A stretch of DNA of 52,712 bases from a virus: positions 1 to 52,712 of IMG/VR virus record IMGVR_UViG_3300035698_010599. One strand, written 5' to 3'. This document shows, piece after piece, positions 1-52,712 of the stretch. The translations under genes and the position numbers were made by a program. The notes under the pieces were generated by a model. The model saw only the letters and a list, made by a program, of their open reading frames with translations. It made no database searches and was not told the origin of the DNA. How positions within the stretch are numbered: the first letter of the stretch is position 1; every line of letters begins with the position of its first letter.

Positions 1-260
1 TTACTAATATTTAATTCTTTTAATTGATTGGTAGAACAATTTAATATATCTAAATTAATTAATTTATCAATACCAATTAAATCTGTTAATTTTTGATTAC
101 TACAATCAATTCTTGTTATGTTTTTCCACTTACTTTCATCAGAATGATTACTTTTTAACCATGTAAGAAATTTACCATCTGGTTCTATTGGTTCTACTTC
201 ATCCCAATCATCCTCACCAAAAGGATCAACATATTCATTATATTCTTTTATGTATTTCAT
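1..260 (-). CDS. LRR protein, group A, truncated by window edge
   Basis: Only the N-terminal 86 codons are inside the window; the gene runs off the left edge. It starts with MKYIKEYNEYVDPFGEDDW, then the N-cap of this family (FLTWLK, then SKWKNI and LTDLIGIDKLINL) and the first Cys-containing LRR (LNCSTNQLKEL). The start is fixed by the tag shared with the neighbouring copies. Function is unknown; a binding role is inferred from the LRR fold. It is the leftmost of at least five tandem copies on this strand. Confidence 0.85.
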   Translation of the reverse strand, partial: MKYIKEYNEYVDPFGEDDWDEVEPIEPDGKFLTWLKSNHSDESKWKNITRIDCSNQKLTDLIGIDKLINLDILNCSTNQLKELNIS

Positions 261-361
261 ATCAATTTCTATATATTATATTAATATTCTTATTTGTATT
301 TCATTTTAAAAATTAATCTAAATGTGGTGTCGCCTTTTGTTGAAAAGAAAGGAATATCCGG

Positions 362-1030
362 TCATAACCCGTAATTGTGATGACAATATAATTCCTTCAA
401 TTTATTCTTAGTTATGTCTAATTCTGTTAATTGATTATAATGACAATATAATGTTTTTAATTTAATATTCTTACTTACATTTAATTCTTTTAATTGGTTA
501 CGATAACAAAATAAATTTAATAATTTAGTATTTTTACTTACATCTAATTTAGTTAATTGATTATAAGAACAATATAATTCTATTAATTTAATATTATTAC
601 TTACATCTAAGTCAGTTAATTGATTGAGATAGCAAGATAAATGTTTCATTTTAATATTATTACTTAAATCTAATCCTTTTAATTGATTGTCATAACAAGA
701 TACTAAATTAATATTTTTATTTAATTTCAATTTAATTAATTGATTATTAGAACAATTTAAAGTTTTTAATTTAACATTATTACTTACATCTAACTTAGAT
801 AATTGATTATAATGACAATATAATACTTTTAAGTTAATTAATTTATCAATACCAATTAAATCTGTTAAATTCTTATTATGACAAATAATTTCTTTTATAT
901 TTTTCCATTTATTTTCATTGGGATAATTAATTTTCAACCATGTAAGAAAGGTGCCATCTGGTTCTACTTCACCCCAATCCTCTTCATTAAAAGGATCAAC
1001 ATATTCATTATATTCTTTTATGTATTTCAT
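362..1030 (-). CDS. LRR protein, group A, about 8 repeats
   Basis: 222 residues. The head MKYIKEYNEYVDPFNEEDW leads into the acidic EVEPDG segment, the conserved N-cap (FLTWLKINYPNENKWKNI, LTDLIGIDKLINL) and about eight 21-residue repeats of form LxxLxCxxNQL(T/K)xLDVSNN. The beta-strand cysteine and the following Asn are kept in all repeats, while the residues around them vary. One repeat (LKLNKNINLVSC) is two residues short. There is no signal peptide, membrane segment or C-terminal cap; the protein ends just after the last repeat (CHHNYGL). The fold suggests protein-protein binding. The partner is unknown. Confidence 0.9.
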   Translation of the reverse strand: MKYIKEYNEYVDPFNEEDWGEVEPDGTFLTWLKINYPNENKWKNIKEIICHNKNLTDLIGIDKLINLKVLYCHYNQLSKLDVSNNVKLKTLNCSNNQLIKLKLNKNINLVSCYDNQLKGLDLSNNIKMKHLSCYLNQLTDLDVSNNIKLIELYCSYNQLTKLDVSKNTKLLNLFCYRNQLKELNVSKNIKLKTLYCHYNQLTELDITKNKLKELYCHHNYGL

Positions 1031-1204
1031 AATATATTTTTTTTTATATATTAAAATAATAATTTATATCGAATTTAAAATTAAAAAAACAATCAATATA
1101 ATAATTACTTCTATATATGGAATTATCAATACAGAATTTTCTCTGACCATTTTTGGTTTAATTTTAATAACTTTTGATATGTCAATTTTTATTTTTTTCA
1201 TTTT

Positions 1205-1687
1205 CTATGTTTTGATTCTGGAAAATAATTTATCTAAATTAATATTCTTACTTAAATCTAATTCTGTTAATTGATTATGTCGACAATATAAAACCCTTAA
1301 TTTAATATTCTTACTTATGTCTAATTCGGTTAATTGATTATTATTACAATATAATGTCTCTAAATTAATATTCTTAGTTACATCCAATTCATCTAATTGA
1401 TTATGATGACAATTCAAAGTTTTTAAATTAATATTCTTAGTTACATCTACTTTAGTTAATTGATTGTCATAACAATACAATACTTCTAAATTAATTAATT
1501 TATCAATACCAATTAAATCAGTTAATTTTTTATTATGACAATTAATTACTTTTATATCTTTCCATGTACCTTCATCTGGATATTTAATCTTTAAGCATGT
1601 AAGAAATGTACCATCTGGTTCTACTTCATTCCAATCCTCCTCACCAAAAGGATCAACATATTCATTATATTCTTTTATGTATTTCAT
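1205..1687 (-). CDS. LRR protein, group A, short (about 4 repeats)
   Basis: 160 residues: MKYIKEYNEYVDPFGEEDW head, N-cap with FLTCLKIKYPDEGTWKDI (Cys replaces the usual Trp of the WLK motif), then about four LRRs, ending NLDKLFSRIKT. The last repeat breaks off mid-unit, which suggests loss of the original 3' end. The start codon overlaps the stop of the upstream copy as ATGA, so the two genes are probably translationally coupled. No function can be assigned beyond LRR-mediated binding. Confidence 0.88.
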   Translation of the reverse strand: MKYIKEYNEYVDPFGEEDWNEVEPDGTFLTCLKIKYPDEGTWKDIKVINCHNKKLTDLIGIDKLINLEVLYCYDNQLTKVDVTKNINLKTLNCHHNQLDELDVTKNINLETLYCNNNQLTELDISKNIKLRVLYCRHNQLTELDLSKNINLDKLFSRIKT

Positions 1688-2673
1688 ATATCTAAATTGG
1701 AATTCGGAGAAATAACTTTATATCTTAAATTAATATTCTTACTTAAATCTAATTTGTTTAATTGGTTATTATAACAATGTAAAGAGATTAATTTAATATT
1801 ATCACTTAAATCTAATTTAATTAATTTATTATCAGAACAATATAATTCTATGATATTATTATTTAAATTTAATTCTATTAATTGATTATTCTTACAATTT
1901 AAATATATTAAATTAATCTTACTTACATCTAATTCTGTTAATTGATTATATAAACATGATAATTCTATTAATTTAATATTCTTAGTTACATCTAATTCTG
2001 TTAATTGGTTATAACCACAAAATAGATTATCTAAATTAATATTTTTACTTATATCCAGTTCTATTAATTGATTGTGATGACAAAATAAATTTGTTAATTT
2101 AATATTCTTAGTTACATCTAATTCTGTTAATTGGTTATTATAACAATGTAAATTTTTTAAATTATTCTTAGTTACATCTAATTCTATTAATTGATTATGA
2201 TAACAATGTAAATTTATTAATTTTATATTCTTAGTAATATCCAATTTATTTAATTGATTACGACAACAATATAAATATTCTAAATTAATATTCTTACTTA
2301 CATCTAATTCTGTTAACTGATTATCACTACAATATAAATATAATAAATCAATATTAACATTCAATTCAGTTAATTGATTATTAAAACAATGTAAATATTC
2401 TAAATTAATATTCTTACTTACATCTAATTCTGTTAATTGATTACGATGACAAGATAATTTTCTTAAATTAATTAATTTCTCAATACCAATTAAATCCGTT
2501 AATTCTTGATAACGGCAATTAATTTCTGTCATATCTTTCCATTTACTTTCATTGGGATGATTAATTCTTAACCATGTAAGAAATGTCCCATCTGGTTTAG
2601 GGACTTCTATTTCATCCCAATCCTCTTCATTAAAAGGATCAACATATTTATTATATTCTTTTATATATTTCAT
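1684..2673 (-). CDS. LRR protein, group A, longest copy (about 12 repeats)
   Basis: 329 residues, the largest group A member. The head is MKYIKEYNKYVDPFNEEDW followed by DEIEVPKPDG, then the N-cap (FLTWLRINHPNESKWKDM, LTDLIGIEKLINL) and about twelve LRRs, each with the Leu-x-Cys-x-x-Asn core. Several repeats are shortened by one to three residues (for example LTELNVNIDLLYLYC and LTELDVSKINLIYLNC), as expected from slippage between 63-bp DNA repeats. It ends SPNSNLDI without a capping domain. It overlaps the next gene downstream by ATGA. The role is unknown; extended binding surface by fold. Confidence 0.9.
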   Translation of the reverse strand: MKYIKEYNKYVDPFNEEDWDEIEVPKPDGTFLTWLRINHPNESKWKDMTEINCRYQELTDLIGIEKLINLRKLSCHRNQLTELDVSKNINLEYLHCFNNQLTELNVNIDLLYLYCSDNQLTELDVSKNINLEYLYCCRNQLNKLDITKNIKLINLHCYHNQLIELDVTKNNLKNLHCYNNQLTELDVTKNIKLTNLFCHHNQLIELDISKNINLDNLFCGYNQLTELDVTKNIKLIELSCLYNQLTELDVSKINLIYLNCKNNQLIELNLNNNIIELYCSDNKLIKLDLSDNIKLISLHCYNNQLNKLDLSKNINLRYKVISPNSNLDI

Positions 2674-2690
2674 TTTATATGTTTTCTAAA

Positions 2691-3287
2691 TTATTTTCTT
2701 AAATCCATTAATTTAATATTTTTACTAGTATCTAATTCCTTTAATTGATTATCAAAACAATATAAACATTTTAAATTAACATTTTTAGTTACATCTAATT
2801 TAGTTAATTGATTTTGATAACAATATAAATTTGTTAAATTAATATTTTTACTATATAATTCTGTTAATTGATTAGTATGACAATATAAATATACTAAATT
2901 AATATTTTTAGTTACATCTAATTCAATTAATCGATTACTATAACAATATAAATCCAATAATTTAATATTCTTAGTTACATCTAATTCTGTTAATTGATTA
3001 TATGAACAATTTAAATATCCTAAATTAATATTATTACTTAAATCTAATTCAGATAATTGGTTATGTTCACAAGATAACGATTTTAAGTTAATTAATTTTT
3101 CAATACCAATTAAATCTGTTAAATTACTATTACGACAATTAATTTCTTTTATATTTTTCCATTTATTTTCATCGGGATATTTAATTTTTAACCATTTAAG
3201 AAATTCACTATGTGGTGGTTCTACTTCATCCCAATCCTCTTCATTAAAAGGGTCAATATATTCATTATATTCTTTTATGTATTTCAT
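2691..3287 (-). CDS. LRR protein, group A, about 6 repeats
   Basis: 198 residues with head MKYIKEYNEYIDPFNEEDW and a slightly different acidic linker (DEVEPPHSEFLKWLK), so here the family DGTFLTWLK becomes HSEFLKWLK. About six LRRs follow, one lacking two residues (LTELYSKNINL). It ends in LMDLRK. This is the promoter-proximal gene of the minus-strand series; the 166-bp gap to the plus-strand series (3288-3453) must hold its promoter. Confidence 0.88.
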   Translation of the reverse strand: MKYIKEYNEYIDPFNEEDWDEVEPPHSEFLKWLKIKYPDENKWKNIKEINCRNSNLTDLIGIEKLINLKSLSCEHNQLSELDLSNNINLGYLNCSYNQLTELDVTKNIKLLDLYCYSNRLIELDVTKNINLVYLYCHTNQLTELYSKNINLTNLYCYQNQLTKLDVTKNVNLKCLYCFDNQLKELDTSKNIKLMDLRK

Positions 3288-3453
3288 TTATTATTAATAT
3301 ATATTAAATACTCCAATCAAAAACCTATGAAAATAAAATTTTATTTCGCAACTTGACATGTTAATATCTTTTTTAAATCATCAAATATTTTTCATTTAAA
3401 TTACTAAATTTTTATAAAATAATCAATTCTTTTTATATATATATATATGATAT
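3288..3453. other. Divergent intergenic region between two LRR gene series
   Basis: This 166-bp gap separates the minus-strand series from the plus-strand series and must carry divergent promoters. It contains a 16-bp palindrome AAATAAAATTTTATTT near 3329-3344 and an AT run just before the plus-strand start. I see no clear consensus promoter. The two flanking gene starts form an imperfect inverted repeat of roughly 60 bp. Confidence 0.5.
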
Positions 3454-4047
3454 ATGAAATACATAAAAGAATATAATAAATATGTTGATCCTTTTGATGA
3501 GGATGATTGGGATGACCCCCCTAAACCGGATGGAACATTTCTTACTTGGTTAAAAATTAAATACCCAAATGAATATACATGGAAAGACATAATTATGATT
3601 GATTGTGAATATCAAAGTTTAACAGATTTAATTGGTATTGAGAAATTAATTAATTTAGAATATTTACATTGTAATGATAATTTATTAACTGAATTAGATA
3701 TTAGTAAGAATATAAAATTAATAGATGTATGTTGTGATAATAATCAACTAATCAATTTATATACAAATATTTATTTAATAGAATTAATTTGTTCTAATAA
3801 TAAATTAACAGAATTAGATTTAAGTAAGAATATTAATTTAAGAAATTTACTTTGTGATTATAATCAATTAACTGAATTAGATGTAACTAAAAATATTAAT
3901 TTAAAAGAATTATTTTGTAATAATAATCAATTAACAGAATTAGATTTAAGTAAGAATATTAAATTAATATATTTACATTGTTATCATAATCAATTAAAAG
4001 AATTAGATATAAGTAAGAATAATAAATTAAAATATAAAACCATATGA
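3454..4047 (+). CDS. LRR protein, group A, about 6 repeats
   Basis: 197 residues. Head MKYIKEYNKYVDPFDEDDW, then DDPPKPDG, the N-cap (FLTWLKIKYPNEYTWKDI, LTDLIGIEKLINL) and about six LRRs. The third repeat region is more diverged (NQLINLYTNIYLIELIC). The gene is the first of a two-gene plus-strand series, and its stop overlaps the next start as ATGA at 4044. Function unknown; LRR binding protein by fold. Confidence 0.88.
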   Translation: MKYIKEYNKYVDPFDEDDWDDPPKPDGTFLTWLKIKYPNEYTWKDIIMIDCEYQSLTDLIGIEKLINLEYLHCNDNLLTELDISKNIKLIDVCCDNNQLINLYTNIYLIELICSNNKLTELDLSKNINLRNLLCDYNQLTELDVTKNINLKELFCNNNQLTELDLSKNIKLIYLHCYHNQLKELDISKNNKLKYKTI

Positions 4048-4586
4048 AATACATAAAAGAATATAATGAATATATTGATCCTTTTAATGAAGAAGATTGG
4101 GATGAAGTAGAACCACTTGAACCAGATGGAACATTTCTTACATGGTTAAAGAATAAATGCCCTGATGATAGTAAATGGAAAGACATAGAAGAACTTGATT
4201 GTGGGTATAAAAAATTAACAGATTTAATTGGTATTGAGAAATTAATTAATTTAAAATATTTATTTTGTGATAATAATCAATTAACTGAATTAGATATAAC
4301 TAAAAATATTGAATTAGAAACATTATATTGTAATAAAAATCAGTTAACTGAATTAGATATAACTAATAATATTAAATTAAGATATTTATATTGTTATAGT
4401 AATCAATTAACTGAATTAAATGCAACTAATAATATTAAATTAAGATATTTATTGTGTCATCATAATCAATTAACTGAATTAAATATTAGTAAAAATATAA
4501 AATTAGAAAGATTATATTCTCATCATAATCAATTAACTGAATTAGATGTTGGTAAAAATATTAATTTAACACATAAAAGAATATGA
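4044..4586 (+). CDS. LRR protein, group A, about 5 repeats
   Basis: 180 residues: MKYIKEYNEYIDPFNEEDW head, EVEPLEPDG linker, N-cap (FLTWLKNKCPDDSKWKDI), about five LRRs. In the last repeat the conserved Cys is Ser (LERLYSHHNQL), and the protein stops shortly after at NLTHKRI. Its stop again overlaps an ATG that begins a further copy of the tag (see 4583-4603), so the array once continued. Confidence 0.88.
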   Translation: MKYIKEYNEYIDPFNEEDWDEVEPLEPDGTFLTWLKNKCPDDSKWKDIEELDCGYKKLTDLIGIEKLINLKYLFCDNNQLTELDITKNIELETLYCNKNQLTELDITNNIKLRYLYCYSNQLTELNATNNIKLRYLLCHHNQLTELNISKNIKLERLYSHHNQLTELDVGKNINLTHKRI

Positions 4587-4603
4587 AATACATAAAAGAA
4601 TGA
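4583..4603 (+). pseudogene. Remnant start of another group A LRR gene
   Basis: The sequence reads ATG AAA TAC ATA AAA GAA TGA (MKYIKE, stop), overlapping the preceding stop as ATGA exactly as at the intact junctions. Only the first six codons of the tag survive and unrelated sequence follows. This marks a deleted copy, or the breakpoint of the unit that is duplicated in this array. Confidence 0.7.
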
Positions 4604-4757
4604 TCACCGTTACTTACTTGTTGAAAAATAATACTTTTCTTATAAACTAAAATTCATATAGGTGATATATTATAAAAAGAATATTGATAATCATTCTGAC
4701 AAAACAAATAATTTGTTAATTAAAATGTAATGAATTTGATAAAAAAAATTAAATATT

Positions 4758-4943
4758 ATGATATACTTAATAATAATTTACTCAGTAATAGCATTACTTC
4801 ATGGATTATGGTCGTTGAAAATGCAAAAAAAGTATCATCCAAAAAAAATTGAATGGTGGAGGATGTTGATTGTGTTTATTATAAATAGTGTTGGGTTTCC
4901 AATTACAATACCTTGGGCAGCTATTAACAAACAATTATGGTAA
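4758..4943 (+). CDS. Small membrane protein, two predicted TM segments
   Basis: 61 residues. Residues 1-18 (IYLIIIYSVIALLHGLW) and roughly 38-57 (MLIVFIINSVGFPITIPWAA) are hydrophobic, with a basic loop between them (KMQKKYHPKKIEWWR), giving a hairpin membrane protein with a cytoplasmic loop by the positive-inside rule. I recognise no family. It stands alone after the LRR series with about 150 bp upstream. Small phage membrane proteins may act in lysis or superinfection exclusion, but nothing specific supports this here. Confidence 0.6.
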   Translation: MIYLIIIYSVIALLHGLWSLKMQKKYHPKKIEWWRMLIVFIINSVGFPITIPWAAINKQLW

Positions 4944-5031
4944 TTATCAAAATACCTACAAATAATAAGAATTAATTTTTTAATAATAATTTTTAATAGT
5001 ATATTAGATAACGCGGAAAGAATAAAGAAAT

Positions 5032-5253
5032 ATGAAAATAGGAGAAAAAGTTTATTTCAACAGAATAACACCATTTAAAAATTTAGATGAAAAGAAATCA
5101 TTTCAATGGAATTGTGGGAAATTGATTAAAAATGGTATTATTCATGAAATAGACAATGATTGTATTATAGTAGAGAAGAATGGTATTTTTGGTAAATATA
5201 TTTACACATTATACAATAATGATTGGGATATATCCTTCAGGCTAGAAATATGA
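5032..5253 (+). CDS. Hypothetical small protein
   Basis: 73 residues, start MKIGEKVYF after AATAAAGAAAT. The pattern KIGEKVYFN ... GKLIKNGIIHEIDNDCIIVEKNG is that of a small beta-barrel (SH3/KOW-like) protein with alternating hydrophobic strands. No family is recognised. It is followed 27 bp later by another small gene on the same strand, so the two may be co-transcribed. Confidence 0.6.
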   Translation: MKIGEKVYFNRITPFKNLDEKKSFQWNCGKLIKNGIIHEIDNDCIIVEKNGIFGKYIYTLYNNDWDISFRLEI

Positions 5254-5280
5254 TTTAATTGAAAATCAAGAAAAAAAAAT

Positions 5281-5574
5281 ATGAAATCTAAAAAATTAAA
5301 GAAACTTAAAAAAAAAGAATTAATAAAATTAATTGTAAAAATACGACCCAAAGCAGATTCATATGATAGGATATGTAAAACACTTGGGATTGAAAATAAT
5401 ATACTTAATTATATTAAAAATTTATATACAAAACAAAAACCACCATCTGTTGACGATGCAAATACATTTTTAATTCAGTATTTCCAAGAAAATGATGAGT
5501 CATTTTATAAAACTCTTCTAAATATTGTATGTGTTTTATTGACCACATCGCCAAAAAAATTAATTGAGAAATAA
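5281..5574 (+). CDS. Hypothetical small protein
   Basis: 97 residues with a strongly basic start (MKSKKLKKLKKKELIKL) followed by a mostly helical body. No motif is recognised. The A-rich leader AAGAAAAAAAAT before the ATG fits this genome's start context. The stop overlaps a further ATG (TAATG at 5572-5576) that opens a 26-codon frame ending at 5654, which may be a remnant or a tiny gene. Confidence 0.55.
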   Translation: MKSKKLKKLKKKELIKLIVKIRPKADSYDRICKTLGIENNILNYIKNLYTKQKPPSVDDANTFLIQYFQENDESFYKTLLNIVCVLLTTSPKKLIEK

Positions 5575-5802
5575 TGTTTATAATAAAACCAGAAGAAAGA
5601 ATTTCGTTCAGTGCTGAAGAAAAGTTCAAAAAGAAAAGGCACTTTTTGGAATGATAAACCACCACTTTTAAGTGGAACAAATATACAAAAAATATTAACA
5701 ATTTGAAGTTAAAATGCTTTCCTATTACGGAGAGGTTATGGGGATCAACTACAATGGATGCAAAAGAAAATTAGAAAATTAAGAGAAAAATAACGAAAAA
5801 TA

Positions 5803-6270
5803 ATGTCAAAAAGTGAAATAACGAAAAAGAAAAAATCTAAACATAACTTATCTTTATTAGGTGAAGGATTTGGATGTAAAAATCCTAAAGAATATTGCAA
5901 ATGTAAAGATTGTAAAGATGACGATTTTATCGTATTACCTAAACCTTTAAAAGAAAAAAAAAATAAAATTCTTTCAAAAATTATCAGTATAAGATCAAAA
6001 AAAATATTATGTGATTGTTTAATTGATGTAAAAAACAGAATATTTGAAACAAGATCCTTTCCAAAAGATCTATTTAGAGAAAATATTAAATTGAATGATT
6101 ATATCCAAATTAACGCAAAAAAAACAAAAAATCCAAATTCAAATTCACTTTGTTTTGAAGTATGCTATAAAATAGAGTTTGATCTTGAAAGTCAAAAACA
6201 AGTATTTGATTTAAATGATGGATGGAAAGATTTAAAAAATTCAAACTTAACAAAACAAATTGAGTTATGA
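5803..6270 (+). CDS. Hypothetical protein with a Cys-rich N-terminal segment
   Basis: 155 residues. The N-terminus is basic (SKSEITKKKKSKHN), then a Cys cluster, GCKNPKEYCKCKDCKD, with CxC and CxxC spacings that could bind a metal. The rest is a beta-rich segment with no recognised family. It lies about 90 bp before dnaJ on the same strand. No function is assigned. Confidence 0.6.
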   Translation: MSKSEITKKKKSKHNLSLLGEGFGCKNPKEYCKCKDCKDDDFIVLPKPLKEKKNKILSKIISIRSKKILCDCLIDVKNRIFETRSFPKDLFRENIKLNDYIQINAKKTKNPNSNSLCFEVCYKIEFDLESQKQVFDLNDGWKDLKNSNLTKQIEL

Positions 6271-6362
6271 TCACAATTCACTTATAGTATTTATAAAGGA
6301 TTAAAATATAAAATTAATAGATGGTTTTTTCTGAATTAAAATAAATAAAAAATAATATAAAC

Positions 6363-7505
6363 ATGCCGAAAAGAGATTATTATGAAGTACTTGAAATAAC
6401 GAAAGATGCTACTGAAGCCGATATAAAAAAAGCTTATCGTAAGCAAGCCTTAAAATATCATCCCGATAAAAACCCCGATAATAAAGAATCTGAAGCAAGC
6501 TTTAAGGAGTCCGCTGAAGCTTATGAGGTATTGAGTGATCAAAACAAAAAACAACACTACGATCAATTTGGTCATGCTGGAATAGGTAGAAATGGGTTCA
6601 GTGGTGGTGGTGGCGGTGGAATGAACATGGATGATATTTTCAGTAATTTTGGGGATATTTTTGGAAGTACATTCGGTGGTTTTAATGGGTTTAATAATTC
6701 AAGAAGACAAAGAATAAACCGTGGATCTAATTTGCGTGTAAAAGTTAATCTTACTCTTGAAGATATTTTCAATGGAGTAGAAAAAAAAATAAAACTCAAT
6801 AAATATATTACTTGTAAAAAATGTAAAGGATCAGGCGCAAAAGATGGTTCATATTCCTCATGTCCAACCTGTCATGGTACAGGACAAGTCACAAGAATTA
6901 CAAATACTATTATTGGACAAATGCAAACTGCATCCCCTTGTCCACACTGCGGTGGTGAAGGACAAATAATTACACACAAATGTTCTGAATGTGCAGGAAA
7001 TGGAATTATTGAAAGTGAAGAAACTATATCGATGAAAATTCCCGCTGGAGTAGTACAAGGTATGCAACTTTCAATTTCAGGAAAAGGAAACGCTGGTGCT
7101 AGAAATGGTATTCCAGGTGATTTGATTATTTTAATTGAAGAAACCCCCCATCCTGATCTTATTAGAGATGGGTCAAATCTTTTAAATGATTTATATATCA
7201 GTTTTCCGGAAGCTTCTTTGGGGTGCTCAGTTGAAATTCCAACTATTAACGGAAAAGTACGAATTAAAATTAATCCTGGTACTCAACCTGGAAAAGTTTT
7301 GAGATTGAAGGGTAAAGGATTACCTGATGTAAATGTTCATGGAAGAGGCGATATTCTTGTGAATATTAATGTTTGGACTCCAAAAAAATTATCAGAAGAA
7401 GAAAAAATAATACTTGAAAAACTTTCTTCATCTAAAAATTTTGAACCCCAACCAACTAGTAAAGATAAAAGTTTCTTTGATAGGATGAGAGAATATTTTT
7501 CGTAA
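6363..7505 (+). CDS. dnaJ: Full-length DnaJ (Hsp40) co-chaperone
   Basis: 380 residues, the usual length of bacterial DnaJ. The J domain (about 5-72) has the HPD motif at 33-35, which stimulates DnaK ATPase. A Gly/Phe-rich region spans about 74-110. Four zinc-finger repeats follow: CKKCKGSG (from 151), CPTCHGTG (167), CPHCGGEG (193) and CSECAGNG (207). C-terminal substrate-binding domains run to the end. All landmark residues are present, so the protein should work with host DnaK; no dnaK is seen in this window. The gene looks visibly richer in G+C than its neighbours, suggesting capture from a bacterial host. Many phages carry J-domain proteins, but a complete type I DnaJ is less usual. Confidence 0.97.
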
Positions 7506-7512
7506 TTCACAA

Positions 7513-7715
7513 TTATTTGTAAATATAGATATTAAATTCGTTATCCATATCAATAATTTTTATTTTACTATATTTCTTTTTAAAATACTTAAAAATATCT
7601 TCCTTATTATAACCCCTTATACTTATTTTGCTATCCCTATCACTATTTTCATTTTCATAATAAGGGGTTGTAAGAAGATTGAAAGATATTCATTATATTC
7701 TTTTATGTATTTCAT
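7513..7715 (-). pseudogene. Frameshifted small gene carrying the MKYIKEYNEY tag
   Basis: On this strand an ATG at 7715 opens MKYIKEYNEYLSIFLQP, the exact group A tag but without the following DPFNEEDW or any LRR. That frame stops at 7623. The adjacent frame continues as LLTTPYYENENSDRDSKIS and then RGYNKEDIFKYFKKKYSKI to a stop at 7513, with convincing protein-like composition. A single-base indel near the AACCCCTT run would join them. It is either a decayed gene or an assembly error. It occupies most of the 332-bp gap between dnaJ and the group B LRR genes, and shows the tag joined to an unrelated body. Confidence 0.55.
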
Positions 7716-7795
7716 ATGGGTATATATATATAAATTATTTTATTTTATTTTATTTAATTGATTATTTTTTTACAATTTAAAGTTTTTTAAATTAA

Positions 7796-7829
7796 TTTTA
7801 TCTGAAAAATTATTAGTATATTTGTATAA
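7796..7829 (+). promoter_or_regulatory. Conserved upstream element of group B LRR genes, copy 1
   Basis: Contains TCTGAAAAATTATTAG followed by TATATTTG, which matches the Bacteroidota -7 box TAnnTTTG. The same block lies before the next LRR gene and, slightly diverged, before those at 9193 and 11253. No -33 TTTG is present at the expected spacing, so promoter function is inferred from conservation and position. Confidence 0.5.
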
Positions 7830-7837
7830 AAAATATC

Positions 7838-8437
7838 ATGAGAATTAATGATTTAGAGGACATAGGACATAACCAGTGTGTTGATATTGATCCTTTTAAT
7901 GAAGAGGATTGGGGAGAAATCGATAAATGTAATTTTCTTGGATGGTTAAAATTTAATTATCCTGATGAGAGTAAATGGAAAGATATAAAATATATTAATT
8001 GTGCTTATCAAAATTTAACTGATTTAATTGGTATTGATAAATTAATTAACTTAAAATCATTATCTTGTGAACATAACCAATTATCTGAATTAGATATAAC
8101 TAAGAATATTAAATTAAAATATTTACATTGTGGACATAATCAGGTAACTAAATTGAAGTTAAATAAGAATTTAGAAGAATTATATTGTAATTATAATCAA
8201 TTAACTGAATTAGATGTAAGTAATAATATTAATTTAGAATGTTTATATTGTAATTATAATCAATTAACTGAATTAGATTTTAGAGATACTAAATTAAAAT
8301 GTTATTCATATGAAAATAATCCATTAATAGTAATAAGAAAAAGTAAATTTCATTTTAGAAGATTTTTTAAAAAAATAAAAAAACTATTTAATTATATCAC
8401 ACATAATGTAGGTTTTGTCACTGGAAGCTCATTATAA
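7838..8437 (+). CDS. LRR protein, group B, about 4 repeats with basic tail
   Basis: 199 residues. The leader MRINDLEDIGHNQCVDI replaces the MKYIKEYNEY tag but is followed by the same DPFNEEDW motif, then an N-cap (FLGWLKFNYPDESKWKDI, LTDLIGIDKLINL) and about four LRRs. After a degenerate last repeat (YENNPLIVIRKSKF) comes a strongly basic stretch, HFRRFFKKIKKLF, and a short tail GFVTGSSL. The basic tail recurs in all group B proteins and could bind nucleic acid or membrane. The function is unknown. Confidence 0.88.
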   Translation: MRINDLEDIGHNQCVDIDPFNEEDWGEIDKCNFLGWLKFNYPDESKWKDIKYINCAYQNLTDLIGIDKLINLKSLSCEHNQLSELDITKNIKLKYLHCGHNQVTKLKLNKNLEELYCNYNQLTELDVSNNINLECLYCNYNQLTELDFRDTKLKCYSYENNPLIVIRKSKFHFRRFFKKIKKLFNYITHNVGFVTGSSL

Positions 8438-8475
8438 ATATATATCGTTTTTTTTCAATAAAATAGGCAATTTTT

Positions 8476-8508
8476 TTATCTGAAAAATTATTAGTATATT
8501 TGTATAAA
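8476..8508 (+). promoter_or_regulatory. Conserved upstream element of group B LRR genes, copy 2
   Basis: Nearly identical to the element before 7838: ATCTGAAAAATTATTAG then TATATTTG, with identity extending through the start codon region (TATCATGAGAATTA). This indicates duplication of gene plus leader. It is the likely promoter of the 8517 gene. Confidence 0.5.
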
Positions 8509-8516
8509 AAAATATC

Positions 8517-9101
8517 ATGAGAATTATCCAAAATTTCCTTGCCCATCAATTAAATGATTTAGAGGACATAGTGTATAACCATTGTGATCCTTTTAATGAA
8601 GAGGATTGGGATGAAGTAGAAACAGGATCATTTCTTATATGGTTAAAAACTAATTATCCTGATGAGAGTAAATGGAAAGATATAACAGCAATTAATTGTT
8701 ATAATCAAAAATTAACAGATTTAATCGGTATAGAGAAATTTATAAATTTAGAAGAATTATCTTGTGCTTATAATCAATTAACTGAATTAGATGTAACTAA
8801 AAATATTAATTTAAGAGAATTATTTTGTTATAATAATCAATTAACTGAATTAGATGTAAGTAAAAATGTTAATTTAATAAACTTATATTGTTCTAATAAT
8901 CAATTAACAAAATTAAATGTAACTAAAAACATATTAAAGTTTTTATATTGTGATAATAATCAATTAACAGAATTAGATTTAAGTACTAAATTAAAATATT
9001 GTTCATATGAAAATAATCCATTAGTAGTGGTAAGAAAAAGTAAATTTCATTTTAGAAGATTTTTTAAAAAACCCATTGTAGTATGGGATTGTAATTTATG
9101 A
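8517..9101 (+). CDS. LRR protein, group B, about 4 repeats
   Basis: 194 residues. Leader MRIIQNFLAHQLNDLEDIV, then DPFNEEDWDEVETGS, the N-cap (FLIWLKTNYPDESKWKDI, LTDLIGIEKFINL) and about four LRRs. It ends in the group B tail (ENNPLVVVRKSKF, HFRRFFKKPIVVWDCNL). Leader and upstream region are shared with the 7838 gene, so the two are a recent duplication, yet the repeat residues differ. Confidence 0.88.
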   Translation: MRIIQNFLAHQLNDLEDIVYNHCDPFNEEDWDEVETGSFLIWLKTNYPDESKWKDITAINCYNQKLTDLIGIEKFINLEELSCAYNQLTELDVTKNINLRELFCYNNQLTELDVSKNVNLINLYCSNNQLTKLNVTKNILKFLYCDNNQLTELDLSTKLKYCSYENNPLVVVRKSKFHFRRFFKKPIVVWDCNL

Positions 9102-9141
9102 ACTTGTATCAGTTTTATCTCATTAATGATTAAAATGGGTA

Positions 9142-9168
9142 ATTGGAAAATTATTAGTATATTTATAG
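9142..9168 (+). promoter_or_regulatory. Conserved upstream element of group B LRR genes, copy 3
   Basis: AATTGGAAAATTATTAG followed by TATATTTA: the same block as before 7838 and 8517, but the last box base is A rather than G, as in the copy before 11253. The downstream leader (TGAATTTTTAATTAAGAATA) is also shared with the 11253 gene. Confidence 0.45.
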
Positions 9169-9192
9169 ATGAATTTTTAATTAAGAATAAAT

Positions 9193-9789
9193 ATGAATGA
9201 AATGAAATATAACCATTGGATTGATCTCTTTAATGAAGAGGATTGGGATGAAGTAGAACCAGATGGATCATTTCTTGGGTGGTTAAAAAGTAAATATCCT
9301 GATGAAAATACATGGAAAGATTTAACAATGATTGATTGTACTTATCAAAATTTAACTGATTTAATTGGTATTGATAAATTAATTAATTTACAATATTTAT
9401 CTTGTTATAATAATCAATTAATTGAATTAGATGTAAGTAAAAATATTAATTTAGAAGGTTTATCTTGTTATCATAATAAATTAACAGAATTAGATGTAAC
9501 TAAAAATATTAATTTAATTAATTTAGTTTGTTATAATAATCAATTAACAAAATTAGATGTAAGTAAGAATATAAAATTAGAATTTTTATATTGTAATGAT
9601 AATCAACTAATTGAATTAGATTTAAGAAATATTAAATTGAAAACTTATTCATATATTATAAATAATCCATTAATAGTAGTAAGAAAGAATAGATTTCCTT
9701 TTAGAAGATTTTTGAAAAAAATAATTACTTTTGTGATTTTGGTTGTCACTAAAAAAGCGAAATTCGATGAAAATTTCATGGGGTGCTAA
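9193..9789 (+). CDS. LRR protein, group B, about 4 repeats
   Basis: 198 residues from ATG 9193. The paralogues at 9820 and 11253 start at the codon equivalent to Met4 here (MKYNH at 9202), because a base change in this copy created an extra upstream ATG; 9202 may be the true start. The head is MKYNHWIDLFNEEDW, with DPF reduced to LF. Then come the N-cap (FLGWLKSKYPDENTWKDL), about four LRRs and the basic tail (NNPLIVVRKNRF, PFRRFLKK), ending KAKFDENFMGC. Confidence 0.86.
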   Translation: MNEMKYNHWIDLFNEEDWDEVEPDGSFLGWLKSKYPDENTWKDLTMIDCTYQNLTDLIGIDKLINLQYLSCYNNQLIELDVSKNINLEGLSCYHNKLTELDVTKNINLINLVCYNNQLTKLDVSKNIKLEFLYCNDNQLIELDLRNIKLKTYSYIINNPLIVVRKNRFPFRRFLKKIITFVILVVTKKAKFDENFMGC

Positions 9790-9819
9790 GTCAGGAAAAT
9801 AAGAATAAATACGATTGAA

Positions 9820-10464
9820 ATGAAATATAACCATTATATTGATATTGATCCCTTTAATGAAGAGGATTGGGATGAAATAGAGCCAGATGATACATTTCTT
9901 GCGTGGTTAAAAATTAATTACCCTGATGAAAATACATGGAAAGATATTAAAGAGATTAATTGTAGATATCAAAAATTAACGGATTTAATTGGTATAGAGA
10001 AATTAATTAATTTAAGAGAATTATCTTGTTCTAATAATCAATTAAGAGAATTAGATGTAAGTAAGAATATTAAATTAAGAATTTTATTTTGTGACAATAA
10101 CCAATTAATTGAATTAGATGTAAATGAGAATTTAATCTCTTTACATTGTTATAATAACCAATTAACTAAATTAGATGTAACTAAGAATATTAATTTAAAA
10201 TATTTATATTGTTATAGTAATCGATTAACAGAATTAGATTTAAGAGATATTAAATTAAAAGACTATTCATATAGAGTACAAATAATGATTGGTTTTATCC
10301 GGACATCAATAGTAGTGAGAAAGAGTAGATTTCCTTTTAGGAGATTTTTGAAAAAAATAATCATTTTTGAAAAAAATAATTTTTGTATCATTAAAAAAAT
10401 AAAATCGTTTGTAATTTTGATTAAATGGTTTATCCTATCACCTCCCGAAAATTATGAGTTATGA
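9820..10464 (+). CDS. LRR protein, group B, about 4 repeats
   Basis: 214 residues. Head MKYNHYIDIDPFNEEDW, acidic EIEPDD, N-cap (FLAWLKINYPDENTWKDI, LTDLIGIEKLINL) and about four LRRs, one shortened (VNENLISLHC). After the repeats come SYRVQIMIGFIRTS and the basic tail VVRKSRFPFRRFLKK plus a long Lys/Ile-rich extension. The stop overlaps the next gene's ATG as ATGA. It is nearly the same gene as that at 11253 in head and tail while differing in repeats. Confidence 0.88.
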   Translation: MKYNHYIDIDPFNEEDWDEIEPDDTFLAWLKINYPDENTWKDIKEINCRYQKLTDLIGIEKLINLRELSCSNNQLRELDVSKNIKLRILFCDNNQLIELDVNENLISLHCYNNQLTKLDVTKNINLKYLYCYSNRLTELDLRDIKLKDYSYRVQIMIGFIRTSIVVRKSRFPFRRFLKKIIIFEKNNFCIIKKIKSFVILIKWFILSPPENYEL

Positions 10465-11156
10465 TCAAGGAAAAATTCGAATATAATTTTGATATAGATC
10501 CTTTTAATGAGGAGGATTGGGATGAATTAGAACCAGATGGTACATTTCTCACATGGTTAAAGATTAATTATCCAAATGAAGGTATATGGAAAGATATAAA
10601 AATAATTAATTGTAATAATAAGAATTTAACAGATTTAATTGGTATTGAGAAATTAATTAATTTGAAATATTTATATTGTCATCGTAATGAATTAAAGGAA
10701 TTAAATATTAGTAATAATATTAAATTAAATGGATTATATTGTCATAATAATCAATTAACTGAATTAAATGTAACTAAGAATATAAAATTAGAAGAATTAA
10801 ATTGTTATCATAATCAATTAACAGAATTAGATGTAACTAAGAATATTAAATTAATATATTTACATTGTCGTAATAATCAATTAATTGAATTAGGTGTAAC
10901 TAATAATATTAGATTAATGAATTTCTATTGTAATAATAATCAATTAACAGAATTAGATGTAACTAATAATATTAATTTGATTGGTTTAAATTGTTCTAAT
11001 AATCAATTAACTGAATTAGATGTAACTAAGAATAACCTAATAGTAGTAAGAAAGAGTAAATTTTCTTTTAGAAGATTTTTAAAAAAAGTGAATAAATTTA
11101 ACTCAAAACTATTTAATTATTTTATTATGATCAGAAATGGTGCCGATTTTTCTTAA
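10461..11156 (+). CDS. LRR protein, group B, about 6 repeats
   Basis: 231 residues. The leader MIKEKFEYNFDI precedes DPFNEEDWDELEPDG, the N-cap (FLTWLKINYPNEGIWKDI) and about six regular LRRs. The last repeat runs directly into NNLIVVRKSKFSFRRFLKK, the group B tail, then NSKLFNYFIMIRNGADFS. Its start overlaps the upstream stop (ATGA), so expression is probably coupled to the 9820 gene. Confidence 0.88.
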   Translation: MIKEKFEYNFDIDPFNEEDWDELEPDGTFLTWLKINYPNEGIWKDIKIINCNNKNLTDLIGIEKLINLKYLYCHRNELKELNISNNIKLNGLYCHNNQLTELNVTKNIKLEELNCYHNQLTELDVTKNIKLIYLHCRNNQLIELGVTNNIRLMNFYCNNNQLTELDVTNNINLIGLNCSNNQLTELDVTKNNLIVVRKSKFSFRRFLKKVNKFNSKLFNYFIMIRNGADFS

Positions 11157-11189
11157 AATAGTTATGTTAACTTGGTATTAAAAAATGGG

Positions 11190-11216
11190 GTAATTGAAAA
11201 ATTATTAGTATATTTA
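11190..11216 (+). promoter_or_regulatory. Conserved upstream element of group B LRR genes, copy 4
   Basis: TAATTGAAAAATTATTAG followed by TATATTTA, matching the elements before the other independently transcribed group B genes. The gene at 10461, which is coupled by overlap, has no such element, and none is evident before 9820. This fits a role in transcription initiation. Confidence 0.45.
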
Positions 11217-11252
11217 TAGGTGAATTTTTAATTAAGAATAAATACGAATGAA

Positions 11253-11828
11253 ATGAAATATAACCATTGTATTGATATTGATCCCTTTAATGAAGAGGAT
11301 TGGGATGAAATAGAACCAGATAACACCTTTCTTACGTGGTTAAAAATTAATTACCCTGATGAAAATACATGGAAAGATATTAAAGAGATTAGTTGTAATT
11401 TTCGGAAATTAACGGATTTAATTGGTATAGAGAAATTAATTAATTTAAGAGAATTATATTGTACACATAATCAATTAACAGAATTAGATGTAAGTAAGAA
11501 TATTAAATTAAGAATTTTATTTTGTGACAATAACCAATTGATTGAGTTAGATGTAAATGAGGATTTAAATTCTTTAACTTGTTATAATAATCAATTAAGG
11601 AAATTAGATGTAACTAAGAATATTAATTTAAAAGGATTATTTTGTTATAATAATCAATTAATTGAATTAGATGTAAGTAAGAATATTAAATTAAAAGACT
11701 ATTTATATTCATATAGAGCACAAAGAACTCTGAGCGGTATACTAGTAGCAAGAAAGAGTAGATTTCCTTTTAGAAGATTTTTGAAAAAAATCATTAAAAA
11801 AAATAAAATCGTTTGTAATTTTGATTAA
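11253..11828 (+). CDS. LRR protein, group B, about 4 repeats
   Basis: 191 residues. Head MKYNHCIDIDPFNEEDW, N-cap (FLTWLKINYPDENTWKDI) and about four LRRs. Tail SYRAQRTLSGILVARKSRF then PFRRFLKKIIKKNKIV. Head, parts of repeats 2-3 and tail are almost identical to the 9820 gene at the DNA level, whereas the segment at the N-cap/first repeat junction (EISCNFRKLT against EINCRYQKLT) differs. This mosaic pattern suggests local gene conversion or relaxed copying. Confidence 0.88.
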   Translation: MKYNHCIDIDPFNEEDWDEIEPDNTFLTWLKINYPDENTWKDIKEISCNFRKLTDLIGIEKLINLRELYCTHNQLTELDVSKNIKLRILFCDNNQLIELDVNEDLNSLTCYNNQLRKLDVTKNINLKGLFCYNNQLIELDVSKNIKLKDYLYSYRAQRTLSGILVARKSRFPFRRFLKKIIKKNKIVCNFD

Positions 11829-11945
11829 ATGGTTTATCCTTTTAATGAGGAAGATTGGGATGAAATAGAACCCCTTATATTTTTTGAACTCGGAATAAGA
11901 ATAGAAAATCCACATAAATTATATTTTACATTAGATTCACAATAG
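11829..11945 (+). pseudogene. Small chimeric remnant with the PFNEEDWDE motif
   Basis: A 38-codon frame begins MVYPFNEEDWDEIEP, the family acidic/aromatic motif, then switches to an unrelated sequence (LIFFELGIRIENPHKLYF) and ends TLDSQ at 11945. There is no N-cap and no LRR. It starts immediately after the stop of the preceding LRR gene and overlaps the end of the convergent homing endonuclease by nine bases. It is either a broken LRR paralogue cut by recombination or endonuclease insertion, or a tiny tagged gene. Confidence 0.5.
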
Positions 11946-12917
11946 AAAAAAATATAAAACAAAAGATGATATATTAGTAAGTAATTTTTTATATTTATAA
12001 ATAGTATTTATTGAACAATTCATTATTTTAGCAATTTCTTTTACTTTAATATTTTCGTTATTTTCAAATAATTCTTTGAATATTTTTTTATTTTTTTTTG
12101 ATCTTTCATAAAATGTTTCATAATTTAAATCAATGATATCCCATTTTCTATATAAATATGGTATATTTAATTTTATTATTTTATTTTTTAATATTTTAAG
12201 TGTTTTTGTGTTTGTGATTGACATAATAGCATATTTTCCATTATCAACTAATTTTACAGATGTTTTACAATCTTCATCAGTTATTCTAATTATAGTTTTT
12301 AATATAAAATCTAAATTATTATACCAATTTTTATGACATTTAATTCTTAAATTAAAATCTTTTCTATTAAATTGATTTCGTATAGAACCATCACCATCTA
12401 TGAAACCTGTTATAAGACTTAATAATAAATTATCATCATTTATATTTTTAATATTACATGGTATATAAGTTTTATTATTTCTTATATCAAATTTATCGGA
12501 TAGTTTTTTTATATATTTAGTATCCATCATAGAAATACCAACCCAATTGTATTGTTTATTATTAATTATAGTTTTTCCATAATTTAATTTTTTATCAAAT
12601 TTTACATATTTTTTAAATCTTAATAAATGATTTTCATCTTTATCAGATATTCTTATTCTAAGTCTATTGTTTATTATATTACCATCAGCCATTATAAACC
12701 CAATCCAATAATAAGTTATATTATCATCATTTAATAAAATATCTAAGTTTGCAAATCTATTAATATTTTTATATCTTTTTAATCCTAATTTAGCAGATTG
12801 TAGTTTGATAGCATTCCAACTTCTCGATAATTCATGTATCAATTTATCGTTATCCATATTGTTATAATTTTCAATTAAAAAATTATTATTTTTTTCGGTC
12901 CATTTTTGTCTTATCAT
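11937..12917 (-). CDS. LAGLIDADG homing endonuclease
   Basis: 326 residues. An N-terminal Myb/SANT-like helical segment (RQKWTEKNNNFLIENY ... WNAIKLQSAKLGLKR) probably binds DNA. Two LAGLIDADG helices follow, YYWIGFIMADGNI and LLSLITGFIDGDGSI, each ending in the acidic metal-binding residue, so the protein is a monomeric double-motif enzyme. A C-terminal helix-turn-helix (KVKEIAKIMNCSINTIYKYKK) is visible. Such enzymes spread their own gene by cutting unoccupied sites. It sits free-standing between the LRR gene groups, on the opposite strand, as an insertion would. Confidence 0.93.
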   Translation of the reverse strand: MIRQKWTEKNNNFLIENYNNMDNDKLIHELSRSWNAIKLQSAKLGLKRYKNINRFANLDILLNDDNITYYWIGFIMADGNIINNRLRIRISDKDENHLLRFKKYVKFDKKLNYGKTIINNKQYNWVGISMMDTKYIKKLSDKFDIRNNKTYIPCNIKNINDDNLLLSLITGFIDGDGSIRNQFNRKDFNLRIKCHKNWYNNLDFILKTIIRITDEDCKTSVKLVDNGKYAIMSITNTKTLKILKNKIIKLNIPYLYRKWDIIDLNYETFYERSKKNKKIFKELFENNENIKVKEIAKIMNCSINTIYKYKKLLTNISSFVLYFFLL

Positions 12918-12939
12918 TTTTATTTAATTTTTTTTTTTG

Positions 12940-12947
12940 TATATTTG
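12940..12947 (+). promoter_or_regulatory. Possible -7 box TATATTTG
   Basis: TATATTTG fits the Bacteroidota -7 consensus TAnnTTTG and lies 55 bp before the phosphoesterase start. No -33 box is evident at the right spacing and the region is very AT-rich, so this could be chance. Confidence 0.25.
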
Positions 12948-13002
12948 TATATATAAAAATTAAAAATATAATTTTTTTACAACCGATACACATAATATAA
13001 AT

Positions 13003-13623
13003 ATGAATGTGATAAAAATACATAACCCTGAAAAACTGTTCTTCACATCAGATACACATTTTTCTCATAATGCAATTTTAGAGTATGCAAACAGACCTTT
13101 TTCAGATATTAAAACACATGATGAAATTTTAATTAAAAATTGGAATAATAGTGTACCATCTGATGGTATAGTCATACACCAAGGTGATTTTTCTATGGGG
13201 TTAAGAAGTGAAAAATTAAAGTGGATATTGGAATCTTTAAATGGTATTATTTATTTAATTAAAGGTAATCATGAAAAAGATATAATGAAGAAAGCGTGGG
13301 CAAGATTATATTTTGAAAATATTCAATTAAGATATGATATTGATATAATTCATAATGGTGAAATTATAACAATTATTGCTGATCATTATCCTTTACTTAC
13401 TTGGAATAAAAAAATACATGGTTCTTATCATACTCATGGGCATTGTCACGGTACGATTAGATACCCGGATTCAAAGTCATATGATGTGGGGGTAGATGCA
13501 AATAACTATTCCCCAATTTCTTATTATGATTTAATGGAAAAATTTGAACAAAAAAAATTAAAACCTCATACTAAGCCTAAAATCCCTAATTTTGGATCAA
13601 ATCCATTTAAATTTATATTTTGA
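13003..13623 (+). CDS. Calcineurin-like metallophosphoesterase
   Basis: 206 residues. All family metal-binding motifs are in order: SDTHFSH (DxH), HQGDFS (GD), KGNHEKD (GNHE), DHYPL and HTHGHCHG (GHxH). This gives a two-metal active site acting on phosphomono- or diesters. Close relatives are common in phages and bacteria as small stand-alone phosphoesterases of uncertain substrate (nucleotides, cyclic nucleotides or nucleic-acid ends). It stands alone between the homing endonuclease and the group C LRR genes, starting after an A-rich leader. Confidence 0.92.
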   Translation: MNVIKIHNPEKLFFTSDTHFSHNAILEYANRPFSDIKTHDEILIKNWNNSVPSDGIVIHQGDFSMGLRSEKLKWILESLNGIIYLIKGNHEKDIMKKAWARLYFENIQLRYDIDIIHNGEIITIIADHYPLLTWNKKIHGSYHTHGHCHGTIRYPDSKSYDVGVDANNYSPISYYDLMEKFEQKKLKPHTKPKIPNFGSNPFKFIF

Positions 13624-13668
13624 AAAAAATCAAATTTTAATTTTCATAATAAATATATAAGAATATAA

Positions 13669-14733
13669 ATGAAAAATAATATGAAATTAGAAATAAAACC
13701 AATAACAACCATTAAAATGTTATTATTAAAAACTAAAATGGGACATATAAAATGGAATTATATAAATGAGAACCCTAAAGAAAAATATACATCGAAATAT
13801 AAGATAACTAAAAATAAAGTTATTGATATTCTTTTGACAAAATTAAAATTTCCTGATAGTGAAAATTATTATATATCTTTTCATTATAAAACCAAACTGA
13901 TATCCACATATTATTATCAAGATTTAGATATTATATATGATTTATTTGTTAGTGTTAAATTCTCTAGTTTAACAAAATCAGATAAGAGTTTTTTTTTAGA
14001 TCATATTTTAATAAATTGTGAATGGGTTAAACATGTAACTGATAATATTATAACTTATTCAACAATATTTGAAAAGAAAGATAATAATAAAGTTTATTTG
14101 GAATTAAAAGTAAGAGAATTATCACAATTATATATTTTATTAAATGGCGCTACGATACAAACTATTGATAGTGGTGATTTATTTAAAGAATTACAAAATA
14201 TGAATATAAAAACCGAATCAAATTTTATGAGATGGTTAAAAATAAAATATCCAGATGAAAGTAAATGGAAAGATATAATAAAAATTGATTGTGGTGCTCA
14301 AAGATTAACTGATTTAATTGGTATTGAGAAATTAATTAATTTAGAAAGATTATATTGTTCTGATAATATATTAACAGAATTAGATGTAACTAAGAATATT
14401 AAATTAACTCATTTATATTGTGGTTATAATCAATTAACTGAATTAGATATAACTAAGAATATTAATTTAGAATTTTTATATTGTTATAACAATGAATTAA
14501 CAGAATTAGATGTAACCAATAATAATTTAAAATATTTATATTGTAATAATAATCAATTAACAGAATTAGATTTAAGTAACAATATCAATTTAGAATGTTT
14601 ATATTGTTTTAATAATCAATTAACAGAATTAGGTGTAAGTAAAAATATTAAATTAAAATATTTATCATGTAATAATAATCAATTAATAGAATTAGATTTA
14701 AGTAAGAATATAAAATTGAAACATTCATTTTGA
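13669..14733 (+). CDS. LRR protein, group C, with unique 180-residue head domain
   Basis: 354 residues. A mixed alpha/beta head of about 180 residues (landmarks GHIKWNY, YYISFHYKTK, YYYQDLDIIYDLFVSVKF, DHILINCEWVKHVTDN) has no recognised family. It is followed by the shared N-cap (SNFMRWLKIKYPDESKWKDI, LTDLIGIEKLINL) and about six LRRs, ending KLKHSF. The DPFNEEDW motif is absent. Met5 (13681) aligns with the start of the third copy, so either Met could be used. First of three tandem copies. Confidence 0.9.
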   Translation: MKNNMKLEIKPITTIKMLLLKTKMGHIKWNYINENPKEKYTSKYKITKNKVIDILLTKLKFPDSENYYISFHYKTKLISTYYYQDLDIIYDLFVSVKFSSLTKSDKSFFLDHILINCEWVKHVTDNIITYSTIFEKKDNNKVYLELKVRELSQLYILLNGATIQTIDSGDLFKELQNMNIKTESNFMRWLKIKYPDESKWKDIIKIDCGAQRLTDLIGIEKLINLERLYCSDNILTELDVTKNIKLTHLYCGYNQLTELDITKNINLEFLYCYNNELTELDVTNNNLKYLYCNNNQLTELDLSNNINLECLYCFNNQLTELGVSKNIKLKYLSCNNNQLIELDLSKNIKLKHSF

Positions 14734-14752
14734 GAAAAAAACATTTTAATTA

Positions 14753-15835
14753 ATGAAAAATAATATGAAATTAAAAACAAACCCAACAATAACCATTGAA
14801 ATATTATTATCAAAAACTAAATTGGGGCATATAAAATGGAAACATGTAGATGAGAATGATTTATATTATGAGCCTGATAAAGAAAAATATACATCGAAAT
14901 ATAAAGCAACTGAAAATAAAATTATTGATATTCTTTTAACAAAAAGAAAACTTCCTTTTAGTGGTGAAAATTATTATATATCTTTTCATTATAAAACTAA
15001 ACAAATAACCGCATATTATTATCAAGATTTAGATATTATATATGATTTATTTGTTAGTGTTAAATTCTCTAGTTTAACAAAATCAGATAAGAGTTTTTTT
15101 TTAGATCATATTTTAAATTGTGAATGGGTTAAACATGTAACTGATAATATTATAACTTATTCAACAATATTTGAAGAGAAAAATAATAAGAAAATTTATT
15201 TGAAATTAAGAAAATCATCACAATTACATATTTTATTAAATAATGTTACGATACAAACTATTGATAGTGGTGATTTATTTAAAGAATTACAAAACATGAA
15301 TATAAAAATAAAAACCGAATCAAATTTTATGAAATGGTTAAAAAATAAATATCCCGATGAAAGTAAATGGAAAGATATAACTAAAATTGAATGTGGTTAT
15401 CAAAATTTAACTGATTTAATTGGTATTGAGAAATTAATTAATTTAAAATGTTTAGTTTGTTATCACAGTAAATTAATTGAATTAGATTTAAGTAAAAATA
15501 TTAAATTAACATTTTTAGATTGTTCTCATAATCAATTAACAGAATTGGGTTTAAGTAACAATATTAATTTAGAATATTTATATTGTTCTCATAATCAATT
15601 AAGGGAATTAGATGTGACCAATAATGATTTAATAGATTTATATTGTCATTATAATCAATTAAGAGAATTAGATGTTAGTAATAGTATTAATCTAAAAACA
15701 TTATTTTGCCACAATAATCAATTAACTGAATTAAATGTAACTAAAAATATTAATTTAATATGTTTATATTGTTCTCATAATCAATTAACCGAATTAGATT
15801 TAAGTAAGAATATAAAATTGAAATATTCATTTTGA
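14753..15835 (+). CDS. LRR protein, group C, second copy
   Basis: 360 residues, same layout: head domain, N-cap (SNFMKWLKNKYPDESKWKDI) and about six LRRs ending KLKYSF. Around residues 80-130 the head is nearly identical in DNA to the other two copies, while residues 20-70 and the LRRs are more different. A two-residue insertion precedes the N-cap (NIKIKTESN). Spacing from the previous copy is only 19 bp, with no obvious separate promoter, so it is probably co-transcribed. Confidence 0.9.
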   Translation: MKNNMKLKTNPTITIEILLSKTKLGHIKWKHVDENDLYYEPDKEKYTSKYKATENKIIDILLTKRKLPFSGENYYISFHYKTKQITAYYYQDLDIIYDLFVSVKFSSLTKSDKSFFLDHILNCEWVKHVTDNIITYSTIFEEKNNKKIYLKLRKSSQLHILLNNVTIQTIDSGDLFKELQNMNIKIKTESNFMKWLKNKYPDESKWKDITKIECGYQNLTDLIGIEKLINLKCLVCYHSKLIELDLSKNIKLTFLDCSHNQLTELGLSNNINLEYLYCSHNQLRELDVTNNDLIDLYCHYNQLRELDVSNSINLKTLFCHNNQLTELNVTKNINLICLYCSHNQLTELDLSKNIKLKYSF

Positions 15836-15903
15836 GAAAAAAATAAATTTTAATTTTCATAATAAATATATATATATATAAGAATATAAATAAAAAATAA
15901 TAT

Positions 15904-16962
15904 ATGAAATTAAAAACAAAAGCAAGAACAACCATTAATATATTATTATCAAAAACTCAATTGGGTCATATAAAATGGAAACATATATATAGGGATAATT
16001 TGTATTATGAACCTAATAAAGAAAAATACTCATTGAAATATAAAGTAACTGAAAATAAAGTTATTGATATTCTTTTAACAAAATTAAGGTTTCTTAATGA
16101 GGATGGAAATTATTTTATATCTTTTCATTATAAAACTAAACCGATATCCACATATTATTATCAAGATTTAGATATTATATATGATTTATTTGTTAGTGTT
16201 AAATTCTCTAGTTTAACAAAATCGGATAAGAGTTTTTTTTTAGATCATATTTTAATAAATTGTGAATGGGTTAAACACGTAACTGATAATATTATAACTT
16301 ATTCAACAATATTTGAAGAGAAAAATAATAAGAAAATTTATTTGAAATTAAGAGAATCATCACGATTACATATTTTATTAAATAATGCTACGATACAAAC
16401 TATTGATAGGGGTGATTTATTTAAAAAATTACAAAACATGAATATAAAAACCGAATCAAATTTTATGAGATGGTTAAAAAATAAATATCCAGATGAAAGT
16501 AAATGGAAAGATATAACTAAAATTAATTATGCGGGTAAGGATTTAATTGGAGTAGAGAAATTAATTAATTTAGAAACATTATATTGTTCATATGACCAAT
16601 TAACTGACTTAGATGTAAGTAAAAATATTAAATTAAAGAATTTCTCTTGTGCTAATAATCAATTAACTGAATTGAATTTAAGTAATAATATAAATTTAGA
16701 ATATTTATATTGCCATCATAATGAATTAACTAAATTAGATTTAACTAAAAATATTAATTTGGTGTTTTTATATTGTAATTATAATCAATTAACCGAATTA
16801 GATGTAACTAAGAATATTAATTTAATTAATTTATATTGTCATAATAATCAATTAAAGGAATTAGATGTAACTAAGAATATTAGATTAAAAAATTTATATT
16901 GTCGTGCAGGAACGAAAGATATAAAGATACATACCGAAAATGATTCAATTATCAGAGATTAA
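15904..16962 (+). CDS. LRR protein, group C, third copy with altered N-cap
   Basis: 352 residues. The upstream leader repeats that of the first copy, but the first ATG has become ATA, so translation must begin at MKLK. The head domain is intact. The N-cap has lost several residues: SKWKDITKINYAGKDLIGV replaces the usual KDI ... C ... LTDLIGI. About five LRRs follow, and the last is interrupted by a different tail (CRAGTKDIKIHTENDSIIRD), suggesting recombination at the 3' end. Confidence 0.88.
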   Translation: MKLKTKARTTINILLSKTQLGHIKWKHIYRDNLYYEPNKEKYSLKYKVTENKVIDILLTKLRFLNEDGNYFISFHYKTKPISTYYYQDLDIIYDLFVSVKFSSLTKSDKSFFLDHILINCEWVKHVTDNIITYSTIFEEKNNKKIYLKLRESSRLHILLNNATIQTIDRGDLFKKLQNMNIKTESNFMRWLKNKYPDESKWKDITKINYAGKDLIGVEKLINLETLYCSYDQLTDLDVSKNIKLKNFSCANNQLTELNLSNNINLEYLYCHHNELTKLDLTKNINLVFLYCNYNQLTELDVTKNINLINLYCHNNQLKELDVTKNIRLKNLYCRAGTKDIKIHTENDSIIRD

Positions 16963-16975
16963 TTGCCGAACTGAT

Positions 16976-17314
16976 TCAGATGAGTTTTATAACATCGGAG
17001 TTCATTGATAAATATGTATTTAATAAATTATAAACAGATGAATCCATAATATGATTTATTAAATAATTTAGATGGTTATCTTTATATAGATGAAAAAATA
17101 TGGTTTTTTTGGTAACCTTTATAAAGATATCTGAATTAAATTGATTTTTTACATCATAACAAATAAAACTCCCGGATGGGATACCAATCGGATCTTCCTT
17201 ATACCATGTTATGACATTTTGTTTTGTCCATTTTATTAAGTTATTAACAAAGGTGTGTTTTCCTGTTTTTGTGTCTAAATAATTTTTATATTTAATTATA
17301 CCATATAATTTCAT
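16976..17314 (-). CDS. Hypothetical protein
   Basis: 112 residues, start MKLYGIIKYKNYLDTKTG. The protein is mixed alpha/beta (WTKQNVITWYKEDPIGIPSG, SFICYDVKNQF, KVTKKTIFFHLY). No family is recognised. It converges on the last group C LRR gene with a 13-bp gap and is read away from the repeat block upstream. Confidence 0.6.
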   Translation of the reverse strand: MKLYGIIKYKNYLDTKTGKHTFVNNLIKWTKQNVITWYKEDPIGIPSGSFICYDVKNQFNSDIFIKVTKKTIFFHLYKDNHLNYLINHIMDSSVYNLLNTYLSMNSDVIKLI

Positions 17315-17423
17315 TAATAAAAAATGATCTTCAACATATATAGTATTTATATGAGTATATTTATAACTTTCATTTTTATAATCAAAAAGAAGTCCGGATC
17401 CCTGACATGGTATATATAAAAAT

Positions 17424-17478
17424 AATAAATAAAATATTCAGAACCAATATGTAACTGATCCTGAATATTTTATTTATT
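17424..17478. terminator. 18-bp perfect inverted repeat, candidate terminator
   Basis: AATAAATAAAATATTCAG at 17424-17441 is matched exactly by its reverse complement at 17461-17478, with a 19-nt loop. It lies between the end of the minus-strand heptosyltransferase gene and the start of the 112-residue gene. A terminator for minus-strand transcripts is the simplest reading; a protein-binding site next to the repeat block is an alternative. Confidence 0.55.
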
Positions 17479-17480
17479 TC

Positions 17481-17810
17481 TTGGGTACTTTTATCAACTT
17501 CAATTTACTTCTTACGGTTTCATTATTTACTTCCTTTATCAGTTTCAATTTACTTTTTACGGTTAATTTCCTTTATCAGTTTCGATTTACTTCTTACGGT
17601 TTCATTATTTACTCCCTTTCATCAGTTTCGATTTACTTCTTTTATTCAATCTACTTCTTACGGTTTCATTATTTACTTCCTTTCATTAGTTTCGATTTAC
17701 TTCTTACGGTTAATTTCCTTTATCAGTTTCGATTTACTTCTTACGGTTTCATTATTTACTCCCTTTTATCAGGTTCGATTTACTTCTTTTTTATTCAAGT
17801 TACTCAAAGA
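17481..17810. repeat. Degenerate tandem repeats built on TTTACTTCTTACGG
   Basis: About 330 bp made of imperfect units resembling TTTATCAGTTTCGATTTACT followed by TCTTACGGTTTCATTATT, roughly 45 bp long, with shortened units (ACGGTTAATTTCC) interspersed. A higher-order period is visible: the run from about 17570 recurs near 17710. The 11-mer ACTTCTTACGG occurs at least five times. A 112-codon frame across it on the plus strand is just the translated repeat. Together with the hairpin at 17424 it fills a 544-bp gap without genes. Iterated motifs of this sort occur in replication origins and protein-binding arrays; the function here is unknown. Confidence 0.75.
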
Positions 17811-17858
17811 ACATTATAACAAATATACTCCATAATTTATGAAAAACAAAAAATATTC

Positions 17859-19280
17859 TTATTTTTTGTTATTTCTTTTTAAGCAACTCAATTCTATTAA
17901 ATTAGTTTTATTATTGAATATGTTAACAATAAAAACATTATTTTTAATATGATTATCGAATAATGACCAAATTACATATTTGTTATTAAGTTTTATATTT
18001 CTAAAAGTTCTTAATGTGTTATGGTATTCGTCCTTAATATCTATATTAATATTGTTGACTGTTTTAGAATTTTTATAATGAATGTTTAATTTATTATTAA
18101 TGTATTCTAATTCAATGTCATTTTCATTTATATTAATATTTTCTATTTTATCATTAAAATCAAAATCATTTTTATTATCGGGTACTAATTTATTATGAAT
18201 AATTATATCAGATACCATTTTTGGGGAGATACTTCTTGTGCATTCAAATTGTCTTGGGGTATTTTTATGTTTTGGACACCAATTCCAATCCCCCTTTTCA
18301 AAAGTGTATTTATTAAAACAACCATTGCATACATTTTTATTGATGATTCTTATATTATTTTTTTTAAACTCACATATAGGATCACTAAAACCACTGATCA
18401 TTACAACTTTTTTATTTAGTGCCCATGCTAACCACGATAATCCAGAACCCACCCCTATAAAAAATTCACAATTTAGAATTTCATAAATACGAAATTCTAA
18501 TGGAAAATCACCTGTTCTATCAATGACGTTTTTTAATAATGTGTGTTGTTTACTAATAACCATTACTTTATACCCGATATGATTTAACCAATCAACAAGT
18601 TTTTGCCATCCATTGTTACTATCAATGTGGGGATAATGCCAATGTTTAGCATTGGCTGTAGAAAATTCAGCAATACATACATATTTATATGATGTATCTT
18701 TCTTATTTATTAAAGGCTGTTTTATTTTTGGTATTATTTCTTTATATTCTAATCCTAAAATATCAGTTGCTGTTTGTTGTAATGGGATTTTTTTATAATC
18801 CCGTGGGTTCATATGATATTGTAAATCATACCACCCAAGTCTATATTTTGCAAATATTTCTTCTGGGATGTTAGTATATTTTATAAATTTTATATTTTTG
18901 TATTCACTTTCTACTAATTCATTCATATGTGTAATACAATATATATCACAATCATGTTTTGATCTGAATTCTTCAACATATGGTATCCATGCCAATGTAT
19001 CACCAATGGATTTAGTTTGAAATTCAATTAAAATTTTTTTATTTTTTAAATTAATATTATAATCAACAAGGATTTTATCGTTATTAATGATTTTAATATT
19101 CCAATTTTTGTAAAATTTTTGAATTGCTTTTGACCATTGTTTATTTTTTATTTTTGTATGGTATATTACTTCATTGGTGTCATTATCACTGAATATAATA
19201 TCATATACATTATCATTAATATCATCATCATTTATTGACACAGTTGGTCCATCTATAAACTCAATGTTAAATTTTATCAT
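17859..19280 (-). CDS. TibC-like (BAHT family) O-heptosyltransferase
   Basis: 473 residues. The N-terminal beta-rich part (1-80) and first GT-B half (ILIEFQTKSIGDTLAWIPYV at 83-102) precede the second half with GVGSGLSWLAWALNKKV and GFSDP (277-301). A four-Cys cluster, VCNGC ... WNWCP ... QFECTRSI (Cys318, 321, 335, 347), matches the iron-finger of autotransporter heptosyltransferases such as TibC, which add heptose to Ser of surface adhesins. Known family: sugar from ADP-heptose. In a phage the target could be its own fibre proteins or a host surface protein; that is inference. A truncated paralogue is at 42013-43107. Confidence 0.82.
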   Translation of the reverse strand: MIKFNIEFIDGPTVSINDDDINDNVYDIIFSDNDTNEVIYHTKIKNKQWSKAIQKFYKNWNIKIINNDKILVDYNINLKNKKILIEFQTKSIGDTLAWIPYVEEFRSKHDCDIYCITHMNELVESEYKNIKFIKYTNIPEEIFAKYRLGWYDLQYHMNPRDYKKIPLQQTATDILGLEYKEIIPKIKQPLINKKDTSYKYVCIAEFSTANAKHWHYPHIDSNNGWQKLVDWLNHIGYKVMVISKQHTLLKNVIDRTGDFPLEFRIYEILNCEFFIGVGSGLSWLAWALNKKVVMISGFSDPICEFKKNNIRIINKNVCNGCFNKYTFEKGDWNWCPKHKNTPRQFECTRSISPKMVSDIIIHNKLVPDNKNDFDFNDKIENININENDIELEYINNKLNIHYKNSKTVNNINIDIKDEYHNTLRTFRNIKLNNKYVIWSLFDNHIKNNVFIVNIFNNKTNLIELSCLKRNNKK

Positions 19281-19330
19281 AAAATTTTATTTTTTCTTAA
19301 TTTATTTTATTAAAAAAAAAAGAAAAGGTT

Positions 19331-19861
19331 TTATATAATTTTGTTTGATAGAACCAATCGATGGTATTTTTTAATTATTTTAATTAGGATATTATTTGTT
19401 TGGGATTTATATTTTTTTAATTCTTTATTATTTTCAAATATATCACTATCCCATTGAGTAGAATTATTAATTATATCATTTGTTATATAATTTTTCAAAT
19501 CATCATTATCTAAAAAATCAAATTCTGTTTTATCTATTGTTATACAAAAAATACCATTATATTCTTTTTTATTTATAATTAGTGTTCCTTCTATTTCAAT
19601 TATATAAAATACCTCACTTATTGTTTTTGATATTTCGTTTGCAATATCAGAATCATAATTACCATTATTCAATAAAAATACATTTTTATAAAAGAATGAT
19701 ATGTTATCACCATCTATGAGTTCTTCAATATCATTTAATTTCTTTTTATAATAGTATGGTAATTTTTTAAATTCAAGAATATATCTATCACTTTCTGTTA
19801 ACGAATCCATTCCGGTTTTTAAAATTTTATCTAAAATTGGATTTATTAAATCTTCATTCAT
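19331..19861 (-). CDS. Hypothetical protein
   Basis: 176 residues, start MNEDLINPILDKILKTG. The N-terminal stretch ILDKILKTGMDSLTESDRY resembles a short helical motif (ILDKI..kGi.SLt.eE...L) that I associate with the C-termini of some Bacteroidota membrane proteins; here it is followed by an acidic alpha/beta body with no recognised fold. It is separated by about 50 bp from the heptosyltransferase gene downstream and may share its transcript. Confidence 0.6.
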   Translation of the reverse strand: MNEDLINPILDKILKTGMDSLTESDRYILEFKKLPYYYKKKLNDIEELIDGDNISFFYKNVFLLNNGNYDSDIANEISKTISEVFYIIEIEGTLIINKKEYNGIFCITIDKTEFDFLDNDDLKNYITNDIINNSTQWDSDIFENNKELKKYKSQTNNILIKIIKKYHRLVLSNKII

Positions 19862-19948
19862 ATTTTTATATTTTGGTCAAATATAATTTATTTAAAGTAA
19901 TTTTTAAAATTTATTTTATTTAATTATTTGATTTAATGAGAAAAATAA

Positions 19949-20737
19949 TTATAGAGCCATGTCATTAGAAATTTGATTAACTCCTGTATTTATAGATGGT
20001 TTACTGGAAATAAAACCAGATCCTGTTGGTGTACTAACTCCTTTATGTGGACCAATTATATCTGATTTATTAATAGCCAGATTAGGAGCATTTTTAAATG
20101 CGCTTAATTCTACATTATGAGAAGCAATAAATGCTCGTTGTTTTCCAGTACCTTTTAAACTTATAATCTTAACCGGAGTAGGAACATGATCTTTATTACC
20201 TCCTGGTATTTTATAATTTATATAAACGGTATCACCAACCGCTGGATCAATATATGGGTTTTCTATATTATCTTGATTAAATTCTTCGTGTAAATTTTGT
20301 TTTATTTGTATATTACAATCATTTAAAAATTTTAAAGCATTTTCAATATTATAAAATTTCAATTTTAAATTAGAATTAATTGAAGATGGAAACATAGCCA
20401 TTTTAAAGTATTTATGTTTTATCATTTTCAATGAATTTTCTCTATTATCTACAATATTCATAAAACAATTATCGTCATCATTATCAAGTTGATAGAAATT
20501 TACAAATAAACCAGTCACTAATCCATTATTATATTCTCCCCATATATATGAAAATTTTCGGGGTATAACATATTTATTTTGTTCCACATGAAAATTTTTA
20601 TTTAATTTTTCACTATTTCTTTTTAATATTTTTTTAATTTTTTTAATTGTATATTGGTTTTCTGTTTCTCCTGAAATTTCTTTTACACCGTCAATATCTT
20701 CAGAATTAAATTCTTCGTATAATTTTATTCTTTTCAT
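19949..20737 (-). CDS. Hypothetical protein with head-targeting-like N-terminus
   Basis: 262 residues. The start MKRIKLYEEFNSEDIDG resembles the LYEEF/YNEF-type leader found on several proteins here. The middle has a compact domain (FSYIWGEYNNGLVTGLFVNF), and the C-terminal 100 residues look like a small beta-barrel (VGDTVYINYKIPGG, TPVKIISLKGTGKQRAF) with a low-complexity end. It overlaps the upstream 20734-21084 gene by 4 bp. Virion-internal location is a hypothesis from the leader. Confidence 0.6.
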   Translation of the reverse strand: MKRIKLYEEFNSEDIDGVKEISGETENQYTIKKIKKILKRNSEKLNKNFHVEQNKYVIPRKFSYIWGEYNNGLVTGLFVNFYQLDNDDDNCFMNIVDNRENSLKMIKHKYFKMAMFPSSINSNLKLKFYNIENALKFLNDCNIQIKQNLHEEFNQDNIENPYIDPAVGDTVYINYKIPGGNKDHVPTPVKIISLKGTGKQRAFIASHNVELSAFKNAPNLAINKSDIIGPHKGVSTPTGSGFISSKPSINTGVNQISNDMAL

Positions 20738-21084
20738 GTTTTTATTTCTATGTTATTTTTATCTCCCCAATCATATATCTTGTCAAATTCGATATGACTG
20801 TTTTGATTATCATATATTTTAAAATCATTTAATATATTAGCTAAATCATTCCATATATTAATACCTTTTTTTTCAATTAAAATATTTTTATATTCATTTA
20901 TTCTTAATTTATATTTATTTATAAAATTAATCAAATCAATTTTCTTATTATGATACTCTTTCCATATATCTCTGATATCCATTGTTATGTTCCACATTTC
21001 TTCTGATCCACCTGTTTCAATATATAATTTATATTCGGATTTACTATTTTCATTTAAAAAATTATTAAAATCATTTAATATCAT
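20734..21084 (-). CDS. Hypothetical protein with capsid-targeting-like tag
   Basis: 116 residues. The first 12 residues, MILNDFNNFLNE, match the pattern [YF]-x-[EN]-F-[IL]-x-E of the T4 capsid-targeting sequence (MKTYQEFIAE), with LNE as a possible cut site for a gp21-type prohead protease. The rest is mostly helical with several Trp residues (MWNITMDIRDIWKEYHNKK). No family is recognised. It overlaps the downstream gene by 4 bp (ATGA), and that gene also has a leader of this sort. Confidence 0.6.
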   Translation of the reverse strand: MILNDFNNFLNENSKSEYKLYIETGGSEEMWNITMDIRDIWKEYHNKKIDLINFINKYKLRINEYKNILIEKKGINIWNDLANILNDFKIYDNQNSHIEFDKIYDWGDKNNIEIKT

Positions 21085-21170
21085 TTTCTTATCATTTTTA
21101 TTATTTCTATATATTAAAAAATTAATTTAATATTTTTAATAAGTTTTAAAATTTTCCCTTTCTTAAATTT

Positions 21171-22589
21171 TTAATAAATGAATTTTAAATTACCAGAATC
21201 GTATATTCTATAAATTTTTCTATCTAACATTATTTGTCTTTCTGATTTATTTATATCAAACCCTTCTTTTACTAATTTATCTTTTCTAAATCCAAATCTA
21301 TATTTTCTTTTTCTATTAATAATATAGTAATAATTTGGTTGAGTTTTTCCGTGATATTTGAATCCCAATTGTTTATATAAGTTTCCATTACCCCATGAAC
21401 GATCTGCATATGTTGTTATTTCTTTTGGGTTATGATTTTTAATGAAATGTTTAAATAATTTATTTGCACCACCAACAATATTTGTGTTTAATTTATTACA
21501 AAATCTTAAAAGTTCATATTCTTCATTATTTGATTTTTTTTTACCCATTACAACCCTTCTTTTACCAAATGTCATCAAACTAACTAAATTTTCATTATAA
21601 AATAAACCTAATTTAATAGATGAACCAACAAATCCCTGTCGGTGATTATTAATAAGAAAATCTCTAATTATTTTATTATCAATTATTTCTTTTACTTTTG
21701 TTTTCCTTGCAAAAATTTTATTGGGTGTTTTTCCTATTTTATTTAGAATCATTGATTTAATAATATTTTTTTTAAATTCCCAATCGTCTTCATATATATG
21801 AATTAATTGAATTTCTTGTTCTTCACATAATTCTGTTTTATTTAAATGATAATTCTTATTTTTACTTATTTCATTGTGCCAATATAATCCATTAAATTCA
21901 AAGGCAAGATTTAAATATGGTACATATGTATCTAATTCATATCCACTTATAATATTTTTAACATTTTTTAATATGGGATATTTTAAATTATTTTTTATAA
22001 AACAATATAGTTCAGTTTCTACTTTTGATGAAATATGTAATGATGAGTATTTATCCCTAATCATTGATGATTGTTGTGGATATTCAACCCCATATCTCTT
22101 CATATTAGTATTTCTAATTTTTTTCTTTATTTTTTCTGATTGAAACGGATTATAATGACCATATTTAATATAACATGTTTCCATAGTCTTTCTCTTTATA
22201 TCTGGAACTTTTTGGGCATTATCATATCCATATTTACTAATAAGTGATTTTTTTGATTTTTCTTTAATATCATCCAACTGAAAAACATTAGATACTCCAT
22301 GTTTTTTTTGAATCGATAATTTCCTTTTTTTGTTTATACATTCTTTATTATTACAATAATATTTATCATTAATAGAAATTCTTATATATGTATTATATTG
22401 AATTTTTTTAATTTCACCACAATTATCACATTTAACATTTATTATTTTATGTGAACCTTTAGATAAATAATTTAAGGGTAAATCAATAGTTTCACCCACT
22501 TTAAAATCTCCATTAAATTTTACTTTTTTTAAATAATTTAAATCTTTATTGGTTTTTATATTTAATTTAATGGTTTTATCTAAAATCAT
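21171..22589 (-). CDS. Vsr-fold (HEF/I-Bth0305I-type) homing endonuclease
   Basis: 472 residues. The N-terminal half has a zinc-binding segment (VKCDNCGEIKK, YYCNNKECINKK) and repeated DNA-contact motifs typical of these enzymes (KKHGVSNVFQ, SKYGYDNAQKV, IKYGHYNPFQS, KRYGVEYPQQS). The catalytic core shows YELDTYVPYLNLAFEFNGLY then WHNE and LIHIYEDDW, the pattern of the Vsr-like PD-(D/E)xK homing endonucleases known from T4-like phages. A C-terminal domain (TYADRSWGNGNLYKQLGF) is also found with that family. It probably spreads by cutting intronless or genefree alleles. Confidence 0.88.
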   Translation of the reverse strand: MILDKTIKLNIKTNKDLNYLKKVKFNGDFKVGETIDLPLNYLSKGSHKIINVKCDNCGEIKKIQYNTYIRISINDKYYCNNKECINKKRKLSIQKKHGVSNVFQLDDIKEKSKKSLISKYGYDNAQKVPDIKRKTMETCYIKYGHYNPFQSEKIKKKIRNTNMKRYGVEYPQQSSMIRDKYSSLHISSKVETELYCFIKNNLKYPILKNVKNIISGYELDTYVPYLNLAFEFNGLYWHNEISKNKNYHLNKTELCEEQEIQLIHIYEDDWEFKKNIIKSMILNKIGKTPNKIFARKTKVKEIIDNKIIRDFLINNHRQGFVGSSIKLGLFYNENLVSLMTFGKRRVVMGKKKSNNEEYELLRFCNKLNTNIVGGANKLFKHFIKNHNPKEITTYADRSWGNGNLYKQLGFKYHGKTQPNYYYIINRKRKYRFGFRKDKLVKEGFDINKSERQIMLDRKIYRIYDSGNLKFIY

Positions 22590-22635
22590 ATTTAGAACTT
22601 GTTTTTGTTTATATATAAAATAAAAAAAGTCAAAA

Positions 22636-22797
22636 ATGGATAAAATGGAAAAAAGACCAAAAAAGAAACATTATTTTACATTGAATGAAGATTTGAATAA
22701 TGTTTTTGAAAAATACATTATCAATAACACTATAAATAAACCAAAACTTATTGAAAAATTAATTATACAATATTTAGAAAAAAATAATATTCTTTAA
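22636..22797 (+). CDS. Small ribbon-helix-helix-like protein
   Basis: 53 residues: MDKMEKRPKKKHYFTLNED, then a helix-turn-helix pair (LNNVFEKYIINNTINKPKLI, EKLIIQYLEKN). A basic start, one beta strand (KHYFTLN) and two helices are the layout of RHH/CopG DNA-binding proteins. The stop overlaps the next gene's ATG (TAATG), implying coupled translation with the glycosyltransferase. It is divergent from the homing endonuclease upstream and might regulate the shared gap. Confidence 0.55.
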   Translation: MDKMEKRPKKKHYFTLNEDLNNVFEKYIINNTINKPKLIEKLIIQYLEKNNIL

Positions 22798-24002
22798 TGA
22801 AAAAAATAAAGGTTTTAGCAATAAGTTCAGATAATGACGGGGTGGGATATTATCGTATATTAAACCCTCATAGTCATATGGTTAATGATGATGGAATAAA
22901 TATAGAATTAAGATTATTAAACGATGGTACTATGAATTTAACCGATGAATCATATTTAAGTAGATTTAATATAATTTTTTATAATAAAAATTTAGTTTTT
23001 AAGGAACAAGAAAAAGCTAATGCTTTTTTATATTTATTAAAAAAATACCACATTAAGATTGTTTATGATATCGATGACTATTGGATATTGAGTCCAACAC
23101 ACATTAATTATGCTGCTTGGAAAAAATCAAATGCGGTAAAACAAACTGAAAGTATTTTAAGAGCATCAGATTATGTTACAACAACAACACCATTATTTGC
23201 CGAAAGGATAAAAGAAGTAAATCCAAATGTACATGTGTTAGAAAATTCATTGAGTCCAACAGAATATCAATGGAATTATAAAAATAAAATTCCGTCTGAT
23301 AAAATTAGATTTTTATGGGGTGGGGGTATATCCCATATGCCTGATTTAAGATTATTGAAAACATCATTTGAATCATTTGATAAAAATTTTATGAGTAAAT
23401 CCCAATTGTATTTATGTGGGTTTGATCTTAGAATGAGAACCCCAAAGGGGATTATGAAATGTGATCCTAAATCAAATCAATGGACGTTTTTCGAACACAT
23501 ATTTACTAATAAGGGAAAATGGATAACAAATCACAATCATCGAAATTTTCTTAACCAACACAGTGATGAAAATTATGGAATATCAGAAGAATTTAAAAAT
23601 GAGTTTTTTCAAAGAAGATGGACAAAACCAATATTGACATACGGAACAATGTATCATGAAGCTGATGTCGTATTATCCCCATTGAAAAATAATATGTTAT
23701 TTAATTATTATAAAAGCCAATTAAAAGTAATAGAAGCTGGATTTTATAAATGCCCAATTATAGCTAGTAACTATGGTCCTTATACAATTGATATTGAGGA
23801 TGGAAAAGATGGTTTTTTAATTGATGAAAACAAACCAGGGATGTGGTATGAGAAAATGAAATGGTTTGTTGATAATCCAAATGCAGTAAAAGACATGGGA
23901 GAATGTTTACATGAAAAGGTTAGTAAATACTCAATGGATGTTGTTAATAAAAAAAGAATAGATTTATATGAACGACTGATTACGAACGTGGAGATCAAAT
24001 AA
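22797..24002 (+). CDS. GT-B glycosyltransferase (GT4-like)
   Basis: 401 residues. N-terminal Rossmann half: KVLAISSDNDGVGYYRILNP, FNIIFYNKN, IVYDIDDYWIL. C-terminal half: IRFLWGGGISHMPDLRLL, ADVVLSPLK then KSQLKVIEAGFYKCPIIAS and DGKDGFLIDEN, the sugar-nucleotide binding E-x7-E-like region of GT4 enzymes (a single clear Glu, VIEAG). The acceptor is unknown; phage GTs modify DNA bases, virion proteins or host surface sugars. It directly follows and overlaps the RHH-like gene. Confidence 0.85.
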   Translation: MKKIKVLAISSDNDGVGYYRILNPHSHMVNDDGINIELRLLNDGTMNLTDESYLSRFNIIFYNKNLVFKEQEKANAFLYLLKKYHIKIVYDIDDYWILSPTHINYAAWKKSNAVKQTESILRASDYVTTTTPLFAERIKEVNPNVHVLENSLSPTEYQWNYKNKIPSDKIRFLWGGGISHMPDLRLLKTSFESFDKNFMSKSQLYLCGFDLRMRTPKGIMKCDPKSNQWTFFEHIFTNKGKWITNHNHRNFLNQHSDENYGISEEFKNEFFQRRWTKPILTYGTMYHEADVVLSPLKNNMLFNYYKSQLKVIEAGFYKCPIIASNYGPYTIDIEDGKDGFLIDENKPGMWYEKMKWFVDNPNAVKDMGECLHEKVSKYSMDVVNKKRIDLYERLITNVEIK

Positions 24003-24032
24003 GACCCTTGATTTTTAAATTAAAGGCATAAT

Positions 24033-25325
24033 CTATGAAACGTTTATGGTAAGTTTATCAAGTAATAATTTTAATCCAAAATGTTTTGGTTCAATTTTCA
24101 TTAATTCATCTAAATTTACCCATTTATAATTTTGGGTTTCCCAATTTAATGTTGGATTAAATTCATTTTCTATTAATCCAACGAAATTATAATATATAAA
24201 TCCAATTTCTTTATATATAAATGATGATATTAATTTTATATAATTATTGTACCCTGTTTCTTCTTTAAATTCCCTTAAAGTTGTTTTTTTTATATTATTC
24301 ATATCATCATTATCAACTTTACCACCCCACACCCCCCATGTATTAGGCTCCATAACATAATTAGATCTATGTGCAATTAAAAACCGTTTAGTTTTTTCAC
24401 AATATGGTAATACACCAGCACCAATATTTCCCCATCTTGCACTGGTAATATTTTCTTGTATATATGAGCTGGTAATATGTTCATTTATTAAATTAGTATT
24501 AATCATCAATACGTTGGAATCTGTATATTCAGCTGTATAGTTCTTTAAGAAACTATTTGTTAAATTTTTATAATCTTTAATAATATAATTTTCAGGTGCA
24601 AATATATGTTCCATATATGTTAAAAAGTTCATGTTATGATTTTTCATACCATTAATTATTTTATGAAACAATTCGTCATCAGTAGGACGCCTACGAACCC
24701 CCCGTCTGTTAATACTTAATTCACTTAACTCTTTGGGTTTTGTGTTATTAAATATTTTTTCTAATTTTTTTATTTTATTATCGACTGTATTTAATGTTAC
24801 ACCTCCTACTAATTCTGATAAAAATGAGGCAAGGTCTGATGGGTCTCTAAAATAATAATTAAATTCTTTTTTAAATTTTTCTGTTTGGTAATTACCAAAT
24901 AAACGTGGTAAACAAATGATTTTAGCATCATCAAATGGGATGATAGTAAATATATTTCCATTACCAAAAAAATTTGCTAAATTTTTATCATGGGTCATAT
25001 TTAATGAGTTTTTCTTTAATGGGTAGTTTTTATTATCCCATAATTTAGATGATATAAACCTAGTTGTTATGTGATTAAAATCAAATACCATTTGATTTTT
25101 AGTTTTTTTGCTTTTAATTAAATAGTATTTTTTGTTTAGACTTTTATCACCTCTATAAAAAATAACATTATTATCATTATAAATTTTACAATATTTATTT
25201 TTAATATTTATAAATTCTTCTTTAGTTAATTCCTTTGAATAATTTATATTAATTAAATTATTTTTAAAATTCAAGTCATTAGATTCTAATATAACTTTTT
25301 TGAAATTGTTGTATTTTATAATCAT
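24033..25325 (-). CDS. Probable ADP-ribosyltransferase-like and NUDIX fusion with head-type leader
   Basis: 430 residues. Residues 1-14 (MIIKYNNFKKVILE) resemble the tag of internal head proteins. Residues 50-140 look like an ADP-ribosyltransferase core: VIFYRGD (Arg58), KKNSLNMTHDKNLANFFG (S-x-T strand at 107-111), then NIFTIIPFDDAKI; the third catalytic Glu is not obvious. The C-terminal third is a NUDIX hydrolase: GAGVLPYCEK, TWGVWGGKVDNDD and REFKEETGY (351-359), though the box has two extra residues and lacks its first Glu. T4 Alt is a head-packaged ART, so a packaged NAD-linked enzyme is plausible. The NUDIX call is firm; the ART call is moderate. Confidence 0.65.
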   Translation of the reverse strand: MIIKYNNFKKVILESNDLNFKNNLININYSKELTKEEFINIKNKYCKIYNDNNVIFYRGDKSLNKKYYLIKSKKTKNQMVFDFNHITTRFISSKLWDNKNYPLKKNSLNMTHDKNLANFFGNGNIFTIIPFDDAKIICLPRLFGNYQTEKFKKEFNYYFRDPSDLASFLSELVGGVTLNTVDNKIKKLEKIFNNTKPKELSELSINRRGVRRRPTDDELFHKIINGMKNHNMNFLTYMEHIFAPENYIIKDYKNLTNSFLKNYTAEYTDSNVLMINTNLINEHITSSYIQENITSARWGNIGAGVLPYCEKTKRFLIAHRSNYVMEPNTWGVWGGKVDNDDMNNIKKTTLREFKEETGYNNYIKLISSFIYKEIGFIYYNFVGLIENEFNPTLNWETQNYKWVNLDELMKIEPKHFGLKLLLDKLTINVS

Positions 25326-25414
25326 TGTTAATTTATTTTTTATATATATATTAATTTTTTATTATGAAACTTATTCAAATTAATATTATATTATAATACA
25401 AATAGAAATATAAA

Positions 25415-25744
25415 ATGAAAGAAGAAATAAAAATTACAGGTAAAGGTTCATTACACAATAAAAGTTTTGGTATAATAAAAGATGATATTAAAAAAAATAC
25501 ATATGATTCTAAATTAGATCAATATTGCATTAATGGACAATGGGAAATTCCATATCATAGAGAACATGGATTGAATATGGATATGATAAAAAACGAACTT
25601 AAAATTTTTTTATGTAAAATGAAAACCATAAAACAATTTTTTGTTAAAAACCAAGAATATGAAAATTCTGGTTATTCGCGTGATATTGAAAAGAGTATTA
25701 CAAATATTATAAAATCAAAAGAAAATAAAAATGAAAAATTATAA
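25415..25744 (+). CDS. Hypothetical protein
   Basis: 109 residues, start MKEEIKITGKGSLHNKSFG after an A-rich leader. A segment around 45-60 (NGQWEIPYHREHGLNM) contains two His but no recognised motif; the C-terminus is Lys-rich. It overlaps the next small gene by 14 bp in another frame. Divergent from the NUDIX fusion gene, with about 90 bp between them for promoters. Confidence 0.6.
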   Translation: MKEEIKITGKGSLHNKSFGIIKDDIKKNTYDSKLDQYCINGQWEIPYHREHGLNMDMIKNELKIFLCKMKTIKQFFVKNQEYENSGYSRDIEKSITNIIKSKENKNEKL

Positions 25745-25976
25745 AATAATAAAATATCAAAATGGTTTAAATAAAGATTTTTATTGTGTAAAAAAGAGAA
25801 AATATTTTATATTTTGGAAGTATTTAAAATTTACTAAAACCATTCAATTAACATTATTTGGGAATTTATCAACTGAAGCATATGTATTTGATACATACGA
25901 TAGAGCAAAAAATTTAATTAATAAAATTAAAAACGAAGGTATTGTTAATATAAACGGAAAAATTGTAAAAAAATAA
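25731..25976 (+). CDS. Hypothetical small basic protein
   Basis: 81 residues rich in Lys, Tyr and Phe (MKNYKIIKYQNGLNKDFYCV, KYFIFWKYLKFTKTIQ). It ends in a helix and a basic strand (DRAKNLINKIKNEGIVNING). No family is recognised, although the layout is typical of small phage accessory proteins. It begins inside the preceding gene, suggesting translational coupling. Confidence 0.55.
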   Translation: MKNYKIIKYQNGLNKDFYCVKKRKYFIFWKYLKFTKTIQLTLFGNLSTEAYVFDTYDRAKNLINKIKNEGIVNINGKIVKK

Positions 25977-26084
25977 AAATATGAATTAATAGTTGGTTAG
26001 GATTATTCCAATGTTATAATAATAAAAAACTAGATAATGTTATTGAGGAATAAAATAATCTTAAATGTGAAAATAAATAAAAAT

Positions 26085-26714
26085 ATGATTAAAAGCATAA
26101 ATTATGATCAATTCGAAATAATTAATAATATCATTGATTTACATATTGATAAAAATGTTATTGATTGTGATCCAACATATTCAAAAGGTGGGTTTTATAA
26201 AAAAAATATAATTAAATCACCGATGTATAAATTTGATTTATACCCCCAATCAGAAGATGTAAAAAAGGCAAATTCTGAAAATTTACCATTAGGTGATGAA
26301 TCATTAGATAGTATTATATTTGATCCACCATTTGTTGTTAGTAAAGGTCCATCTTTAAAGAAAAAAAAGAAAGGTAGTAACATAATTTCTAGTAGATTTT
26401 CTAGTTATGAAACTATACCACTTTTGTGGGAATATTATTCTAAATCACTAAAAGAGTTTTATAGAATATTAAAACCAGATGGGATTTTAATTTTTAAATG
26501 TCAAGATACAGTTAGTGGTGGAAAAAATTATTTTTCTCATAATTATGTTATGAATAAAGCACTTGAATACGGATTTTACCCAAAAGATTTTTTTGTTTTA
26601 TTGGCTAAAAATCGAATAATAGGTAAAATGAAAAAACAACAACACGCCAGAAAATATCATAGTTATTTCTGGGTATTTAAAAAGAAAAAGGTGAATATGC
26701 CTTATGATATATAA
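26085..26714 (+). CDS. DNA methyltransferase (DPPF type)
   Basis: 209 residues from ATG 26085, preferred over the in-frame ATG at 26037 because AAATAAATAAAAAT precedes it. The motif IV box IIFDPPF (77-83) identifies an amino-methyltransferase that uses [23 protein letters not shown] is the following strand-helix typical of the fold. The nearby [15 protein letters not shown] is where a zeta-type motif sits; a classical FxGxG motif I is not clear. It probably methylates adenine N6 or cytosine N4 in phage DNA. Lying 17 bp before metK, it may be supplied with SAM by that gene product. Confidence 0.8.
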
Positions 26715-26731
26715 ATAAAAAAAAAATAAAA

Positions 26732-28039
26732 ATGGGATATTTATTTACATCAGAATCGGTTTCTGAGGGACATCCAGATAAAATATGTGATCAAATTTCT
26801 GATGCGTTATTGGATGAATTTTTAAAATGGGATCAAGAATCCAAAGTAGCTTGTGAAACACTTGTTACTACCGGACTTGTGGTTTGTAGTGGTGAGGTAA
26901 AAACAAATGGATATATTGATGTCCAAAAAATTGTTAGAGACGTTATTAAAAAAATAGGATATACTAATGCTGATTATTGTTTTGATTGTAATTCATGTGG
27001 GGTAATAACAACAATACACGAACAATCAAATGATATTAATCAAGGAGTTGTAAGAGAAAAAAAAGAATCTCAAGGAGCAGGTGACCAAGGAATGATGTTT
27101 GGTTATGCTATTAATGAAATGGATAATTTCATGCCTTTTCCTATTGAATTGGCTCATATTTTATTACAGGGGTTATCTGATATAAGACACGATGAAAAAG
27201 AAATGACATATCTTAGACCTGATTCCAAATCACAAGTTACTATTGAATATGATGATAATGGAAAACCTAAGAGAATTGATACAATTGTTATATCAACACA
27301 ACACGATGAATTTGATGAAGAAATCAAAATGGTTGAGAAAATTAAAAGAGATGTTCGTAATATATTGATTCCTAAAATTATTAATACATTTCCAAAAAAA
27401 ATTAAAAAACTTTTTCAAAATGATTTTAATTTATTTGTTAATCCAACAGGGAAATTCGTTATAGGTGGTCCACACGGTGATACAGGGTTAACAGGAAGAA
27501 AAATAATTGTTGATACTTATGGGGGCAAGGGATCACATGGTGGAGGCGCTTTTTCTGGAAAAGATTCATCAAAAGTTGATAGATCAGCAGCTTACGCCAC
27601 TAGACATATTGCTAAAAATCTTGTTGCTGCTGGTGTTGCTGATGAGGTATTAATTCAAGTATCTTATGCAATTGGAATTGCAAAACCAGTTGGATTGTAT
27701 ATTAATACTTTTAATACTACAAAAGTTATAAATAATGATGGTGAAATATTAACTGATGAAGAAATATCTAATGAAGTTAATAAAATTTTTGATATGCGAC
27801 CTTATGCAATTATTGAACGATTTGGATTGAAAAATCCTATTTTTCTAAAAACAGCTTCTTATGGTCATTTTGGTAGAGAATTTTATACTAAAGAAATTGA
27901 AATTTATCATGAAGATAATAATACTAAATTTAAAGAAGAACGTAATGGACATAAAGTTTATTCAAAGATGGTTGACTTTTTTGCTTGGGAAAAACTTGAC
28001 TATGTTGATAAAATTAAAGAAAAATTTAATTTTATTTAA
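26732..28039 (+). CDS. metK: S-adenosylmethionine synthetase
   Basis: 435 residues. Makes SAM from ATP and methionine. Signatures present: [19 protein letters not shown] at the start, QSNDINQGV, the ATP-binding [12 protein letters not shown], and [20 protein letters not shown] followed by [21 protein letters not shown]. It is somewhat longer than typical bacterial MetK (about 384) and appears complete. Between a DNA methyltransferase and thyA, it points to a phage module that supports methylation or offsets SAM depletion. Phage-encoded MetK is known but uncommon. Confidence 0.97.
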
Positions 28040-28048
28040 AATAAATAA

Positions 28049-28234
28049 ATGATGAAAATACTAATAAATAAAGAATTGATACAAGAGATAATTTCCGAAC
28101 TGAAAAAGACACAGAATCAAAGATATTCTAAGAATAGAGAAGAACTTATCAAGAATTTGACTTATTTAAATGACGAAAGGACAAAACTTTGGAATAAAGA
28201 AGAAGTAAAAAGGCTTCAAAAATTAATAAAATAA
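28049..28234 (+). CDS. Hypothetical small helical protein
   Basis: 61 residues (MMKILINKELIQEIISELKK, then ELIKNLTYLNDERTKLWNKE), almost entirely helical with heptad-like spacing, possibly a small coiled coil. It starts 9 bp after metK and ends 10 bp before thyA, so it belongs to the same operon. No function is recognised. Confidence 0.55.
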   Translation: MMKILINKELIQEIISELKKTQNQRYSKNREELIKNLTYLNDERTKLWNKEEVKRLQKLIK

Positions 28235-28244
28235 AATAAATATT

Positions 28245-29222
28245 ATGAATAATGTAGATAAACAACATATAGAATTAATTGAAAAAATTTTATCAGAAGG
28301 AAATAAAAAGAAAGATAGAACAGGGGTTGGAACTAAATCAATTTTTGGTCACCAATTAAGATATAATATGAGTGATGGGTTTCCTCTTTTAACTTTGAGA
28401 AAAATTCATATAAGATCTTTTATACATGAATTATTATGGTTTTTAGGATCATTTGATGAAGAATATGATGAATATGGAAATACTAATATATTTTATTTAT
28501 TAAAAAATAGAGTGACATATTGGAGCTATTGGCCTTATCAACATTATGTTAAATCTATGAAATATAGACCAGAATTACCAAATCTTACGTTAAAACAATT
28601 TGAATCTAAGATTTTATATGATAAGGATTTTGCTAAAGAATTTGGATCTATTGGAAAGGGATATGGTCATCAATGGATAAATTATGGCCGTAAAATAGAA
28701 CACGATAAAAATGGAAAAATATCTTTCTTTCCAGGAATAAACCAAATTGATTATTTAATAGATGAATTAAAGAATAATCCAGATTCAAGAAGAATGATTT
28801 TAGATTCTTGGAAATCTGATGAAATAGATGATATATTACTTCCACCATGTCACTACAGTTTTCAATTATATACCCAATTAACAGATAGTGGAAAAAGGAA
28901 ATTATCATTGAAACTCCATTTAAGATCAAGCGATTCAGGAATTGGAAATCCCTACAATGTAGCACAATATGCTATTTTACTTCATATGTTTGCTCAGGTG
29001 GTTGATATGATTCCATATGAATTAATAGTGGATATTGGAGATGCACATATTTATAATAATCATATTGATCAATTAAAAACAATCATAACAAGAGATGGTT
29101 ATCCATTACCTATGATAAAATTAAATCAAAATATTAAAAATATTTATGATTTTAGATATGAAGATATTGTAATTGAAAATTACCAGCATCATTCTCATGT
29201 AAAAATGGAAGTTGCAGTTTAA
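28245..29222 (+). CDS. thyA: Thymidylate synthase
   Basis: 325 residues, longer than the E. coli enzyme (264) because of an insertion around 80-130. Makes dTMP from dUMP and methylene-tetrahydrofolate. Seen: KKKDRTGVGTKSIFGHQLRY (phosphate-binding Arg), catalytic Cys202 in LPPCHYSFQ, HLRSSD, and GNPYNVAQYAILLHM. The Asn in GNPYN is the residue that selects dUMP; in dCMP hydroxymethylases it is Asp, so this is a true thymidylate synthase. An AT-rich phage has a high demand for dTMP. Last gene of the methyltransferase-metK-thyA run. Confidence 0.96.
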   Translation: MNNVDKQHIELIEKILSEGNKKKDRTGVGTKSIFGHQLRYNMSDGFPLLTLRKIHIRSFIHELLWFLGSFDEEYDEYGNTNIFYLLKNRVTYWSYWPYQHYVKSMKYRPELPNLTLKQFESKILYDKDFAKEFGSIGKGYGHQWINYGRKIEHDKNGKISFFPGINQIDYLIDELKNNPDSRRMILDSWKSDEIDDILLPPCHYSFQLYTQLTDSGKRKLSLKLHLRSSDSGIGNPYNVAQYAILLHMFAQVVDMIPYELIVDIGDAHIYNNHIDQLKTIITRDGYPLPMIKLNQNIKNIYDFRYEDIVIENYQHHSHVKMEVAV

Positions 29223-29294
29223 TTATAATAGATTTTCTCTGAAAATAAAACAATTGATGATTTAATTTATATAAAGAAAAACAATAAAATATAT

Positions 29295-29939
29295 ATGTCA
29301 AATAATATTAAATTTTCTGTAATCATGGCGAGTTATTTAGGAAATTATGGAGGAGCATCCCATAGGGATATTAAATTTAAGAGAGCAGTTAAAAGTTTTT
29401 TGAATCAAACATATGATAATAAAGAATTGATAATTGTATCCGATGGGTGTGAATTAACTATTAAAATATGGGAAGAAAATTTTTCTCAACATGACAATAT
29501 TAAATTAATAAAATTAAATAAACAACCATTATATTCTGGTTCCATGAGAAATGTTGCATTTGAAGTTGCTGATGGGGATATTATAACTTACTTAGATAGT
29601 GATGATGCTTTAGGGAAAAAACACCTTGAAACAATTTTTGATCAATTCGATATTGAAAAAAATGATTGGGTGTATTATGATGATTATATGGTTTTGAATA
29701 AAGAATTTAATAAATTTCATATTCGAAAAGTTGAAACTAGATTTGGGAGTATTGGAACATCAGCTATTAGTCACAAAAACCCAAAAAATATTGAAAACGG
29801 AAATAATTTACTATGGTCTACAGGTTATGGACACGATTTTTTATTCGTTTTTAAATTAAATTCAACAACAAAATCATTTAAAAAATTAAAAAAAATGCCA
29901 CAGTATCTTGTTTGTCACCATGCTAATGGGGATTGGTGA
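29295..29939 (+). CDS. GT2 family (GT-A fold) glycosyltransferase
   Basis: 214 residues. FSVIMASYLGNYGG opens the nucleotide-binding strand; KRAVKSFLNQTYDNKELIIV then SDGC are typical of GT2. GSMRNVAFEVADGDIITYLD followed by SDDA gives the metal-binding D-x-D. The C-terminal WSTGYGHDFLFVFKL would contain the catalytic base region. The acceptor is unknown. The stop codon ends at 29939, immediately before the broken small-heat-shock remnant, which suggests arrival by recombination at that point. Confidence 0.88.
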   Translation: MSNNIKFSVIMASYLGNYGGASHRDIKFKRAVKSFLNQTYDNKELIIVSDGCELTIKIWEENFSQHDNIKLIKLNKQPLYSGSMRNVAFEVADGDIITYLDSDDALGKKHLETIFDQFDIEKNDWVYYDDYMVLNKEFNKFHIRKVETRFGSIGTSAISHKNPKNIENGNNLLWSTGYGHDFLFVFKLNSTTKSFKKLKKMPQYLVCHHANGDW

Positions 29940-30133
29940 TTACCCTGGTAATACAACTTCTAAATTATAATTTTTATCCGATTCTGATACATTAATCAAT
30001 CCAGAACTCTGTGAATTTTGTGCAAACTTTTTTTGCATTTCTTTCCAAAGAAATTTTTAACTATTTGATTAAATGAACCTCCAAATTTATCACCAAAATA
30101 ATTACTTAAAATCGGTATTTGATATTTTGTCAT
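29940..30133 (-). pseudogene. Truncated, frameshifted small heat-shock protein (Hsp20-like)
   Basis: On this strand ATG 30133 gives MTKYQIPILSNYFGDKFGG, SFNQIVKNFFGK; a frame change at the AAGAAATGCAAAAAAAG run leads to QNSQSSGLINVSESDKNY, NLEVVLPG and a stop at 29940. The pattern NVSESDKNYNLEVVLPG is that at the start of the alpha-crystallin domain of Hsp20 proteins, which normally continues about 80 residues further. The remainder is missing exactly where the GT2 gene ends. It is a dead gene; phage Hsp20 genes are common in T4-like cyanophages. Confidence 0.5.
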
Positions 30134-30268
30134 AACTTTTTTTATTTTTATTTTACAAATAATATATCTTTATGAGTAATTAAAATAATGTAATATTTCT
30201 TTTTTACCAAATTTATTTTGGTGGAGAAGTATAATTCTTTTAACTTTGGGGTTATAAATTAAACTACA

Positions 30269-30598
30269 ATGACAAAACAACTTCATGTATTACAAATTAT
30301 ATCATATTATGATATACCATTGATTTTTATTGCAATTGATGAAATTGATACAAAATTCATTTGTTTACTTGTAAATGAAGATTCATATATTTCTACTGAG
30401 GTATCTGCAAATAGGTTATCAGAGTTTATGAATAACAATGAAGACCTAAGAGATATTTTTACTACCCCCGAAACCCATCAGATATATTCATTTAATGGAA
30501 TTTCTGATACAATTGAAGCAATCTTGTTTGAAAGTGAATTGACTGAAGAATATTTACCTGAATATGGATTTAAATATGAAAAACCTCTTGATACATAA
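30269..30598 (+). CDS. Hypothetical acidic protein
   Basis: 109 residues (MTKQLHVLQIISYYDIPLIF, then IAIDEIDTKFICLLVNEDSY), acidic and beta-rich at the start with a helical middle (NRLSEFMNNNEDLRDIF). The layout 'DIPLIF.a.D..g..fi.llv.e' recalls small bacterial DUF6575-type proteins, but the similarity is weak. It stands alone, about 100 bp before the large restriction-modification gene. Confidence 0.55.
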   Translation: MTKQLHVLQIISYYDIPLIFIAIDEIDTKFICLLVNEDSYISTEVSANRLSEFMNNNEDLRDIFTTPETHQIYSFNGISDTIEAILFESELTEEYLPEYGFKYEKPLDT

Positions 30599-30652
30599 TA
30601 TATAATAGTCAAAATATATTTTAAATAATCCCGTTAATTGAAGAAATATTTG

Positions 30653-30660
30653 TATCTTTG
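30653..30660 (+). promoter_or_regulatory. Candidate -7 box TATCTTTG
   Basis: TATCTTTG matches TAnnTTTG exactly and lies 40 bp before the start of the large restriction-modification gene. A TTG at 30638-30640 is too close for a standard -33 box. This contains a C inside an AT-rich stretch, so it is less likely to be chance than most hits. Confidence 0.4.
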
Positions 30661-30700
30661 TAAACAATTTAATAAGATTAATAATATTAATATATAACAT

Positions 30701-33316
30701 ATGGGAAATTTTATAGACACATTAAAAACATCAAGAAATGAAAAAGATGTTGAAAATAACTATCGTGGGTATTTTAATTCAGTTTTAGATAGATATGCGA
30801 AAACAACTAAAAATGATAAAATTGGGAGAATTACTTCACCATGTAATACAGATGGTTTCTTAAAATATAATGGGAAATTAAAATATGGCAAACAATTTGA
30901 AAAATTAAATATTAATTGTTTATTTGAATTTAAGAATGATGAAGATTTAACTAATAAAACTGATAGATCAAGAATCATAATTCAATGTTTATATTATATG
31001 AAGAAATTTGAATTGGACGGCAAATTTTCTTTACCGACCACTTTATTTATTGCCGATATAAATGAATATTTTATTATTAATACAGATTTAATTATTAAAT
31101 ATTTAGATTATGATTTAAATTGGAATATCGCACCAAGTAAATCAGGTTATCAAAATAATGAATTATTAATGGAAATTATCCAGAATGATGAACTTAATAA
31201 TATGATATATGTTGGTGATATAGATAAAAATTTCAAACCAATGGAAATTTTAAGAAGAATTAATAATGTATCCAAAAATAGTAAAATTAAATTTAGAATA
31301 TCTATTCATAGTATTGGTTTAGCATATAATACATTTATGAAAAAAGTATTAACCGAAAAAAATATATCCGTTAATGATTCAGTAAATCTTTTTATTCATA
31401 CACTAATTGATAGAGTTAATAATTATCAACACCCTAAAAAAATAAATATTTTAATAACTAAAGGATTTGGTGAAATTAAAATAAATGGTTCAAATTATAA
31501 ATCATATATTAACCATTTTAATACTGAATTATCACCAAAAGAAAAAGAAATTATAACTGCTACCCAAGATAGACTTATTGAAGATGAAACAAGAAGAAAA
31601 AGTGGTGAATTTTTTACTCCCACAATTTGGGTTGATGAAGCACACAAAATGGTAACTGAAACATTTGATGAAAATTGGAAGGACGAATATGTTGTATGGG
31701 ACAATTCATGTGGAACAGGTAATTTAACCCGTGATTATAAATTTAAAGAATTATATTGTTCTACACTTTTGAAAAGTGATATTGAAACAATGGAACAATC
31801 AGGGTATAATCCAGAGGCAACTAAATTTCAGTATGATTTTTTAAATGATGGTATTAATGATAATGGGGAAATTGATATTGAAAATGATTCTAAATTACCT
31901 CAAGGATTGAAAGATGCAATTTTAGAAGGTAAAAAAATTATTACTTTGATGAATTCTCCTTATGGTAGAGCAAGTAGTGGAATAAATGGAAAAGAATCAA
32001 GTAGGACAGGAATCGCAAATACTGAAATTGGTAAACATATGAAAAATTTAGATGGGGCATCTTCACAATTATATACTCAATTTTTATATAAAATTTTGAA
32101 AATAAATGAAAAATATAATGCGAATATAAATATTTCATTTTTTGCTAAATCACTTTATTTGAGTGGGAGTTCTTTTAAAAAGTTTAGAAAAATATTTTTA
32201 AATAATTTTGAATATATTAATGGTATGTTATTTAACGCATCACATTTCGATGGTGTTAGTTCTCAGTGGGGTGTTGATTTTTCTATTTGGAAACGTGGTG
32301 TGACAAAGGATAAATTCAATTTTATACACAAAGTGAAAGATGTTGTAGACATTGAAGTTAAAATTATTAGAGAAAAAAATATTTACAATATTGATAATAT
32401 TACAAGTGCAACAAAGTGGGTCCCAACACCAAAAGGTGATAAAATAGATTCACCTAAATTATCATCAGGGTTAAAAGTTAAACAAAAAGGTCAAAATTTG
32501 TATGAAAATTGTATTGGTAGTTTTGTCAATAAGGGAAACAATATTATGTATAATGATAAATTAGCAATACTATTGTCTGCGGGTTTTAGTGATAATGGAT
32601 CGGGGGCAATTTCTATATCAGATGATAATTTTTTAGAGTGTGTTTCTTTATTTTCATCAAGAAAATTAATTAGTGGAAAATTTTCAAATTGGATAAACGA
32701 TAAAGATGAATATATGGCACCAATTAAAGAAATTCAACAAACATCACAATATAAACAATTTAATAATGATGCTATTGTTTATTCATTGTTCAACACAAGT
32801 TCAAATCAAAGTTCAATGAGACAAATTGAATACAAAGATAAACTTTGGGATATTAATAATGAATTCTTTTGGATGGATAAAGATGAAATATTAGAACTTG
32901 GAGAAAAATATAAATTTGACGAATTATATAAAGATGCTAGAACATCTAAAAATAGATATGTTTATGATTTATTAAAATCTATAACTTTAAGTCCAGATGC
33001 TAAAGAACTTTTAGAAATGTCTAAAGAACTTATCAGAAAATCTTTTGAATGGAGAAAAATTATGCACCAATCAAATCCAGAATATCATTTACACGCATGG
33101 GATGCGGGTTGGTATCAAATCAAGAAAATTCTAAATGAACATTTTAAAGATGAATATAAAGTATTTGTTGGAAAATATAAAGCATTTGAAGATAGATTAA
33201 GACCACAAGTTTATGAACTAGGTTTTCTAAAAAGTGATGAAATTGTTGAAACAATAGATATAAAAGAAATATCAGATTTAGCTTTATTCCCAGGATTTGT
33301 GTCTATAACCGCATAA
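30701..33316 (+). CDS. Type IIG-like restriction endonuclease/adenine methyltransferase
   Basis: 871 residues. The N-terminal region fits a PD-(D/E)xK nuclease: TDGFL (Asp51), LFEFKND (Glu76, Lys78) and IIIQCLYY (Gln95). A helical connector follows. The methyltransferase core has KSGEFFTP (motif X, about 301-307), VVWDNSCGTGNLTRD (motif I, SAM binding) and LMNSPYGRA (motif IV, 418-422, NSPY for NPPY). The C-terminal 400 residues would hold target recognition. As one polypeptide it could both mark phage DNA and cut unmodified host or competitor DNA; a methylation-only role is equally possible. Confidence 0.75.
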   Translation: MGNFIDTLKTSRNEKDVENNYRGYFNSVLDRYAKTTKNDKIGRITSPCNTDGFLKYNGKLKYGKQFEKLNINCLFEFKNDEDLTNKTDRSRIIIQCLYYMKKFELDGKFSLPTTLFIADINEYFIINTDLIIKYLDYDLNWNIAPSKSGYQNNELLMEIIQNDELNNMIYVGDIDKNFKPMEILRRINNVSKNSKIKFRISIHSIGLAYNTFMKKVLTEKNISVNDSVNLFIHTLIDRVNNYQHPKKINILITKGFGEIKINGSNYKSYINHFNTELSPKEKEIITATQDRLIEDETRRKSGEFFTPTIWVDEAHKMVTETFDENWKDEYVVWDNSCGTGNLTRDYKFKELYCSTLLKSDIETMEQSGYNPEATKFQYDFLNDGINDNGEIDIENDSKLPQGLKDAILEGKKIITLMNSPYGRASSGINGKESSRTGIANTEIGKHMKNLDGASSQLYTQFLYKILKINEKYNANINISFFAKSLYLSGSSFKKFRKIFLNNFEYINGMLFNASHFDGVSSQWGVDFSIWKRGVTKDKFNFIHKVKDVVDIEVKIIREKNIYNIDNITSATKWVPTPKGDKIDSPKLSSGLKVKQKGQNLYENCIGSFVNKGNNIMYNDKLAILLSAGFSDNGSGAISISDDNFLECVSLFSSRKLISGKFSNWINDKDEYMAPIKEIQQTSQYKQFNNDAIVYSLFNTSSNQSSMRQIEYKDKLWDINNEFFWMDKDEILELGEKYKFDELYKDARTSKNRYVYDLLKSITLSPDAKELLEMSKELIRKSFEWRKIMHQSNPEYHLHAWDAGWYQIKKILNEHFKDEYKVFVGKYKAFEDRLRPQVYELGFLKSDEIVETIDIKEISDLALFPGFVSITA

Positions 33317-33338
33317 AAATATGACGAAATTCAATCAT

Positions 33339-34265
33339 TTAAAAATTTTTATGATTTAAATTATATGATGATATGAATGAAAAATTTGGTATTTTATTTT
33401 TTTTCAATTGTATTAATAAATAGTTATAATCTTTATAATTAGAATTATTATGATCGTTAATAAATATTAGTAATTTTTCTCTACCAATCAATTCAATTTT
33501 TTCTTTTGTTGATTTTAATTCAATTGTGTATAATTTAATATTTGAATTATTTATTCCTTTACTTCTTTTACTTAATTTGTGTTTTATTTTAGATAATGTG
33601 TTTTTACAACTAATAGATTGTTTTATTTTGGATTCTTCAGTTCTTATTTTTCCAATATTTTTAATTTTAATTTTATTTTTTGTTTCGTCTGATAATTTTT
33701 TACCTTTATGAAAATTACTTAAATATTTTTTTTCTTTATCTGTTAATTTTCTATTAAAAACATATCCTAATTTTTTATTTTTTTGTTTGGTTTCAATTAT
33801 TTTTTTTATGTGTTCCTTTGTTCTTATTAATTTGATTCCATATTTTTTATTATAATCAATGGTTTTTTGTCTACTAATTTTCCATATTTTAATTATTTCA
33901 GTTTTATTTGGGTGGTGTGATATTTTATCACCACCAGAACCTCCTTTGTGTATATTAGTTAGTGGACCATTATTCTTTTTTCTGCCGATTGTTTTTATTA
34001 AGTTCATTTCGTGTTTATATGATTCGTTTTCTGTTAAATTTTCAATTATTTTATGTTTTATTATATTTAAACCTGATTTTTTAATTTTATTTATTTTATT
34101 CCTTTTATATTCATTGCTTTTAACATTAATATCACTACAATTAATTCTATCATTTTTACCTTTTCCAACATAAAATGGTTCATAATTAAATTTTAAGTCA
34201 CCAAAAATATAATTACCAGGTTTTCTTGGATCTAAATAAATATATACATAAAATATATTATCCAT
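33339..34265 (-). CDS. GIY-YIG homing endonuclease with NUMOD3-like repeats
   Basis: 308 residues. The N-terminal catalytic domain shows FYVYIYLDPRKPG and EPFYVGKGKNDR, the diverged GIY...YIG strands with the following Arg, and later HEMNLIKTIGRK, where Glu is the metal ligand, and GPLTNIHKGGSGG. DNA-binding repeats of the NUMOD3 kind follow: FHKGKKLSDETKNKI and NIGKIRTEESKIKQS. A C-terminal modular segment ends the protein. It belongs to the Seg-like free-standing endonucleases of T4-type phages. Its start overlaps the small RHH gene upstream. Confidence 0.92.
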   Translation of the reverse strand: MDNIFYVYIYLDPRKPGNYIFGDLKFNYEPFYVGKGKNDRINCSDINVKSNEYKRNKINKIKKSGLNIIKHKIIENLTENESYKHEMNLIKTIGRKKNNGPLTNIHKGGSGGDKISHHPNKTEIIKIWKISRQKTIDYNKKYGIKLIRTKEHIKKIIETKQKNKKLGYVFNRKLTDKEKKYLSNFHKGKKLSDETKNKIKIKNIGKIRTEESKIKQSISCKNTLSKIKHKLSKRSKGINNSNIKLYTIELKSTKEKIELIGREKLLIFINDHNNSNYKDYNYLLIQLKKNKIPNFSFISSYNLNHKNF

Positions 34266-34404
34266 TTTTTATTTTATCGTTTTTTATTATATCGATAAGA
34301 TATTGAGTCATGGTTGTATAATTATTTTCGGATTTCTTTAATAAATAGTCATATAATTCTTTATGTATTCTAAAATTGAATAATATTTTTTTTTCTTTTT
34401 TCAT
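34258..34404 (-). CDS. Small ribbon-helix-helix protein
   Basis: 48 residues: MKKEKKILFNFRIHKELYDY, then LLKKSENNYTTMTQYLIDII and KNDKIKNG. One strand (ILFNFRI) followed by two helices is a classic RHH/CopG pattern. It overlaps the downstream GIY-YIG endonuclease start (ATGGATAA), so the two are translated together. A regulator that limits the nuclease, or helps it bind DNA, would fit; this is inference. Confidence 0.65.
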   Translation of the reverse strand: MKKEKKILFNFRIHKELYDYLLKKSENNYTTMTQYLIDIIKNDKIKNG

Positions 34405-34529
34405 ATTTACATTATATTTACATTATATATAAATATTAAAAAGTCGATTTTTTCCAAAAAAAAACCACGTTCTTTTATTTTCTTAATTATATTTGATATA
34501 TAAAATTAAAATAAACATTGAAATAATAA

Positions 34530-34561
34530 TTTGGTTTCTATTTTTTAATTTTATATATTTG
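34530..34561 (+). promoter_or_regulatory. Bacteroidota-type promoter TTTG-N20-TATATTTG
   Basis: TTTG at 34530-34533, a 20-bp spacer, then TATATTTG at 34554-34561. Both boxes and the spacing fit the Bacteroidota primary-sigma consensus (TTTG, 17-23 bp, TAnnTTTG). The start codon of the next gene is 20 bp downstream. This is the best promoter match I found in the window. Confidence 0.6.
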
Positions 34562-34581
34562 AATTAATAAAAAAAAACAAA

Positions 34582-35454
34582 ATGAAATTTAGAAAAACAC
34601 AGAATAATACAACATGGGAAATTTATCATATTATTGTGAATCATAATATTTCCACTATGGGGAAATTAAAAATTCCAGTGTATTTAAAAAGGTCTTATTC
34701 TAAACTTATATCATTTTATCCCTTTACTCAGACTCAAGAAACAACATATTTTAATTTACCATTAAATAAAAGAATACCATTTTTATTTAGATATTTAATT
34801 AAAACTGGTAGAAATAACGGATTAAACAAAAGTTTAATTGATAAATTAATTATTTATAAAAATGAATATGATAAAAAAATAAAATCTGTATATTCTAAAA
34901 CAGAATATAAAGATAGAATGTTGAAATATATGATATCTAAAAAGTATGATTCTATATTAAATTTATATTTAAAAAACGATAATATATCAGCATCTTTTGA
35001 ACAGTTAGCTAAATATACTAAAATATTAATAAATCATATTATTGATAATAAAATAATTGATATACGTAAAAATACAAAAAAATGGAAACAAGAAAATAAT
35101 AATAATAATATCCCAAGAGTAGGTCAACCTGATTTAGCAGAGGAAGTAGCAGTACCAGGGTTGGGTAGAGTAACTCGTGGTCGTCGACCACCTATGAAAT
35201 CATATTTCGATTTGAATGTTCATATGGGTAATATAAGTCATGAGGTATCAGAATGGGATACATTTATTGAAAACGAAGTCAATATCAGATTAGAAAAACG
35301 TATACAAAATCAAAATCAAGATCAAAAAAAGAAACAACATTATAAAGAATCTATTGGTAAAGAATATTATGGTGTGACTACATCCGCGAATAAACGTAGC
35401 TTCGAGGAAATGAGTGGAGCACTACGTCCATATCGAAATGAACCATCACCATGA
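34582..35454 (+). CDS. Hypothetical protein
   Basis: 290 residues. The first 170 are helical and basic (LKRSYSKLISFYPFTQTQET, KLIIYKNEYDKKIKSVYSK). Then the composition changes: a Gly/Arg/Pro segment (VAVPGLGRVTRGRRPPMKS) and a Gln/Lys-rich region (QNQNQDQKKKQHYKES). The C-terminal DNA is less AT-rich than the rest, which may mark a joined segment. No family is recognised. It has the clearest host-type promoter in the window, hence possibly an early gene, and is followed by a terminator. Confidence 0.65.
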   Translation: MKFRKTQNNTTWEIYHIIVNHNISTMGKLKIPVYLKRSYSKLISFYPFTQTQETTYFNLPLNKRIPFLFRYLIKTGRNNGLNKSLIDKLIIYKNEYDKKIKSVYSKTEYKDRMLKYMISKKYDSILNLYLKNDNISASFEQLAKYTKILINHIIDNKIIDIRKNTKKWKQENNNNNIPRVGQPDLAEEVAVPGLGRVTRGRRPPMKSYFDLNVHMGNISHEVSEWDTFIENEVNIRLEKRIQNQNQDQKKKQHYKESIGKEYYGVTTSANKRSFEEMSGALRPYRNEPSP

Positions 35455-35533
35455 TAAAAGCTGTTGCGTATATGTTGTTTAAAATCAACTAAAAAATTTA
35501 TAAATATTTTAGGATGCAATCCTATTTACCAAT

Positions 35534-35565
35534 AAAAACAGGAAAATTAATTTTTTCCTGTTTTT
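35534..35565 (+). terminator. Intrinsic terminator hairpin
   Basis: AAAAACAGGAAAA (35534-35546) pairs with TTTTCCTGTTTTT (35553-35565) around a 6-nt loop, a 13-bp stem followed by T-rich sequence. It ends transcription from the 34582 gene and lies before the true start of the next gene. Confidence 0.75.
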
Positions 35566-35615
35566 TTATTTTAATTAGCCATTTTTTATATATAAAAGAA
35601 AATCTAAATAAAAAA

Positions 35616-38345
35616 ATGGCTACACCATTATATAAAAACATGAAAAATAAAGGAACGTCCTTTTATGCGTTTCCAAATAGTACAAAAGATTTTAGTCTTG
35701 CAAATTTCCAAGATAATATAAAAATATCACCTTCTAAATTTGTATTATTAAATATACCACAGAGTATAACAGGAACAACTTCAGATCCAGGGAAATTAGA
35801 TTTTATTAAATCAAGTTCATCATATGATGGTTCGAATCTATTTAGTTGGGATCCAGATGGTCCTAGATCAACTGATGACTATTCTGAATCGTTAATTGAA
35901 GGATTAAGAAATTATGTTGCTAATTGTGATACAGTCTATCGAGAAAGTAAAATAACAACTAAAAAAGATTTTTATAATCCAGTTGAAAATAAAACACCAA
36001 CTGAAATGATATTTTGGAAGTGGTGTAAAAAAATGAATATATTAGATTTAGAACCAGCCATACACAAAATTGATTGGGATAAAAATTTAATCGATTTTCA
36101 AAATCCAAATGCTTCATCATTTACAAATAGAGATTATTTTAGAAAATATTTATGGAAAGAAAGAGATATAAATATATATTATGGGGTAATGGAAAATGGT
36201 GTCAATGTACCAATAATAACTATCCCGGAAATATCTAAATTTAAAATAGGTGATAATGTATTTGTTTATGGGACTGGATATACAGGAACAGATATAAATA
36301 CTGGGTGTTCATATACCATTGATGATATATCAATTACATTATCTTCTACCACTATTACACTGGATGTAAGTTATGATGACGGTGAATTTCCAATTTATAT
36401 AAAATTAGATTATCATAAATTAATTAGATACATTGGGGAAGTTCAAGCTATTAGCAAAGTTCAAACATCTGTAAATAATTACACCGAATTTACTGCAATG
36501 ATTCCTCCTCATGCTGGAGAATCACCAACAATACTTTTTGATATAGTTCAAAATTCTAATTTTTATCCAGGTTTGGAATTACCTATATTATCAGAAGAAA
36601 TAAATCAAGAAATTAATGGAGCAGAATATCTCAATTCCCCCATCAGAACCAATCCTAGTGACTATCCAGGTTCTTATTTTGGTTATTTTGATACAGTGGA
36701 TAAAACATATCAAAATTCATCAGGAGACGCTGTTAGATTAAGTGGGAATTATTTTGGTATATCAAAATCTAATAATGATAATCTATTGGATGATGATTAT
36801 ATTGAAAAATTAACAGATTTTAATTCTGATAATATAGATGGATTATCATTAGATTTTAATCGTAAACATTATTTAAAAATGAATATACCAAATTCCACGA
36901 TTAAGAATTTTGATGAGTTCAATGCTATGGTTATAAATGATATTCCGCCATCCGATTTCGAATATAATGCTATTTTATGGTATTATGATATTGATGATGG
37001 TAGTGGGATAATAAACACAAATTTATATGGTATTGAATTTTTGAATAATCCTGATGATGATTTTGGGTTAAATGATGATAGAACGATTACAACTACTCGA
37101 AAATTGGTAACAAATTCTGATCAAGATGGGTTATCTTATATTTATAATCTTAATTTAGATTTTAAAGTGGATAATGATATATCCCCACTAAGATATGATA
37201 CAACATCTATTTATAATTTATTTGGGTTTGATTTATATAATAATGTAATGGCAAATTATGGTAAATTAAATAAAAATTTTATGACTATAATAGATGAACA
37301 TATAAGAATGAATAAAAAATTACTTGACATTGAATCGATTATGTATTCTCAAATTGATTTAGATGAAATAAAATCTAGATTAAATAATCATGATGAATTA
37401 ATAAAATTATATGAGACAAATCAAATTGTCGAGTCAGATACAATTAGTATTGATATGGATTACACGAAAAATTATCCATCAATTAAATTGAGCACAAAAG
37501 TTACAATGTATGATGCGATATATAATTTATATACATCAGATATAATAAAATACAATATATCCCATCAAAACACCGGATTAACATCATATGCATTTGATTT
37601 AACAACTACAAATGAAAACCCATATGTAGGTGATGTTAGAAGAGGTAGTAGTTGGAGTGTTCTTGTACCACAAAAAGGAAAAACATTAGTGAATGTTTAT
37701 AGTGATATTGTTGATGATTATAGTGGGAGAACCATGGGGGTAGTTTTAGATAAGGATTTACTATTTAAAGAGTCGATGGATATTATAATTAAATCTGATA
37801 TATGTGATAAATTAAATGATTTACAGATCAATATTATGTTCGATGATGGTTTGGGTAATGGTATGGTAGAAACTAGATTAATAAATGCATTTGATTTACC
37901 AATTGATGTAGAAACATATAATATAGATAATCCAACTGGTTCAACTTTTAACAATTCATATTATTATGATGTCAGTTCTTATGTGGATAGTATGGTTACT
38001 GGTGTAACAACAGAAATAGATATATTAAGTAGTGATGGTGAATTGTTTTCAATAAAGGATTGGGTATATATTAATGATTTTATTCTTGATAATAATGGTA
38101 CACCAACTGATTATTCTGGATTATATTATATAACTGGCAAAACAGGCTCACAATTATTTATAGATTGGGACACCGAAAATATTCCTCTTACATTAAATGG
38201 AGGACAACCAAAAGTATTTTATCATAAGGGTATGAAAATAAATATTCTAAGAATAGATGATTCGGTAACATCAGATATAGATCACAGATATTTGATAAAT
38301 AGAGAATTTTTATCAACGGATTATATAAAAAAATTAAATACATAA
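35616..38345 (+). CDS. Large virion structural protein, probably baseplate-associated
   Basis: 909 residues from ATG 35616 (MATPLYKNMKNKGTSFYAFP). The frame is open back to 35514, but that part covers the terminator hairpin and lacks a leader, while AAATAAAAAA precedes 35616. The protein contains DYFRKYLWKERDINIYYGV early and beta-rich domains later (for example KFKIGDNVFVYGTGYTGTD). It is placed one gene before gp6, in the position and size range of T4 gp7, and proteins with this N-terminus occur in other T4-like phages to my recollection. Baseplate wedge is the best guess, not proven. Confidence 0.7.
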   Translation: MATPLYKNMKNKGTSFYAFPNSTKDFSLANFQDNIKISPSKFVLLNIPQSITGTTSDPGKLDFIKSSSSYDGSNLFSWDPDGPRSTDDYSESLIEGLRNYVANCDTVYRESKITTKKDFYNPVENKTPTEMIFWKWCKKMNILDLEPAIHKIDWDKNLIDFQNPNASSFTNRDYFRKYLWKERDINIYYGVMENGVNVPIITIPEISKFKIGDNVFVYGTGYTGTDINTGCSYTIDDISITLSSTTITLDVSYDDGEFPIYIKLDYHKLIRYIGEVQAISKVQTSVNNYTEFTAMIPPHAGESPTILFDIVQNSNFYPGLELPILSEEINQEINGAEYLNSPIRTNPSDYPGSYFGYFDTVDKTYQNSSGDAVRLSGNYFGISKSNNDNLLDDDYIEKLTDFNSDNIDGLSLDFNRKHYLKMNIPNSTIKNFDEFNAMVINDIPPSDFEYNAILWYYDIDDGSGIINTNLYGIEFLNNPDDDFGLNDDRTITTTRKLVTNSDQDGLSYIYNLNLDFKVDNDISPLRYDTTSIYNLFGFDLYNNVMANYGKLNKNFMTIIDEHIRMNKKLLDIESIMYSQIDLDEIKSRLNNHDELIKLYETNQIVESDTISIDMDYTKNYPSIKLSTKVTMYDAIYNLYTSDIIKYNISHQNTGLTSYAFDLTTTNENPYVGDVRRGSSWSVLVPQKGKTLVNVYSDIVDDYSGRTMGVVLDKDLLFKESMDIIIKSDICDKLNDLQINIMFDDGLGNGMVETRLINAFDLPIDVETYNIDNPTGSTFNNSYYYDVSSYVDSMVTGVTTEIDILSSDGELFSIKDWVYINDFILDNNGTPTDYSGLYYITGKTGSQLFIDWDTENIPLTLNGGQPKVFYHKGMKINILRIDDSVTSDIDHRYLINREFLSTDYIKKLNT

Positions 38346-38346
38346 A

Positions 38347-39009
38347 ATGGTTATTAGTATAAAAAACATAGAAACATCTTTAAAAAAAATATTAGGAACA
38401 TCAACTGTTCAATCAATAAATAGCGTTTATGAAAAAATAGATGATGGGTATTTATTGGTAATAGATTTTAAAAATCTTTTTTGTAAAGATACTAATGTAA
38501 TATTCACAAAAGTAATATTCGAAGTTGATAAACATAAAGTATATTTATTACCAAATAAAAATATAGAATATTCATTTAAATATCTATATGATATAAATTG
38601 TAATTATAAATTACAAATGTTTGATAGTATTGATGAATTTGAAAAAATGTTTTTAACGATAATTTCCGAAAACAAATTTGGTGATAATATAAAAATATTA
38701 TCTAAATTTATAAAATCTCCTAGTAGCCTTATAAATAATTGGTTTTCAGAAAATGGTGTGAGGAATATATCAGTATACGATGTTAAATTGGATGAAAGGT
38801 ATAAAATATTACCATGTAAATATTTATTTTTTAATTTTTTAATAAATTTAAATGATCAATTAGAAATAAATTTGACAATAAATAAAGAAGACAAATCAAA
38901 TTATATATTTAATTTTAAAATATATGATAATACAATAAAAGAAGAAAGACAAAACTTATCAACAATGGTACAAGTTATTGGAGAAACTTTGAAAACAAAA
39001 TACATTTAA
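38347..39009 (+). CDS. Hypothetical protein, probable baseplate or tail component
   Basis: 220 residues, start MVISIKNIETSLKKILG. It is alternately helical and beta-stranded without recognised motifs. It is separated from the gene before it by one base and followed 38 bp later by gp6, so it is in the baseplate operon. T4 equivalents at such a place could be gp25 or gp53, but I see no diagnostic similarity. Confidence 0.6.
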   Translation: MVISIKNIETSLKKILGTSTVQSINSVYEKIDDGYLLVIDFKNLFCKDTNVIFTKVIFEVDKHKVYLLPNKNIEYSFKYLYDINCNYKLQMFDSIDEFEKMFLTIISENKFGDNIKILSKFIKSPSSLINNWFSENGVRNISVYDVKLDERYKILPCKYLFFNFLINLNDQLEINLTINKEDKSNYIFNFKIYDNTIKEERQNLSTMVQVIGETLKTKYI

Positions 39010-39047
39010 TATTTGAAAACTATTAAATAAAAAAAAATTAAATATTA

Positions 39048-40877
39048 ATGAGTAAATTTTTTGATTTTATAGAAATAACTTATGATAAATTAACACAACA
39101 ATTAGAATATTGGTTAAAAGAAACATATCAAAAATCAAGTAAATCATTCTCACACTCATCACCTTATGGGATGATAATGCATATACAAAAAATATTATTT
39201 AGTAATAATATATTATATTTAAAGAATTCGATAAAGCAATTAGATATTGAAACAACAACAAGTGATATAGCTATTAAAAATATTGCTAGAATAAGTGGTC
39301 ATAACCCAAGTAGGTCAATATCAGCATCTGGATCTATTAGATTAAAATTAAAATTAAACACAAATTTATTAGATAGCATTAAAGGGGGGAAAATAATAAT
39401 AAAGAATAATACATTATTAAAAAATAAATCAAATTTTTTAAATTATACAATAATAAATGGGGATTCAAAAGATAATATTTATAATATTAATTCATATACA
39501 GATTTAGTATTTAATGTAAAACAAGGTAAATATGAGGAACAATCATACACCGGAGATGGTAAAAAAAATTATTCATTTTCTGTTATTGTAAATAGAAATC
39601 AGATAATAGATAATTTTTCTTATTTTGTATATTATAATGGAAAAAATTTAAAAATTGTTGATAGTTTATATGATATGTTACCAAATGAATATTCGTGTTA
39701 CACCAGAACTGGATTTGATGGTGGATTAGATATTTATTTTGGAAATGGTGATTTTGGGTTTGTGCCAGAAATTGGATCAGAAATTAAAGTATCTTATTTA
39801 TTAACAAATGGAATACAGGGAAATATATTAAACAATATAGTAAATGATTTTAATTTTGATGATGATGTTTTTGATTCTGATTTAAATATATTAAATATGA
39901 ATGAATTATTTGATGTTTATATAAATAATGATATTAATTTTGGGGTAGATAGTGAAAGTGTTAAATATATGAAATCTGTAATACCTTATGTGTCAAGGAA
40001 TTTTGTATTGGCGTCCCCTGAACAATTTATTTATCATTTAAAAAGATTAAATATGTTTTCTAAGGTAAATGCTTTTAATGTTCTTGATGAAAATAATTTC
40101 AATAACAATAAATATATTGATAGCTTTATAACAGAGACATTTGGTAATAGTATAGATGTGGATACAGTGAAAGATAAAATGCTTAAATATTTTCCTACAA
40201 TATATGATAATCAAATATATTTATATTTAATTCCAAAAATTAAAAATTATTTTGTGGATAATTATAATTATTTTAATATACCATTTGATGTTTTTTATTT
40301 AGATGATAACGAAAAAGACAAAATCATGACTTATTTAAAGACTATGGGTATAATAATCATCACATCAAACATAGTAATTATTCAACCAAAAATATCGTTA
40401 TATACAATAAATATTTATGTAAGGAAATTTCAAAATGATGTTAAAGATAATATTAAAAATAAAATAATTGATGTAGTATCTGATTATTTCATAAGCAATG
40501 AAAGATTTGATAGAATTGTTAAATCAGATGTTATAAAAACATTAAAAAATGAAATACCAACAATTGATAGTGTTAATGTTGAATTTGTATGTAAAAAAAA
40601 TGAAGATTATCATAGAGAAGGAATAAAAACAGACGATAGTAGATATAATGTTTTGGAAGATGATATTAATATTATTAAAAATAAAAAAGTGTATAAAAAA
40701 ACTCAATATAATCCAAATGTGGTTTTGGGTATAGATAATGTTCAAGGGGATATTATTGTTGATAAAGAAGAGTTACCAGTATTGAGAGGGGGGTGGTATG
40801 ATAGAAATAATGTTTATTATAATGATGTACCTATGATTAATGGATTAAGTTCTATAAATATAATTTGGAATTCGTAA
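39048..40877 (+). CDS. Baseplate wedge protein gp6-like (baseplate J family)
   Basis: 609 residues, close to T4 gp6 (660). N-terminal helices (ITYDKLTQQLEYWLKETY, SSPYGMIMHIQKILFSNN) precede DIAIKNIARISGHNPSRSIS, corresponding to the gp6 region where subunits pass the wedge plane. Then come strand-rich segments with DGGLDIYFGNGDFGFVPEIG, which parallels TEFYFGEGEI in gp6, and a C-terminal baseplate J-like core (DNIKNKIIDVVSDYFISNE, IVKSDVIKTLKNEIPTIDSV). It forms the inner ring of the baseplate in known phages. Confidence 0.82.
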   Translation: MSKFFDFIEITYDKLTQQLEYWLKETYQKSSKSFSHSSPYGMIMHIQKILFSNNILYLKNSIKQLDIETTTSDIAIKNIARISGHNPSRSISASGSIRLKLKLNTNLLDSIKGGKIIIKNNTLLKNKSNFLNYTIINGDSKDNIYNINSYTDLVFNVKQGKYEEQSYTGDGKKNYSFSVIVNRNQIIDNFSYFVYYNGKNLKIVDSLYDMLPNEYSCYTRTGFDGGLDIYFGNGDFGFVPEIGSEIKVSYLLTNGIQGNILNNIVNDFNFDDDVFDSDLNILNMNELFDVYINNDINFGVDSESVKYMKSVIPYVSRNFVLASPEQFIYHLKRLNMFSKVNAFNVLDENNFNNNKYIDSFITETFGNSIDVDTVKDKMLKYFPTIYDNQIYLYLIPKIKNYFVDNYNYFNIPFDVFYLDDNEKDKIMTYLKTMGIIIITSNIVIIQPKISLYTINIYVRKFQNDVKDNIKNKIIDVVSDYFISNERFDRIVKSDVIKTLKNEIPTIDSVNVEFVCKKNEDYHREGIKTDDSRYNVLEDDINIIKNKKVYKKTQYNPNVVLGIDNVQGDIIVDKEELPVLRGGWYDRNNVYYNDVPMINGLSSINIIWNS

Positions 40878-40908
40878 AATTATATATAGGATAAAAAATA
40901 TCATTTAC

Positions 40909-41286
40909 ATGAATATTATAGATAACTTTAATAAATTTAATGAAGATATGCATATAGCATCAAATGAAAAATTAGCGGATTCGGTTCATGATATAATGAC
41001 TGACTTAAAACCAGGTGAAGAAATGACTCTTGAAGAATTAAGCAAAAAATTAAAAGATAAAAATATTCAAATAACACCAGAAGTTCTAAAAGAAATAATA
41101 TTTGTTCAATGGTGGAGAAATGATAATTATACTATATTTAAAAAGAAAGATAAAAAATGGTTAGATTTTTGGCCTGGTAGATATACTGTTGAAATGAAAA
41201 GAAAAAGAACATCACCTTTAGGAAAAGGTAGAAAAAAAGCAATATCAACAAATTATAAAAATTATACGGGGTTTAGAGGTTATTAA
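40909..41286 (+). CDS. Hypothetical protein with tag-like leader and a basic C-terminus
   Basis: 125 residues. The leader MNIIDNFNKFNEDMHIA resembles the FxxF-type tag on other putative head proteins. A winged-helix-like middle (MTLEELSKKLKDKNIQITPE) is followed by a very basic C-terminus (VEMKRKRTSPLGKGRKKAIS). A small DNA-binding protein, perhaps packaged, would fit. It follows gp6 by 31 bp on the same strand. Confidence 0.6.
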   Translation: MNIIDNFNKFNEDMHIASNEKLADSVHDIMTDLKPGEEMTLEELSKKLKDKNIQITPEVLKEIIFVQWWRNDNYTIFKKKDKKWLDFWPGRYTVEMKRKRTSPLGKGRKKAISTNYKNYTGFRGY

Positions 41287-41324
41287 ACTTTGTTTTATTT
41301 GAATATAAAAAAATTATTAAATTA

Positions 41325-41579
41325 ATGATAGAAAAAAGAACACAAATATTAGAATTATATAATCTGAAACATAGAAAGGATAATGAAATTCATACTCATT
41401 ATGATTATGAAACAAATTTAATAAAAAAAATGTTTCCTAAATATATATATCGAAATAATAATATGAATAAAATGTTAAATTATTTTAGAATCCAATGGGT
41501 TTTAATGATTGAATCTATTCTTCCAATAAAAAATTTTTATCGATTTACCACTGGTAAATATTATAATAAATATAGTTAA
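41325..41579 (+). CDS. Hypothetical small protein
   Basis: 84 residues (MIEKRTQILELYNLKHRKDN, then EIHTHYDYETNLIKKMFPKY). No family is recognised. The downstream frame at 41611 is open back across its 3' end, so the two could be halves of one protein joined by a shift in frame, but there is no clear slippery site. Part of the run of genes after gp6. Confidence 0.5.
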   Translation: MIEKRTQILELYNLKHRKDNEIHTHYDYETNLIKKMFPKYIYRNNNMNKMLNYFRIQWVLMIESILPIKNFYRFTTGKYYNKYS

Positions 41580-41610
41580 AAAAATATTATTAAACAATTT
41601 TAAAGATAAA

Positions 41611-42024
41611 TTGGACTATAATTTTCTTATATATACTTATATGATTAAAGGTAATGAAAAAGTGTTGTTTTATGGTAAAGTTGCTAAAATGCCTAATAAT
41701 ATATTAGCATCAAAATCAATAAATTTTTTGGAAAATATAAAAATATCAAAACAAAAATTGTGGTATATTCTTATCCAAAAACAAGAAGATGAACTTCAAA
41801 TGATTAAATATAATAATAAAATAGGGGTAAATATGAATATGTTTATAGAAAAACTTAGTGAGTATTATAAATCAGATGAAGAAATAACCGAACACATTTC
41901 CAAATTAAAAATAGGAGGTGATAACAATTTTTCAATAATTAAAAATATTCCAAATATTGAAATAAAAGGGAAAAAATTAATTACTATAATAACTGAAGAT
42001 TTATTAAAATTGTTAATTACCTAA
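41611..42024 (+). CDS. Hypothetical protein (start uncertain)
   Basis: Up to 137 residues. The first possible start is a TTG at 41611; the in-frame ATG at 41641 (MIKGNEKVLFYGKVAK) is more likely, giving 127 residues. It is a beta-rich protein with a helical C-terminus (DLLKLLIT). Its end overlaps the convergent glycosyltransferase remnant by 12 bp. No family is recognised. Confidence 0.5.
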   Translation: MDYNFLIYTYMIKGNEKVLFYGKVAKMPNNILASKSINFLENIKISKQKLWYILIQKQEDELQMIKYNNKIGVNMNMFIEKLSEYYKSDEEITEHISKLKIGGDNNFSIIKNIPNIEIKGKKLITIITEDLLKLLIT

Positions 42025-43107
42025 TATATCAGATGATATTTTTTGAGGTATAGTATTTCTATTTGGTCTTAATTCTTCACTATAACCTATATTATATTTC
42101 ACATATATTTCACTAACATCAAAATTGTTATCGACAAAATTTATATTTTCGTATTTGTGTTTGATTAAATTTGAGTGTGTGGTATCCTGTTCTGTTAAAA
42201 AACAATATATAATACAATTATGTTTTTTTCTAAATTCATCTACAGATTTCAACCAATCTAATAAATCTTCAATAGAATTGGTATCTAATTCAATATAAAC
42301 ATTTTTGTTTTTTAAATCAAATTCGATTATTTCTATTTCATTATTTTCCAAATTTTTTATTTCTATATTCCAATTTGTATACCATTTTCGGTTTACTTTT
42401 GCCCATTGTCCGGTTTTTAAAACCGTATTATAAATAATTTCATTTTTATCAATATCAATAAAACTTACATTGTATTTTTTATCAATTAAAGAATGTATAT
42501 TTATTTTTGGACCATTAAAGAAGTTTGACCCGAATTCGGTTTTTGGTTCATTGGGGGTTTTGTAATTTATTTTTGAATTATTATAAATATCAATTATTTT
42601 TTCTCTCATTTTTTCATTAGTGAAATTTTCGTTTATGTCGATTACATTATAATATATTTGTTCCAATCTTTTTACAATTATATCCCAATCATATTTTTTT
42701 GATGTTTCTATTGCATCATGTTGAACTACTCCATGGGGTAAATAAAACAATTTATCAGTATCACAAAAATGATCAATGAGATGTTCATCATTTGTTATTG
42801 AAATTATAGATTTTTTTATAGTATTTAAATTATCTTTATAATGTTTAGATTTTTTTTCATCATAAAAAGTCATACCTATAATACCATGTAACGAAAATAT
42901 ATATTTATTATCATCAACATCCTGTAAGTCATATGATTGATTCGATGCGTTACAATGTATTATATCGTATTCTTTTTTAATGTCACGTATTATATCAACA
43001 TTATGACCCAATTTTTCTAATTGGGTTTTATAATACCATATAACTTTTTCAATAGTTGCACTTCCCATCGATTCTGGGATTAATAATATATTAAGTTTTT
43101 TTTTCAT
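42013..43107 (-). CDS. Chimera: glycosyltransferase N-terminal half joined to truncated TibC-like heptosyltransferase
   Basis: 364 residues. Residues 1-125 look like a GT-B N-terminal half (KKKLNILLIPESMGSATIEK, DIIHCNAS, IFSLHGIIGMTFYD). Residues from about 200 align with the N-terminal part of the 17859-19280 enzyme: GPKINIHSLID, GQWAKVNRKWYTNWNIEI, SIEDLLDWLKSVDEFRKKHN, QKISSDILGN. It stops where that enzyme continues as DILGLEY, so the donor-binding half and the four Cys are missing and G in SIGDTL is E. It cannot be an active heptosyltransferase; it is a truncated relic or a protein-binding derivative. Confidence 0.7.
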   Translation of the reverse strand: MKKKLNILLIPESMGSATIEKVIWYYKTQLEKLGHNVDIIRDIKKEYDIIHCNASNQSYDLQDVDDNKYIFSLHGIIGMTFYDEKKSKHYKDNLNTIKKSIISITNDEHLIDHFCDTDKLFYLPHGVVQHDAIETSKKYDWDIIVKRLEQIYYNVIDINENFTNEKMREKIIDIYNNSKINYKTPNEPKTEFGSNFFNGPKINIHSLIDKKYNVSFIDIDKNEIIYNTVLKTGQWAKVNRKWYTNWNIEIKNLENNEIEIIEFDLKNKNVYIELDTNSIEDLLDWLKSVDEFRKKHNCIIYCFLTEQDTTHSNLIKHKYENINFVDNNFDVSEIYVKYNIGYSEELRPNRNTIPQKISSDILGN

Positions 43108-43112
43108 GTTTT

Positions 43113-45149
43113 TTATATTTTTTTCTGTTCTATTTTATGTGAAAAAATATAATTATTATTTTTATAAAATCCCACTTTATGAAGTTTTTCTATTTGATCA
43201 AATTTGAACCATGTTCTATAATTAGATGATAAATCAATGGTTTCACTATATAAATGATTTGAATTAGTATCTTTGAATATTAAAGTGAATTTTTCTTTTT
43301 CTTTTTCTTTTAATTTAAAATATATTTTTTTATTAACTTTATCAAAATCTACAATAATATTGTGATTTTTTTTAGAAATTTCTTTATTTTGATAAACTAT
43401 TGATTCTTTTAATATAGCTTTTTTATTTTCTTTGAATATTTGATTAAACCATACAATTGGATTATCCCATCCATCAAATCTGTATCTGTTGAATAGTATA
43501 TTTTTAGATTTTTTGTTAAAAATAATAAATTCTAATTGGTGAATATTTTCTGTTAAATACATCCAATCATTTTTGATTGACTGATTTAAAGCCTTTTCAT
43601 CTATCTTTGAAACTAAAACATTATCGGCATATCCACTCCCCATAGACATATATTCTATTTCGTTATCATCCATTAATTCTATTGATTTAAATAAAATATC
43701 AATATTAAAATTTTCTTTAAAAACACAATTATTATTTATTAGTATTAAAAAATCTATATCAAATGTAAATTCATCTTCTATACATCTTCTATACAATAAA
43801 TAATCATCATAATGATTACTATGTAATCCATGAATACCTAATCTATTTATATCATTAGGCCTTATACAAGTTTCTTTTGGAGGATTGGTTGTATTATAAT
43901 TATTTATATATTGGATATATTTAATTCCGTGGTTTTTTAATTTAGATATACTTTCTATTGAATTTTCATTCATATTATCTGAATCTAATATGTGAATTGC
44001 TTTTATTTTATATTTATGTAAATTCTCATTTTCATTTAGGGGTGAATTAATTTTATCCATAGGAATATCAGGAATATCAGGAATATCAATATCAGGAATA
44101 TCAATATTAGGAATATCAGAAATATTAAGACTTGGAATAGAAGAGATTGTTAGAATAGATTTTGATTCAGTTTCTAAAAAGAAGTTTTTTATCGATTCTA
44201 CATCTTTGTCGATATCACCATTCAGATATGTGCAAGTTTTTTCATTATCGTATTTACCACAATAAACATCTAGTGGAAATAAAAATAAAGGAATATCTTC
44301 TTGTAATGCTTCTTTTATAACAAGAGGATTCAATTCTTTATCATATCTAAATCCCATTGATGTGAAAAGAAATAAATCACATGCTGTATAAAAATCATTA
44401 ACATCATTTCTTTCCCCCCATATAATACAATTATCTGGTTTATCAGACATTAATGGTCCCCAATAATTTTTGAAATTATCTGCTTGATTTCCAACAAAGT
44501 GAAATTTTATTTTTTCATTTTTTAATTTTTTTGCTATTTCAAAGGCATAAGATTGATTTTTTCTAGGGGTAAATAAACCAACATTTAATATATGTTTATA
44601 ATTTGGATCTAAATTTAATTTTTTCATAGTATTTATTTTTTCACCAATTGTTTTATTTTTCTTTTCAACTGGATATTCAACAACTTCAGTAGGTATTCCA
44701 AATTTATTAAATTTGAAACAATTATATTGACTAACAAAAATAAATTTATCCGGGAAAAATATTTTATTATCCACTTTATAATCAGATGAATGAGTAGTTT
44801 CAAAAATTTTATATTTTCTATTTTCATTATAAATGATTTTAGATATATCATAACCCATAAACATTTCTGGTATTTCTTCAAAATGGATAATATCTGGTTT
44901 TATTTCATCTATTATATTTAATATATCTGATTTATTTTCACCAATAGTGAAAAAGTTTTCTGGATTTATTAATTTTTTTATTCTATTTTTTTGTATAATG
45001 TATTTACTTGATATATTAGAATATTCTATCACATAAATTTCATAATCCTCTTTTATTAATTCAATTCTTTTTACTAAAACTTGGGGAGCTCCACCAGTAC
45101 TTAAATGTGGTATAATAGATAGTAATTTTGATTTTTTGATCATTTTCAT
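43113..45149 (-). CDS. Large two-domain glycosyltransferase
   Basis: 678 residues. The first 330 form a GT4-type GT-B enzyme: SIIPHLSTGGAPQVLVKR (acceptor-side Gly loop), KHILNVGLFTPRKNQSYAFE (start of the C-half) and FYTACDLFLFTSMGF, then ELNPLVIKEALQEDIPLFL (the E-x7-E-like region). A low-complexity linker rich in IPDI units follows (about 335-370). The C-terminal part (IKAIHILDSDNMNENSIESI, DIDFLILINNNC, YRFDGWDNPIVW) looks like a second GT-A-like domain with a beta-sandwich end (KIYFKLKEKEKEKFTLIF). Acceptor unknown. Just upstream of the truncated chimera, with 5 bp between. Confidence 0.8.
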   Translation of the reverse strand: MKMIKKSKLLSIIPHLSTGGAPQVLVKRIELIKEDYEIYVIEYSNISSKYIIQKNRIKKLINPENFFTIGENKSDILNIIDEIKPDIIHFEEIPEMFMGYDISKIIYNENRKYKIFETTHSSDYKVDNKIFFPDKFIFVSQYNCFKFNKFGIPTEVVEYPVEKKNKTIGEKINTMKKLNLDPNYKHILNVGLFTPRKNQSYAFEIAKKLKNEKIKFHFVGNQADNFKNYWGPLMSDKPDNCIIWGERNDVNDFYTACDLFLFTSMGFRYDKELNPLVIKEALQEDIPLFLFPLDVYCGKYDNEKTCTYLNGDIDKDVESIKNFFLETESKSILTISSIPSLNISDIPNIDIPDIDIPDIPDIPMDKINSPLNENENLHKYKIKAIHILDSDNMNENSIESISKLKNHGIKYIQYINNYNTTNPPKETCIRPNDINRLGIHGLHSNHYDDYLLYRRCIEDEFTFDIDFLILINNNCVFKENFNIDILFKSIELMDDNEIEYMSMGSGYADNVLVSKIDEKALNQSIKNDWMYLTENIHQLEFIIFNKKSKNILFNRYRFDGWDNPIVWFNQIFKENKKAILKESIVYQNKEISKKNHNIIVDFDKVNKKIYFKLKEKEKEKFTLIFKDTNSNHLYSETIDLSSNYRTWFKFDQIEKLHKVGFYKNNNYIFSHKIEQKKI
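44061..44130. repeat. Short tandem repeat in glycosyltransferase linker
   Basis: Units of AGGAATATC and related 9- to 12-mers are repeated about seven times, encoding the IPDI/IPDID linker of the enzyme on the minus strand. Such a tract should change length readily while staying in frame because units are multiples of three. Confidence 0.7.
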
Positions 45150-45185
45150 GGAATGATAATATTTTTTTATTTTTATATCATTTTA

Positions 45186-45193
45186 TATAAATA
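45186..45193 (+). promoter_or_regulatory. Possible T4-type late promoter box TATAAATA
   Basis: TATAAATA sits 65 bp before the gp15-like gene, at a distance that allows a leader. A gp55-type sigma is encoded in this window, and T4 gp55 recognises this box. In such AT-rich DNA the octamer is expected dozens of times by chance, so the call is weak. Confidence 0.25.
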
Positions 45194-45257
45194 GTTTTAA
45201 TTAATATAATAATTTGAACCAAAATAAATAATATATAAAATAAAAATTAATAATTTT

Positions 45258-46121
45258 ATGCCAAATAGTATTAGTTCAATAGATCAAAATTTTAATTATA
45301 ATAATGTTTTTTTTAGAATGTTACATATTTCATTAGCAAAAACATTAAATAGAAGGATAAGATGGATAAATTATTTCAGTGATGAAAAACGATGTATTAC
45401 AGTTCCAATGTATTTATCATTTGCTGGATCAGAAAGATTTTTATTAGATTCTTATTTAGATGATGTTGTAGGGGATAGAGTTGAATTAAATACAGATCAA
45501 ATCCCAAGAGGTATAATTACCCCCAATAGTATTGGGTCTGTTAGTGACGAATTTGCCAATCCAAATATTTATATACCAAAAAATACAAAAATCCACGAAA
45601 AATACACTAAAATAATAACAAAAGTATTTGCTATACCAATTAATATATCATATGATATCGAAATTAGAATTGATAGTGAAATAGATGCTTATAAATGCTC
45701 AGAAAAATTAATGGATTTATTTTTCAATTATAGATTTTTTAACATGGATTATTTTGGTATAAAAATAGATAATGTTTTAGAATTACCAGATGATAAAACA
45801 ATTCAATTACCAAGAGATAGTGATATTTCAATGGATAGTGAAAACACAAAAAGTATTACTTTTTCAATTAATGTAAAAAGTCATTACCCATCATGGAGAG
45901 TTGATACCGATGAAATAGAATGTGAAAATCAAGAATATGAAAACATAAAAAAATCTTATTGGGAATCATATATACATGATATTGATAAAATCGATGATAC
46001 CATACCAATTGATCCTGATTCAAGATCAATTGAAGATTTTGATAAAAAAGGAGATTTTGTGGAAGACAACCCTGAATATACTAAATTCGACTCACAATCA
46101 ACTGGAATAACATGGGGGTAA
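45258..46121 (+). CDS. Tail sheath stabiliser/completion protein gp15-like
   Basis: 287 residues, near T4 gp15 (272). The N-terminus NYNNVFFRMLHISLAKTLNR, then RIRWINYF and RCITVPMYLSFAGSERFL parallel T4 gp15 (FYNSSFRRYATLMGDLFSNI and IRVPITYASKEHFM). Later segments also match in order: PIPISYD-like IPINISYDIEIRI, and TKSITFSINVKSHYPSW, which corresponds to the WSLTFEVNGWMYPP region. In T4, gp15 forms the hexameric ring at the top of the tail that joins to the neck. It heads a plus-strand run of late genes. Confidence 0.78.
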   Translation: MPNSISSIDQNFNYNNVFFRMLHISLAKTLNRRIRWINYFSDEKRCITVPMYLSFAGSERFLLDSYLDDVVGDRVELNTDQIPRGIITPNSIGSVSDEFANPNIYIPKNTKIHEKYTKIITKVFAIPINISYDIEIRIDSEIDAYKCSEKLMDLFFNYRFFNMDYFGIKIDNVLELPDDKTIQLPRDSDISMDSENTKSITFSINVKSHYPSWRVDTDEIECENQEYENIKKSYWESYIHDIDKIDDTIPIDPDSRSIEDFDKKGDFVEDNPEYTKFDSQSTGITWG

Positions 46122-46210
46122 AATATCTACATTTCATTGAAAAGTAAATAACTATTTAAATTGGAAAAAAACCAATAATTGAATATTATATATAGATATG
46201 GATTGTGATG

Positions 46211-46252
46211 TTTTTTTTATTTTTATGCAACATTGCAATAAAAAAATAAAAT
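46211..46252. terminator. AT-rich hairpin, candidate terminator
   Basis: TTTTTTTTATTTTTATGCAA followed after two bases by TTGCAATAAAAAAATAAAA forms an imperfect long stem. It lies between the gp15-like gene and the next gene, close to the latter's start. It could terminate either strand. Pairing is mostly A-T, so stability is modest. Confidence 0.4.
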
Positions 46253-46259
46253 AAAAATT

Positions 46260-47549
46260 ATGAAAAATTTAAAATTAGAACTTTTCAATTTTAAACAAAA
46301 ATTGGGTTATGAACAAAGTGATATATCAACAATTGTTGAAAAAATATTAACTGGATATGATAATTATTCGGAAAAAGAAATCAAGAAGGTACTAAATGAG
46401 AAATTGATTAAATATGCATATGACACTGAAGTGAAAAATCTACTAGAAAAAGTTGATACAGAAATAGAATCTAATAGTCTTACTTATGAATTAAAAGATT
46501 TGTATAAACAAATAGAAAGACAAAATCAGGGAATGATATATAGACAACCCCTAAATACTGTTCTTGAAATTATCAATAAACCAGATGATGATTCAAAAAT
46601 GGAATCTATTCTAAATGAATTACAAATTTATGATTGGGTCCCTCAAATTAAAAAATTTATATTTGAATTGACTAAAAATCCGGTTGATAGACAAAACATG
46701 ATAAACTCTGGTAAAGGCGATAAATTATATACATTAGTAGAAAAATTAGATAATGGTAATTATATGGTGTTTGTTGCTGATAGATGGTTCATTTTAGATG
46801 AAAACAATATCGAACAAACTTTACTTGAAGATAATATCGATAATGATGATAGAATAAGAGAGTTAAGAATTATTGAACAAGCTATGACATTATCAGAATT
46901 CAAAGATGGTATATTTTATTTAAAAATTGATGAAAATTTAACAATTGGATTATCAACAAAAGATAAAGCTTTATTCGTGAATGATGAAAAATTAGATACG
47001 GAAACAACATTAGAAAATATTTTTAATTCACCAATTATACCATATCTTAAAAAAGATTATTTTTCTCTGTTGAATACATTAAAAGAAAATCTTAATAATA
47101 TTGTTGAACTTGATGTATCAATTAAAGTTAGTAACATATTAAATCCATTCCTAGAAGCTTATGTATTTAATTACAAAGATAAAATGTATCTTTATAATAA
47201 AGATATGAGAACAGGGTCTTCGTTTTATCAATATGAATCAGTAAACGAAATGATTAGGGATATTAAAAAAGAATTAGATTATGACTTATCTTCATTCTTA
47301 GAAAATAAATTATCTAAAGAAATGAAAAAATTAAGAGGATTAGAAGATAAAGAAAAAGTTTTAGAATCTAAAATTAAAGATGTTCAAGAATCTGTTGATG
47401 AATTGAAAAATGAACCAGAATTGTTAGAAAGTAACAAAGAATTGAAATTGACATTTGATAATCTTTTATTATACAAACATCAATTAACTAATAAATTAAA
47501 TGGATATAAAGATAAAAAAACTCAATATCGTAAATCTACATTTAATTAA
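46260..47549 (+). CDS. Hypothetical protein with C-terminal coiled coil, likely virion-associated
   Basis: 429 residues, start MKNLKLELFNFKQKLGYEQ. Mixed alpha/beta centre (LDNGNYMVFVADRWFILDEN) and a charged C-terminal coiled coil (LSKEMKKLRGLEDKEKVLES, KIKDVQESVDELKNEPELLE). It lies in the late block between gp15 and the sigma factor gene and is followed by a strong hairpin. Long coiled coils are common in prohead core proteins, but no family is recognised. Confidence 0.62.
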   Translation: MKNLKLELFNFKQKLGYEQSDISTIVEKILTGYDNYSEKEIKKVLNEKLIKYAYDTEVKNLLEKVDTEIESNSLTYELKDLYKQIERQNQGMIYRQPLNTVLEIINKPDDDSKMESILNELQIYDWVPQIKKFIFELTKNPVDRQNMINSGKGDKLYTLVEKLDNGNYMVFVADRWFILDENNIEQTLLEDNIDNDDRIRELRIIEQAMTLSEFKDGIFYLKIDENLTIGLSTKDKALFVNDEKLDTETTLENIFNSPIIPYLKKDYFSLLNTLKENLNNIVELDVSIKVSNILNPFLEAYVFNYKDKMYLYNKDMRTGSSFYQYESVNEMIRDIKKELDYDLSSFLENKLSKEMKKLRGLEDKEKVLESKIKDVQESVDELKNEPELLESNKELKLTFDNLLLYKHQLTNKLNGYKDKKTQYRKSTFN

Positions 47550-47561
47550 AATTTATAAAAT

Positions 47562-47602
47562 AATAAAATGGATTATTTGAATAACAGATAATCCATTTTA
47601 TT
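47562..47602 (+). terminator. Intrinsic terminator hairpin
   Basis: AATAAAATGGATTAT (47562-47576) pairs with ATAATCCATTTTATT (47588-47602), a perfect 15-bp stem with an 11-nt loop and trailing T's, 13 bp after the stop of the 46260 gene. Confidence 0.7.
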
Positions 47603-47669
47603 TACCCTGAAAGTTATTGTTAACAAATGGCAAACCAACAAATATTTTACTAAAAATAAAAAAAGATTT

Positions 47670-48050
47670 ATGAAAAAATATAATGAATTTATTAATGAAA
47701 GATTTTTTAAAAAAAGAGTTACACCAGAATCAATTATCGATGAACCGATTGACACCATAACAGAAGAAGATGATACATCTACAGATTTCGTTTACTTATT
47801 AAAAAAAGTATATGATAATAATGAATTATATTTAACTAATATATATAGAGATTATGGTGCAGTATTTCAAATACCTTATTCAGATGGTAAAAAAAGAGAA
47901 ATAAGAATTAGATGGGATAGTGATGAAATAATCGTAAGCGACGGACCACGAAATCTTTTTCAAGGTAGAACAGATGATGATAAATATAAAGAAATAGTTA
48001 TTTTTTATGTAGAAAAATTAAAAAATACCGAATTTGATTTATCTAATTAG
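47670..48050 (+). CDS. Hypothetical protein with capsid-targeting-like tag
   Basis: 126 residues. MKKYNEFINE is almost the T4 capsid-targeting sequence MKTYQEFIAE: same length, Tyr, Phe, Ile and Glu in register, and INE as a possible prohead-protease site. An acidic spacer (EPIDTITEEDDTSTD) and a small beta-rich domain (AVFQIPYSDGKKREIRIRWD) follow. No family is recognised. Probably an internal head protein. Its end overlaps the convergent 48047 gene by 4 bp. Confidence 0.65.
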   Translation: MKKYNEFINERFFKKRVTPESIIDEPIDTITEEDDTSTDFVYLLKKVYDNNELYLTNIYRDYGAVFQIPYSDGKKREIRIRWDSDEIIVSDGPRNLFQGRTDDDKYKEIVIFYVEKLKNTEFDLSN

Positions 48051-48502
48051 TGAGTTAATTGTGATTTATATCTAAAGAATACTCTATAATAACCGTTATA
48101 TAAATCAAATTCATTAGCACCATAATCAAAGAATATTCTTCTTAATTCTGAATACAAACCGGGATCTTGTAATAGGATTTCTTTTTTCTCTTTAATATTA
48201 AAATATAGTGTATGAGCATAAAATTCTGGTTCACTATCAGCCATATTTCTCATTTTTATATCAGTTATTAGTAAATTGTAAGCGTTAAATTCATTTATGA
48301 GTTTATCTTTAATATTACTTAAAAATTTTATTCCATCATATTTAAATTTATTACCCGCAAATACATTTCCTCTATTTATAAAGTCATCAATATCTACAAT
48401 AATTTTTTCATCAAACATTCTAGCAGATGGCATATATTGTATTATTGTTTCTGTATCATACTTATCATATTCTAATAAAAAGTTTTTAAATTTTTTAATC
48501 AT
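48047..48502 (-). CDS. Hypothetical protein with capsid-targeting-like tag
   Basis: 151 residues. The leader MIKKFKNFLLE fits [YF]-x-[EN]-F-[IL]-x-E, with LLE as the possible cut site, followed by YDKYDTETIIQYMPSARM and an alpha/beta body (FRYKSQLTH end). It is read opposite to the surrounding late genes. No family is recognised. Virion packaging is inferred from the leader only. Confidence 0.62.
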   Translation of the reverse strand: MIKKFKNFLLEYDKYDTETIIQYMPSARMFDEKIIVDIDDFINRGNVFAGNKFKYDGIKFLSNIKDKLINEFNAYNLLITDIKMRNMADSEPEFYAHTLYFNIKEKKEILLQDPGLYSELRRIFFDYGANEFDLYNGYYRVFFRYKSQLTH

Positions 48503-48797
48503 TTTATTTTTATATTTTTTTATTATATATTAAAATAAATTTTTACATTTTAGATTTGTAATTCTATTTCATTAATTTTTTGACACATTATTATAAATAA
48601 AAAAAATCAAATATCAAATAAAATTAATATAAAATTTTTGAAAAATTGTATGAATTTAGAATTTATTTTAAAACAAAACTTTAATTTAATTTAATTATAT
48701 ATAATATAATGTTTTATTAAGCATTTTAATTTCATTGTAAGCCATATTTCACAATATACAAATATATAAAAAATATAAATAAAAAAAAAATATAAAT
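48503..48797. other. Intergenic region upstream of the late sigma gene
   Basis: About 295 bp, extremely AT-rich, without a credible gene. It must carry the promoters of the divergent 48047 gene and the sigma factor gene. TATAAATA occurs at 48774-48781, 17 bp before the sigma start. The string TTAAGCATTTT (48717-48727) also appears as TTAAGCATTTT at 52414-52424 in the right-hand repeat region. Confidence 0.4.
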
Positions 48798-49172
48798 ATG
48801 GCAAAATATTTAGAGGACACTGATCTTTATTATGAGATAGTTTTATCGAAGGGAAAAGGAAAACTAACAAAAAATGCTGAAGATATGTTAATATTAATAG
48901 GTAATAATATAATTAGAAAAAAGGAAAAATATTACAAAAATCAAGATGATAGAAATGATTGTCTTCATCAAGGATTATTACTATTATTTCAAAATTGGAA
49001 AAATTTTAACGAAAAAAGATATAAGAATGCTTTACCATACTTTTCCGAAATTTTTAAAAGAGCAATGGCGGGTGGATTAAAAGAAATATATAATATAAAA
49101 ACAAATAAAGAAAAGGTAATTATGATAAGTCTAGATTCGAGTAATGATGGGCAGGGGTTACATAATATATAA
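48798..49172 (+). CDS. T4 gp55-like late-transcription sigma factor
   Basis: 124 residues, shorter than T4 gp55 (185). The core DRNDCLHQGLLLLFQNWKNF, then NEKRYKNALPYFSEIFKRAM corresponds to sigma region 2 as in gp55 ([40 protein letters not shown]). The following GGLKEIYNIKTNKEKVIMIS resembles the KKERKE segment. It would direct host RNA polymerase to late promoters. The C-terminal sliding-clamp-binding tail of T4 gp55 (acidic/aromatic) is not seen: the protein ends SSNDGQGLHNI. Confidence 0.75.
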   Translation: MAKYLEDTDLYYEIVLSKGKGKLTKNAEDMLILIGNNIIRKKEKYYKNQDDRNDCLHQGLLLLFQNWKNFNEKRYKNALPYFSEIFKRAMAGGLKEIYNIKTNKEKVIMISLDSSNDGQGLHNI

Positions 49173-49187
49173 AAACAAAAACATATT

Positions 49188-49688
49188 TTGAGTAAACACA
49201 GACCAAATATGCCAGGAAAATGGTATTCTGGACAATATATTCCTCAAAACCCAGATAAATATTCGGGGGATGTTAGTGATATCATTTATCGTTCTAAATG
49301 GGAATATAATTTTTGTTATTATTGTGATAATGAGAATAAAATAAAAAAGTGGGCATGTGAAAATATTAAAATACCGTATAGTGTTATGACAAATGGTAGA
49401 CATTCAATTAAAAATTATATACCTGATTTTTGGATAAAAATAGAGAAATCTGATGGGGAATCTGAAGAATTGATTATAGAAATAAAACCCCAAAAAGAAT
49501 TGGAAGAACCAATTGAACCAAAAAAACACACGGTTAAATCTCTTGAAAATTATGAATATAGTCTAAAAACGTATATTAAAAATTTGAATAAATGGGATGC
49601 TGCTGAAAAATATTGCAAAAAAAGAGGGATAAGTTTTTGTGTACTCACTGAAAAATATTTTGAAGATAAACAAATAAAATTATTTTAA
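49188..49688 (+). CDS. Head completion protein gp4-like (nuclease fold)
   Basis: 166 residues using TTG 49188 as start (TTG AGT AAA CAC AGA); a stop lies just upstream in frame, so the only later alternative is ATG 49209. Conserved gp4 features: GKWYSGQYIPQNPDKYSGD, then IIYRSKWEYNFCYYCD, IKIPYSVM, IPDFWI (catalytic-type Asp) and LIIEIKPQKE (ExK), and WDAAEKYCKKRGISFCVLTE. This is a PD-(D/E)xK-like fold. In T4, gp4 finishes DNA-filled heads before neck attachment. It follows the sigma gene and precedes the portal gene by one gene. Confidence 0.85.
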   Translation: MSKHRPNMPGKWYSGQYIPQNPDKYSGDVSDIIYRSKWEYNFCYYCDNENKIKKWACENIKIPYSVMTNGRHSIKNYIPDFWIKIEKSDGESEELIIEIKPQKELEEPIEPKKHTVKSLENYEYSLKTYIKNLNKWDAAEKYCKKRGISFCVLTEKYFEDKQIKLF

Positions 49689-49692
49689 AAAA

Positions 49693-50403
49693 ATGGGTGA
49701 TTTTAAAGATTTTTGTGGAGAATTATTTGGAACATATAATAATAATCTAAGAAAAATAACAACAGATTCGACTGAAAGAATTTTTTATTTAATGAAAAAT
49801 CCTAATTATGAAATATTTTTTTCTAAAAAAATAATAATTGGTAATTTTTATATTATAAAATATAATTATAATGGAAATAAAATATGGTGTCCTATATTTG
49901 TTATAGACGATAGATATAAACCCGATATTCAAAAACGAATAATATATGCTATAAATATTGATTATTTACCATATACATATAGAATATTGTTTTTTGATAT
50001 TTTATTTAATTCATTTGAAAAAATTGTAGAATTTAATATCAACAATCCAAAAAATGAAAGACCATTTAAAATTAATTTCGAATTAATTTATGGGTTATTA
50101 AAAAGGAACGGTGGGTATAATTATTCTATAACCGCTTTTGATTATTTGAAAATTGACAAATTGTTTTTTGTATCCACATCTTTTGTTAATAGATTATTGT
50201 TTATTAATACAAAAATAGTAAATATAAAAAACATGAAATCCCATTCATTAATTACTTCAGATAAAAATATAAAAAATAAATTAAATGATCTTATAGATTT
50301 ATTTGAAAAAATCAATGAAGATTTAGATGCAAATGATCAACGAACGTATTATATGAAATTAAAAAATTTGGAAAAGAAATATAAACTTTATAACAACGAT
50401 TAA
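49693..50403 (+). CDS. Hypothetical late protein
   Basis: 236 residues. A recognisable core IIIGNFYIIKYNYNGNKIWC, then PIFVIDDRYK and IIYAINIDYLPYTYRILFFD suggests a conserved phage protein, but I cannot name its family. The C-terminus is helical (LEKKYKLYNND). It sits 4 bp after gp4 and 35 bp before the portal, thus in the head-assembly operon. Confidence 0.6.
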   Translation: MGDFKDFCGELFGTYNNNLRKITTDSTERIFYLMKNPNYEIFFSKKIIIGNFYIIKYNYNGNKIWCPIFVIDDRYKPDIQKRIIYAINIDYLPYTYRILFFDILFNSFEKIVEFNINNPKNERPFKINFELIYGLLKRNGGYNYSITAFDYLKIDKLFFVSTSFVNRLLFINTKIVNIKNMKSHSLITSDKNIKNKLNDLIDLFEKINEDLDANDQRTYYMKLKNLEKKYKLYNND

Positions 50404-50438
50404 TTTTTAATATATACTAAAAAATAAAATATAAATAA

Positions 50439-52202
50439 ATGGCAACATATAGTAAATTTGGAAACAACCAAAGCACTAATATAGGTGGGAATAATCCAAC
50501 ATTTTATAATAGAATATTAAGAAATTTATCAAAATATGGTATGTCGTGGGATGATGAAAGAATCACAAATACCTATTCAATGGGACCAAGTGAAGATACT
50601 AATGATTTAATATATGAACCAGGTACTAACATGTATGATATTTTTACTAAAAAAGTAATTTCTAGAATATTAGAACAAAAATCGGTGGCTTACTTAGATC
50701 GAACATATTTTGATAAAAGAAAAATTCTTCGTCAATATTCTATAAAGGATGAAATAAAAGAATATTTGACTCAGGTATCAGATGAAACTATTATGTTTAA
50801 TGATGATAATAAGTTCTGTGATATTAGAAATTTACCAGATAATTTCAATAAAGAAGTAAAGCAAAAATACAGAGACGTTTTCGACAAACTTATGAATAAT
50901 TTTAGATTATTTGATGGTACTACAGCTTGGAGTTATTTTAAAAATTTACTAATTGATGGTTATATAGCATTCGAAATAGTTTATGATAAAAAACAAAAAA
51001 ATATAATTGATTTATCCCCAATAGATCCTATAACATTAGTTGTTGCAACAGATCCTGGCACAAATACAATAATATGGATTCAACATCCAGATAATCCCCA
51101 ATTGAGACAAATTTTATTAGATTCTCAAATTATTTATATTTCATATTCTAATAATAATGAATATTTTGAAACTAGTTATGTAGAGAATTTAATTAGACCT
51201 TATAATCAATTAAAAATGTTAGAACAAACAAAAATTCTTTATAATATAAATCAAGCATCTATTTATAAAAAATTTGTAATCCCAACCAACGGTTTAACCA
51301 GACAACAAGCAGAACAACAAATAACCCAATTAATGTCTGAATACCATGAAGATGTCCAATGGGATGATCAAATGGGAACTGTTAGTATAAATGGGAGTCA
51401 AAATGTCCCTCATAGTAAAGATTATTGGTTTCCGTCATCGGCTGATGGAACACCAGATGTTTCAATTGAAACACCAACTGGAATTGATTTAAACGAAGAT
51501 ATGATGTTAGCTTGGTTTTATAAAAAATTAAAACGAGCAACAAAGATACCATTTAATAGACTTGATGAAGATAGTGGAGGTGGTAATATTTATAATGATA
51601 CATCAGATATCACAAGAGACGAAATTAAATATAAGAATTTTATTGATAGATTAAAAACCATTTTTAAAGAATTAATAATAAAACCATTAAGAATACAAAT
51701 GATTTTAGAATTTCCGGAACTTAAAAATGATTATTTTTTTAATACATCGATAAGTGTTGATTTTAATTCTAATGAATTATTTGAAGAATGGAAATATTTA
51801 AATAATTTATCAAAGAGATCGGAAATCGCATCTACTATAAATAGTAATCTAGCTGATAGTGAAGGAAATCCATTTTTTGATATTGAATGGATTGTAAGAA
51901 ATATCATGAAATTAACAGATGAAGAAATAGAAGAAAATAAAAAATATAAATTACAAAGAAAAAACCAACCTGGGGAAGGAGTAGAATCACCTCCATCTGA
52001 AGGTGGTGGATTCAGTGGAGACAACTTCGGTGGTGGAGATTTCGGTGGTGATACCGGTGGTGGAGACTTTGGTGGTGAAGATATCGGTGGTGACGCTGGT
52101 GGAGACTTTGGTGGCGGTGGAGGTGGTGATACTGGTGGGGACTTTGGTGGCGGTGACTCTGGTGGTGAAGTCCCTGGTGGAGGACAACAATCACAATTTT
52201 AA
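50439..52202 (+). CDS. Portal vertex protein gp20-like, with Gly-rich C-terminal extension
   Basis: 587 residues (T4 gp20: 524). Matches T4 gp20 through the body: WSYFKNLLIDGYIAFEIVYD, TKILYNINQASIYKKFVIPT, RQQAEQQITQLMSEY, KDYWFPSS, then KRATKIPFNRLDEDSGGGNI and YNDTSDITRDEIKYKNFIDR, the conserved stem/clip region, and LTDEEIEEN at the end of the family domain. A tail of about 75 residues rich in GGDFGGG units follows, ending GGGQQSQF; T4 gp20 has nothing like it. The portal is the 12-mer through which DNA is packaged and ejected and it nucleates prohead assembly. Confidence 0.92.
   Translation: MATYSKFGNNQSTNIGGNNPTFYNRILRNLSKYGMSWDDERITNTYSMGPSEDTNDLIYEPGTNMYDIFTKKVISRILEQKSVAYLDRTYFDKRKILRQYSIKDEIKEYLTQVSDETIMFNDDNKFCDIRNLPDNFNKEVKQKYRDVFDKLMNNFRLFDGTTAWSYFKNLLIDGYIAFEIVYDKKQKNIIDLSPIDPITLVVATDPGTNTIIWIQHPDNPQLRQILLDSQIIYISYSNNNEYFETSYVENLIRPYNQLKMLEQTKILYNINQASIYKKFVIPTNGLTRQQAEQQITQLMSEYHEDVQWDDQMGTVSINGSQNVPHSKDYWFPSSADGTPDVSIETPTGIDLNEDMMLAWFYKKLKRATKIPFNRLDEDSGGGNIYNDTSDITRDEIKYKNFIDRLKTIFKELIIKPLRIQMILEFPELKNDYFFNTSISVDFNSNELFEEWKYLNNLSKRSEIASTINSNLADSEGNPFFDIEWIVRNIMKLTDEEIEENKKYKLQRKNQPGEGVESPPSEGGGFSGDNFGGGDFGGDTGGGDFGGEDIGGDAGGDFGGGGGGDTGGDFGGGDSGGEVPGGGQQSQF
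51970..52190 (+). repeat. Gly-rich repeat tract in the portal gene
   Basis: The DNA consists of GGTGGTGA/GGTGGAGA-type units encoding GGDFGGG and GGDTGG. It is clearly more G-rich than the rest of the window. Slippage between units should make tail length variable among relatives. Confidence 0.7.
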
Positions 52203-52342
52203 TATGATAATTTTGAATTAAAATTTTGATATTATAGATTCGGGTAAATTTTTAAAATAAAAAGAATCATAGTATTTAAATGGTGATTTTTTAATACCAT
52301 GAATAGAGAGTTCGTGATTATCATATATTTTTATATATATCT
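52203..52342. other. Right-hand non-coding stretch
   Basis: No plus-strand gene is seen between the portal stop and the window end (510 bp). On the minus strand the body of a broken small gene (52218-52393) lies here. No late gene start (such as a prohead protease) is visible within the window. Confidence 0.4.
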
Positions 52343-52393
52343 GTCAAAGAAAACTACGACATCTTTAGTGTCGTAGATGAATTTGACTTTCAT
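52218..52393 (-). pseudogene. Possible frameshifted small gene starting in the duplicated element
   Basis: On the minus strand ATG 52393 gives MKVKFIYDTKDVVVFFD and then stops at RYI. A -1 shift after GAC continues as QIYIKIYDNHELSIHGIKKS, PFKYYDSFYFKNLPES, IISKF to a stop at 52218, with good protein-like composition. Either a decayed gene or a frameshifted one. The first 17 codons and 27 bp of leader are those duplicated at 52600-52677. Confidence 0.35.
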
Positions 52394-52420
52394 TATTTAA
52401 TATATAGATATAATTAAGCA
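52343..52420. repeat. 78-bp duplicated element with hairpin, copy 1
   Basis: Identical over 78 bp to 52600-52677. It contains the stem CTACGACA/TGTCGTAG around a 7-nt loop, and an outer stem GTCAAA/TTTGAC, so it can form a two-part hairpin on either strand. It could be a small structured RNA, a regulatory hairpin, or the duplicated 5' end of a minus-strand gene. Confidence 0.8.
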
Positions 52421-52599
52421 TTTTTCATTGATAAATTCTATATATTTTTTCAATTTTAATTAAAATTTTTATTTATATATAATTTTTATTATGTGAAAAT
52501 ATTTTAGATTTTTATCCAATATTATTTTTTACTCATTGACACCCTTTTCATTGGAATAATTTATCAATTTTAATGTTGTATTAATATTTATATAGATCC

Positions 52600-52677
52600 G
52601 TCAAAGAAAACTACGACATCTTTAGTGTCGTAGATGAATTTGACTTTCATTATTTAATATATAGATATAATTAAGCA
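52600..52677. repeat. 78-bp duplicated element with hairpin, copy 2
   Basis: Exact copy of 52343-52420, 257 bp away. Flanks differ (GGATC against AGATA-type sequence on the minus strand), so the duplication is limited to this segment. Read on the minus strand it again starts MKVKFIYDTKDVVVFFD and stops after GSI. Confidence 0.8.
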
Positions 52678-52712
52678 TAAAGTTTAATTATTTAAAGATA
52701 TGACTAAAATAA

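Follow-up and report, generated by a model that had tools for sequence, protein, structure and literature searches.

The open reading frame at 24033-25325 (minus strand) raises the question of whether a phage could carry in its head a single protein that joins an active ADP-ribosyltransferase (ART) to a NUDIX hydrolase, as an earlier note had proposed. It is part of a virus record from IMG/VR whose entire length, 52,712 bases, is here called the window. The frame is open over 430 aa from an ATG start, on the strand and at the coordinates originally claimed, and an obvious ribosome-binding site was not found upstream of its start. The motifs quoted for it are all present in the translation: KYNNFKKVILE at residues 4-14, FYRG at 56-59, SLNMT at 107-111, NFFGNGNIF at 118-126 and REFKEETGY at 351-359. 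The gene is conserved across two phages and is no lone oddity; a full-length orthologue with about 51% identity and its own leader is found at L187:2227-3429, with a tandem neighbour at L187:1394-2230 that is devoid of the NUDIX domain. The features of the window protein are as follows.

25284..25325, minus strand: leader, residues 1-14 (MIIKYNNFKKVILE), capsid-targeting-like, with an I-x-E terminus (ILE, residues 12-14)
24474..25256, minus strand: ART-like domain, residues 24-284, of phrog_12810/11975 (hhalign and family profile)
25152..25154, minus strand: Arg58 of FYRG, the motif-1 Arg (R in 113 of 123 family members)
24528..24533, minus strand: Ala265-Glu266, site of the family's near-invariant Glu, now Ala (alignment)
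24039..24434, minus strand: NUDIX domain, residues 298-429 (Pfam and PHROGs)
24249..24323, minus strand: NUDIX box, residues 335-359, GKVDNDDMNNIKKTTLREFKEETGY (alignment, comparison with L187)

The C-terminal NUDIX domain

The presence of a C-terminal NUDIX domain is borne out by searches with the 430-aa protein, which gave a Pfam match above the cut-off (PF00293, E 2.3e-11, residues 302-416) and a PHROGs match to phrog_1198 (E 3.4e-19); PADLOC returned a weak NUDIX match and nothing else. Read against the reference pattern GX5EX7REUXEEXGU, the NUDIX box is irregular in the manner described earlier, with 15 residues between Gly and Arg where the normal spacing is 13, the first Glu absent and REFKEE (in REFKEETGY) kept. 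The box of the orthologue (GGKIEDNEDIEESAIREFEEESG) has the normal length and its first Glu, so that the change is private to the window's lineage. Wherever the first five phage NUDIX sequences of the alignment agree in a column, the window has kept the residue; the irregular box could nonetheless mean that activity is impaired.

The domain shares its subfamily with the phage MutT/NUDIX proteins of phrog_1198, such as QDH83582 of Achromobacter phage Motura and BcepSauron gp99, at 31-42% identity, and identity to the NUDIX domain of the orthologue reaches 65%. Motura QDH83582, which is related to the window domain at E 3e-15, was named a probable ADP-ribose processor by Iyer et al. (PMC7824862). 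The phrog_1198 proteins are mostly standalone, whereas the window domain sits behind a leader-plus-domain of 297 residues and has an irregular box. The same subfamily was also seen embedded in phage open reading frames of 1000-2000 aa (L203, L215, L224, L226, L241 and similar), which are candidates for polyvalent virion proteins.

Family membership of the N-terminal domain

Residues 1-285 had no Pfam or PHROGs match, sequence searches of Pfam, NCBIfam and the PDB gave no information on the N-terminal domain, and with the full protein as query, tblastn and pattern searches returned NUDIX relatives or nothing. With the N-terminal half alone, tblastn produced matches at E 2-9 only, and it was two of these weak matches, in the huge-phage genomes LR756502 and LR756508, that opened up the family: open reading frames of both genomes match phrog_12810 and phrog_11975, two entries that carry no function, and members were also traced to Agrobacterium phage Atu_ph07 and Salicola phage SCTP-2 (gp385). 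After scans of IMG/VR the family stood at 173 members, many of them arranged in tandem arrays; the full profile A1 varied too much to be used for scanning the collection. One member (L164, JAEHCK010000133.1) lies on a contig assigned to the MAG of a Thermoplasmata archaeon, which may be a phage contig put in the wrong bin.

Profiles built without the window protein recognise its N-terminal domain. A 14-member profile was aligned to residues 36-141 by hhalign (prob 85) and scored 24-27 bits in hmmsearch (i-E 2.5e-7 to 1.6e-6); the profile of 173 members reached 52 bits (i-E 5e-15) over residues 24-283. Both hmmsearch scores were obtained with --max, as the default filters miss the domain. As controls, the best of 500 shuffles reached at most 5.6 bits and any other open reading frame of the window at most 10 bits. 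The N-terminal domain (24-283) belongs to this large nameless family, phrog_12810/11975; judged from its sequence, it is a member by descent whose putative active site has changed.

Resemblance to ADP-ribosyltransferases

ARTs of the R-S-E type carry an R, an S/T and an E motif in that order. The family presents its three motifs in the same order and in a form similar to ModA and ModB, with lYRG as the first, S-[IF]-C-[ST]-T..A..YG as the second, and E-V-[WM] followed by a hydrophobic strand as the third; the corresponding motifs of T4 ModA are PLWRG, SASYDKNIALHF and EQEVMIPAGSVFRI, with EQEVMIPAG for the late strand. In the window protein the middle motif, LNMTHDKNLANFF, is similar to that of ModA, R58 and T111 are present, and the ART Glu is replaced by Ala265. 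When 78 family members were compared with Pfam, the strongest match was to DRAT, an ART family (E 0.0025, one member only). This lead, a weak match in a single phage with 8e-6 for a single 54-kb record, could not be extended and was given up.

Structure prediction, which had been suggested as a check, gave an AlphaFold model of the Atu_ph07 family member AUZ94870, at L012:4001-4759, with pLDDT 92.4 and pTM 0.89 and a model of the window domain with pLDDT 78; the latter was limited to residues 1-293 because A6, a joint alignment of ART-like and NUDIX relatives, was dropped after it had aligned family members to the NUDIX half. By Foldseek, the family model had no PDB match at E <1 and the window model no significant PDB match, so neither could be tied to a solved fold. 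A search of BFVD returned at E <0.001 only the nameless family itself, and hhalign found no significant similarity of the family profile to ModA, ModB, Alt or a ModA/B profile built for the purpose (prob 0.2-3%). The claim of an ART-like region therefore stands as far as the motifs and their order are concerned, and is not backed by the structural and profile comparisons.

All of these negative comparisons would fit a domain that is no ART, with a fold or enzyme family of its own that was amplified in jumbo phage heads and looks like an ART by chance or convergence. To this reading, which overlaps with the one we prefer as regards packaging and the NUDIX domain, we give a lesser though substantial probability: the three ART-like motifs follow the expected order with similar local sequence, ARTs are very diverse, and Foldseek may miss them. 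Descent of the N-terminal domain from ARTs appears rather probable to us, the assignment being drawn solely from the order and look of the motifs and less secure than those of the NUDIX domain and of packaging.

Loss of conserved residues in the window clade

In an alignment of 54 relatives, four residues (window numbering) never vary, R77, R104, D145 and E265, and S79 hardly does; the window protein has N77, K104, N145, A265 and M79 in their place. A larger set of 123 members, in which the columns other than the Glu and R104 were aligned unreliably, has the Glu in 110 of 112 ungapped sequences and R104 in 120. According to the alignment the family Glu is Ala not only in the window but also in the L187 orthologue and in its tandem copy, and where the family has E-V-W-T the clade has A-E-Y-T or A-G-Y-T. 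The Glu next to the lost one was considered as a substitute and ruled out, since the equivalent of Ala265-Glu266 is A-G in the orthologue (A-E in the tandem copy). The three sequences have the motifs FYRGDK, PLKKNSLNM and IPFD.AKI in common, which suggests that selection of some kind still acts on the domain.

These substitutions bear directly on the original proposal, by which one head-packaged protein with both activities would attach ADP-ribose, or cleave NAD, and destroy the ADP-ribose products. FYRG, SLNMT..DKN.A..F and a late strand follow one another as in T4 ModA, and the DRAT match of a single relative points the same way; however, with the Glu and Arg104 lost and R77 and S79 changed, such a pair of activities is less likely than an injected NUDIX hydrolase, and we regard it as improbable. 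The sequences are better described as a degenerate ART-like domain, which by its loss of the Glu and other conserved polar residues would probably no longer transfer ADP-ribose. The members of phrog_12810/11975 elsewhere (Atu_ph07 gp53-63, SCTP-2 gp385 and the huge-phage genomes) have the same type of leader as the window protein and form tandem arrays; the Glu and other near-invariant residues are gone in the window clade.

The leader and probable head packaging

The prohead protease gp21 of T4 cuts after L/I-X-E, the capsid-targeting sequence comprises about 10 residues, and the first 10 residues of IPIII are sufficient for targeting (PMC9026906). The leader of the window protein resembles such a T4 capsid-targeting peptide, with a putative prohead-protease motif at its end. 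In T4, Alt and IPI-IPIII likewise have a short N-terminal leader ending at L/I-x-E, and a T4-type portal is found in the window phage too. Alt is an ART packaged in the head and injected into the host; there is no significant sequence similarity between it and the putatively packaged window protein, in which a NUDIX domain is fused and the ART-like residues are lost.

The likeness to internal head proteins noted previously extends to the family, 99 of whose 123 members have [LI]xE at residues 5-17, where internal stretches would predict 11. Among the NUDIX proteins of the closest clade the motif occurs in 22 of 52, with 8.6 expected and a maximum of 16 in 500 draws, and several close relatives have the leader directly on the NUDIX domain (MKYLKLYENYWG..., MKTKFKDFIKE...). 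Across all open reading frames of the window a loose [LI]xE shows no enrichment (14, with 12 expected), which means that only certain families possess the leader.

The genomic setting involves the following genes.

50439-52202, plus strand: T4-type portal gene (gp20; PF07230, E 7e-69)
47670-48502, both strands: two leader-bearing genes at the slot of the related phage's ART-NUDIX gene (synteny with L267)
47670-48050, plus strand: leader gene MKKYNEFINE, in this slot
48047-48502, minus strand: leader gene MIKKFKNFLLE, in this slot

The portal gene indicates head assembly of the T4 kind. The orthologue is part of a run of genes with leaders that precedes a T4-type portal gene by 5 kb, in a region syntenic with window genes 46260-52202; the order on its contig is the homologue of 46260, a leader gene, the pseudo-ART, the ART-NUDIX gene, two leader genes, the homologues of 48798, 49209 and 49693, and the portal. 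In the window itself, 25 kb separate the gene from the portal, the two lie on different strands, and the gene has opposite-strand neighbours instead of head genes; this isolation counts against packaging. A further comparison comes from Atu_ph07, where the array AUZ94865-94875 corresponds to gp53-63 by accession offset (gp2 = ClpX = AUZ94814, from passages of PMC6102473 and PMC7824862). The array falls inside the cluster of CDS 31-76, to which PMC6102473 assigns 29 proteins identified by virion mass spectrometry, an overlap of gene clusters rather than a member-by-member detection.

An ordinary intracellular phage NUDIX protein with an N-terminal extension, serving nucleotide-pool sanitation or NAD salvage outside the virion, would agree with the position of the window gene away from the head cluster and with the distant phage NUDIX proteins, of which only 1 in 41 has the leader motif. 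We consider it unlikely, given that the leader is present here and enriched both in the closest NUDIX clade and in the ART-like family, and that the orthologue is located within the head-gene cluster. Enrichment of the motif and the place of the orthologue in a leader-gene array near the portal together make head packaging of the window protein a well-supported inference.

Fusions and a possible role

Among all loci fetched, the fusion of ART-like and NUDIX domains occurs in the window and L187 only, and both partners have been joined to other domains. The family domain is fused to a C-terminal zeta-toxin-type kinase in Atu_ph07, is doubled in gp54 of the same phage, and in L022 has a ParB-like tail (by eye); NUDIX relatives stand behind a leader together with a weak GNAT match in L085 and with a ParB-like stretch (by eye) in L093. 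In the passages of PMC5512222 and PMC9503650 (Iyer, Burroughs, Aravind) on polyvalent head-packaged proteins of NAD-ADP-ribose metabolism, single virion proteins combine several injected effector domains, ARTs and Nudix included, and head-packaged ART, Macro, NADAR and Nudix proteins are proposed to counter NAD-derived signals (Iyer et al., PMC9503650); an ART-Nudix fusion of the window type, or its family, was not found in these passages.

We suggest, as a reading that falls just on the probable side, that the window encodes a NUDIX hydrolase that is packaged in the virion and injected, with a degenerate ART-like domain as its carrier. The leader (1-14) would direct the protein into the prohead, where a protease of the T4 gp21 type would cut after ILE14. 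The middle domain would have its origin in an ART-like family of jumbo phages that is packaged in heads and has multiplied in tandem, and would now probably act as a packaging or carrier module or in ligand binding. The NUDIX domain would enter the host alongside the DNA and hydrolyse a nucleoside diphosphate linked to X, most plausibly ADP-ribose or a defence signal derived from NAD or ADP-ribose. This would provide a candidate NUDIX enzyme delivered before phage gene expression, at the time when host defences based on NAD or ADP-ribose would need to be blocked. A large tandem-array family of jumbo phages that has no assigned function is also linked with head packaging by its T4-style cleavage motif, with one clade in which a putative enzyme seems to have turned carrier.

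More tentatively, the nameless family, with its lack of a solved-structure match, could be a leader-tagged delivery module that was amplified in tandem in jumbo phages and grafted with effectors (NUDIX, the zeta-toxin-type kinase of Atu_ph07, the ParB-like tail of L022), the window clade having given up the residues likely to be catalytic and retained another conserved pocket, e.g., for capturing a ligand of the NAD/ADP-ribose type for the NUDIX domain.

Other genes of the window

Elsewhere in the window, an 871-aa open reading frame at 30701-33316 has, by eye, the look of an N6-adenine methylase/restriction protein (no Pfam match at 0.001), and 21171-22589 matches DUF7487 and looks by eye like a homing endonuclease. 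About a dozen open reading frames at 362-4586 and 7838-11828 contain leucine-rich repeats (LRR_4 in one tested); many of them start with MKYIKEYNEY.DPF or carry a DPFNEEDWDE stretch, and they possibly represent another leader-bearing tandem family. Three tandem frames at 13669-16962 combine a common N-terminal domain with the same type of repeats (by eye).
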